Below, in pieces: positions 1 through 42,795 of a DNA stretch of 42,795 nt (position 1 is the first letter of the stretch; each line of letters begins with the position of its first letter). Position numbers and translations under genes: made by a program. Below the pieces are notes generated by a model that saw only the letters and a program-made list of their open reading frames with translations, was not told the DNA's origin and did no database searches. This DNA comes from Acidaminococcus intestini DSM 21505 (GTDB lineage Bacteria; Bacillota; Negativicutes; Acidaminococcales; Acidaminococcaceae). The stretch covers positions 1-42,795 of the forward strand of contig NZ_AULA01000022.1 of the NCBI RefSeq assembly GCF_000425045.1, in the 5' to 3' direction.

Positions 1-297
1 GTTAGCTATGGTAATGGGCTACAACTTAGATGCTTTTAAAGGGATTTTAAGATCTTTTAAAGATTGGGAGGCTGCAATTATTCAAGCAATTATCCAGCCA
101 TACTCCAATGGATTCACAGAAGGCTGTAACAACCTGATTAAGACGGTTAAGAGAGTTGCATTTGGAATGCGTGATTTCAACAGATTTAGGAACCGGATTC
201 TCTATGTGAATTGGCAAAAAAGGAACTCGGCAAATGCCTTGCCGAGTTCCTAAAAGGCGATTTAGTTGTGGGGCACCCCAACATTTGACAAAGAACC
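1..297 (+). mobile_element. 3' part of an ISL3-family insertion sequence
   Basis: The stretch holds the end of an ISL3-type transposase and then a terminal inverted repeat. Read inward on the minus strand from base 297, the end starts GGTTCTTTG and carries TTGGGG at its inner part. The left end of the second copy (from 42436) starts GGTTCTATA and also carries TTGGGG, and about 16 of the first 25 positions agree. The element enters from beyond the window. Immediately outside is TGAATAAC, the expected position of the 8-bp target duplication of this family. Confidence 0.85.
2..253 (+). CDS. ISL3-family transposase, C-terminal fragment (5' end outside window)
   Basis: The reading frame is open from the first bases to TAA at 251-253, giving about 83 residues. 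The segment SNGFTEGCNNLIKTVKR followed by FGMRDFNRFRNRIL is the typical end of the DDE domain of ISL3 transposases, including the glutamate of the catalytic triad in the TEG motif. The rest of the gene lies outside the window. The last codons encode a perfect 12-bp stem (222-233 with 239-250) that may stop transcripts leaving the element. Protein family confident; whether the full copy is active cannot be seen. Confidence 0.88.
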   Translation, partial: LAMVMGYNLDAFKGILRSFKDWEAAIIQAIIQPYSNGFTEGCNNLIKTVKRVAFGMRDFNRFRNRILYVNWQKRNSANALPSS

Positions 298-611
298 TGA
301 ATAACCGAGTCCGACATAGCAATGGCAAGTTCACCTTTTCCAGTGAGGATGCCATTGATGTTTTCAACCGTTGCACCTGTTGCCGTCGAAGACGTCTTAT
401 AGCCCATCTCTCCTACAACCTTAGAGAATGCACCTCCAATGGGGAAATAAATCCCGCTCGTAGGTCCAGTCAGCACGGTTACAAACTGTTTGCTTCGATC
501 AAGCTTACCATCAGCGGATTTCTTATCCCCGCCGCTACCGCCGCAGCCGGCAATGACGGAACCGGCAACAAGCATGGCTAAAATTGAGGTAACGACTTTT
601 TTGACTTTCAT
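298..611 (-). pseudogene. TAXI-family TRAP transporter solute receptor, cut by ISL3
   Basis: The N-terminal 104 or so residues are a lipoprotein: a signal peptide with lipobox VIAGC (Cys23), a Gly/Ser linker, then FVTVLTGPTSGIYFPIGGAF and later ATGATVENINGIL, which mark TAXI periplasmic receptors. Such proteins bind small carboxylates such as glutamate and feed a DctM-type membrane permease. A full receptor has about 320 residues; here the frame runs into the ISL3 end after residue 105 and continues only as IS sequence. It starts at ATG 609-611 with AAGGAGG upstream. The rest of the gene and any permease should lie beyond the left copy. Probably non-functional. Confidence 0.82.
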
Positions 612-1123
612 GATAACGCCTCCTTTTTAAACCCTTTTCTGCTATGCTTTCACAATTATCCCATATGGCAATCATTTGCAGTGCTCAATAGGGGACCCAC
701 GCATCCTCATTGATAAAATGACTCAACCATAAATGGAATTGCGAAACATATTTTATGAATAAAGAATATCATGAACAGAATTTTACGTCAATATTGTGAA
801 CTCTCAATTATTTTACATTTTCTATAATTTACGTATTGCAAAATAAGTATATAAAGTTTGATTTTATCAACTATATATAAAAGTATCTACGAATCACATA
901 TATTATTCTTTACATTTTTGCAGAAAATTCTAATACTTTTCAAATCAATTCACGAATTCGTCCGTCCGTGACGGAGTGTAAAAAGAAAGCTCCTTACTAA
1001 ATTCTTCTTTCAGTCCATCACGATGAATGTTCAAATCGATACGAATGACATTTTAGATTTTAGATAAATCGTTTGCTTAAAACCACCTGTATGGGATTTC
1101 CCTAAGATGCGGTAACAGAAGCA
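612..1123. other. AT-rich intergenic region
   Basis: There is no credible gene. The stretch is AT-rich and holds the receptor promoter on the minus strand; its right edge meets the promoter of the next plus-strand genes. No repeat or RNA gene was recognised. Confidence 0.6.
763..791 (-). promoter_or_regulatory. Promoter for the TAXI receptor gene
   Basis: On the minus strand TTGACG (786-791) and TATTCT (763-768) are separated by 17 bp. The transcript would have a leader of about 145 nt before the receptor start. Confidence 0.55.
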
Positions 1124-1132
1124 TGCTATAAT
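1124..1132 (+). promoter_or_regulatory. Extended -10 promoter
   Basis: TGCTATAAT is an extended -10 element. The expected start of transcription is near 1139, 37 nt before the ATG at 1176. No good -35 element is visible. The same extended form stands before the Sel1-repeat gene. Confidence 0.5.
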
Positions 1133-1175
1133 GGACCTATCAAACCAGTCCTTACCATCCTCAAAAGGAGTGCCT

Positions 1176-1307
1176 ATGTATCTATCTGATTATCTCATGC
1201 TTGCTATTTTGGGAGCTTCCTTTCTTTTTCCTTCTGACGCGCGGACCCATACGGTATGGGTCTTCTGCCTTATCTATGTGTTTATACGTATCAAGCACCG
1301 TAAATAA
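1176..1307 (+). CDS. Possible small membrane protein, 43 aa
   Basis: The frame opens with ATG seven bases after AAGGAG, an excellent ribosome site, and ends at TAA 1305-1307. The product is hydrophobic with two likely membrane stretches (about residues 5-19 and 27-38) and a basic tail IKHRK. It lies 50 bp before the secreted-protein gene and shares its promoter. Against it: a perfect 9-1-9 palindrome (1244-1262) sits inside, so the segment could act as RNA structure instead. No family recognised. Confidence 0.4.
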   Translation: MYLSDYLMLAILGASFLFPSDARTHTVWVFCLIYVFIRIKHRK

Positions 1308-1356
1308 TAGGTTCCTGCAGGAATCTTCATTTCATTCGTTCCACAAGGAGGATCTT

Positions 1357-2388
1357 ATGAATAAGAAAATTGCTGCCTCTATCCTACTCACTTGTCTTTC
1401 CATGGGGTTTATGGGGGCCGCTCAAGCCTTTCCTTCATTACTTGAAAAAAATGAGGCAGCCCTCTATACTCCGCTACGGCACACGGGGACCCGCTGGACC
1501 CTTACCCACTTTTTTGCCCTGTTAGGAAAAAATGACAAAGAAGCCGCAGAATTTTTTGGTGGCGGCACGCCCACTGATTCCGCCGATGGAACATTTACAA
1601 TTGGCCGCACCTATCCGGTCCGCCTCTTTGGTGAAAACCGGGAAGCGGGAACACTCTATGACCGGGACGGCAAGGTGCAGAGCATTACGGTCCAGCTCGA
1701 AGATTCCCGGGCCGCTGCCTATGAACCGGTCCTAACGTGGTACTATGGTGCTCCGACAAAGGTCCAATCGGTTCCGTCTGAAGCAGGAGCCACTTATACA
1801 GAATGGACCCATGAAAATGCCCGAATTCGGCTCTACCAAATGTATGGACTGTCGGCCCTTGAAGTCACCCCCTCTGAAAAGAGAGGCCACACGGTTACAC
1901 CGCCTTTATGGGGCGGTAAGTGGATTCCAGAGGACATTCGCCGCATAACAAGCGGCATGAAAAAGTTTCCGCCCCTTGAAAGGGCCATCATAAAAACCTA
2001 CGGCATCGACGAGGCGGAGCGGAAAGATACAAGATACGCCTATGAAATCCTTGACCTGGATGGAGACGGGACTCTTGACGTCCTTGCGATTGTTTCCGGG
2101 CCTTACACAAGTGGCACAGGCGGTGATTCAGCCCTGTGGGGGACCTTCCGGAACGGCACCTTTGAGGTAAAGCAGACCTTCACCCTCATGAGAACGCCCC
2201 TTATTGTTACGGCAGATCCAACAAGCCTCATCGTCCGGAGAAGCGGCGGCGGTGCCCCCAGTAAGATTGTGCGCCTTGACTTAAAGGACGGGAAGTTTGC
2301 AGAAAGCCAAGACGAAAATGTCATGAAGAACCTCAAGAAAGATAAAGCCGTCGTCCTCTTTGACGGCGTGCGGGAAATGAGATTATAA
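1357..2388 (+). CDS. Secreted protein of unknown function, 343 aa
   Basis: I chose ATG 1357 because AAGGAGG stands just before it and the following residues form a clean signal peptide (MNKKIAASILLTCLSMGF, cleavage probably after AQA near residue 24). An upstream in-frame extension lacks a ribosome site. The mature protein is periplasmic or exported. Its only recognisable motif is DLDGDGTLD (about residues 233-241), a calcium-loop pattern like those of EF-hand or FG-GAP proteins. No membrane segment after the signal. I do not recognise the family. A strong hairpin follows directly. Confidence 0.8.
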   Translation: MNKKIAASILLTCLSMGFMGAAQAFPSLLEKNEAALYTPLRHTGTRWTLTHFFALLGKNDKEAAEFFGGGTPTDSADGTFTIGRTYPVRLFGENREAGTLYDRDGKVQSITVQLEDSRAAAYEPVLTWYYGAPTKVQSVPSEAGATYTEWTHENARIRLYQMYGLSALEVTPSEKRGHTVTPPLWGGKWIPEDIRRITSGMKKFPPLERAIIKTYGIDEAERKDTRYAYEILDLDGDGTLDVLAIVSGPYTSGTGGDSALWGTFRNGTFEVKQTFTLMRTPLIVTADPTSLIVRRSGGGAPSKIVRLDLKDGKFAESQDENVMKNLKKDKAVVLFDGVREMRL

Positions 2389-2400
2389 GAAAATGCAGAA

Positions 2401-2433
2401 CGGGCCACCATTGCAGCGTGCAAGGGTGGCCCG
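2401..2433 (+). terminator. Hairpin after the secreted-protein gene
   Basis: CGGGCCACC pairs with GGTGGCCCG, and the stem continues inside through TTGCA/TGCAA. There is no T tract, so it is a weak intrinsic terminator or a 3'-end protecting hairpin. Confidence 0.5.
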
Positions 2434-3005
2434 TAGGCTGTGGGAAAAGAAAGGCTGTCAAGCTGTCTATTCAGGCTTGGCCAAAATGGCTGTCACGAGC
2501 CTGCGGCTCTGGCTGTCGAGCTAAAAGGCCTGCTTTGATGCTATATCGCTAAGGCTGCCTTCGGCAGCTGGCTGAGGCGGAAAGCATAGGAAAAAGGGTC
2601 TTCCTTGGCTAAGACGCTCCGCTTGGCTAAGACCGCCGATGGCGACAGGCTAAAAACTGTGAGGCCGGCGCCAATTGTGTTGTCGGGGATGCGTTTCTTG
2701 TCTGAAGAAGGCAGTTATAAGGCAATATAAAGGCAAGAAAGTCCATGTTTCATTCCAGTACTATCCCTGCCTTACGGGCTTTTGCCTTCACATCGCTCCG
2801 CTCAGTTCGATCTGCAGAAAATATTTCAACACCTATTGAATCATCTGATTCCGAATGAAAGAAGAAATCAGATTGAAGCTCCCACCCGAACGCGTCTCTT
2901 TGTCCAGGTGGGGCTTTTCTCTCTTTTCTTTAGGTTTAGGGTCGGCGTTATGGTTTTTTCACAACACCTTGACTTGATGCAATCTTTGCGCCGAACCAAA
3001 CTAAA
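2434..3005. repeat. Gene-free stretch with a dispersed-repeat segment
   Basis: No credible gene. Positions 2486-2527 match, at about 36 of 42 bases, the reverse complement of 34418-34458, ending in the shared CTGTCGAGCTAAAAG. Short internal repeats (GGCTGTC, TTGGCTAAGAC) are frequent. Around 2791-2850 a diverged sequence resembling the other repeat module (ACATCGCTCCG, then an AT-rich arm) follows. It lies downstream of, and in the same orientation as, the secreted-protein gene. Confidence 0.5.
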
Positions 3006-4994
3006 CTAAAACTTCCACTCCGCCCCCACCTTCCAAACCCGTCCGGGAATGGCAAAGCTACTGTCCGTATCGAACGTTTTATCAAAAAGGTTATCGATGC
3101 CGGCAAAGACCATCATGCGACCCAGTTGTTTAGTAAGCGATAGATCCATCGTGCTGTAGCTATAAAGGCTTGCTAATCCGGTCCTGGCGCTTTCGATGCG
3201 GTAACGGTCGTTCCATCTAGCGGCAAGGCTCACAGTAAAGGGGGCTTTCTTACCATCCGTGTAGGAAACTTCCATTAGCCCCGTGGCTCGGGCCATCCCC
3301 GAAAGCGGTTCATGGGTTTCGTCGTCACGCCCATCCATATAGGTATAGGCGGCCCGGATACCGTAATGGTCATCAAAGTCATAATGGAAGTCACCTTCGA
3401 TGCCTTGAATGGTGGCGCGGTCAACATTTGCATAGGAGTTGATGAGCGTCATATGGCCGCGGCCCGGGATCCTGCCTATGACCTTGCTGACAATAAGGTC
3501 TCTTGCCTGATTATAAAAGTAGGTCACGCGGCCTTTTGCTTTGCCCCACTCCCCTTCGTAACCGGCATCAAAAGTGCGGGTCTTTTCGGGGCGCAGGTCC
3601 TCGTTTCCGTAGACGATGACCGTCATATAGGGTACGGGCGTTTCTTCCATATCACCATAGCGTTCAAAAAGGGATGGTGCACGGTAGGCAAAGCCATAAT
3701 TCACCTTGAAACGGTTATGGTCATCCATAAGGTAGGTCAGTCCAGCCCGCGGTGACCACTCACTGCCAAAGTCTTCATGATGGTCCCAGCGGATACTAGG
3801 CACAAAAAGCAGTTTCTTCCCGATTTTCCATTCATCGGCACCGTAAAAAGCATACTGATCCGTGCCCCGTTCGCTATATCCCTTGGTGAGGCCTCCCTCG
3901 CTCTGAAAACGGTCCGTACGGCTTCCGCCATAACGCGTGCTGCCCGCCTCTAGATGACGGTATTCTGTCCCGTAAGTAAAGGTATGGCTTTCATCGGCGC
4001 GGTACGTCACGCGCCCTTCGACGGCACTCGTCGCATACTCGGCCCGGTCAAAATTGTACCCAGTTCCTGCACCCAAATAAGAGTGTTTTCCTAAGCGGTT
4101 GTGGTACACCTTGAGATCGTACTCATTTTTTCCGTGCGTCCCTTCATAGGCCAAGTGATAGTCCTGACGATTATTGTCATACCAAGTGGTGCCGCGGCTT
4201 TGGACGCTTTGCCGCAGGGATTCGCGCATAAAAGACGCTCCAAAGCGGACACTATCTTCATCCGTCATCTCATAGGTTCCTTCAAAAGAAAAATGGCGCC
4301 GGGGCCCAAACATATTGGTCCAGCCTTCACTTTCATCCTTACGGACCTTGGTAAGGTCGTAGCTCATGCCAAGGCTCAGTTTTCCCAGCTTATCCGTATT
4401 CAAGCCGCCATACAAGGAAGTTTCGCTGGACCCCGTCGTGACGCCGGCATAAGACGATGCCCCCTCGGGCTTTTTCATAAAGATCTGGATTACGCCGCCT
4501 ACAGCATCACTGCCATAAAGGGCGGAGGCTGCCCCGCGGAGCACTTCAATGCGGTCCACATCATGAAGGTTGATGCGCCGCAATTCGTAGCCATTGATTG
4601 TTTCCGGTGCGTCTTCACCGGCTAGCCGCCGCCCATCGACGAGGATCAGTGTTCCCTTATTGCCCATGCCGCGCAGCGACACCTGGTGCGTCACTTGTGA
4701 CGACTGACCCTGCATGGAAGTCGGCGTCAGGTCAAGATTCGGCACCCGTTTCAGGACATCTTCCACGGTCTGGGCTCCCCATTTGGCAAAGTCTTTCTGC
4801 GTCAATACATCAACTGATTGAGGAATCAGCTTGCGGTCGTTTTTGGTCTTCGTCGCCGTAATAACAATCTCCTGAATAGGCTCGTCTGCTGCAGCCGCAG
4901 TGCTTCCCGTCAAAAAAAATGAGGTCATTGCCACAAAGGCAAAAAACGCCCTCGGTCCATTCTCCATTTCCCATGATCTGGGATTTTTACCCAT
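3006..4994 (-). CDS. TonB-dependent outer-membrane receptor, 662 aa
   Basis: This is a complete TonB-dependent receptor for energy-driven uptake of a scarce nutrient (siderophore, haem or cobalamin type; substrate not determinable). After a signal peptide ending near AAAADE comes the TonB box EIVITAT, then a plug domain (about residues 40-165) with LRGMGNKGTLILVDGRRL and VLRGAASALYGSDAVGGVI. A long beta-barrel follows and ends in the outer-membrane signature with terminal Phe (VGAEWKF). ATG 4994 follows AGGGGAG at good distance; a second in-frame Met ten codons on lacks a ribosome site. It proves that the cell has an outer membrane. It has its own promoter and no transport genes beside it. 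Confidence 0.93.
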   Translation of the reverse strand: MGKNPRSWEMENGPRAFFAFVAMTSFFLTGSTAAAADEPIQEIVITATKTKNDRKLIPQSVDVLTQKDFAKWGAQTVEDVLKRVPNLDLTPTSMQGQSSQVTHQVSLRGMGNKGTLILVDGRRLAGEDAPETINGYELRRINLHDVDRIEVLRGAASALYGSDAVGGVIQIFMKKPEGASSYAGVTTGSSETSLYGGLNTDKLGKLSLGMSYDLTKVRKDESEGWTNMFGPRRHFSFEGTYEMTDEDSVRFGASFMRESLRQSVQSRGTTWYDNNRQDYHLAYEGTHGKNEYDLKVYHNRLGKHSYLGAGTGYNFDRAEYATSAVEGRVTYRADESHTFTYGTEYRHLEAGSTRYGGSRTDRFQSEGGLTKGYSERGTDQYAFYGADEWKIGKKLLFVPSIRWDHHEDFGSEWSPRAGLTYLMDDHNRFKVNYGFAYRAPSLFERYGDMEETPVPYMTVIVYGNEDLRPEKTRTFDAGYEGEWGKAKGRVTYFYNQARDLIVSKVIGRIPGRGHMTLINSYANVDRATIQGIEGDFHYDFDDHYGIRAAYTYMDGRDDETHEPLSGMARATGLMEVSYTDGKKAPFTVSLAARWNDRYRIESARTGLASLYSYSTMDLSLTKQLGRMMVFAGIDNLFDKTFDTDSSFAIPGRVWKVGAEWKF

Positions 4995-5036
4995 ATTTTA
5001 ATCTCCCCTATTTTACTTCGTATTTATCACGTTCCT

Positions 5037-5065
5037 ATCATACGAAATGCTCACCTTCTTTGCAA
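5037..5065 (-). promoter_or_regulatory. Promoter of the TonB receptor
   Basis: On the minus strand TTGCAA (5060-5065) and TATGAT (5037-5042) are spaced by 17 bp. No convincing Fur box was seen. Confidence 0.6.
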
Positions 5066-5075
5066 CAAAAATAAC

Positions 5076-5108
5076 AAAAAAAGCCACGACCTTACCTAGT
5101 CATGGCTT
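5076..5108 (-). terminator. Terminator of the PH-like gene
   Basis: On the minus strand AGCCATGAC pairs with GTCGTGGCT (one G-T pair) and is followed by seven T, so the small gene upstream is separated from the TonB receptor. Confidence 0.75.
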
Positions 5109-5122
5109 ATGATAGAATCCTT

Positions 5123-5488
5123 TCAGTGATTGCAGATTTTGTCAAAGATGTATGGCAGGGCTTCCTTTGCCTCGGCATAGCGTTCATCCGTTCCGCTTAG
5201 GATCACACTGTTTTCACGCGTCTGTTCGGCCTTACCGCTGCCGATGGTAAGGGGGCTGTTTGCCGGTTTAAATTCAAGGTACCCATTGATGATCGTCGAC
5301 TGCAGCTTTACCTGGATAGCAGCAATGGACTTAAAAGGAATGACCTTGAAATTGTTGTCCCCCACGATCCAAAGGCCGCCCGTCTTATCGATGACAACGG
5401 CATGATCATGAACATAGAGATTGGCGCCGCAGCAGTCAATGGCATAGCGTTCCATCCCCAAAAATTCCCGGGCCGGGCTAAGCTGCAT
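5123..5488 (-). CDS. Small PH-like domain protein with damaged 5' end
   Basis: The 121-residue frame resembles small bacterial PH-like (DUF4429/bPH type) proteins: VVIDKTGGLWIVGDNN, then KVIPFKSIAAIQ and a following beta-rich part. There is no signal or membrane segment. ATG 5486-5488 has no good ribosome site. Coding sequence seems to continue upstream in the same frame through a TAG (5501-5503), reading FFDSIKAAAEECAV before the stop. An ATG with a plausible ribosome site at 5552 starts MGLF but is out of frame by one T in a T5 run. So the original start was probably 5552 and two lesions separate it. It may be a pseudogene or restart at 5488. Confidence 0.55.
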   Translation of the reverse strand: MQLSPAREFLGMERYAIDCCGANLYVHDHAVVIDKTGGLWIVGDNNFKVIPFKSIAAIQVKLQSTIINGYLEFKPANSPLTIGSGKAEQTRENSVILSGTDERYAEAKEALPYIFDKICNH

Positions 5489-5640
5489 CTGTGCCTTTTG
5501 CTAAACTGCACATTCTTCTGCCGCAGCCTTGATCGAATCGAAAAAGCCCCATATTCCGACCCTTTTTTCGTGGTGGTCTGATTTCATTATATTGGGGCCC
5601 AAAAAGAATGCGATTTCTATCAGGAACCGCACCGTGAAAC

Positions 5641-5668
5641 AAAAAAGCCTTCCCCGAAAGGAAGGCTA
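5641..5668 (-). terminator. Terminator of the tRNA operon
   Basis: On the minus strand AGCCTTCC and GGGAAGGCT form a hairpin followed by six T, just after tRNA-Arg. Confidence 0.8.
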
Positions 5669-5679
5669 AAGATTCGACA

Positions 5680-5756
5680 TGGTGACCCCGGAGTGATTCG
5701 AACACTCGACACACGGCTTAGAAGGCCGTTGCTCTATCCAGCTGAGCTACGGGGCC
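5680..5756 (-). tRNA. tRNA-Arg (TCT)
   Basis: Full cloverleaf of 77 nt with encoded CCA. Anticodon loop CTTCTAA gives TCT. Acceptor GGCCCCG pairs with CGGGGTC including one G-T. Last gene of a six-tRNA operon. Confidence 0.95.
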
Positions 5757-5765
5757 AAAATAAAA

Positions 5766-5839
5766 TGGAGCGGGTGATGGGAATCGAACCCACGTAACTA
5801 GCTTGGAAGGCTAGGGCTCTACCATTGAGCTACACCCGC
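5766..5839 (-). tRNA. tRNA-Gly (TCC)
   Basis: 74-nt cloverleaf with encoded CCA; anticodon loop CTTCCAA; acceptor GCGGGTG with CACCCGC. Confidence 0.95.
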
Positions 5840-5849
5840 AAAAAAAATT

Positions 5850-5926
5850 TGGTCGGAGCGACAGGATTTGAACCTACGACCCCCTGCTCCCAAGGCAGGT
5901 GCTCTACCAAACTGAGCTACGCCCCG
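5850..5926 (-). tRNA. tRNA-Pro (TGG)
   Basis: 77-nt cloverleaf with encoded CCA; anticodon loop CTTGGGA; acceptor CGGGGCG with CGCTCCG. Confidence 0.95.
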
Positions 5927-5944
5927 TTATAAACAGCAACAAGA

Positions 5945-6020
5945 TGGTGGGCGCTAACAGGATCGAACTGCTGACATTCTGCTTGTAAGGCAGACGCTCT
6001 CCCAGCTGAGCTAAGCGCCC
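5945..6020 (-). tRNA. tRNA-Val (TAC)
   Basis: 76-nt cloverleaf with encoded CCA; anticodon loop CTTACAA; acceptor GGGCGCT with AGCGCCC. Confidence 0.95.
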
Positions 6021-6029
6021 AAAAAAAAA

Positions 6030-6104
6030 TGGTGACCGGAGGGGGAATCGAACCCCCGATACCGCCGTGAAAGGGCGGTGTCTTAACCGCTTGACCATCC
6101 GGCC
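6030..6104 (-). tRNA. tRNA-Glu (TTC)
   Basis: 75-nt cloverleaf with encoded CCA; anticodon loop CTTTCAC; acceptor GGCCGGA with TCCGGTC. It supplies the tRNA that GatCAB substrates derive from in many Firmicutes (Glu on tRNA-Gln). Confidence 0.95.
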
Positions 6105-6106
6105 AT

Positions 6107-6181
6107 TGGCTCCCCGAGTAAGACTCGAACTTACAACAACTCGATTAACAGTCGAGTGCTCTACCATTGAGCTATCGGGGA
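6107..6181 (-). tRNA. tRNA-Asn (GTT)
   Basis: 75-nt cloverleaf with encoded CCA; anticodon loop CTGTTAA; acceptor TCCCCGA with TCGGGGA. First gene of the operon; only 2 bp separate it from tRNA-Glu. Confidence 0.95.
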
Positions 6182-6189
6182 ATCTTGGT

Positions 6190-6203
6190 GCGTCCTAGGA
6201 CGC
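6190..6203 (-). promoter_or_regulatory. 14-bp perfect palindrome in the tRNA leader
   Basis: GCGTCCTAGGACGC lies between the predicted transcription start (near 6210) and tRNA-Asn. It could be a processing hairpin, a protecting 5' structure or a protein site. Confidence 0.5.
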
Positions 6204-6216
6204 GGTCACAAGCGTT

Positions 6217-6245
6217 ATTATATCGAAGAGTGGCATTTTTGTCAA
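6217..6245 (-). promoter_or_regulatory. Consensus promoter of the tRNA operon
   Basis: On the minus strand a perfect TTGACA (6240-6245) and a perfect TATAAT (6217-6222) stand 17 bp apart, as expected for strongly expressed stable RNA. Confidence 0.88.
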
Positions 6246-6314
6246 CGGATTTTATAAAAAAATATGGGAAAAGGAAGAAAGATTCCTTCCTCCCCCACTT
6301 TTTCCAGGCAACAG

Positions 6315-6348
6315 GAAAAGAGCGCCGAAGCCAAAGCTCCAGCGCTCA
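6315..6348 (-). terminator. Terminator of the first AbgT gene
   Basis: On the minus strand GAGCGC pairs with GCGCTC around an inner AGC/GCT stem; four T follow. Confidence 0.6.
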
Positions 6349-6364
6349 GAAATAAACCGAACTC

Positions 6365-7909
6365 TTACAGGATGCCAGAAGGCAGCTGCATCGTAACGCC
6401 AGGTCCAATGGGAAGACCCAAAGTCATCCAAATAATCAGGAAAATAATCCACGCAATCTGCAGGCAGACAGCAATCGGAATGAGGTTCGATACAAGGGTC
6501 CCAATGGCCGCTTTGGGCATATATTTTTCCTGGGCTACGGAAAGAATCATCCACAAATAAGGGTTCATGGGGGTAAAGCAGTTTGTTGGTGAATCGCCCA
6601 GTCGATAAAGCAATTGAGTGAATCCAGGGTGATATCCCAAAAGCATGAACATAGGAACGAAAATCGGTGCGAAAATGGCCCACTTGGCAGAGCCGGAAGA
6701 CATGAAGATATTAACGAGACTTGTGATGATGATGAAGACTACACACATGGGAAGCCCCGTAAAACCTACCGTTTCAAGGAAATCAGCCCCTGAAATGGCA
6801 AGCAGGGTTCCCAGATGGGTCCAACTGAAGAGGGCTTGGAATTGACCGCAGAAGAAGCAGAAAACGACGAACGCACCCATCCCGCTCATTTGGTGGACCA
6901 TCGCTTTGTTGACATCCTTGATGCAGGTAAAAGATTTTGTTGTCACGCCGTAGGTAATACCGGCCAAACTGAACATGATAAAGAGAAGGGGAATGAGGCC
7001 CTTAAGAAGCGGAGACCCTACAAAAGTATGTCCGTCCTTAGACAGGATGCCCGAGAAAAAGCCAACAGCCAAGATGGCAATATAAAGGACAATGACCAGA
7101 CCCGCACGGTTAAGTCCTTTGATTTCAAGTTCCGAAACACCGCCCAGTTCCTCATCAGCACCGGGGCCTTCGTATTTGCCAAAGCGCGGCTCTACGATTT
7201 TGATGGAAACAAGGGCAATCATGAAGGCACAGAGGAAAGTAGAGACAAACATGAAGTACCAGTTGCACGTCACGTCTACAGCAAAAACTCCCGCTTTGCC
7301 AAAGAAACCATCAATGGCTTGGTTCGTAAGGCCTTGGAGCAGGGAATCGGTCCCCGCAATCATGAGGTTAGCGCCAAAACCTGCTTCCGCACCAGCAAAA
7401 CCGACCATCATCCCAACAACAGGGTGCTTCTTGACACCGATATAGGCAACAGCCGCAAGGGGCGGAATGACAACCATGGCCGTATCAGATGCAATGTTTC
7501 CGCAGACGCCAAGAAAGGCAACAATAAAGGGGACGAGAGAGGGCGGTACGTTCTTCATGCTTCGGCGCAGCAGCGCGGAAAGCATGCCTGATTCTTCGCA
7601 AAAACCAATGGCAAGGGTCATGGTGATAACAAGGCCCAAGGGGGCAAATCCAGTGAAGTTCTTCACCATCGTCGTGAGAAGCCATTGGATGCCTTCTTTA
7701 GTAAAGAAGTTCTGGGATGCCACCAGTTTGTGAGAGGCCGGGTTTTCCAGTGCAAATCCGGCCTGGGTGCAAAGAGCCCCAACAATCGCCGTAATCACAA
7801 ATAAAATGCCAAATAAGATGGCAGGAGGTGGCAATTTATTGCACACCCGTTCGACCGTATCCAGAAAACGATCGAGGAGACTTGCTTTTTCTTGCAGCTT
7901 CTTTTCCAT
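6365..7909 (-). CDS. AbgT-family transporter, copy 1 (514 aa)
   Basis: An integral inner-membrane carrier of the AbgT family (p-aminobenzoyl-glutamate uptake in E. coli; some members export sulfonamides). It has many hydrophobic segments, the N-terminal VCNKLPPPAILFGILF helix, GFAPLGLVITMTLAIGFCEESG, the GTDSLLQGLTNQAI loop, and the conserved end SSGSAKWAIFAPIFVPMFML with GDSPTNCFTPMNPY. Length is normal. ATG 7909 lies 12 bases after AAGGAGG. It is the last of three tandem paralogues but has its own promoter, a long leader and a terminator between it and copy 2. In a glutamate-fermenting host the true substrate may be another glutamyl compound or dipeptide; that is inference. Confidence 0.9.
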   Translation of the reverse strand: MEKKLQEKASLLDRFLDTVERVCNKLPPPAILFGILFVITAIVGALCTQAGFALENPASHKLVASQNFFTKEGIQWLLTTMVKNFTGFAPLGLVITMTLAIGFCEESGMLSALLRRSMKNVPPSLVPFIVAFLGVCGNIASDTAMVVIPPLAAVAYIGVKKHPVVGMMVGFAGAEAGFGANLMIAGTDSLLQGLTNQAIDGFFGKAGVFAVDVTCNWYFMFVSTFLCAFMIALVSIKIVEPRFGKYEGPGADEELGGVSELEIKGLNRAGLVIVLYIAILAVGFFSGILSKDGHTFVGSPLLKGLIPLLFIMFSLAGITYGVTTKSFTCIKDVNKAMVHQMSGMGAFVVFCFFCGQFQALFSWTHLGTLLAISGADFLETVGFTGLPMCVVFIIITSLVNIFMSSGSAKWAIFAPIFVPMFMLLGYHPGFTQLLYRLGDSPTNCFTPMNPYLWMILSVAQEKYMPKAAIGTLVSNLIPIAVCLQIAWIIFLIIWMTLGLPIGPGVTMQLPSGIL

Positions 7910-8177
7910 GTCTTTTGAGTTCCTCCTTTGATGGATCCGCAGGCAATGGCTTCATCGGCGGAGGATCCGTAAGGGCCAGGGCGAAATTTCCTTGGATTGA
8001 CAAGAATCCATAAGGTAAGGGTTCAGGGAAATAACGCGATGGCGATTCCAAGATCACAGGGCGAATCAGTCGGTTGAAGAAAGACAGCACCTTTCATATT
8101 GTCTGCGCATTGCAAAAAATAAGTGCATGATGCTGAAATGATGGGTCATTTCGTTTTTTGATTCTGTATCTATTATA
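7910..8177 (-). promoter_or_regulatory. Promoter and long structured leader of AbgT copy 1
   Basis: TATAAT on the minus strand (8172-8177) implies a leader of about 255 nt. The leader contains TTATGGATTCTTGTC followed by an AATCCA arm, and a GGATCC pair with inner CGC/GCG just upstream of the AAGGAGG ribosome site, which could hide or expose that site. The -35 region is poor. No known riboswitch motif was recognised. Confidence 0.4.
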
Positions 8178-8451
8178 ACAGATTTTCATTTTTGTATATC
8201 ATATTTTCCTTATTTTTCTATTAATTTGTCTATTTCAAAGAGACATAATAGGAATTCTTCTCAAAAATTATTCGTCTTTTCTAACCTTCTTTTTATATCC
8301 ATTTAGCCATGATTAACTATATGATAGTTTCATTTTATATGCTTTGCCAAATTCTTTTATCGATAATTGTAACCACTGTAAATTATGAACCCCCTTTTTT
8401 CTTTCTTTATTCCCTTTTCACGGGCCTTTTCATTACCGCTGAAAAAGGCTT
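8178..8451. other. AT-rich spacer
   Basis: Between the copy 2 terminator and the copy 1 promoter; very AT-rich, no gene or repeat seen. Confidence 0.5.
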
Positions 8452-8489
8452 AAAAAAACACTGCCCTGCAAAATGTTCGCAAGGCAGTA
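8452..8489 (-). terminator. Terminator of AbgT copy 2
   Basis: On the minus strand ACTGCCTTGC pairs with GCAGGGCAGT (one mismatch), followed by seven T. Confidence 0.75.
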
Positions 8490-8521
8490 CACACGATAAT
8501 CCATCTAGGACTGTTTTTCCC

Positions 8522-10069
8522 TTACAAGACTCCTGGCGGCAGCGTCGCACCGACACCAGGACCGATGGGGATTCCCAGGAGGGTCCAGGCGATGAGGAAA
8601 ATGATCCAAATGACCTGGAGGGCAAGGCCCAGGGGGACGAGGCTCGAGACGAGGGTTCCGATGGCGATATCGGGCATGTATTTTTCCTGGGCTACGGCAA
8701 GGACCATCCACAGGTAGGGCATGACGGGGGTAAAGCAGTTGGTCGGTGAATCACCCAGGCGATAAAGGAGCTGGGCATAAGCGGGATGATACCCGAGCAT
8801 CATGAACATCGGGACAAAGATCGGCGCGAAGATGGCCCATTTGGCAGAACCACTTGACATAAAAAGGTTGATGAGCGCCGTGATGAGAATAAAGGCCACG
8901 CTGAGGGGAAGTCCAGTAAAGCCAATTTCCCGGAGCAGCTCCGCCCCTTTGATAGAAAGGAGGGTTCCCATATGGGTCCAGTTAAAAAGGGCCTGGAACT
9001 GGCCGCAGAAAAAGCAGAAAACAACGTAGGAACCCATGGCACTCATTTGTTTGACCATGGCTTTGTTGATATCCTTTAGATTCATGAATTTTCCTGTGGT
9101 GAGACCGTAAGCAATGCCTGCCGCACTGAGGACAAAAAAGAGGATAGGAATGAGCCCTTTGAGGAGCAGGGAGCCCACAAGGGTATGTCCATCTTTGGAA
9201 AGGATGCCCGTAAAAAAACCTGCCACGACGATGAGGATGAAGACAAGGACGACAAGTCCCGCGTTTTTTATGCCGCGCTTTTCCGCCGGCCCGATTTCAG
9301 CGACGGTCTCCTCTTCCACGGGCCCTTCATAGGTCCCAAAACGGGGTTCTACAATTTTTTGGGAGAGCCACCCAATCACGAGGGCGACAAGGAAGGTGGA
9401 GGCAACCATAAAGTACCAGTTGCAGGTGACATCAACGGCAAAGTCCTGATTTCCCAAAAAGCCTTTGATGGCTTCGTTTGTCAAGCCCTGCAGCAGAGAA
9501 TCCGTACCAGCGACCATGAGATTTGCCGTAAAACCAGCGTTCGCACCGGCGTAGCCCACGATCATCCCGGCCACAGGATGCTTTTTGACGCCAAGATAAA
9601 CAAGGGCACCCAAGGGCGGGATAACGACGGCCGCGGTATCAGAAGCAATGTTCCCCAAGGTCCCGACAAAGGCGATGAGGTAAGGCACGAGAGCGGGCGG
9701 CACGCGGCGCATGGATCGATTCAAAAGGGAAACCAAGAGACCTGATTCCTCACAAAATCCGATGGCCATGGTCATAGTAATGACAAGGCCCAAAGGCGCA
9801 AAGCCCGTAAAGTTCTTCACCATATTTGTGAGGAGCCACTGGATACCGGCCTTACTGAAAAAGTTCTGGGCCGTGACGATATGGTGGGTGGCGGGGTTTT
9901 CAAGATGTACCCCCATTTCCGTAAAGAGGGCGCCCAACAGGGCGGTCAGGACAAAGAGCAGACAAAAAAGAATAGCTGGAGGCGGCAGCCTGTTGCAGAC
10001 CCGTTCGACAAGGTTCATGAAGGCGGCAAGGGTACCTTTTTGCTGGGGTACTTTCTGTATTTTCATCAT
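8522..10069 (-). CDS. AbgT-family transporter, copy 2 (515 aa)
   Basis: Second of three tandem AbgT carriers. Same ordered landmarks as its neighbours: VCNRLPPPAILFCLLFVLTA, GFAPLGLVITMTMAIGFCEE, GTDSLLQGLTNEAI, SSGSAKWAIFAPIFVPMFMM, GDSPTNCFTPVMPY. I chose ATG 10069 because AAGGAAG lies upstream at good distance and the length then matches copies 1 and 3; an in-frame extension of 21 codons has no ribosome site. Copy 3 lies 131 bp upstream, separated by several small hairpins; co-transcription is possible. Divergence is greatest in the central loop (about residues 235-265), where substrate or regulatory differences may sit. Confidence 0.9.
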   Translation of the reverse strand: MMKIQKVPQQKGTLAAFMNLVERVCNRLPPPAILFCLLFVLTALLGALFTEMGVHLENPATHHIVTAQNFFSKAGIQWLLTNMVKNFTGFAPLGLVITMTMAIGFCEESGLLVSLLNRSMRRVPPALVPYLIAFVGTLGNIASDTAAVVIPPLGALVYLGVKKHPVAGMIVGYAGANAGFTANLMVAGTDSLLQGLTNEAIKGFLGNQDFAVDVTCNWYFMVASTFLVALVIGWLSQKIVEPRFGTYEGPVEEETVAEIGPAEKRGIKNAGLVVLVFILIVVAGFFTGILSKDGHTLVGSLLLKGLIPILFFVLSAAGIAYGLTTGKFMNLKDINKAMVKQMSAMGSYVVFCFFCGQFQALFNWTHMGTLLSIKGAELLREIGFTGLPLSVAFILITALINLFMSSGSAKWAIFAPIFVPMFMMLGYHPAYAQLLYRLGDSPTNCFTPVMPYLWMVLAVAQEKYMPDIAIGTLVSSLVPLGLALQVIWIIFLIAWTLLGIPIGPGVGATLPPGVL

Positions 10070-10097
10070 AATCAACTTCTTCCTTAGATAGTAAAAT

Positions 10098-10191
10098 ATC
10101 CGGCAAGGCACGAAGCCCCGCCGGATGTTCAAAAAGCGCAGCGCTTTTTCAAACTAGAGAGCGTACGGGTTACCTTTCCCTAAAAGGAAAG
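10098..10191 (-). terminator. Three small hairpins between AbgT copies 3 and 2
   Basis: Reading the minus strand from copy 3: CTTTCC with GGAAAG (about 10173-10191), then AAAAAGCGC with GCGCTTTTT (10131-10149), then ATCCGGC with GCCGGAT (10098-10126). The middle one ends in five T and is a weak terminator. Together they could partly uncouple copy 2 from copy 3. Confidence 0.5.
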
Positions 10192-10200
10192 TCGTTTTAG

Positions 10201-11745
10201 TCAGAGAATGCCCGGGGGCAGCTGCATGCCGACGCCCGGTCCAATGGGAAGGCCCAAGGTTTCCCAAACGATGAGGAAAACAATCCAGGCAATCTGAAGG
10301 ACGATGGCAATAGGAATCATGTTGGAAATGAGGGTCCCAATGGCAATGTCAGGCATGTATTTTTCCTGGGCCACAGAAAGGATCATCCAAATGTAGGGAG
10401 ACATCGGGGTAAAGCAGTTCCCCGGAGAGTCGCCCAAGCGATAGATGAGCTGGGTAAATCCAGGATGGTAGCCAAGGAGCATGAACATCGGAACGAAGAT
10501 CGGAGCGAGGATGGCCCACTTGGCAGAGCCGCTCGAAACAAAGATGTTGATGAGGGCCGTAATGAGGATAAAGGCGATGCACATGGGAAGGCCCGTAAAG
10601 CCGATTCCTCTGAGGAAGTCAGCACCGGAAATCGCCATGAGCGTGCCCAGATGGGTCCAGTTGAAAAGAGCTTGGAACTGGCCGCAGAAAAAGCAGAAAA
10701 CAACGTAGGCGCCCATGCCGCTCATTTGCTTGACCATGGCTTTGTTGACGTCCTTGACAGATTTAAAGCTGCCCGTCGTGATGCCATACGTGATGCCGGC
10801 AATACTGAAGAGGAAAAAGAGAATCGGGATGAGACCTTTGAGGAGCAACGATCCGACGAGGGTATGTCCGTCTTTGGAAAGAACGCCTGCAAAGAAACCG
10901 ATGGCGAGGATGGCAATATAGAGCACAACGGCAAAACCGGCACGATGAAGTCCTTTTACTTCAAGGGGGGTCACTTCCTGGATGGTCTCGTCTTCATCTT
11001 TGCTGTGATAGACGGGGAACCGAGGTTCCACGATCCTAGTTGAAACAAGGCCAATCACAAGGGAGCACAGGAAGGTAGAAGCAATCATGAAGTACCAGTT
11101 ACAGGTGACATCAACAACAAATTTCCCAGGTGTACCGAGAAACGCATCAATGGCTTGGTTCGTAAGGCCCTGCAGCAGGGAGTCCGTACCAGCAATCATG
11201 AGGTTTGCCGTAAAACCAGCCTGGGCACCGGCATAGCCGACAATCATCCCTACAACCGGGTTTTTCTTGACGCCGATGTAAACGAGGGCAGCAAGAGGCG
11301 GAATGACGACCATGGCCGTATCGGAGGCAATGTTGCCGACCGTTCCAAGAAAAGCAATGAGAAACGGTACGATATTAGGCGGTACATTCTTCATACTGCG
11401 GCGGAGCATGGCAACAAGCATGCCTGATTCTTCACAGAAGCCAATGGCCATAGTCATGGTGATGACAAGTCCCAAAGGTGCAAAACCGGTGAAGTTCTTG
11501 ACCATGCTGGTCAAAAGCCACTGGACACCTTCTTTGGTAAAGAGGTTCTGGGAATAGACGACCTTATGGGTCGCCGGATTTTCGAGGCCAAAACCAGAGA
11601 AGGTAAAGAACATCCCGACAAAAGCCACGATAAGAAACAGGATACAAAATAGGATGGCAGGCGGTGGCAATTTGTTGCAGACACGTTCAATCGTGTTGAG
11701 GAACCGGTCCACCCGGGACAGTTCCTTTTCATTTGTTGCAGCCAT
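10201..11745 (-). CDS. AbgT-family transporter, copy 3 (514 aa)
   Basis: First-transcribed of the three AbgT carriers. It shares VCNKLPPPAILFCILFLIVA, GFAPLGLVITMTMAIGFCEE, GTDSLLQGLTNQAI, SSGSAKWAILAPIFVPMFML and GDSPGNCFTPMSPY with its paralogues. By eye it is somewhat closer to copy 1 in the N-terminal third and in the last 40 residues (GLPIGPGVGMQLPPGIL). ATG follows a G-rich ribosome site. Its promoter region faces that of the NERD-like gene on the other strand. No peptidase gene of the AbgA/AbgB type stands beside the cluster. Confidence 0.9.
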   Translation of the reverse strand: MAATNEKELSRVDRFLNTIERVCNKLPPPAILFCILFLIVAFVGMFFTFSGFGLENPATHKVVYSQNLFTKEGVQWLLTSMVKNFTGFAPLGLVITMTMAIGFCEESGMLVAMLRRSMKNVPPNIVPFLIAFLGTVGNIASDTAMVVIPPLAALVYIGVKKNPVVGMIVGYAGAQAGFTANLMIAGTDSLLQGLTNQAIDAFLGTPGKFVVDVTCNWYFMIASTFLCSLVIGLVSTRIVEPRFPVYHSKDEDETIQEVTPLEVKGLHRAGFAVVLYIAILAIGFFAGVLSKDGHTLVGSLLLKGLIPILFFLFSIAGITYGITTGSFKSVKDVNKAMVKQMSGMGAYVVFCFFCGQFQALFNWTHLGTLMAISGADFLRGIGFTGLPMCIAFILITALINIFVSSGSAKWAILAPIFVPMFMLLGYHPGFTQLIYRLGDSPGNCFTPMSPYIWMILSVAQEKYMPDIAIGTLISNMIPIAIVLQIAWIVFLIVWETLGLPIGPGVGMQLPPGIL

Positions 11746-11831
11746 AATAGGTCCCCCTTTTAAATAGAATGAGTGCGCTGTATGAAAACCCCAGATGGGG
11801 AAATCATCTTTTTTCAGAATTTTAGTACATA

Positions 11832-11843
11832 TCCATTATATCA
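11832..11843 (-). promoter_or_regulatory. Extended -10 promoter for AbgT copy 3
   Basis: TGATATAATGGA on the minus strand includes an extended -10. The start would be near 11825, giving a leader of about 80 nt. The same 12 bases stand inverted at 11882-11893. Confidence 0.5.
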
Positions 11844-11881
11844 TTGGAAAGGGGCCTCGCCTAGTAAAAACTACGAAAGGC

Positions 11882-11893
11882 TGATATAATGGA
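11882..11893 (+). promoter_or_regulatory. Extended -10 promoter for the NERD-like gene
   Basis: TGATATAATGGA on the plus strand, 39 bases before ATG 11932, followed by AAAAAGGAG as ribosome site. It mirrors the divergent promoter. Confidence 0.55.
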
Positions 11894-11931
11894 GCATGTA
11901 AAAATTTCTCCCTACAAAAAGGAGTCTTGTC

Positions 11932-12579
11932 ATGGAAGACGTTGTCATCAAAATCCTTCCTGATTTCACAATCTGGAAGCTTCATAGTTTCAAAGAAATC
12001 CTTATTTTTTTCCTCGTACTTGCTACGGGCCTTGTTGTGTTCCGCTGGAAATGGCTCCAGATGAAAAAAGCCCGCACACCGGAAATGGCCATGAAGCGTG
12101 TCAAAAAAGCCATCAGAGAAGGTTCCCATAAAAAAACCTATTTCTTTGTGCCCCCAAAAGGCAGCCTTACAGGCGTCGACCTCATTGCCCTTCTTCCCGG
12201 AAAGGCGCTGCTCCTTAGGGTCATCCATAAGGGCTACCGCATCTATGGTCATAATCAGGATTCCACATGGCGTGTGACGGATAATGCGTCAAGCCTCATT
12301 GTAAAAAATCCTGTACGGGCCCTTGAGGAATCTGAAGCGGTCTTTAAGGAAACCCTGGCAAAAGAAGGTGCCCACCACGTAAAGGTGGAAACTATCGCCG
12401 TCTTTGCTGATAACTACGCCGAGCCATCGTTTTTTACGGAGGAAGACGTCCTCCCCCACTTGGCATCGACGCAGACGCTGAAAAAAGAAGTCCAGAGGAT
12501 TGTGAAGGAAGAAAAGACACCGGTATCGGAAGGACTCAAGAGTGCCTGTCTGAAACACTATGTACCTGCAGATGAATGA
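11932..12579 (+). CDS. Membrane-anchored NERD-like protein, 215 aa
   Basis: One hydrophobic segment near the N-terminus (about residues 20-38) is followed by a basic cytoplasmic part. The segment from TGVDLIALLPGKALLLRV through KGYRIYG, a Trp, and KNPVRALEESEAVFKETL follows the layout of NERD (nuclease-related) domains, which read D-hydrophobics-GVFVIEVK-G-I-G-W-NP-Q. The catalytic Glu and Lys of that layout are replaced by Arg and Ile, so nuclease activity is unlikely if the match is right. The last third is charged and helical. Good ribosome site and a strong terminator make it a single-gene unit. Function unknown; the family assignment is my inference. Confidence 0.6.
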   Translation: MEDVVIKILPDFTIWKLHSFKEILIFFLVLATGLVVFRWKWLQMKKARTPEMAMKRVKKAIREGSHKKTYFFVPPKGSLTGVDLIALLPGKALLLRVIHKGYRIYGHNQDSTWRVTDNASSLIVKNPVRALEESEAVFKETLAKEGAHHVKVETIAVFADNYAEPSFFTEEDVLPHLASTQTLKKEVQRIVKEEKTPVSEGLKSACLKHYVPADE

Positions 12580-12601
12580 TAAAAAATAGAATCACAATGA
12601 C

Positions 12602-12624
12602 AAGGGAGCGGGGCTCCCTTTTTT
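12602..12624 (+). terminator. Terminator of the NERD-like gene
   Basis: AAGGGAGC and GCTCCCTT form a hairpin with GGG loop, followed by six T. Confidence 0.85.
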
Positions 12625-12972
12625 GATGGAAAAAGCTGTTATATTATGAACGTTGAATGCCTCTTTATTTATTTCGTTCATAATTAGCATTGGTCTATTT
12701 ATACAACACAAGCAGTGTCATTGTCAAGGGATTGGGAGAAATATTAGGGACAATTTGAAAGTATATTGTATGCAATATGTAATCATTATGGAATTGTTTG
12801 AAAAAGAAAGGACGAAAAAAGAGAATAAGAACAGGATAAAAAGTGGTCAATGGAAAACTAAACAATGAGTAATGTTCGGATAATGAGAAAAGCCTCAAAG
12901 GAACGGATCCAAACCGCCCCCATATAGGAGGCAGCGTCGCTGCCTGTACAGTCTCTTTACTCCACCAAACAC
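12625..12972. other. Gene-free spacer with a repeat fragment
   Basis: AT-rich; the short frames here lack ribosome sites and family features. Around 12906-12930 GGATCCAAACCGCCCCC matches the dispersed-repeat element at 34330-34350 (GGACCCAAACCGCCCCC). Nothing else seen. Confidence 0.5.
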
Positions 12973-13011
12973 AAAAAGCCGCGAAGAAATCTAGGTTTCT
13001 TCGCGGCTTTC
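12973..13011 (-). terminator. Terminator after rpoC
   Basis: AAAGCCGCGAAGAAA pairs perfectly with TTTCTTCGCGGCTTT; five T follow on the minus strand. It ends the rpoBC transcript only 11 bp after the rpoC stop. Confidence 0.9.
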
Positions 13012-13021
13012 TATTTACAGC

Positions 13022-16000
13022 TTATTCATCAGCATTTTCGCTGTCCGTGCTCTCTTGAACTTCATCGGGACGATGAAGCTTGAGCTGGATATTGCGGTAT
13101 TTAGGCATGCCCGTACCTGCGGGGATCAGCTTACCAATGATGACGTTTTCCTTAAGACCAAGGAGCGGATCGACTTTGCCTTTGATGGCGGCGTCGGTCA
13201 GGTTTCTCGTCGTTTCCTGGAAGGAAGCAGCTGACAGGAAGGAATCTGTTGCCAGGGAAGCTTTGGTGATCCCGAGGAGGATCGGATGTCCTTGTGCCGG
13301 TTCCTTGCCTTCTGCCATGACTTCATCGTTTTCATCTTCAAATTGTGCGATGTCCACAACGGAGCCCGGCAGCATCTTTGTATCTCCAGCATCGTCGATG
13401 CGGTATTTGCGCATCATCTGACGGACCATGACTTCAACGTGTTTATCGTTGATTTCAACGCCCTGGGATTTATAGACACTGAGTACCTGCTGCACGAGGT
13501 AGTGACGCGTAGCGGCAGGCCCGCTGATACGCAGGATATCGTGCGGATTGAGGGACCCTTCGGTCAGGCGGTCGCCCACTTCCACATGATCGCCGTCGGC
13601 AATATGAAGTTTGGCCCCATATGGAATATGGTAGGAATCTTCCGTGCCATCTTCGCGGGTGATGATGACAAAACGGCCATCTTCCTTTTCCTGGACGCTG
13701 ACGGTTCCTGCCGATTCGCTGAGGATACCCGGATGTTTCGGTTTCCGTGCTTCGAAGAGCTCTTCGACACGAGGAAGACCCTGGGTAATATCGTCAGCAC
13801 CGGCAACGCCGCCCGTATGGAACGTACGCATCGTGAGCTGGGTGCCCGGTTCCCCGATGGCCTGGGCGGCAATGGTCCCGACAGCTTCGCCGATTTCGAC
13901 CTTGCGGGCCGTGGCGAGGTTGCGTCCATAGCACTTGCGGCAGACGCCAAAGTGGGATTTGCAGGTAAGAACGCTGCGGATCTTGACTTTTTCACGGAGG
14001 CTGGCGATGACATCAGCCATATCTTCCGTAATGTAGTCATTGATGTGATAAAGGACGTGACCGTCCTTGTCTTCGATTTCTTCGGCAAGGGTTCTGCCCA
14101 CGAGGCGGTCGCGGAGGGATTCCAGGACCGTGCTCTTGTTCTTGCCGGCCGTAATGGCTTCAACGTAGATACCGTCAACTTCGTTGTTGCGGATACTCAG
14201 TTCCTTAACCGTGCCATTATCAAGAATGGTTTCAATGAGCTCTGCCGTGAAATGATCTCCCTTATGGGCAAGGACGGTTCCTTCCCCATCAAGGATATCT
14301 TCCGCCACTTCCTTATCGAGGAAGTGATGGGTCATGTGTTCACGGAAAGCCGTCTTGACCTTATCTTCGCTGACATTGATGGCAAGGGTCTCGGCGTCTT
14401 CGCCATTTTCTTCATCAAGAGGATACAGACGGATTTCCAGGACCTTGGCAGCAAGGAGACGGTCAAAGACGTCTTCCGTAACCACCGTATCGGCTTCGGC
14501 AATGATGGAATCATCGTCAGCAAGGACGCTGGAAGCAAGGGTACGGCCCACGGCGTATTCCTTCAGCTTGCGCTGGCTGGAGCCGAGGACGTTCTTGCAG
14601 AAACGAGCCCGTTCGCGGACGAGATTCATGGTCGTTACGTCGCAGTCATCTTCACGTACAATGACATCTTGGGCAACATCAACAAGGCGGCGCGTCAGAT
14701 ACCCAGAGTCAGCCGTTCTAAGGGCCGTATCGGCAAGACCTTTACGGGCACCGTGCGTGGAAATAAAGTATTCCAATACGGTCAGCCCTTCACGGAAGTT
14801 TGATTTAATCGGACGGTCGATGATACGGCCCGACGGGTCAGCCATCAATCCACGCATACCAGCGAGCTGACGGATCTGCTGTACGTTACCGCGGGCACCG
14901 GAATTGGCCATCATGAAGAGCGGGTTGAACTGATCCATGGTGTTCTTCATCAGGGCATCAGCAACATCTTCCGTAGCTTTGTTCCAAATATCAATGACCT
15001 TGCGGTAGCGTTCGTCTTCACTCATCAACCCACGGCTGAAGAGGCGTTCGACCTTATCGACTTCTTTTTCAGCAGCAGCAAGGATTTCGCCCTTTTCCTT
15101 CGGAATTTCGATATCCGACGCGGCAATGGACAGACCGGACAGACAAGCGTTGTCATAACCGAGTTTCTTGACCGTATCAAGGACGCGGGCCGTGCCGAAG
15201 TTCCCGTAAAGCTTATGGGCCTTGGCGACAAGACGGCCCAGTTCCTTCTTATCAATGAGCTTGCCAAGAAGCCAGGTTCCATCTTCCTGCTTGGAATAAT
15301 AGCGCATTTCAAGCGGCAGTTCGCAGTTGTAGATGATATTGCCCATGCTCGTCGTGACAAGGCTCTCACCCACATCGGACGGTTCAGGATAGATTTCGGA
15401 GTTGGGGACACGAACCTTGATCTTGGCCTGGAGGGCGATGTCCTTATTGAAGTATGCCAGTCTTGCTTCGTCAAAACTGATGAAGCGACGGCCTTCTCCT
15501 TTGGCCCCTTCGCGGAAAATGGTGAGATAATACGCGCCCAATACCATATCCTGCGTCGGAACGGTGATTGGTTTCCCATCTTTTGGAGCCAGGATATTAT
15601 TGACACTCATCATGAGCACACGGGCTTCAGCCTGGGCTTCAGCAGACAGCGGCAGGTGAACAGCCATCTGGTCACCGTCGAAGTCGGCGTTGAAAGGCGT
15701 GCAGACGAGCGGATGAAGTTTAATGGCGCGGCCTTCGGACAGAATCGGCTCAAAAGCCTGGATGCCCAGACGGTGCAGCGTCGGGGCACGGTTCAGCATG
15801 ACAGGGTGTTCCTTGATGACTTCTTCCAGGACATCCCAAACGGCATCCGTCGCGCGTTCGACCATTCTCTTTGCGCTCTTGATGTTCGTTGCCGTACCGT
15901 TTTCGACAAGGCGTTTCATGATGAACGGTTTGAAGAGTTCAAGGGCCATTTCTTTCGGCAGGCCGCACTGATGCATCTTCATTTCAGGACCAACGACAAT

Positions 16001-17032
16001 AACGCTTCGACCGGAGTAGTCGACACGTTTACCCAAAAGGTTCTGACGGAAACGGCCCTGCTTCCCTTTGAGCATATCAGAAAGGCTCTTTAAGGGGCGC
16101 GTGCCAGGGCCCGTTACGGCGCGGCCGCGGCGGCCGTTATCGATAAGGGCATCGACAGCTTCCTGGAGCATCCGTTTTTCGTTCCGGACGATGATGTCCG
16201 GAGCCTGCAGTTCTTGAAGGCGTTTCAAACGATTGTTACGGTTGATGACACGGCGATAGAGGTCGTTCAGGTCGCTTGTAGCAAAACGGCCGCCATCGAG
16301 CTGAACCATCGGACGCAAATCCGGCGGAATGACCGGAATGACATCCATGATCATCCATTCTGGCTTGTTGCCGCTCTTGAGGAAGGCTTCACAGACATCG
16401 AGACGGCGCACGATGTTGCGTTTTTTCTGGAGGCTCGTCTCCGTCTTGAGTGCTGCCCGCAGTTCCTTCGTCAGTTCTTCCACATTGATTTCGTGGAGCA
16501 GTTCCTTGATGGCTTCGGCACCAATGCCGACGCGGAAAGTATCCCCGAATTCATCCAGTTTTTCCTGGTATTCGGCTTCTGTGAGGAGCTGCTTTTTTGT
16601 CAGGTTCGTATCGCCCGGATCAAGGACGATGTAGCTTGCAAAATAGAGGACCTTTTCAAGGGCGCGCTGACCAATGTCAAGGATGGCGCCCATGCGGCAG
16701 GGAATCCCCTTGAAATACCAGATGTGGGAGACAGGAGCAGCAAGCTCAATGGAGCCCATGCGGTCACGACGGACTTTTGCCCGCGTGACTTCGACGCCGC
16801 ACTTGTCGCAGACCACACCTTTATAGCGGATGCGTTTGTACTTACCGCAGTGGCATTCCCAGTCCTTGGTCGGGCCAAAGATGCGTTCGCAGAAAAGGCC
16901 GTCCCGTTCTGGTTTCAGCGTTCTATAGTTAATCGTTTCCGGCTTCGTGACTTCGCCGTGGGACCAGGAACGGATCTTTTCCGGGGAAGCCAGGCCGATT
17001 CTCATAGAATGAAATTTATTTACGTCCAACAA
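13022..17032 (-). CDS. rpoC: RNA polymerase beta' subunit
   Basis: Largest subunit of RNA polymerase, carrying the catalytic magnesium site [14 protein letters not shown] (near residue 450). The N-terminal zinc site has C-x-C and C-x-x-C (about residues 60-78); the second zinc site [11 protein letters not shown] lies near residue 1025. About 1336 residues, normal for the family. I chose TTG 17032 as start: it sits nine bases after AAGGAG and gives the usual N-terminus LDVNKF...[11 protein letters not shown]; a GTG two codons earlier is too close to the ribosome site. It lies 16 bp after rpoB and is followed directly by a terminator, so rpsL, rpsG and fusA are not downstream as in many bacteria. 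Confidence 0.97.
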
Positions 17033-17048
17033 GAGCACTCACTCCTTC

Positions 17049-20000
17049 CTACTCTTCATCAGAGCCGTTGTCATCGCCTTGGGAATCATCCATTCCCATG
17101 TTGCCGATATCGGCAATGACATCAAAATCGCTGTCTTCCGTCTGGTCTTCATCGGGGCTCACTTCTTCGTCGCTATTGGCGCGGTTTTGGGCTTGTTCCC
17201 CGGTGTTGGCAGCCGTGGAGACCTTGCCGGACATATCCATGTCAAGCTCGCGGGCAATATCGCCCATTCCAATATCTTCATCCTCATCATCAAGATCGAT
17301 TTCCTCATCATCTTCATCGAGGACGCTTACATCAAGACCGATTGCCTGCATTTCCTTGACAAGGACCTTGAAAGATTCAGGGACACCCGGTTCAGGGATA
17401 TTTTCACCCTTGACGATGGATTCATAAGCCTTTACACGTCCGACAACATCGTCAGACTTCACGGTCAGGATTTCCTGGAGGGTATAGGCAGCGCCATAAG
17501 CCTCGAGGGCCCACACTTCCATTTCACCGAAACGCTGCCCACCGAACTGCGCCTTACCACCAAGCGGCTGCTGGGTAACCAGGGAGTACGGACCGGTAGA
17601 ACGGGCATGGATCTTATCAGCAACCAGATGGTGAAGCTTGAGGTAGTAGATGCAGCCAACGGTAACAGGGTTATCAAACGGTTCCCCGGTACGGCCATCA
17701 TAAAGGACTGTCTTGCCGCTGGGATCGACGCCAGCCGCTTCGAGGGTACGGGCCATATCATCCTGGCGAGCCGAGTCAAAGACCGGGACCGCGACAGGAA
17801 CAGCGCCATCCACCGTTTCTGGCATGCCCAGTTCATCGAAATCATAGCCCGCTTTGCGCAGGTCTGCTTCGACGTTGGGGTCATGGTTGTCAATACGCAT
17901 GCCCAGCGCGGTTGCCGCCCAGCCCAGATGGGCTTCAAGAATCTGCCCAATATTCATACGGCTCGGTACGCCCAAGGGGTTCAGTACGATCTGGACCGGT
18001 TCGCCATTAGGCAGGAACGGCATATCTTCGCGCGGCAGGATGCGGGAAACAACACCTTTGTTCCCGTGACGGCCTGCCATCTTATCGCCTTCGCCGATTT
18101 TACGTTTTTGAACGATGCTGACACGAACCTGCTTATTGACGCCAGGCGGCAGTTCATCGCCGTTTTCACGGGTAAAGACCTTGACGGAAATAATGATCCC
18201 GAATTCCCCATGAGGAACACGGAGGGAGCTGTCACGGACTTCCCGTGCCTTTTCAGCAAAGATGGCACGGATGAGGCGCTCTTCAGCAGAAAGTTCCGTT
18301 TCCCCTTTCGGCGTGACTTTGCCGACGAGGATATCGCCAGGACGGACTTCAGCACCGACACGAATGATTCCGTCTTCGTCGAGGTCCTTCAGGGCATCTT
18401 CAGAAACGTTCGGGATATCGCGGGTAATCTCTTCCGGTCCCAGTTTCGTATCGCGGGCATCGCAGTTATATTCTTCAATATGGATGGAGGTAAAGACATC
18501 TTCCTTGACGAGGTCTTCGCTGAGGAGGACGGCGTCTTCGTAGTTGTAGCCTTCCCAAGGCATATAGGCAGCAATGGCGTTGCGGCCAAGGGCAAGCTCG
18601 CCGTGATCTGTTGCCGGTCCATCAGCAAGGACCTGACCTTCTTCGACCTTATCGCCCTTAAAGACAATGGGGCGCTGGTTGACACAGGTACTCTGGTTGG
18701 AACGTTTGAATTTCAGGACATTGTATTCATCGATGCCTTTTCCATCATCACGAGTGATGAGGATCTTGTCACCACTGACATACTTGACCGTACCAGCGTG
18801 CTTAGCCAGGATGCAGACACCGGAGTCAACAGCGATCTTATATTCCATCCCCGTACCAACGACTGGCGCCTTCGGATTGAGCAGAGGTACAGCCTGACGC
18901 TGCATGTTCGCACCCATGAGGGCACGGTTGGCGTCGTCGTTTTCAAGGAAAGGAATCAGGGCAGCTGCAATGGACATAACCTGTTTTGGCGAAACGTCCA
19001 TGAAGTCAACACGTTCCGGCGGAATCGCAAGGACTTCGTTCTTATCGCGGCAGGTGACGTGGGTATTCACAAAATGGTTGTCTTCGGTCAGCGGTTCGTT
19101 GGCCTGGGCAACAACATAGTTATCTTCTTCGTCAGCGGTCAGATAGACGATTTCATCGGTAACACGCTTATTGACTTTATCGACCTTGCGATATGGGGTC
19201 TCAATGAAACCATACCGGTTGATCACGCCATAGGCAGCCAGGGAACCGATGAGCCCGATGTTCGGACCTTCAGGGGTCTCAATTGGGCACATACGGCCAT
19301 AATGGGAAGGATGGACGTCACGGACTTCATAGCCGGCACGTTCACGGGAAAGACCGCCAGGTCCCAAGGCGGACAGACGGCGTTTATGCGTCAGTTCGGC
19401 AAGCGGGTTGTTTTGGTCCATGAACTGGGACAGCTGGCTGCTGCCGAAAAATTCCTTCACAGCCGCTACGACCGGACGAATGTTGATAAGGGCCTGCGGG
19501 GTGATGACGTCAGCATCCTGGATGGTCATGCGTTCACGGATGACACGTTCCATACGGGACAGTCCAATGCGGAACTGGTTCTGCAGGAGTTCGCCAACGC
19601 AGCGGACACGACGGTTGCCCAGATGGTCGATATCATCCTTGCCTTCCATGCCATCAATGACATTCAGGAGATAGCCAAAGGAAGCAATGACATCAGCCGG
19701 CGTGATGGTGCGTACGGACGCTTCAATATCCTTCGTTACAATCATGCGTTCTGCATGTTCCTGGAACTTGACATAGACGATGGCATAGCCCTCATCGGCA
19801 AAGATACCGCTCTTTTCGATGGTATCGATTTCGGCATCGCCAATCTTCGTCCCTGCAGGAAGGACCACGGCACCTTTCGTGCCATCGGGGTTTTCAGCGC
19901 ACAGGTCTTCAGCAAGGGTCTTGCCATGAAGACGATGACGCCAGCCCAATTTCTTATTGATTTTGTAACGACCGACATTTGCCAGATCATAGCGGCGATT

Positions 20001-20780
20001 GTCGGAGAAAAGGTTATAGATGAGCTGTTCAGCGTTTTCAAGGTTAGCAGGTTCACCCGGACGCAGCTTCCGATAGATTTCCAGAAGGGCATCATCTTCA
20101 TTTCTCGTTGTGTCCTTGGCAAGGGTAGCAACCAGGTAAGGATGCTCACCAAAGACGCTGATGATATCATCATTTGTCGGCAGACCCATGACACGCAGGA
20201 GGGCCGTAGCAGACAGTTTGCGCGTCCGGTCCACACGGGCATAGATGATGCTGTTAAGGTCGGTCTCATATTCAATCCAGGCCCCGCGGTTCGGGATGAC
20301 TGTGGTCCCGTAGAGGAACTTACCCATTGGATCCATATCCTTGGCATAATAGACGCCAGGGCTGCGGACAAGCTGACTGACAATGACACGTTCTGCCCCA
20401 TTGATGACGAAGGTCCCCGTATCGGTCATAAGGGGGAAATCGCCCATAAAGACAGTCGATTCCTTGATTTCGCCCGTATCTTTATAAAGCAGACGGACGT
20501 CTACGTTCAAAGGAGCCGCATAGGTTGCATCTTTTTCCTTGCAAGTTTCGATATCATACTTCGGATCGCCGATGGTAAAATTCTCGAAACTCAGTTCCAG
20601 GCTGTTTGTAGCATCCTTGATAGGCGATACGTCCTGGAACGCGTCATGAAGTCCTTCCCTGATGAACCACTCATAGGATTTTCTCTGCAAGTCAATCAGA
20701 TGCGGCATCTTCAGGACTTCTTTGATTCTGGCATAGCTGTACCTTTTACGGTTGCCATTATGAACCGGCTTGAACAACAT
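17049..20780 (-). CDS. rpoB: RNA polymerase beta subunit
   Basis: Second-largest RNA polymerase subunit, 1243 residues. The rifampicin region [20 protein letters not shown] lies near residues 448-467, and [14 protein letters not shown] near 897-910. ATG 20780 follows AAAGGAG; a 20-codon upstream extension overlaps the leader terminator and is not coding. After the conserved C-terminal part the protein carries an acidic tail of about 95 residues (from near 1148) rich in Asp, Glu, Asn and Ser. In many bacteria rplJ-rplL precede rpoB; here they do not, and rpoB has its own promoter and leader. Confidence 0.97.
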
Positions 20781-20988
20781 ATGGGTTCTCACTCCTTTAC
20801 ATCCTGCAGGTTTTTTAACACAAAAAAACAAGGCCCACAATCAAAATGAATCTTTGATTAGCCTTGTAAAAACCAAGTTCCCTCAGTCAGCATTTCGTGC
20901 TCCTCTCAACCAAACGATCGGAACGCGATGTCCAACCACTGAGCACTCGCGAAACCTTATAATCCTGCTAGTAAATAAAATTTCATGG
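20781..20988 (-). promoter_or_regulatory. Structured rpoB leader with intrinsic terminator
   Basis: The leader of about 208 nt starts from the promoter at 20995-21023. CTCAGT near its 5' part can pair with ACTGAG further on, enclosing an AGCA-CGAAA-TGCT hairpin. Then a full intrinsic terminator (20822-20866) follows: CAAGGCTAATCAAA pairs with TTTGATT and GCCTTG, and seven T come next. The rpoB ribosome site lies about 30 bases after it. This layout suggests premature termination control of rpoBC. No known leader family was recognised. Confidence 0.6.
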
Positions 20989-20994
20989 ACTGAT

Positions 20995-21023
20995 ATTGTA
21001 CCATGTATTTTAGGTTATTGCAA
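20995..21023 (-). promoter_or_regulatory. Promoter of rpoBC
   Basis: On the minus strand TTGCAA (21018-21023) and TACAAT (20995-21000) are spaced by 17 bp. Confidence 0.65.
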
Positions 21024-21060
21024 GGAGTTTTAAAGAAAAATATTTTTGTGAAATATGGAG

Positions 21061-21240
21061 GAAAGACCATGGTGCGCCGCCCCAAGCCTCCCTACTGGAG
21101 GGGTGGAACTTCATTCGCCCGGAAACATGTCCCTCCGCCCTTCCGCGGCTGCTCCAAAGCGGGCTTGGGACTCGGGCGAATCTTCCTCACTACCGCCTGC
21201 AAGGAGACGAAGCGCCGCTTCTCATCCATCACCAAAACGG
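21061..21240 (-). repeat. Dispersed repeat, module with GGACATGTTTCC
   Basis: Read on the minus strand it contains CGGTAGTGAGGAAGATTCGC, CTTTGGAGCAG, GGGACATGTTTCC and a GC-rich palindrome around CCTCC/GGAGG. The first part matches 25735-25800 (plus strand) and the second part matches 34330-34400 (minus strand). Identity is partial, so these are old copies. No intact gene. Confidence 0.6.
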
Positions 21241-21719
21241 GAAAATTATGTTGATAAATGCTTATGGAAATTTCCACACAACATGAGTGTTAATCAATTT
21301 TATCAGCGGCCCTGTCGTACACGAAAACAGTTCCTTTGCCTCCGCAGCCGCAATGGATTTATACGGGTGCGGCTGTAAGGGATAAAAGGACTCGCTTTCT
21401 GCTGTTTCACATCAGAAGACCGGCCTTTCCGGCAGAGGAAACTCCGACTGCTCCTATCGTTGCTGCCCTCTGAGTAAGCTTTCTGCACGAATTTTTCAGC
21501 ATAAGAGAAAACGAAAAATTCGGCGACTCACTTACCCGCCCTGCACGATGTCCCACTTCGCTTTTCTAAGGCAGCGATGCGCTTACCGCCTTGGCAAAGG
21601 CAGATCGATGCGTTGCAGCAAGTTCAAAGGGGAAAGAGGGGACGCGAGTCGTTCCAAGCGCCATTGTTATCTTTCTATTTCAAAGGACCCACCTCCTACA
21701 AAAGCCGAACAGAAGATAA
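21241..21719. other. Structured gene-free stretch
   Basis: No gene with a ribosome site. Strong hairpins are present: CAGCCGCA with TGCGGCTG (about 21343-21376) and CGAATTTTTC with GAAAAATTCG (21488-21522). Could be a non-coding RNA or repeat remains; no known RNA family recognised. Confidence 0.4.
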
Positions 21720-21761
21720 AAGCCCAAAACCGAACCTACGTCTACGTTCGGTTTTGGGCTT
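21720..21761. terminator. Strong hairpin, terminator-like
   Basis: AAGCCCAAAACCGAAC pairs perfectly with GTTCGGTTTTGGGCTT around a 10-base loop. On the minus strand TTTTA follows; on the plus strand a T-rich stretch follows a few bases later. Confidence 0.55.
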
Positions 21762-22100
21762 CTCTTACGTTTTTTGCCTTACAATCTTTTCCCTTCCGGT
21801 CTTTTCCTCCAATTGCTTTTTGCGAATTCGGTTCAGATGGATCCAGATGCGAGGAGCCCCCGCTTCCACCGACGACAGACCTGAGACGCCAGCAGTCCGC
21901 TAGCGCAGCGACGCGGGAGTTTCCTTGCGGCCAGAGGCCGGTACGTCTAGGAGGTTGGGCGCGCGGGCGACAAAGTAGATGGGCCCATATGGACTGAAGA
22001 TTGCAAAAAGCTTCCGCTTTGATAAGCTAGGCGCTGGAAGTGACGACACATGGGTAGGAAAGGAAACGCCCAGGCGTAAGCTATCCCCAAACGTGGGACT
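21762..22100. other. Gene-free stretch with a repeat fragment
   Basis: Positions 21821-21845 are the reverse complement of a sequence at 42393-42416 (TGGAYCCATCTGAACCGAAT). The remainder shows no gene or recognised element. Confidence 0.4.
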
Positions 22101-22208
22101 GTCCATCGTACGATAGGCCATAAGGCCATTGTTTCCACAAAATCTTTTTTAAGCAATGGCCTCACGTACTCCATCAAATCAGCCCGATTTTTGGGCTGAG
22201 TAAAAATA
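22101..22208 (-). repeat. Dispersed repeat, module with GATTTGATGGAGTACGTGAG
   Basis: On the minus strand it reads TCAGCCCAAAAATCGGGCTG, then GATTTGATGGAGTACGTGAG, then GCCATTGCTT and an arm pairing back as AGCAATGGC-like sequence. Similar units lie at 25583-25690 (plus), about 34480-34600 (minus) and 42300-42360 (plus). The unit overlaps the end of the truncated gene upstream. Confidence 0.65.
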
Positions 22209-22532
22209 TATGCCCGACGCCTCCTTACGAGCGGCAAGCGAGGAACATTTTCCCTTTTGGATAGCAACCGTATCCGTTCCCGTGCGGTTGCCGACAAGCA
22301 AGTCTCCTGTGTACGTATTTTCATAAACTTCGCCTGTCGCGGGATCTGTCCATTTCCAATGCCAGCCATTGATACCTTCGGCCGTGATGTCACCATCATC
22401 AGTCGCGCTGACATGATCCGGACCCGCAATGGTACCGTACGTATGGGTTTCCGCATGGGTGACTCCCGTCTGAAGGCTCAATAAAACAAAAAAAGCAAGT
22501 ATGCTCCGGCAAGAACAATACGTAGGTTTCAT
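22179..22532 (-). pseudogene. N-terminal remnant of a secreted protein
   Basis: The frame starts at ATG 22532 and encodes a signal peptide (hydrophobic core SILAFFVLLSLQTGVTHA) followed by about 70 residues rich in Gly, Thr and Asp: ETHTYGTIAGPDHVSATDDG, and TGDLLVGNRTGTDTVAIQKG. This resembles the beginning of large surface or autotransporter passenger proteins. The reading frame then enters dispersed-repeat sequence and stops there (FYSAQKSG). I read it as a gene truncated by the repeat. The exact family is not recognised. Confidence 0.5.
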
Positions 22533-22704
22533 CAACTCCGCATCCCCTTTCCCAGTAAATCAGTATATTTAATGCTAATTATTTTTATTTCTATATCTAT
22601 ATTTTGTATTATATCATAAATATCTAGTAAATCATCGAATCGCGTCATATTAGTGGAAAGTAAAATCAACTTATCGAAAATTCATGATTCATACTAGATT
22701 TATA

Positions 22705-22713
22705 TGCTATAAT
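22705..22713 (+). promoter_or_regulatory. Extended -10 promoter for the Sel1-repeat gene
   Basis: TGCTATAAT, 37 bases before ATG 22750. No good -35. Confidence 0.5.
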
Positions 22714-22749
22714 GACCGCAATCAATGATTTACGAAAGAAGGCATTCCT

Positions 22750-23358
22750 ATGAAATTTGCTGCCATGGCGGGATCCTTTCTGCTTTCCTGCCTTTTCTTA
22801 CTGCCTCTTGCTCCAGCTCAGGCTAAGACGAAAACGGAAGGAATCATAATTCATCCAGCTTATGAAAAAACAGCCACACATTCCCTTTCAGATCGTCTCT
22901 TCTTAAAAGAGGGAATCCGCTTATACACCGAGGGTCATTATGAAAGCGCACTCAAGATTTTACAAATTGCCTTTGACCGAGGCGACATGAAGGCAGGACG
23001 ATATATCGGTCTTTGCTTTGAAAATGGATATGGTGTGGCTCCTGATGCCCAGTTAGCCGCCCATTGGTACCAAGCAGCCTCCCTTAGAGGAGATGTAACT
23101 GCTACTTATCTATTGGGTACGCTTTACGAAAAAGGCAAGGGCGTTCCTCAAGACATACAAAAAGCCATGGACCTTTACCTGCAGTCCGCATACCGCAGCG
23201 ACCATGTTTCAGCCCCCAGTCAGCTTGCCTTGGGACGCCTCTATGAAAAGGGGGAAGGCACGGCAAGGAATCTTTCAAAAGCCCGTTATTGGTACGCTCG
23301 TGCCAGTAAGTCCGGAAACAAGGAAGCCGCAGCTGCACTTCTTCATGGGGAACACTAG
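22750..23358 (+). CDS. Secreted Sel1-repeat (TPR-like) protein, 202 aa
   Basis: A signal peptide (hydrophobic core about residues 7-20, cleavage after AQA near 25) is followed by helical repeats of the Sel1 type: AGRYIGLCFENGYGVAPD, ATYLLGTLYEKGKGVPQD and LALGRLYEKGEGTARN, each followed by an AxxWYxxA-like helix. Such repeats bind proteins and often act as envelope adaptors. Partner unknown. ATG 22750 follows GAAGG. It is a single gene with its own promoter; the rplU operon converges on it from the other strand. Confidence 0.85.
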   Translation: MKFAAMAGSFLLSCLFLLPLAPAQAKTKTEGIIIHPAYEKTATHSLSDRLFLKEGIRLYTEGHYESALKILQIAFDRGDMKAGRYIGLCFENGYGVAPDAQLAAHWYQAASLRGDVTATYLLGTLYEKGKGVPQDIQKAMDLYLQSAYRSDHVSAPSQLALGRLYEKGEGTARNLSKARYWYARASKSGNKEAAAALLHGEH

Positions 23359-23429
23359 AACCTTTCTTTGACGCCATCGGTATTCCCTCATCAAGTGTTC
23401 CGCTTCAGGCGCCCAACATTCCCAAGAAT

Positions 23430-23464
23430 AAAAAAAGACTGCCGCCTAAGCAGCAGTCTTTTTA
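23430..23464 (-). terminator. Terminator of rplU-prp-rpmA
   Basis: On the minus strand AAAGACTGC pairs with GCAGTCTTT and seven T follow. Confidence 0.88.
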
Positions 23465-23472
23465 TTTTGGAA

Positions 23473-23763
23473 TTAAGCTTCCGCCTCAACAGGAACGATG
23501 CTGATGATGCGGCGATCCTTACCCCATCTTTCAAAAGCGACTTTACCGTCAACTTTTGCGAAAATGGTGTAATCCTTACCCATCCCAACGTTTTTCCCCA
23601 TATGGAAACGGGTACCACGCTGACGGACAATGATGGAACCAGCCGTTACAAACTGACCATCATGAGCTTTCGTGCCCAGACGCTGAGCGTTGGAGTCACG
23701 ACCGTTGTGAGTGGAACCAGAACCTTTTTTATGAGCGTGTAATTGCAGGATTAATTCGAACAC
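23473..23763 (-). CDS. rpmA: Ribosomal protein L27 with Prp-cleaved leader
   Basis: Large-subunit protein L27 (96 aa), whose N-terminus reaches the peptidyl-transferase centre. Landmarks: [20 protein letters not shown] and [20 protein letters not shown]. In Firmicutes with Prp the protein is made with a short extension removed just before the mature Ala. I chose GTG 23763 because AGGAGG lies eight bases upstream; it gives MFELILQLH before AHKKG. The residue before the cut is His, whereas Phe is usual (LQLF/A). Downstream of prp by 5 bp, in one operon. Confidence 0.93.
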
Positions 23764-23768
23764 TAAAC

Positions 23769-24095
23769 TCACCTCCTGTGTTCCTCGATAGCCAGATAGT
23801 CGGAATATGCCTTTTGGATGCCCTTCAGTCCCAGGACCATGGTCCGCAGGAGGACTTCGGTTTTATCATCGGGCGCATCGACCAGTCTGACACAGAGCAA
23901 TCCGTCTTCTTCATCGACGCTGTAATCCAGCGTACGGGAAAGGACCTGCTCCATCCCAAGTACCGGGACCTGGGTTGTGAGGGAAACCATGGCACACACT
24001 TCATCGAATCCCTCGGGATTCGAATCGGCATGACCGGATACACGGTACTCCCTGATCTTTCCTTGATCATCTTCGTAAATATCGACTTTGATCAT
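23769..24095 (-). CDS. prp: Ribosomal-processing cysteine protease Prp
   Basis: A 108-residue cysteine protease that removes the N-terminal extension of L27 during ribosome assembly. The catalytic pair is His22 in SGHADS and Cys34 in [10 protein letters not shown]. Length is normal for the YsxB/Prp family. It sits between rplU (3 bp) and rpmA (5 bp), the standard Firmicute order, which supports translational coupling; its own ribosome site is weak. Confidence 0.93.
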
Positions 24096-24098
24096 GGC

Positions 24099-24410
24099 TT
24101 ATGCTTCGATAGAAGTAATTTCAACGCGGGTGAAGGGCTGACGATGACCCTGGCGTTTGCGATAGTTGCTCTTTGCTTTGTATTTGAAAACAAAGATCTT
24201 ATCAGCTTTGCCTTGAGCAGCAACCTTTGCAGTGACTTTAGCGCCTTCTACAGTCGGTTTGCCAACCTTGACATCCCCATCGCTTACAACGGTCAGGACG
24301 TCATCGAAAACGACTTCGTCGCCTTCCTGGACGTTCAGTTTTTCAACTTCCAGGACATCCCCTTCGCTGACACGATACTGTTTACCACCAGTACGGATAA
24401 TAGCGTACAT
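24099..24410 (-). CDS. rplU: Ribosomal protein L21
   Basis: 103-residue large-subunit protein. [20 protein letters not shown] at the start and [15 protein letters not shown]-like [15 protein letters not shown] near the end are diagnostic. ATG 24410 follows GGGAGG. First gene of rplU-prp-rpmA. Confidence 0.96.
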
Positions 24411-24508
24411 TCAGATGCACCTCCCTCATTCCAAGACTCGCCGAATACGGTACTCCTTCCGGAGTTTTTGGAACCTCTCCGGGCGGTAGTGCTAAAATTA
24501 GCTTCAGC
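24411..24508 (-). promoter_or_regulatory. Candidate L21 leader
   Basis: The rplU leader is about 98 nt. It contains CCGGAG and CTCCGG arms and GGTTCC/GGAA segments, and lies where Firmicutes carry an autoregulatory L21 leader. Assigned by position and structure only. Confidence 0.4.
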
Positions 24509-24514
24509 CCTATA

Positions 24515-24543
24515 AATTTACTATATGAAAAGGGAAAAGTCAA
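24515..24543 (-). promoter_or_regulatory. Promoter of rplU-prp-rpmA
   Basis: On the minus strand TTGACT (24538-24543) and TAAATT (24515-24520) with 17-bp spacing. Confidence 0.6.
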
Positions 24544-24652
24544 GCCATTTTGGGCTTTCTCTTCATGTTTTTCAATGAATGGAACCGATTCACGCTGCCG
24601 CCAGCTTAGCGAAAAGATAAATGGCCCCATCCGTTTTTTTGACGCCTTCTAT

Positions 24653-24660
24653 GATATAAT
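24653..24660 (+). promoter_or_regulatory. Extended -10 promoter next to the DMT start codon
   Basis: GATATAAT preceded by T makes TGATATAAT (from 24652). The expected first transcribed base is about 24667, the A of the first ATG. Confidence 0.5.
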
Positions 24661-24666
24661 GCATCT

Positions 24667-25575
24667 ATGATACTAAAGGGGGCGATGATCATCAGCACGA
24701 AGGCAACATATATCCTCTTGTCCCTCATCGGGCTTTTGTGGGGATTCCAGCCCATTACGCTCAAATGGCTGCTCCCTTATTGGACGCCAGCAACCATTAC
24801 GACCTTCCGGTTCCTCGTCGTCGGCATGGTCATCCTCTTTTACCAATACTTCCGTCTCGGTCGGGACATGGCAAAGCTTCTCCCCCGCAAGACAGATTGG
24901 CCGTGGATTGTTTTTATGGGAATCAATGGACAGATGCTCAATTCCGTGCTCCAGTTCCACGGTCTCCAGTTCACGACGGTGACAAACAGCACCCTGATTA
25001 CGGCGACGACACCTGCCATTACGTCGGTCTGCGCCTACCTGATCCTTCACGAAGCCTTTTCCAAGAAACAGTGGCTGGGCATCCTGCTCTCCTTTAGCGG
25101 CGTCCTTGCAGTCATTACCAAAGGGAATTTTGACATAATCCGCACCATGAGCTTCAATGTAGGCGACGTCTTCTGTATTGCATCCCAGCTTGCCTGGGCC
25201 TTTTACAGCCTGGCCTCACGAAAGCTGACAGGCCACATGGACGTCCTTACGGCCCTTGGCTGGTGCAGTCTCTGCGGGACAGCCGGAACCGCTATTTATG
25301 GGATTTTTTCAAACACCCTTGTCCTTTCTCCCTTGCCGCCTGTTCCCTTTCTTTCCTATCTTTATATCACCCTTTTCGGCGGGATTGCCGCCAATGTCTT
25401 TTGGAACATTGGCGTCAAGAATGTCGGTCCCAGCGTCAGTTCCGTCTTTTTGAATTTCACGCCCGTCATGGGAATGGTTGCCGGGTATCTCATTTTTGCA
25501 GATCCCATCGGACCGCTCCAGATTGTCGGAGCCAGTGTGATTTTTGTAGGGGTATACCTGACGACGCATGGTTGA
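24667..25575 (+). CDS. DMT-superfamily (EamA) transporter, 302 aa
   Basis: An inner-membrane protein with about ten membrane segments in two EamA halves: the first starts YILLSLIGLLWGFQPITLKW, the second around NVGDVFCIASQLAWAFYSLA. Such proteins export amino acids or metabolites; the substrate is unknown. The first ATG coincides with the predicted transcription start, and the second (24685) is only two bases after AAAGGGGG, so the start choice is open and a leaderless message is possible. A dispersed repeat begins directly after the stop. Confidence 0.88.
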   Translation: MILKGAMIISTKATYILLSLIGLLWGFQPITLKWLLPYWTPATITTFRFLVVGMVILFYQYFRLGRDMAKLLPRKTDWPWIVFMGINGQMLNSVLQFHGLQFTTVTNSTLITATTPAITSVCAYLILHEAFSKKQWLGILLSFSGVLAVITKGNFDIIRTMSFNVGDVFCIASQLAWAFYSLASRKLTGHMDVLTALGWCSLCGTAGTAIYGIFSNTLVLSPLPPVPFLSYLYITLFGGIAANVFWNIGVKNVGPSVSSVFLNFTPVMGMVAGYLIFADPIGPLQIVGASVIFVGVYLTTHG

Positions 25576-25900
25576 TTTTTATTCAAAGCAAGAACCGCTC
25601 CGAATTGATGTAGAACTTGAGCCCATTGCTTTAGAAAAGATTCTTCTAAGGCAATGGATTCATGACGTATCGCAGGAGGGCCATAAGTCGTTCCATTGCC
25701 ATTTCCCCGTCTTGGCAGTGGATGAGACCGCACAGCGACCTTTTCATACGAACGGTAGTGAGGGACCATTCGCCCGGAGTTCGAAGGGTGCCTTTGGAGC
25801 GATAACAGAAGTCCGAGAAACTTGTTTGAAGCCAAATTAAGTTTGATTCCCACCCTTCGAAGAAGTAACGGTTTCGGGCCGTGCGTTTGGTCTTTTTCAC
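25576..25900 (+). repeat. Dispersed repeat, long copy
   Basis: Starts at the DMT stop codon. 25583-25690 carries GAATTGATGTAGAACTTGAG, GCCCATTGC and a return arm GGCAATGGA. 25735-25800 carries CGGTAGTGAGGGACCATTCG and CTTTGGAGCG, matching the minus strand of 21061-21240. So both modules are joined here, which shows they belong to one unit. Frames are broken by stops. Confidence 0.6.
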
Positions 25901-25942
25901 CTCTCAAAAGGCAATACATTTGAGACTGTCCATCGCAAAAAT

Positions 25943-25976
25943 ACAAAAACGGCATCCCAATTGCTTGGGATGCCGT
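25943..25976 (-). terminator. Terminator of gatCAB
   Basis: ACGGCATCCCAA pairs perfectly with TTGGGATGCCGT; five T follow on the minus strand. Confidence 0.9.
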
Positions 25977-25990
25977 TCCTTTCATTTTTC

Positions 25991-27436
25991 TTAGCCGAGA
26001 ATGCTCTTCTTGATCATCTGGTTGACCATGCCCGGGTTGGCTTTGCCGCGGGATTTTTTCATGATCTGTCCTACAAGGAAGCCAATGGCTTTATCCTTAC
26101 CCGCTTTGATATCCGCAACAGACTGCGGATTGGCAGCAAGGACTTCGTCGACCATGGCTTGGATAGCGCCAGCGTCGCTCACCTGTTCAAGGCCCAGTTC
26201 CTTAACAAGGGCAGCCGGAGCTTTGTCGGTCTTGAGCATTTCCGCAAAGACTTTCTTGGCAAGCTTGCTCGAAAGGACGCCTTTATTGATGAGGTTGACC
26301 ATTTCCCCAAGATGGGTCGGGGAAACGGGGAATTCGCCAATGGTCACGCTATTGGCATTAAGATAAGCCGATACGTCACCGAGCATCCAGTTGGCGACAC
26401 TCTTGGCGTCTTCCGTTGATTTAGCGGCTTCATCAAAGTAAGCGGCAAATTTCTTGTCCGATACAATGAGTTCAGCATTGTATTCATCGAGGCCTTTTTC
26501 CTTCATGAGGCGGTCTTTCTTCGCATCAGGGAGTTCAGGCAGTTCGCTCTTGGCCTTTTCGATCCACGCGTCATCAATGATGATGGGCGCAAGATCCGGT
26601 TCCGGGAAATAGCGATAGTCATGAGCCTCTTCCTTGGAACGCATGGAGAAGGTCATGCCCTGGGCATCATCCCACGTACGGGTTTCCTGGACGACGTGCC
26701 CGCCGTCTTCGAGTATCTCTTTCTGACGCTGGACTTCATACTCAATGGCCCGTTCCAAGGCTTTGAAGGAGTTCAGGTTCTTGATTTCTGCACGGGTGCC
26801 ATATTCCTTGCTGCCTACAGGCATGATGGAGATATTGGCATCGCAGCGCATGGATCCTTCTTCCATTTTTCCATCGCAGACTTCCGTGTACTGCAGGTAG
26901 GAACGGAGTTTTTCCATATAAGCACGGGCTTCTGCCGCACTTCTCATATCCGGTTCGGAAACGATTTCGATAAGGGGCACACCGGCACGGTTATAGTCAA
27001 CGGCGGAAGAGTCGCTCGTTGAAATGGTGGCACCGGAATGGACGAGCTTACCAGCATCTTCTTCCATATGAATTCTCGTAATGCCAATGCGCTTGGTTTC
27101 ACCATTTACGTTGACATCAACATGACCGCCCAAGGCGATAGGCTGATAGAACTGGGAAATCTGGTAGGCTTTGGCAAGATCTGGATAGTAATAGTTTTTC
27201 CGGTCAAACTTGCTGTAGTGCTGGATATCACAATTGACAGCCAGGGCAAACCGCAGGGCAAATTCAACCATTTGCTTGTTCATGACCGGCAGGGCGCCAG
27301 GCATACCAAGGCAGACAGGGCAGACATGGGTGTTCGGTTCGCTGCCAAAGGCAGTGGAGCAGGAGCAGAAAGCTTTGGTCTTCGTCTTTAGTTCGGCATG
27401 GACTTCAAGACCAATTACAGTAGTATATTCAGTCAT
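25991..27436 (-). CDS. gatB: Asp-tRNA(Asn)/Glu-tRNA(Gln) amidotransferase subunit B
   Basis: 481-residue tRNA-binding and kinase subunit of GatCAB, which converts Glu-tRNA(Gln) or Asp-tRNA(Asn) to the amide form. N-terminal VIGLEVHAELKTKTKAFC and CPVCLGMPGALPVMN (a zinc-type Cys pair) are diagnostic; the C-terminal YqeY-like tail ends with GKANPGMVNQMIKKSI. ATG overlaps the gatA stop by one base (TAATG), so translation is coupled. Last gene of gatC-gatA-gatB. Confidence 0.97.
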   Translation of the reverse strand: MTEYTTVIGLEVHAELKTKTKAFCSCSTAFGSEPNTHVCPVCLGMPGALPVMNKQMVEFALRFALAVNCDIQHYSKFDRKNYYYPDLAKAYQISQFYQPIALGGHVDVNVNGETKRIGITRIHMEEDAGKLVHSGATISTSDSSAVDYNRAGVPLIEIVSEPDMRSAAEARAYMEKLRSYLQYTEVCDGKMEEGSMRCDANISIMPVGSKEYGTRAEIKNLNSFKALERAIEYEVQRQKEILEDGGHVVQETRTWDDAQGMTFSMRSKEEAHDYRYFPEPDLAPIIIDDAWIEKAKSELPELPDAKKDRLMKEKGLDEYNAELIVSDKKFAAYFDEAAKSTEDAKSVANWMLGDVSAYLNANSVTIGEFPVSPTHLGEMVNLINKGVLSSKLAKKVFAEMLKTDKAPAALVKELGLEQVSDAGAIQAMVDEVLAANPQSVADIKAGKDKAIGFLVGQIMKKSRGKANPGMVNQMIKKSILG

Positions 27437-28902
27437 TATTTCTTACCTCCCAGGGGCGCCACGGCTTTGTGGAATTCCGTAGCCTGTTCAAAGGTGTAAG
27501 CGGCGCGCAGCAGGGTTTCCTCGCCAAGCGGTTTGCCGATGAGCTGGGCACCAACGGGCATGCCATCCACAAATCCGCAGGGGATGGACATACCGGGCAG
27601 GCCGGCCATGTTGACAGGAATGGTCGTCACATCAAGCATATAGACCGTCAGGGGATCCATCTTGGCATCGAGTGAGTAGGCCACGACCGGGCTCGTCGGG
27701 GTAAGCAGGAGGTCACAGGTCTCAAAGGCCTTCTGGTAGTCCTGACGGATGAGGGTACGGACCTGCATGGCTTTGTTGTAGTAAGCGTCGTAATAACCAG
27801 AGCTTAAGACGTAGGTCCCAAGCATGATGCGGCGGCGCACTTCCTCGCCAAAGCCTTCCGTACGGGTGGCGGCCATCATTTCCGGGGCCGATTTGGCAGA
27901 AAGGTCACGGAAGCCGTAACGAACACCGTCAAAACGGCCAAGATTGGCCGACGCTTCTGCCGGTGCGATGATGTAGTACGTAATGACGGCATATTCCGTA
28001 TGAGGCAGGGAAACTTCAACGACTTTTGCGCCCAGCTCCTCATATTTTTTCGCCGTCAATTTGATCTGTTCAGCGACTTTGGGATCGGTCCCCTTGCCAA
28101 AAAACTCCTTCGGGAGGCTGATGACCATGTCCTTTACGTCCTGTTTCAAGGCTTTCGTGAAGTCGGGCACAGGGACATTTGCACTAGTCGAATCATGGGC
28201 GTCTACGCCGCAGATTGTGTTGAGGACAATCGCCGCATCGGTCACATCCTTCGTGATGGGCCCAATCTGGTCAAGGGAAGAAGCAAAGGCAATGCAGCCA
28301 TAACGGGAGACACGGCCATAGGTCGGTTTGATTCCGACACAGCCATTAAAGGAAGCAGGCTGACGGATGGATCCGCCCGTATCACTGCCCAGGGACCAAA
28401 TAGCTTCGCCGGCTGCGATAGCAGCGGCACTGCCGCCGGAAGAACCGCCCGGTACGCGGGTAAGATCCCAAGGGTTCGACGTGGCCTTGAAATAACTTGT
28501 TTCCGTCGTGGAACCCATGGCAAATTCATCCATGTTGGTCTTACCGATAAAGACCGTATCATCCTTACGGAGATTTTCAATGACGTGGGCATCGTAGACG
28601 GGCTGGAAGTTTTCCAGGATCTTTGAAGCACACGTCAGGCGCATACCTTTGAGGCTGATATTGTCCTTGATGGCGCCGGGAATCCCCGTCAGCGGCTTTA
28701 TGGCCTCACCCGCGGCAATCTTCTGGTCGACTTCGCGAGCTTTCTTCAGGGCCCCTTCTTTATCCAAGGTAATGTATGCCTTGACACTGTCTTCGACTTT
28801 GTCAATGCGGTCAAAGACTTTTTCGGTCAGTTCCACGGAGCTGATTTCTTTTTTGGTCAGCTTCTCATGGAGATCGTGAACAGTTTCATTATATAACGTC
28901 AC
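27436..28902 (-). CDS. gatA: Asp-tRNA(Asn)/Glu-tRNA(Gln) amidotransferase subunit A
   Basis: 488-residue amidase subunit that releases ammonia from glutamine. The amidase catalytic set is visible: Lys79 in GAIKDN, Ser154 in PGGSSGGSAAA and Ser178 in GSDTGGSIRQP. The start is GTG 28902, seven bases after AGGAGG. Fourteen bases separate it from gatC. Confidence 0.97.
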   Translation of the reverse strand: MTLYNETVHDLHEKLTKKEISSVELTEKVFDRIDKVEDSVKAYITLDKEGALKKAREVDQKIAAGEAIKPLTGIPGAIKDNISLKGMRLTCASKILENFQPVYDAHVIENLRKDDTVFIGKTNMDEFAMGSTTETSYFKATSNPWDLTRVPGGSSGGSAAAIAAGEAIWSLGSDTGGSIRQPASFNGCVGIKPTYGRVSRYGCIAFASSLDQIGPITKDVTDAAIVLNTICGVDAHDSTSANVPVPDFTKALKQDVKDMVISLPKEFFGKGTDPKVAEQIKLTAKKYEELGAKVVEVSLPHTEYAVITYYIIAPAEASANLGRFDGVRYGFRDLSAKSAPEMMAATRTEGFGEEVRRRIMLGTYVLSSGYYDAYYNKAMQVRTLIRQDYQKAFETCDLLLTPTSPVVAYSLDAKMDPLTVYMLDVTTIPVNMAGLPGMSIPCGFVDGMPVGAQLIGKPLGEETLLRAAYTFEQATEFHKAVAPLGGKK

Positions 28903-28916
28903 AGTGCTTCCTCCTC

Positions 28917-29204
28917 TTATTCGATGACGCGGGGTACCTTAAAGCCGCCATCATGTTCTTCCGGTGCATTTTTCATGGCGTCCTCGTGGGAGAGCCCTTC
29001 TTGGGGCACATCTTCACGGAAGACATTGCTCGTCGGAAGGACATAAGGAGAAGGTTCAATTCCCGTCGTATCGACTTGTTTCAGGATTTCCGCATAATTA
29101 AGGATCTGGTTGAACTGGTCCTCGAATTTTTCCAGCTCATCTGCCGGCACATTGAGTCTCGACAGAGTTGCGATATGTTTGACATCTTTCGCTGTAATAC
29201 TCAT
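28917..29204 (-). CDS. gatC: Asp-tRNA(Asn)/Glu-tRNA(Gln) amidotransferase subunit C
   Basis: 95-residue scaffold subunit that wraps GatA and GatB. Pattern VKHIATLSRLNVPADEL, then QFNQILNYAEILKQVDT and a C-terminal GGFKVPRVIE is typical. First gene of the operon. Confidence 0.94.
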   Translation of the reverse strand: MSITAKDVKHIATLSRLNVPADELEKFEDQFNQILNYAEILKQVDTTGIEPSPYVLPTSNVFREDVPQEGLSHEDAMKNAPEEHDGGFKVPRVIE

Positions 29205-29240
29205 GGTCTCACCGCCTGTCTATACTTTTAACATCTAATG

Positions 29241-29249
29241 ATTATATCA
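29241..29249 (-). promoter_or_regulatory. Extended -10 promoter of gatCAB
   Basis: TGATATAAT on the minus strand, about 37 bases before the gatC start. Confidence 0.5.
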
Positions 29250-29364
29250 CATGAAAGGACGTGTGAACATCCCCCGCCCCGCCTTTATCCTCACTCAATC
29301 GGCAGAGAACTTCCCTCAGGCCCGATCAAAAACGCCTCGCGCATTTTCTTATACTGAAAGAAGA

Positions 29365-29414
29365 GGCTGTCTTCCAATCAATCATGGGCCTTTCTATTGA
29401 CAGCCGCTTTTTTT
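29365..29414 (+). promoter_or_regulatory. Terminator-like hairpin before the trans-sulfuration gene
   Basis: GGCTGTC pairs with GACAGCC around a 27-base loop, and GCTTTTTTT follows on the plus strand, 86 bases before ATG 29501. TATACT at 29350-29355 could be a -10 element upstream, which would make this a leader attenuator. Otherwise it ends transcription from further left. Confidence 0.45.
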
Positions 29415-29500
29415 CATCGTAAAGTAGTAGAAAATCATTGATGTGATTTCTTTTATGCTTTTTAATCCTATCAATTTTCTATGTTTTAGGAGGGGTTTCC

Positions 29501-30637
29501 ATGAAGTTTCAAACAACCTGTATCCATGGAGACGGGCCCAACGATGCAACGGGTGCCGTTTCACCGGCGATTTACTGTACGTCCACCTTTTCCCATCCTC
29601 ATGTAGGAGAGTCAACAGGCTTCAACTACACCCGGGAATCCAATCCCACCCATGCCCGTTTGGAAAAAGTCATGTCCGCCCTTGAAAGCGGCGTCGATTC
29701 CCTCGCCTTTTCGTCCGGTATGGCTGCCATTGATGCGGTGATGCGTCTTTTTGTATCCGGAGACCATATCCTTACAGGTTTTGATCTTTATGGCGGCTCC
29801 TTCCGTCTCTTCCGTTCCGTCTACGAACCGTACGGTCTAACCTTTTCCGCCGTCCATACAAGCGACCTTGAAGCCGTGGAAAGAGCCATTACACCTAAAA
29901 CAAAGGCCATCTATCTGGAAACACCGACAAATCCCACCATGGAAATCACCGACCTGCGCGCCCTGGCAGAACTTGCCCACAAAAAGGGTCTTCTGGTCAT
30001 CGTTGACAATACGTTCCTCACCCCATATTTCCAACGCCCTCTGGAACTTGGCTGCGATATTGTCCTGCACAGCGGGACGAAGTACCTGGCCGGTCACAAC
30101 GATATCCTCGCAGGCTTTGTAATCAGCCGGGAAAAATCCATCGCGGAAAAACTTCGTTCCATCTACAAAACGACAGGAGCCTGCCTGAGCGTTTTTGACG
30201 CCTGGCTCATGCTGCGCAGCCTCCGCACCCTCCCCCTGCGTATGCGCCAGCACGAAAAAAATGCAGAAACGCTGGCTGCTTTCCTAAAGACCCAGCCCTA
30301 TGTGCAAAAGGTCCTCTATCCAGGCCTTCCCGAACATCCGGGGTATGAGATCCAGAAAAAACAGGCCACCGGGTTTGGCGGCATGATTTCGTTTTATGTT
30401 GATACACCGGAGCGGGCCAAGAAAATCCTTGAAGGGATTTCCCTCATCCAGTTTGCTGAAAGTTTGGGCGGTGCCGAAAGCCTCATGACCTATCCCCGCA
30501 CCCAGACTCACGCGGACTTGACGCCGGAAGAAGCAAAAGAAAAGGGAATTACGGATACGCTTCTGCGCTTTTCCGTAGGTCTTGAAGATGTAGAAGACCT
30601 CAAGGAAGACCTTTTGTCCGTCTTCAAAAATCTCTAA
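29501..30637 (+). CDS. PLP-dependent trans-sulfuration enzyme (MetB/MetC/MegL family), 378 aa
   Basis: A Cys/Met-metabolism PLP enzyme. Landmarks: YTRESNPTHARLE (phosphate-binding part from the neighbouring subunit), FSSGMAAIDAV, ETPTNPTMEITDL, VDNTFLTPYFQRPLELG and the cofactor lysine Lys194 in HSGTKYLAGHND. It could be a cystathionine gamma-synthase, beta-lyase or methionine gamma-lyase; these cannot be told apart by eye. In an amino-acid fermenter a lyase releasing thiol or H2S is plausible. ATG follows AGGAGG. No linked met genes. Confidence 0.9.
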   Translation: MKFQTTCIHGDGPNDATGAVSPAIYCTSTFSHPHVGESTGFNYTRESNPTHARLEKVMSALESGVDSLAFSSGMAAIDAVMRLFVSGDHILTGFDLYGGSFRLFRSVYEPYGLTFSAVHTSDLEAVERAITPKTKAIYLETPTNPTMEITDLRALAELAHKKGLLVIVDNTFLTPYFQRPLELGCDIVLHSGTKYLAGHNDILAGFVISREKSIAEKLRSIYKTTGACLSVFDAWLMLRSLRTLPLRMRQHEKNAETLAAFLKTQPYVQKVLYPGLPEHPGYEIQKKQATGFGGMISFYVDTPERAKKILEGISLIQFAESLGGAESLMTYPRTQTHADLTPEEAKEKGITDTLLRFSVGLEDVEDLKEDLLSVFKNL

Positions 30638-30649
30638 AACAGTTTCTGG

Positions 30650-30685
30650 GCTGCTCCCCGCCATATGGGGCGGCAGCTCTTTTTT
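30650..30685 (+). terminator. Terminator of the trans-sulfuration gene
   Basis: GCTGCTCCCC pairs with GGGGCGGCAGC (one bulge), followed by CTCTTTTTT. Confidence 0.8.
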
Positions 30686-30778
30686 CATACCTTGCCTCTA
30701 TCCAAATAAGAGGAAATAGTGTAAAATATCCTAAGCCGTAAAACACTTAGAAACGTTAGACAAGGAAAGGAGTACGGC

Positions 30779-31069
30779 ATGGACGATTGCATCAGTGTAC
30801 GCTTTGAAGAAAATAATAACCGTTCCGCAGCTTACGATGGAGACCAAGAAGTAGGGTACTGTTCTTACACCCTTGATGGAGATGTCTGGGTCATTGAACA
30901 CACCGTCGTCGATCCCGCCTATGGAGGAAGAGGCCTGGCCCGCCGTCTCGTGGACGCTGTTGTCATGGGAGCCCGGGACAGCCGCGTCAAGATCCTGCCC
31001 ATGTGTTCCTACGCCGTGAGCCTTTTTAAGAAGGATCATAAATACGACGAAGTAAACGCCAATCTCTAA
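30779..31069 (+). CDS. Small GNAT-like N-acetyltransferase (YidJ/YjdJ type), 96 aa
   Basis: A minimal acetyl-CoA-binding fold: VIEHTVVDPAYGGRGLARRL contains the pyrophosphate loop (GGRGLA), followed by VKILPMCSYAVSLFKK, typical of the short Acetyltransf_CG family. Target unknown. ATG follows AAAGGAG. Single gene ended by a bidirectional terminator. Confidence 0.88.
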   Translation: MDDCISVRFEENNNRSAAYDGDQEVGYCSYTLDGDVWVIEHTVVDPAYGGRGLARRLVDAVVMGARDSRVKILPMCSYAVSLFKKDHKYDEVNANL

Positions 31070-31086
31070 CCATGACGTCAGCATGC

Positions 31087-31130
31087 AAAAAGCCGGAAGA
31101 ACCTATTAACATCGGATCTTCCGGCTTTTT
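31087..31130. terminator. Bidirectional terminator
   Basis: AAAAAGCCGGAAGA pairs with TCTTCCGGCTTTTT. It serves both the GNAT-like gene (plus) and glyS (minus). Confidence 0.88.
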
Positions 31131-31142
31131 AGTATGACGTTT

Positions 31143-33203
31143 TTATTTCATGACAAGAAGAGAGACATCACCCACACAGCCAATGAGACTGCGGATCTTT
31201 GTCAAAAGGGCAAGGCGGTTTTGCTTTACGGCTTCATCCTTATCCATGACCATGACGTCATCAAAGAAATGGTTGATGGGTGCAGAAAGGCTGTCGCAAG
31301 CGGTAAGGACGCCGGCAAAATCACGGGAAAGAAGCATTCCATGTACGTTTTCAGCAGCCTTTTCCACAGCTTCAAAGAGGGCTTTTTCAGCGTCTTCTCT
31401 CAAAAGGGCCTCGGAAACAGGTGCGTCAACGCGACTTTTCTTGGTAATATTTTCCACGCGGGTAAAGGCCTGAAGCGTTTCTGGCGCCTTATCCGTACCG
31501 AGATAGGCCGTCAGGGCATCAGCGGCAGCAAAAGCGTCGCACAGGTCATCCCGGCCTTCAGCACCAAGGACGGCATCGACGATATCGTACCGAACGCCGC
31601 GGTCAAGCATCATGTTCTTGGAACGCTGGGCGAAGAATTCAACAATATCAGCCACAAGTTTGTCTTCACTTTGATTCGTTTTGGGCAGGCGGCTCAAGGT
31701 TTCCTTGATGGCGCTTGTAAGGGCAAAGTGGATGTTTCCATCGGTGACGATATTGAGGATACCCAGGGCCTGGCGGCGCAGGGCATAGGGATCCTGGGAA
31801 CCGGTTGGAGCTTCCCCGCGGCTGAAGGTTGCTGTGATATTATCCAGTTTATCGGCAATGGCAAGGAGACGGCCTTCATTCGTCTGAGGCAGTTCATCGC
31901 CGGCAAAGCGCGGCATGTACTGCTCTCCAATAGCCGTCGAGACCGTATCGCCTTCGCCGTCAAGAAGGGCATATTCACGGCCCATGGTGCCCTGCAGTTC
32001 CGTAAATTCCGTAACCATGCCGGTCACAAGATCGGCCTTGCTGAGGCGGGCTGCGCGAACAAGAGCCTTTTCATCAGCGGCAACGCCCGATTCCTTGAGG
32101 AGGCAGCTCGTAAGGGCTTCGAGGCGTTCCGTCTTTTCATACATATTCCCCATGCCGCGCTGGAAGGCTACATCATGCAGGGCCTCCCGATGTGCTTCAA
32201 GGCTCTTTTTCCGGTCGTTTTCAAAGAAGAAGACCGCGTCGTCAAGACGGGCACGAAGGACGCGTTCGTTGCCGTGGGTCACGATGTCAAGATGTTCACT
32301 GTTGCCGTTGCGGACCGTAATGAAATAAGGCAAAAGCTTGCCGCTGTCATCAAGGACAGGGAAGTAGCGCTGATGGTCGCGCATGGGAGTAATGACAGCT
32401 TCTTTCGGGAGCTTCAGGTACTTATCATCAATGGAACCGCAAAGGGCCGTCGGATATTCGACAAGATAAGTGACTTCATCGAGCAGGTCTTCAGAAATGG
32501 CCGTATGGCCGCCGGCTTTTTTGCCCAACGCTTCAATCTGTTCCCGGATGAGGGCACGGCGTTTTTCCACGTCGACAATGATGAAGTTTTCTTCGAGGGT
32601 TTTTACATAAGCCTCGGCCGAAGGAATCGTAATGGTCTGACTGCCCAGGAAGCGATGGCCGCGGGTCACATTGCCGCTTTTGACATCGTTTGCTTCAACA
32701 GGAATGACTTCACTGTCAAGAAGGGCCACCATCCAGTGGAAAGGACGGACAAACCCGAAGTCATAGTCGGCCCAGCGCATGGTCTTTGGGAAGGACAGGC
32801 TGTGGAGAATATCATCCAACAAGGCAGGCAGCAGGACCTTGGTTTCACCGCCCTTTGTGTGTTTGATGGCATAAACGTAACCATCCCGTTTTTCAAGGGC
32901 AGAGACTTCCACACCCTGACCGCGGGCAAAGCCCTGGACGGCTTTCGTCGGGTTGCCGTCTGCGTCAAAGGCAATCTTGAGGGATGGACCTTTGCTCTCT
33001 GCCGTCATATCTTCCTGACGGTCAGCAATGCCTTCAGCCACAAAGGCCATGCGGCGCGGCGTTCCGTAGACGCTGACTTTTTCAAAAGGAATACGGGCTT
33101 CCTTGAGTTTTGTTTCTGCCAGTTCCTTATAGTTTTTCAAGATACCCGGCATGTATTGGGCCGGCATTTCTTCCGTTCCGATTTCATATAATAACGTAGC
33201 CAT
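31143..33203 (-). CDS. glyS: Glycyl-tRNA synthetase beta subunit
   Basis: 686 residues. The beta subunit of the alpha2-beta2 bacterial GlyRS binds tRNA-Gly. Starts LLYEIGTEEMPAQYMPGIL; FGFVRPFHWMVAL and the HD-like and anticodon-binding parts follow (GRLLAIADKLDNITATF). The ATG overlaps the glyQ stop by one base (TAATG). Confidence 0.97.
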   Translation of the reverse strand: MATLLYEIGTEEMPAQYMPGILKNYKELAETKLKEARIPFEKVSVYGTPRRMAFVAEGIADRQEDMTAESKGPSLKIAFDADGNPTKAVQGFARGQGVEVSALEKRDGYVYAIKHTKGGETKVLLPALLDDILHSLSFPKTMRWADYDFGFVRPFHWMVALLDSEVIPVEANDVKSGNVTRGHRFLGSQTITIPSAEAYVKTLEENFIIVDVEKRRALIREQIEALGKKAGGHTAISEDLLDEVTYLVEYPTALCGSIDDKYLKLPKEAVITPMRDHQRYFPVLDDSGKLLPYFITVRNGNSEHLDIVTHGNERVLRARLDDAVFFFENDRKKSLEAHREALHDVAFQRGMGNMYEKTERLEALTSCLLKESGVAADEKALVRAARLSKADLVTGMVTEFTELQGTMGREYALLDGEGDTVSTAIGEQYMPRFAGDELPQTNEGRLLAIADKLDNITATFSRGEAPTGSQDPYALRRQALGILNIVTDGNIHFALTSAIKETLSRLPKTNQSEDKLVADIVEFFAQRSKNMMLDRGVRYDIVDAVLGAEGRDDLCDAFAAADALTAYLGTDKAPETLQAFTRVENITKKSRVDAPVSEALLREDAEKALFEAVEKAAENVHGMLLSRDFAGVLTACDSLSAPINHFFDDVMVMDKDEAVKQNRLALLTKIRSLIGCVGDVSLLVMK

Positions 33204-34081
33204 TAGTTGTTCCCTCTCTTCAGCATAGGAAATCCCATCTTTTCACGCTGTTCCACATACGCCGCGGCGCACAGGCGGGCCAGGGCGCGGACACGGCCGA
33301 TGTAGTTGGTCCGTTCGTCAACGCTGATGGCACCTCGGGCGTCCAAAAGGTTGAACGTATGGGAGCACTTGAGCACATAATCATAAGCTGGATGGATGTT
33401 CCCCGTTAACAGGACCCTTTTGGCTTCCTTTTCATATTTATCAAAGAGGTCAAAGAGCAGATCCGTATCGGCAATATCAAAGCTGTAGCAGGACTGTTCC
33501 ACCTCGTTTGTGTGATACACATCGCCGTAGGTCACATCGCCCACCCATTTGATGTCGTAGACATTTTCCACACCTTGGATATACATGGCAAGGCGTTCGA
33601 GGCCGTACGTGATTTCAACGGCAACAGGTTTGATATCAAGGCTGCCAACTTGTTGGAAGTAGGTGAACTGCGTCACTTCCATCCCGTCGAGCCAGACCTC
33701 CCAGCCCATGCCCCAGGCACCCAGGGTCGGCGATTCCCAATTGTCTTCAACAAAACGGATATCGTGTTCTTCGGGATGGATCCCTAGTTCGCGCAGGCTT
33801 TCAAGATACAGTTCCTGAATGTTATCCGGAGACGGTTTCATGATGACCTGGAACTGATGATGCTGATAAAGGCGGTTAGGGTTATCGCCATAACGTCCGT
33901 CAGCCGGGCGGCGGGACGGTTCCACATAGCATACGTTCCACGGCTCCGGTCCCAAGACGCGAAGGAAAGTTGCCGGGTTCATGGTCCCAGCTCCTTTTTC
34001 TACGTCATAAGGATGGAAGTTGATGCATTGCTGACGCCCCCAATAGGCACTCAGCGCCGAAATGATGTCTTGGAAATTCAT
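33203..34081 (-). CDS. glyQ: Glycyl-tRNA synthetase alpha subunit
   Basis: 292-residue catalytic class II subunit. [17 protein letters not shown] at the start, then [18 protein letters not shown] and VQPSRRPTDGRYGENPNR-like [18 protein letters not shown] are diagnostic. ATG follows AGGAGG. Controlled by the T-box upstream. Confidence 0.97.
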
Positions 34082-34083
34082 GG

Positions 34084-34243
34084 TTTTCTCCTCCTAAACA
34101 AAAACTCCCGTCTCTGCAATATAGACGAGAATCATCTACATTACAGGGACGGGAGTGACTTCCGCGGTTCCACCCTGTTTGCTGCCAAGGCAGCCTCTCT
34201 TGTGGTACAGTCGCTCAGGGATGCCAACCCCCTCATTGCGCTC
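34084..34243 (-). promoter_or_regulatory. Glycine T-box leader of glyQS
   Basis: On the minus strand the T-box core AGGGTGGAACCGCG lies at 34163-34176. A terminator follows: GACGGGAGT with ACTCCCGTC and a short T run (34100-34157). Uncharged tRNA-Gly is expected to block that terminator. The leader upstream forms stem I; a GGC triplet in GTTGGCATCCC could be the specifier. Confidence 0.92.
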
Positions 34244-34248
34244 CGAAC

Positions 34249-34277
34249 AATATAGCAAAATTGGGAAAGATTGTCAA
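34249..34277 (-). promoter_or_regulatory. Promoter of glyQS
   Basis: On the minus strand perfect TTGACA (34272-34277) and TATATT (34249-34254), 17-bp spacing. Confidence 0.8.
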
Positions 34278-34279
34278 GG

Positions 34280-34600
34280 CAGCGGTGGAAAAAGGCGGTC
34301 GAGATGTGATGCTAAAAGACCGTGAGACACGGACCCAAACCGCCCCCCTGCGGGGGATGGGTCGGAATTACATTCACCTGGAAACATGTCCCTGCAGCAT
34401 CACAGCTGCCTTTTTATCTTTTAGCTCGACAGCCAGCGCCGAAGAGTCATGACAGCATGATGGCCCCTTTTACGTTTTTCCCAATCGCAGTACGTTCCTT
34501 CTTCCAATATGCCATGAGCCCATTGCTTCGGATATGTTTCTGAAGCAATGGGCTCATGTTTTCCATCAAATCGGAGCGATGTCCACGCCGATTAAATTAT
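34280..34600 (-). repeat. Dispersed repeat, long copy after the APC permease
   Basis: On the minus strand it begins six bases after the permease stop: ACATCGCTCCGATTTGATGG, then CATGAGCCCATTGCTTC pairing with GAAGCAATGGGCTCATG (a perfect long hairpin). It continues with the segment shared with 2486-2527 (CTGGCTGTCGAGCTAAAAG) and with GGGACATGTTTCC shared with 21061-21240. It runs up to the glyQS promoter. Three modules in one copy. Confidence 0.65.
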
Positions 34601-34605
34601 TAAGG

Positions 34606-36060
34606 TTATGCCGTCTCGCCCAATCTTTCCCGTTCGCGGCGTGCAAGGATAGGGAAAATAAGGCCGATACCAAGAAGGATGACCGGCGTTACGACGTTCA
34701 TGATCATCTGGAACCACCAGGTGGAAGAATACATTTCTACACCGTAAGGAACCATACCCATGAGCGAAGCAAAGGTCGTCAGGGCAAAGCACCAGAAACC
34801 AATCATAAAGCCGGTGCCTTTGCTCTTTGTAAGGTAGTAGGAAGAGCTGTAAGCCTTTTTCGCCCGTTTGAGCGCCATATAAGCCAGGAAGACCCACAGG
34901 TAGGACAGCGGCATGCAGATGGCATTCAGGCGCAGGAGCCAGATGTAGAGCGTTGTCATGTCGCCAATGCCAAGGGCCGGTACGATGATAAGAATGCTGA
35001 CAAGGATGCCCGTCAGTTTGTAACCGCTCACAGGGATGCCCTTTTCGTTGATCTTCGTGAAGGAATGAGGTACGAATTTCGGATCAACATCACTTAAGAG
35101 GAACTTGATGGGTGCGTCAATGGAGATGGCAAGGGTTGCTGCCTGGCCAAAGAACTGGCAAATAGCATAGAGGATGACGAAAGCGCGGCCCACGCCATAA
35201 TAAGCGCCGAGCTTGGCGAAGCAGTAGTAAGCTCCATTCATCATCAGGTCCTTCGGCACATTGTTGGGGTCAAACATAAGACCCATGGCAAAGGTACCAA
35301 GAACAGCCGTAACAGCCACCATTGCGGTCATGACAATCATGGCACGCGGGAACTCCTTATCCGGATTCTGGAGGTTCGTGACATACGGTGCAATGCGTTC
35401 ACAGCCACCGACAGCAAAGACGAGGATGCTGAGGGTCGTCATGTATTCAAAGTTGAAGTTCGGCATGAACGTATCCCAGCTGAGGCTGTAGTAGAAGGTC
35501 TTTGCTTCCGTGATGTAAGGCGCAGCGAGAACGAGAAGCACATAAAGGATGCTCATGATAAACATAAAGGAACCGGCAATGGAACCAATGCGCTTCAAAG
35601 CCGATACACCCTGAGCGGCATACCACATGAAGAACATGAAAATGCCAAGGCTGATAAGCTGAAGCATCATAGGCGAAATCATGGTTGTCAGTTGGTCATT
35701 CTGGAAAATGGCCCACCCCATAGCAATAAGGATATTCTGCGGTTTCTGGGCTAGATAAGGAATATTGACTACCCAGAAGGTCCAGCCAGCAAAGAAGGCC
35801 AATTTGGAACTCATGGTTTCTTTGATCCAGGAGCTGACACCGCCAGCACCATTTTCAAAGGTCGCGCCCATTTCCCCCACCATCAACGTGTACGGAATGA
35901 AGTAGAAGAGGAAGAGAATCATCCAGGAAACGACGACTTTCAGATCTTGGTTGGCAAAGCCATTGACCGTATTGCCAAATCCCCACACGACCGTGTAGGC
36001 CATTAGGCACAGAGCTTGCCAAGTCATGGCTTTGTTTTTTGAATTTGTGTTGCTGCTCAT
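34606..36060 (-). CDS. APC-superfamily amino-acid permease (YjeM/GadC-like), 484 aa
   Basis: An inner-membrane carrier with about twelve membrane segments. The first helix region WQALCLMAYTVVWGFGNTVN and the following GEMGATFENGAGGVSSW match the substrate-binding helices of the amino acid-polyamine-organocation family; the closest type seems to be YjeM or glutamate:GABA antiporters. Substrate unknown, probably an amino acid. ATG follows AGGGGG. It has its own promoter with a dyad at the start of transcription, so local regulation is likely. Confidence 0.88.
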   Translation of the reverse strand: MSSNTNSKNKAMTWQALCLMAYTVVWGFGNTVNGFANQDLKVVVSWMILFLFYFIPYTLMVGEMGATFENGAGGVSSWIKETMSSKLAFFAGWTFWVVNIPYLAQKPQNILIAMGWAIFQNDQLTTMISPMMLQLISLGIFMFFMWYAAQGVSALKRIGSIAGSFMFIMSILYVLLVLAAPYITEAKTFYYSLSWDTFMPNFNFEYMTTLSILVFAVGGCERIAPYVTNLQNPDKEFPRAMIVMTAMVAVTAVLGTFAMGLMFDPNNVPKDLMMNGAYYCFAKLGAYYGVGRAFVILYAICQFFGQAATLAISIDAPIKFLLSDVDPKFVPHSFTKINEKGIPVSGYKLTGILVSILIIVPALGIGDMTTLYIWLLRLNAICMPLSYLWVFLAYMALKRAKKAYSSSYYLTKSKGTGFMIGFWCFALTTFASLMGMVPYGVEMYSSTWWFQMIMNVVTPVILLGIGLIFPILARRERERLGETA

Positions 36061-36085
36061 TTCGATACCCCCTAATTGGTTTAAA

Positions 36086-36114
36086 GTGCAACATTTGTTA
36101 CACGTATTATAACA
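36086..36114 (-). promoter_or_regulatory. Promoter and operator-like dyad of the APC permease
   Basis: TGTTATAAT on the minus strand (36106-36114) is an extended -10. The expected start falls inside the dyad GTGCAACA-TT-TGTTACAC (36086-36103), whose arms differ by one base. A repressor bound there would block transcription. Confidence 0.5.
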
Positions 36115-36497
36115 AGATTTGTTCTTCCATAAAAGACAGAAAATAAGGACTTTTCGCTATTGTCTTTATATTAAGGACAATCCCGAACGTTCACTGTAAC
36201 ATTTTCATCGTATTATTCGAAATATAAAAAAAGTGAACCATTTTTGAAGAAAGCATCGCAATATCGTGTTATCCAGCCATCACAAATCAACTTGAAATTT
36301 TTTAAACAGGCCTATGAATGAAACCAACCGGTGAAGGAATAAAGGATAAGTCGCAGTTAGGAACCTTTTTTGTTAAGAAAAAAGTCCGCATCTGAAGAAC
36401 AAGCTGTCCACACTAAAGAAACTTACAATGAATCATTTGATGGCTTTTTATCCACGTAAGAAAGAACCTGTAAAATAAGCCTCTATTTTTGAAATAT
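36115..36497. other. AT-rich intergenic region
   Basis: No gene seen. It holds the upstream part of the permease promoter and AT-rich sequence of no recognised type. Confidence 0.5.
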
Positions 36498-36534
36498 AAA
36501 AAATCCCTCAAACAGGGAACCCCAATTTGAGGGA
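36498..36534 (-). terminator. Terminator of the glycosyltransferase operon
   Basis: TCCCTCAAA pairs with TTTGAGGGA; six T follow on the minus strand. Confidence 0.85.
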
Positions 36535-36546
36535 ATTATCACTTCT

Positions 36547-37290
36547 TCAATTATTTTTTTCCGCCAGTTTTGCATATTTTATGGCCGTATAGATACCGTG
36601 CTGGAGTGTGGCAATGATGCCCATACTTCCTTCAAGAAATCCTCCTTGGAGAAGATAGACCTTAAGCATGCCCAAAAGGGCATGGCTGGCTGCTTTTCCA
36701 TAGCTTGCCCTTTTTCCTCGGGCGTAGGCATCATCGGCCCAAATGGTCGTGTACTGGCCGGCTTTGCGCCACCAATCGGCAAAGGCCGCATAGGTATAAT
36801 GGTCCATCCTTTCTGAAAGGGCCTCAAGAGGCACGGTGCAAACGGCGTGTTCGTGGACCTTTCCCTCCCAGTGGACCGCCGCTTTTGGGAAAAGGCGCAC
36901 GACCCGATCCGGTCCGAACGCCCCATGATGGAAATGATGACCGAAGGCAATATTTTCCCTGCGGAAGGAGTAATGGTGGTTGGGCGCTCCCTTTTTGATG
37001 GCAAGGACCTTTTGGATGGCCCCTGCTGTAAGCCGTTCGTCGGCATCAAGATAAAGTACCCAGTCACCATGGGCACCCGTCAGGGCAAAATTACGCTGGG
37101 CGGCAAAGTCCCCGTCCCAAGCCCGGTAAATCACAGAAGCACCGCTTTTTTTTGCGATTTCCACGGTCCCATCGTCACTTCCAGAGTCAACGACAAGAAT
37201 CTCATCGGCCCAGGACGCAGCATTTTGAAGGGCGCTGGGAAGATTTTTTTCTTCATTTTTAGTGAGGATGATGCAGGTTATGCTGCCCAT
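36547..37290 (-). CDS. Family 2 glycosyltransferase (LPS-core WaaE-like), 247 aa
   Basis: A GT-A fold transferase that uses a nucleotide sugar. ITCIILTKNEEKNLPSAL, DEILVVDSGSDDGT and the metal-binding VLYLDADERL are visible. The size and the RNFALTGAHGDWVLYLDADE arrangement match WaaE/KdtX enzymes that add glucose to the LPS core. Two bases after the upstream transferase gene, whose end carries the ribosome site; coupled translation. Role in LPS is inference from family and context. Confidence 0.85.
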   Translation of the reverse strand: MGSITCIILTKNEEKNLPSALQNAASWADEILVVDSGSDDGTVEIAKKSGASVIYRAWDGDFAAQRNFALTGAHGDWVLYLDADERLTAGAIQKVLAIKKGAPNHHYSFRRENIAFGHHFHHGAFGPDRVVRLFPKAAVHWEGKVHEHAVCTVPLEALSERMDHYTYAAFADWWRKAGQYTTIWADDAYARGKRASYGKAASHALLGMLKVYLLQGGFLEGSMGIIATLQHGIYTAIKYAKLAEKNN

Positions 37291-37292
37291 GA

Positions 37293-39326
37293 CTATTCTT
37301 CCTTTCCTAAAAGTTCCGGATGGCGCACAAGGTACCCCGTAAGATCCATATACCCTTCCCTTTCCTCACGGTACGGCTGAGGGCCTTCCCGAAGAGCCTG
37401 CGGTCCAAAGCCGTCCCCTAAGGGCTGATAAAAGTCGTTGCTGTAGGTCCCGTAAGCATCCTTTCGCAGCCAGTGGTAAGGCGACACGACATGGTCGATG
37501 GGATCCATGAGGCTCGTCATAAGGGAATAGTACGTAAAGTCCTTTGGCGCAATGAGTTCAAAAATCGTCGGCAGGATATTCATATGACCGCCAATGGTAT
37601 TTTCCCCGAAAAGGGACTGGTCGATTTCAGGATGATGGAAGAATAGAACCGGACTATGGCGTTCCCGCAGGTTCGCGTCTCGTTTCATGAGGCTTGTTTT
37701 CCCAAGGACGGCACTCATGTCATAGGAATGGTCGCCTGTCACGATGAAAAGACTGTCTGGATAGGCTTCCTTCATGGTGCGCAGGAACTTTCCAATCGCC
37801 TGGTCTGAGAACCAGAAGGTCCCGAGATTCTTTTGCAAACTCTTGCTGTTTTTGATGTCTTCCGGAGCATCCGGCATGACACGCTCCGTATCATAGCCAT
37901 ATTTTTCAAGAGGAATCTTGAAGGGCCCGTGATAACTTGTCGTATAAAGGAAATGGAACTGATATTCCCCGCGCTCTTCGTCCCCGGAAAGAATCATGTC
38001 CGCTGCTTTTTCCAGAAAGAGGTTGTCATAGACGCCGACCCAGGTCTTTGGCGCGTCAGGGCCGCAAAAATCCGTTGCCGTTTCCACTTCGTCAAAGCCG
38101 CAGCTGGGAGCAAACTGGTTAAAGTTTCCATATGTGACATTGCCGCCATACCAATAGGCCGCGTGATAGCCAAGTTTCTTCAGCTGTCGTGGCAGGGCCG
38201 TAGGAAGTTTGTTCGTCCAGAAGCTTTCTTTTTCGTTGAGTTCAAGACCAGCGTCAAAGATGCCGCTCATGAGGCTCACGATGGATGGCCTGGAAATGAT
38301 GCCAGCTGAAAGGGCACTCGTAAGCTGGGCTGTGTGGGGATCATCCTTGAGAAACCGTCCGCCCGAGACAAGGTTCAGCGAGGCAAAGGCCGGGTCAAAG
38401 AACTGCTGAAGATAGGTCTCCCCCACAAGGAGGAAGATATGGCGCGGTTTTGTGATGCGCGCGCCCTTTGCCGCACGGCGAAAGGCATAGACAGGATTGG
38501 GAAAATCGGAAAGGGGCATTTTTACCGGCACCAGCGGCGCAATGGCGGCAAGGTCCTCTTCGTCCGTGTGCTCATAGGCTTCATTGAGGTCATGCTTCAT
38601 CACCTGTTCCAAGGCGACAAGGTCATCCACGGTCGCTTTGGCAAAAAAGATATCCTTTTTCACAAGACTCGGAATCGTATCCCATTCGGGCTTATCGTCA
38701 TGCCAGAAGGTCCCGCCATACCGGAACCAGTAAAACGCAGCAATACACAAAAGAAAAACAACTGTATTGAAGGCGCAGCGAAGAAAAGGCGAGGCAATAG
38801 CTGGATAGGAAAGACTGGGAAGACCTAAAAACGCCAAGAGTGCAAGGCGGCACAGGTACAGATAGGGCACAATGCCAAGAAGGATCCAAGCACCATGGTC
38901 CTGATGGAAGAAAATATCAACGAGGTTGTGCTTTTCCGCATGGGCGCCAAGCTTCATGGTCTGGTTGTAGATGTCATGAAAATGGCTGTAGTAGAGCATC
39001 TTTCCCATGAAAGCAAGATAAAGGACAAGGGCATAAAGCAGGCCGCCCACAAGACGCAGTGTATTGCCCAGGGCAAAATAGGCAGGAAAAAAGGCGCCGG
39101 GCAGGCTCACAAGGACCAGGGAAATCAGGAAAACATAGGCGTTAAAGTCCATGCCCCACCAAAAACCGTAACGAAAGGTGTGCCAGAGAATCTTTCCCTT
39201 CCCCGCAAAATTGGGGTACGGGCTGTAGACCTTGATGAAAATAGCCCGAAAGAGGGCGCATAGGATGGGGAAAAATAAAAAAAGTTTGGCATCCTGCTGC
39301 AGGGACGCAAAAAATTGACTGAACAT
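37293..39326 (-). CDS. LtaS/EptA-like membrane sulfatase-fold transferase, 677 aa
   Basis: An N-terminal membrane part (about five segments within residues 1-215) is followed by a periplasmic alkaline-phosphatase-like domain. IFLLVGETYLQQFFD (near residue 300) provides the Thr nucleophile in GET; FIVTGDHSYD (near 530) provides metal-binding Asp and His. Relatives move phosphoglycerol or phosphoethanolamine from lipids onto glycans or LPS. As the cell is diderm and the partner gene is an LPS-type glycosyltransferase, envelope glycan decoration is more likely than teichoic acid synthesis. ATG follows AAAGGAG. Confidence 0.85.
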   Translation of the reverse strand: MFSQFFASLQQDAKLFLFFPILCALFRAIFIKVYSPYPNFAGKGKILWHTFRYGFWWGMDFNAYVFLISLVLVSLPGAFFPAYFALGNTLRLVGGLLYALVLYLAFMGKMLYYSHFHDIYNQTMKLGAHAEKHNLVDIFFHQDHGAWILLGIVPYLYLCRLALLAFLGLPSLSYPAIASPFLRCAFNTVVFLLCIAAFYWFRYGGTFWHDDKPEWDTIPSLVKKDIFFAKATVDDLVALEQVMKHDLNEAYEHTDEEDLAAIAPLVPVKMPLSDFPNPVYAFRRAAKGARITKPRHIFLLVGETYLQQFFDPAFASLNLVSGGRFLKDDPHTAQLTSALSAGIISRPSIVSLMSGIFDAGLELNEKESFWTNKLPTALPRQLKKLGYHAAYWYGGNVTYGNFNQFAPSCGFDEVETATDFCGPDAPKTWVGVYDNLFLEKAADMILSGDEERGEYQFHFLYTTSYHGPFKIPLEKYGYDTERVMPDAPEDIKNSKSLQKNLGTFWFSDQAIGKFLRTMKEAYPDSLFIVTGDHSYDMSAVLGKTSLMKRDANLRERHSPVLFFHHPEIDQSLFGENTIGGHMNILPTIFELIAPKDFTYYSLMTSLMDPIDHVVSPYHWLRKDAYGTYSNDFYQPLGDGFGPQALREGPQPYREEREGYMDLTGYLVRHPELLGKEE

Positions 39327-39417
39327 AATGAGCTCCTTTGCTTCTATCTGCTCTTAGTTTATCGGTTCTTTGCGTGAACTGCAAGAAAAAGCATAAAAAT
39401 CTTGTTTTCGCACAAAA

Positions 39418-39462
39418 GAAAAGTCCCTCCCCTGCCGCAAAACAGCAGGAAAGGGCTTTTAT
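39418..39462 (-). terminator. Terminator of the peptidase-carrier operon
   Basis: On the minus strand CCTTTCCTGC pairs with GCAGGGGAGG (mismatched), followed by a T-rich tract. Confidence 0.65.
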
Positions 39463-39469
39463 TCCATAA

Positions 39470-40909
39470 TCAGAAGGGACCGATCTGAACGGCCGTTGCA
39501 TAAAAGAGAACCACAAAGGCTACAATCCACCAAATGCCCAGCATGGGGATAGCAAATTTCCACCAGCGGCGCAGGGGAATGCCAGCAATGCTGAGGATGG
39601 TCATGGTCGTACCGCTTGCAGGAGTGACACTGTTGGTGAAGGCATCGCCCATTTGAAAGGCAAGGACAGCAGTCTGACGGGTAATGCCGACGAGGTCAGC
39701 CAACGGCGCCATGATTGGCATCGTGATGGCGGCCTGACCGGAACCGGAAGGAACCACCATGTTGAAGATATCCTGAACAATGAACATCCCAATGCCAAGC
39801 ATGGATTTCGGCACGGCGTTCAGGGAGTTTGCTAGGTAGTAGATGATGGTATCAAGGATATGGCCATTATCCAACAAAATGGTCACGCCTTTGCACATAC
39901 CGACCATCATGCAAGGAAGCGCCATACCGGCAACGCCCTTGATGAAAGCATTGGCGACCTTGTTCGCATTCATGCGGGACACAATGCCGGTGTAAATGAT
40001 GAGGGCAATGAAAAGAGCCGCAATTTCATCCATATAGAAATCAAACTTCAAAACGCCAATAAGGATACCGGCTACAACAAGACAGAAACCAAAAAGGACA
40101 AGCTTATGGGTTCGGGTCATAGTGCCCGTTTCACCCATAATGGATTCGATGTTCATCTTTTCCTTGTAGATCTGGTCATAGTCATACATGAAGCTCTTTT
40201 CCGGATGCTTCTTGACCATACGGGCATAAAGGTAGAGTGGAATCACCGTAACAATGATGAGGGTTACAAGCATGACAAGACGGATCTGGATCCCTGAGAA
40301 CATGGGCAGCCCTGAAATGCTCTGCGCTACACCAACCGTGAAAGGATTCGTCACACCGGCACCATAGCCTGCGCCAACAGCACAGAGGAACATACCAGCC
40401 GCTACAATGGAGTCGAACCCCAAAGCGTAGCACACAGCGGTCATGAGCGGAATAAAAGCAATGTATTCTTCGCTGCAGCCAGCCGTTGCGCTGAGGCAGA
40501 TAAAAATCGGCAGAAGGACAGGAATGATCAGCGTTTCGTGACCTTCCATCTTTTTGACAACGTGGCCCATGAAAGCGTGGATGGCGCCTGTTTCCGCCAT
40601 GACGTTCAGGGCACCGCCAATGATCATAAGGAAGCCAACAATACTGGCCGCGCCTTTGATGCCCTTTGGAATAGACATCAAGAAATCCAGGATCTTCGTT
40701 GGTTTCTGGGCAATGAAATGGAACGAGTTCGGATCAACAATCATACGGCCGCTGGCTGCGTCCTTGATGCGGACAAATTCACCAGCCGGTACAATATACG
40801 TAGCAATGGCACTTAAGACGAGGATGACCGCAATGATCATAATAGGACTTGGGACCGAGACTTTTTTGTTCTGGACGGGCTTTGCCGCCTGCTGAGGATT
40901 TTCGCTCAT
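39470..40909 (-). CDS. YfcC/DcuC-family carrier, 479 aa
   Basis: An inner-membrane transporter with about twelve segments. VPSPIMIIAVILVLSAIATY, then IVPAGEF, GFLMIIGGALNVMAETGAI, LSATAGCSEEYIAFIPL and SGSGQAAITMPIMAPLADL are hallmarks of the YfcC branch of the DcuC family (carboxylate or basic amino-acid carriers). It follows the M20 peptidase by 20 bp with AAAGGAG before the ATG, so the pair probably handles one substrate: uptake by this carrier, hydrolysis by the peptidase. Confidence 0.88.
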   Translation of the reverse strand: MSENPQQAAKPVQNKKVSVPSPIMIIAVILVLSAIATYIVPAGEFVRIKDAASGRMIVDPNSFHFIAQKPTKILDFLMSIPKGIKGAASIVGFLMIIGGALNVMAETGAIHAFMGHVVKKMEGHETLIIPVLLPIFICLSATAGCSEEYIAFIPLMTAVCYALGFDSIVAAGMFLCAVGAGYGAGVTNPFTVGVAQSISGLPMFSGIQIRLVMLVTLIIVTVIPLYLYARMVKKHPEKSFMYDYDQIYKEKMNIESIMGETGTMTRTHKLVLFGFCLVVAGILIGVLKFDFYMDEIAALFIALIIYTGIVSRMNANKVANAFIKGVAGMALPCMMVGMCKGVTILLDNGHILDTIIYYLANSLNAVPKSMLGIGMFIVQDIFNMVVPSGSGQAAITMPIMAPLADLVGITRQTAVLAFQMGDAFTNSVTPASGTTMTILSIAGIPLRRWWKFAIPMLGIWWIVAFVVLFYATAVQIGPF

Positions 40910-40929
40910 CGTGAGTTCTCCTTTTTTTC

Positions 40930-42102
40930 TTATAGGGTAACGTCCGTAAGTTTCAAGATGGTACGGACCAGCATGGCTGTACGGGTAAAGAGGCTGTCAA
41001 GAACGGCATATTCCTGCATGGTATGGGCATGATCCCCTTCGGGGCCCAAGGAATCGAGGATGGGGATTCCTGCCTTGGCAAGGTACGAGGCGTCAGAACA
41101 GCCGCCTGGATGGTAAGGACCAAAGGGCTCAATGCCAAATTCCGCTGCAGATTCGTTGTAGAGAGCAAGGAGGTTGAGATTTCCTTCGTTTTTTTCAAAA
41201 ACAGGCATTTCTGTTGGAAATTCCACCTCCGCCCTTGTGTTCGGCACGTCAAGATGCTCACAAATGGCTCGAATGGCCGTTTTAAGTTCTTCCAAATCCT
41301 TATTGTAGTCGACACAGCAATCCGCTTCGATGCGACAAAAATCGGGGACAGCGTTTGAGACCACGCCGCCAGAAATGACATCGGTACTGACGATGCGTCC
41401 TTTTTCAAGGTCCGTCAGCGCCCGCATCTTGGTGATAATACCGGCCATAGCTTCAATGGCATTTGCCGACGTCGTATAGGCATTACCGACGTGGCCGCTT
41501 TTGCCGTGGACCTTGACCCACACATCCATGCACCCCTTACGGGCGACGGTAAGGACGTGATTCATGCGGCCCGTTTCCATATTGAAGGCACAGAGACAAC
41601 CTTTCGCTTCTTCGGCAAGCATCTGGTCGGCCCGAGATCCCACATGGGTCGTTTCCTCATCGCCGACAAGGACAACCTTGAAAGGATGGTCCTTATATCC
41701 CAGATCCGTCAGGATCTTGATGACATATAAAAGCATCACGACGCCGCCCTTCATGTCGGCGCAGCCCGGTCCATAGACCTTTCCGTCTTCAATACGGAAA
41801 GGTTGATCAGGATAGGACCCACTGGGGAATACCGTATCGACATGACCACAGAAAAGAATGGGTTTTCCCTGTCGATCATCACCCAAGGTTGCCCGCAGCA
41901 TGGGGATGGCGCAGCTCGTATCAAGCATTGTCGCCGTAAAGCCTTCCTTGGTGAAACGGTCCGCCACCTTTTGTAGGAGGGCGGTGATGAGTTCTGCTTC
42001 CTTGCTGCCTGCTTGGTAGTTAACAAGGTCTTTCCAATATTCAATCATGTCCTCATGGTATGAGGCCACTTTATCTTTGATGGTTTCCTGAAGTTCTCCC
42101 AT
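40930..42102 (-). CDS. M20-family metallopeptidase (carboxypeptidase G2/ArgE-like), 390 aa
   Basis: A cytoplasmic two-zinc amidohydrolase. Ligands are visible: His87 and Asp89 in CGHVDTVFP, Asp116 in GPGCADMKGG, the base pair Glu149-Glu150 in VGDEETTH, Glu176 in FNMETGR, and a late His in GPEGDHAHTMQEY. The dimerisation domain lies between about 190 and 300 (HGKSGHVGNAYTTSANAIEA). Closest in pattern to glutamate carboxypeptidase and acyl-amino-acid deacylases; the exact substrate is open. No signal peptide. ATG follows GAGGAGG. First gene of an operon with the YfcC-like carrier. Confidence 0.9.
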   Translation of the reverse strand: MGELQETIKDKVASYHEDMIEYWKDLVNYQAGSKEAELITALLQKVADRFTKEGFTATMLDTSCAIPMLRATLGDDRQGKPILFCGHVDTVFPSGSYPDQPFRIEDGKVYGPGCADMKGGVVMLLYVIKILTDLGYKDHPFKVVLVGDEETTHVGSRADQMLAEEAKGCLCAFNMETGRMNHVLTVARKGCMDVWVKVHGKSGHVGNAYTTSANAIEAMAGIITKMRALTDLEKGRIVSTDVISGGVVSNAVPDFCRIEADCCVDYNKDLEELKTAIRAICEHLDVPNTRAEVEFPTEMPVFEKNEGNLNLLALYNESAAEFGIEPFGPYHPGGCSDASYLAKAGIPILDSLGPEGDHAHTMQEYAVLDSLFTRTAMLVRTILKLTDVTL

Positions 42103-42153
42103 AAAACCTCCTCATTCATTTGGGTCGTCTTTGCAAAAAATGAATATAAATAC

Positions 42154-42182
42154 ATTTTACCCTACAATTATACAGGGTGCAA
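42154..42182 (-). promoter_or_regulatory. Promoter with dyad operator of the peptidase-carrier operon
   Basis: On the minus strand TTGCAC (42177-42182) and TAAAAT (42154-42159), 17-bp spacing. The spacer carries an inverted repeat ACCCT/AGGGT (42159-42163 and 42174-42178), a likely regulator site. Confidence 0.65.
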
Positions 42183-42289
42183 TACTTTTTTCTAAAAATT
42201 TAGGGTTGTACGGATGTCAACTTTCCATGAAAAAGCATGTTTGCACCTAGTTGGTTAATTATTCATCTCTGATGGACAAAAAGCATCTC

Positions 42290-42435
42290 GTTCACGTTCT
42301 TATCGAAGTCAGGCCAAAAATCAGGCTGATTTGATGTAGAACGTGAGCCAAATGGGTTAAGAAAGCTTAAGAGGCCAGAAGCTCCTTACAGTTGGACCCA
42401 TCTGAACCGAATTTTGCTAAAAGCAGACGAAAAAA
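42290..42435 (+). repeat. Dispersed repeat interrupted by ISL3
   Basis: Holds AAAAATCAGGCTGATTTG, ATGTAGAACGTGAGCC, and TGGACCCATCTGAACCGAAT, the last shared with the minus strand of 21821-21845. The ISL3 left end begins directly after it. Confidence 0.55.
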
Positions 42436-42795
42436 GGTTCTATAATTTATTTTGGGGCGCTAAAGTGACCGTCCAGATGCGTGTCCTCTCAGCGCCTACT
42501 TTTTTTTCAATAAAAAAATAGGCATATGCACTCAAATCCTCTACAATTAAAGTGATCAAACAATAAAGAAAGTGAGTTGAATACATATGCCTTCTCTAGA
42601 TTATATCGAAAAATTAACAGGAATTAAAGAGGAATGGATTCAAAATTTAAAGGAAACGGAATCAGCCTTGGTTTTAGCGGTTCAGCTGCCGCCTCAAGAA
42701 CACATCTGCCCTCATTGTAAGGCCACTACAAGACGCATAAAGGGCTACTATACGCGCCTCATCAAACATTCCCCACTTCTCCATAAAGAGTTGCA
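42436..42795 (+). mobile_element. 5' part of an ISL3-family insertion sequence
   Basis: Begins with the terminal repeat GGTTCTATAATTTATTTTGG, followed by about 125 bp of AT-rich leader and the transposase start. The outside octamer is CGAAAAAA, different from TGAATAAC beside the left copy. Confidence 0.85.
42587..42795 (+). CDS. ISL3-family transposase, N-terminal fragment (3' end outside window)
   Basis: ATG 42587 follows AAAGTGAG. The first 69 residues contain the ISL3 zinc-finger start HICPHCKATTRRIKGYYTR, which binds the terminal repeats. The gene is cut by the window end. It probably belongs to the same element type as the fragment at the left edge, since together they would make one transposase. 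Confidence 0.88.
   Translation, partial: MPSLDYIEKLTGIKEEWIQNLKETESALVLAVQLPPQEHICPHCKATTRRIKGYYTRLIKHSPLLHKEL

Follow-up and report, generated by a model that had tools for sequence, protein, structure and literature searches.

What sets the supply of RNA polymerase in a bacterium whose rpoB gene stands apart from the ribosomal protein genes rplJ and rplL? To our knowledge, control of RNA polymerase amount outside Escherichia coli has been little studied. The question is raised by a stretch of 42,795 nucleotides from Acidaminococcus intestini DSM 21505 (the window; contig C21 of a 2.28 Mb genome). A first-pass annotation had placed rpoB away from rplJL, with repeats upstream and with a promoter, a folded leader and a full intrinsic terminator of its own, and had proposed an attenuation switch that might sense polymerase or NusG- or L10-like factors. 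Polymerase supply is probably set here by the frequency with which transcription passes the leader terminator.

Genomic context of rpoB

The features of the locus are collected in Table 1; rpoB and rpoC presumably form one transcription unit. Relatives of rpoB were found in 47 of 59 genomes of the family. The nearest named rpoB sequences among the matches listed, which may omit records very close to the window, were from Phascolarctobacterium (80%) and another member of the Acidaminococcaceae (76%; identity over approximately 150 residues).

Table 1. Features of the rpoB locus and its leader, in positions of the window.
Feature	Position	Strand	Remarks
rpoC	13022-17038	-	beta-prime subunit; Pfam RNA_pol_Rpb1 domains; directly 3' of rpoB
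rpoB	20780-17049	-	RNA polymerase beta subunit; controlled gene; translation without internal stop
rpoB Shine-Dalgarno	20792-20798	-	AAAGGAG
P1, 3' strand	20806-20810	-	CCTGC, after the terminator; invariant in the nine genus leaders
Intrinsic terminator (attenuator)	20822-20867	-	helix 5 of the family structure; hairpin 20867-20828 and U-tract
Leader ORF	20858-20893	-	MLTEGTWFLQG; stop TAA 20860-20858, directly after the first terminator arm
Leader ORF Shine-Dalgarno	20900-20904	-	AGGAG, 6 nt before ATG
P3 hairpin	20924-20951	-	CGCGA...TCGCG; loop AGTGGTT 20940-20934; helix 2 of the family, which covaries
P1, 5' strand	20964-20968	-	GCAGG; in 9/9 genus leaders at -187 to -211
-10 hexamer	20995-21000	-	TACAAT with upstream TG; extended -10 TGGTACAAT
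-35 element	21018-21023	-	TTGCAA (weak)
Sel1-repeat protein gene	22750-23358	+	between gat genes and rpoB
EamA transporter gene	24667-25575	+	between gat genes and rpoB
gatC, gatA, gatB, Gly-tRNA synthetase beta gene	25991-33203	-	farther upstream of rpoB

The annotated repeats upstream of rpoB correspond to a GC-rich dispersed repeat at 21050-21720, which lies just ahead of the rpoB promoter and is matched 32 times in the genome, a count that includes the copy itself (69-100% identity, mostly partial). Since this repeat and genes on the plus strand lie between the gat genes and rpoB, a promoter of its own is very likely needed for rpoB. Minus-strand open reading frames at 21947-22535 gave no Pfam match. 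A near-perfect inverted repeat (19-nt arms, 4-nt gap) was also seen at 21720-21761 and is perhaps a two-way terminator, and three consecutive AbgT-family transporter genes lie downstream of rpoBC (6365-11745).

The reported distance between rpoB and rplJL was confirmed. Both rplJ and rplL sit on another contig (C50), with a hairpin and T-run 3' of rplL. Among the nine Acidaminococcus genomes, rplL and rpoB were both found in eight and were adjacent in none of these. They share a contig in four congeners, at gaps of approximately 61, 74, 82, and 118 kb (G008, G002, G007, and G003, respectively), and are on different contigs in four of the eight. In the rest of the family rplL usually lies approximately 290-450 bp upstream of rpoB, with exceptions at 4.9 kb (G018 and G074) and 26 kb (G024); it is on another contig in G056, G051, G016, G055, G014, G041, and G022, all draft contigs, of which that of G055 carries rpoB near its end and is not decisive.

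Leaders with rplL directly upstream (e.g., L053 and L062) show by eye a hairpin and T-run after rplL, followed by a TTGACA-type promoter, the leader and the terminator. Because relatives in which rplL is still adjacent carry the same elements, the arrangement of promoter, leader and terminator probably predates the separation of rplL. The view that rpoB acquired its own control on leaving rplJL thus survives in part: the separation is real in the genus, but the elements themselves are shared with relatives that retain the adjacent rplL.

Promoter and terminator of the leader

The weak -35 element and the extended -10 element are spaced by 17 nt, and transcription would start near 20988. Taken on its own, the promoter of the window was at chance level (2 sites found vs. 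a shuffle mean of 3.3). By eye, TGnTAnnAT occurs at the same position in eight of the nine genus leaders, including that of the window, with L048 being without the TG. Scores of at least 11 of 13 were reached by 33 of the 37 other family leaders vs. 0.8% of shuffles (38 non-genus leaders were given, one of them too short), and by 67 of the 81 other class leaders vs. 1.4% of shuffles, these 81 rows containing at least three records twice (L074/L188, L078/L199, and L079/L229). Among the Acidaminococcus leaders, with their weak -35 element, three of nine scored at least 11 and five at least 10. The position kept within the genus and the promoters exceeding shuffles outside it uphold the claim that rpoB has its own promoter.

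The full intrinsic terminator of the annotation was also recovered, as a 40-nt hairpin (-14.6 kcal/mol) followed by six T to 20822; a simple terminator scan with a loop limit of 8 missed it (0 found). A loose test, requiring a hairpin of ΔG ≤ -8 and a U-tract within the last 190 nt, was passed by 47/47 family leaders vs. 28/94 shuffles, although in at least two family rows (L155 and L166) it picked a hairpin other than the leader terminator. The same test was passed by 78 of 81 other class leaders vs. 40/162 shuffles, and by 34 of 66 named other Bacillota vs. 28/132 shuffles. A strict CAAGG..CCTTG-type pattern was present in all nine genus leaders, 30 of 38 other family leaders and 68 of 81 other class leaders. 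The rpoB leader of L155 (G069:C66) was seen to be without its terminator half, through either a deletion or an assembly fault.

Judged by these sequence signals the element would be an attenuator: promoter, leader and intrinsic terminator stand before rpoB, and a promoter search of the interval between terminator and rpoB in the window found none. Termination in the leader is likely to set rpoBC expression, whether regulated or not.

A covarying leader RNA in relatives

The leader extends over approximately 210 nt between promoter and rpoB, and its DNA was matched in all eight congeners searched besides the window genome. The energy of the whole-leader fold in the window is unremarkable (z -1.18). 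From a mixed MAFFT alignment of 22 sequences RNAalifold recovered only six pairs, none of them outside the terminator, as P3 had been misplaced between subgroups by MAFFT. Better results came from aligning the subgroups separately and from a covariance model. This model (R1), comprising P1, P3, P4 and the terminator, was built from ten family leaders (alignment A5). Over 61 sources it matched 39 of the 47 family leaders, the ten A5 sequences by construction, and the order relative L175 at the leader at E ≤0.01, and 42 of 47 family leaders at E ≤1. L164 and L165 matched over only 20 positions around P3 (E 0.37), and no match was obtained for L047, L049, and L155.

Covariation was assessed in 33 of 48 leaders (47 from the family and L175), 31 of them distinct; the nine genus leaders, L050-L052, the truncated L155, L164, and L165 were left out. 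The 35 pairs of five helices were paired in 91.5% of cases; shuffles reached 79.3% and slid versions 32-45%. Changes on both sides were seen at 27 of the 35 pairs (13.6 in shuffles) and in 132 cells (42 in shuffles). None of 500 shuffles reached the observed pairing or both-sided-change values, in an alignment that was fitted to, and hence biased towards, all helices but the pseudoknot, and against shuffles that ignore relatedness.

Two long-range helices, 1 and 4, span the terminator, and both covary. One is a pseudoknot between the loop of the P4 hairpin (GATGA..TCATC) and a segment approximately 20 nt beyond the U-tract. Four of its seven pairs change on both sides, and it stood outside the aligning model; re-dealt partners matched as well as the own partners in only 4 of 20000 permutations, based on 16 distinct pairs with relatedness ignored. 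In L175 the two segments differ from those of the other leaders yet are fully complementary (GGCTGA and TCAGCC), and the pseudoknot pairing was also drawn by RNAalifold in two subgroups. Against the pseudoknot, only 4, 5, and 2 of the seven positions are paired in L159, L160, and L166, respectively.

These helices bear on whether the terminator merely ends a separate small RNA gene that happens to precede rpoB. A promoter, a structured RNA and a terminator do have the look of such a gene, but helices 1 and 4 connect sequence on either side of the terminator, the search of the window gave no further promoter ahead of rpoB, and 26 of the 27 genome-wide R1 matches precede rpoB; a separate small RNA is accordingly very improbable.

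Those 27 matches were obtained at E ≤0.01 in 26 of 120 whole genomes of the class, 94 being without a match. All but one lay no more than 160 nt upstream of rpoB (that of G022 overlapping the rpoB start), and the single match away from rpoB was at G018:C13:45300. The matches cover ten families, with 13 matching genomes outside the family, in nine other families. Of Acidaminococcus, only G004 was matched in this run, and the window genome was not. The folded leader of the annotation is thereby borne out, in that related structured leaders covary and precede rpoB in other families of the class. An rpoB leader that covaries, carries a terminator and occurs in ten families of a single class gives a concrete handle that is easy to assay. 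In another class family (f7; L178-L187), a different conserved core, consisting of variants of TACATGGAGGAAGCGCTTCCGG, was seen by eye before a GCAAGG..CCTTGC terminator.

Fixed termination or regulation

The terminator-spanning helices can form only in read-through RNA. This fits a fixed partial terminator that reduces rpoBC by a constant degree and senses nothing, the conserved fold serving mRNA stability or processing, which is the variant of our preferred explanation without regulation. A fixed terminator also fits the antiterminator search, in which 61 leaders were inspected by eye (L202 gave nothing, and L066, L067, L068, L181, and L220 are cut after the terminator): among the 55 informative leaders, no helix common to the sequences competes with the terminator arm. 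Against fixed termination, the P3 loop AGTGGTT is kept in 31 of the 33 rows of alignment A7 (AGTGGGT in L159 and L160) on a stem whose base pairs vary without restraint, and in the non-genus family leaders with GCAGG this motif lies 186-198 nt from the rpoB start, except in the truncated L155. Loop and distance together suggest recognition, and we regard a fixed terminator as a substantial possibility short of an even chance.

The same nearly fixed loop on a covarying stem would be expected of a leader in which a protein, such as polymerase, a Nus factor or a ribosomal protein, binds P3 and alters read-through. E. coli rpoBC is stated to be autogenously controlled in the available part of one source (PMC10931766), which also speaks for a bound factor; against it, the L10 leader model was without a match here. 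On this evidence, a factor-bound leader is somewhat unlikely.

A riboswitch-type attenuator found no support: no conserved helix excluding the terminator was seen, and by eye the predicted partners of its arm vary from one sequence to another in the 55 leaders. With no antiterminator in common, a classical riboswitch is disfavoured, and the readings left are a bound factor, the ribosome, or an absence of regulation. What the annotation called an attenuation switch holds as regards the signals of promoter, leader and terminator; the shared antiterminator of a switch was not seen, and regulation is plausible.

Relation to known systems

The Lacto-rpoB RNA lies upstream of rpoB and is the nearest named kind to this leader. 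It is listed as a cis RNA associated with rpoB in Lactobacillales (Rfam RF01709; PMC2864571) and has been predicted within a 5' UTR that is expressed in Enterococcus faecium (PMC7724050). Its model of 58 positions matched none of 31 genomes of the present lineage, with a Lactococcus lactis control positive, and it was absent from the Rfam matches of the window leader at E ≤10.

Like this leader, the rplL-rpoB attenuator of E. coli places a terminator ahead of rpoBC; it was reportedly described by Barry, Squires and Squires in 1980 as a partial terminator between the ribosomal protein genes and rpoBC. We know of no long covarying leader with a terminator-spanning pseudoknot there. A leader from this gene neighbourhood is likewise attenuated in Bacillus subtilis, where transcription attenuation of rplJL is controlled by L10(L12)4 (PMC10931766; Rfam RF00557). 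The rplJL leader works through anti-antiterminator and antiterminator folds; the rpoB leader showed no counterpart of these. As a candidate for the rpoB leader itself, the L10 leader (RF00557) was rejected: it had no match there, and its two hits, in L053 and L062, lay more than 1.3 kb upstream of rpoB, where they presumably precede rplJ. The suggested sensing of polymerase, NusG or L10 by the leader is unsupported.

At the gathering score, Rfam 15 identified only tRNAs in the window and matched no family at the leader in seven loci with relatives' leaders. At E ≤10, the single match for positions 20770-21010 was plastid psbA (E 2.1), regarded as a chance hit. Searches of the open-access literature, with subscription papers outside their scope, returned no description of this leader RNA: in the parts available, PMC13236596 concerns ilvB1 and whiB7 and not an rpoB leader, the main text of PMC2965389 has no word beginning with rpo, and PMC8632094 and PMC11109978 have zero occurrences of rpoB. 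An attenuated rpoB leader is a kind already known, while this RNA matches no Rfam 15 family in the searches made.

The diverged leader of Acidaminococcus and its ORF

The leaders of the genus have diverged, and R1 was correctly placed in only seven of nine at E ≤1 (E 0.23 in the window). All nine keep the GCAGG and CCTGC strands, an ACAAGG..CCTTGT terminator and a 31-nt invariant block containing P3; over 59 nt, the P3 region has an 80% match in another genus (E 4e-7). Pairing of GCAGG with CCTGC across the terminator is possible, and helix 1, the equivalent of this pairing in the family, covaries there. P4 and the pseudoknot were not recognisable in the nine leaders. RNAalifold preferred another fold (CUCAGU with ACUGAG and GUUCC with GGRGC), which nine leaders so conserved cannot tell from P3. 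The P3 tip (20930-20943, CTCAGTGGTTGGAC) resembles the D-arm of three tRNA-Gly(GCC) genes with one pattern mismatch; this likeness was discarded, as a backwards control gave the same count (4 vs. 4).

In place of the P4 and pseudoknot region, the genus has a short ORF consisting of an SD-like AGAGGRG, an ATG and 11 codons (12 in L047, through a 3-nt insertion). Its start and stop columns are the same in 9/9 leaders, with TAA and TGA exchanging at the stop, and among the conserved starts of the genus alignment it alone has a same-column stop in 9/9. The Shine-Dalgarno test was passed in seven of nine. By eye, the middle codons vary without third-position bias, and a specific amino-acid signal is therefore unlikely; to judge from the sequence, the act of translating the ORF could itself be the signal. 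Leader-peptide attenuators of the trp/pyrBI type likewise have a short SD-led ORF beside an intrinsic terminator. The genus ORF differs from them in having no run of codons for one amino acid, a variable peptide middle and a stop inside the terminator stem.

The sequence shows the promoter and terminator signals, the conservation and covariation of the leader, its place before rpoB in other families and the kept ORF of the genus; actual termination, its regulation and a signal from the ribosome are inferred. The transcript started at the rpoB promoter would fold first into P3 with its nearly fixed loop. Approximately 55 nt past P3, RNA polymerase would reach the terminator, and only read-through would yield rpoBC mRNA, which could then close a compact fold (P1, and the pseudoknot in non-genus relatives) upstream of the rpoB ribosome-binding site. 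In Acidaminococcus, a ribosome on the ORF would halt past the first terminator arm and so block the hairpin, and active translation would lead to more polymerase synthesis. Such a ribosome-gating step in rpoBC attenuation is unlikely, on our estimate. The broader proposal is slightly less likely still: that polymerase amount in the genus is set by ribosome activity via the leader peptide, with an increase only in cells that translate well, and that the leader goes back to an ancient rpoB control RNA shared across the class, which would have a binding partner of its own and no kinship with listed RNA families. In Acidaminococcus, a direct coupling of polymerase synthesis to translation can be put to the test in this leader.

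SD-led ORFs with their end at the terminator are not general in other genera: they were seen in 3 of 30 family leaders and 19 of 68 class leaders, counts that stand without a shuffled control; the carriers include the Pectinatus-like L188-L191 and L075. In two Peptococcaceae leaders (L082 and L084), SD-led ORFs ending in EIAP were seen by eye shortly before a GCGAGG..CCTTGC hairpin.
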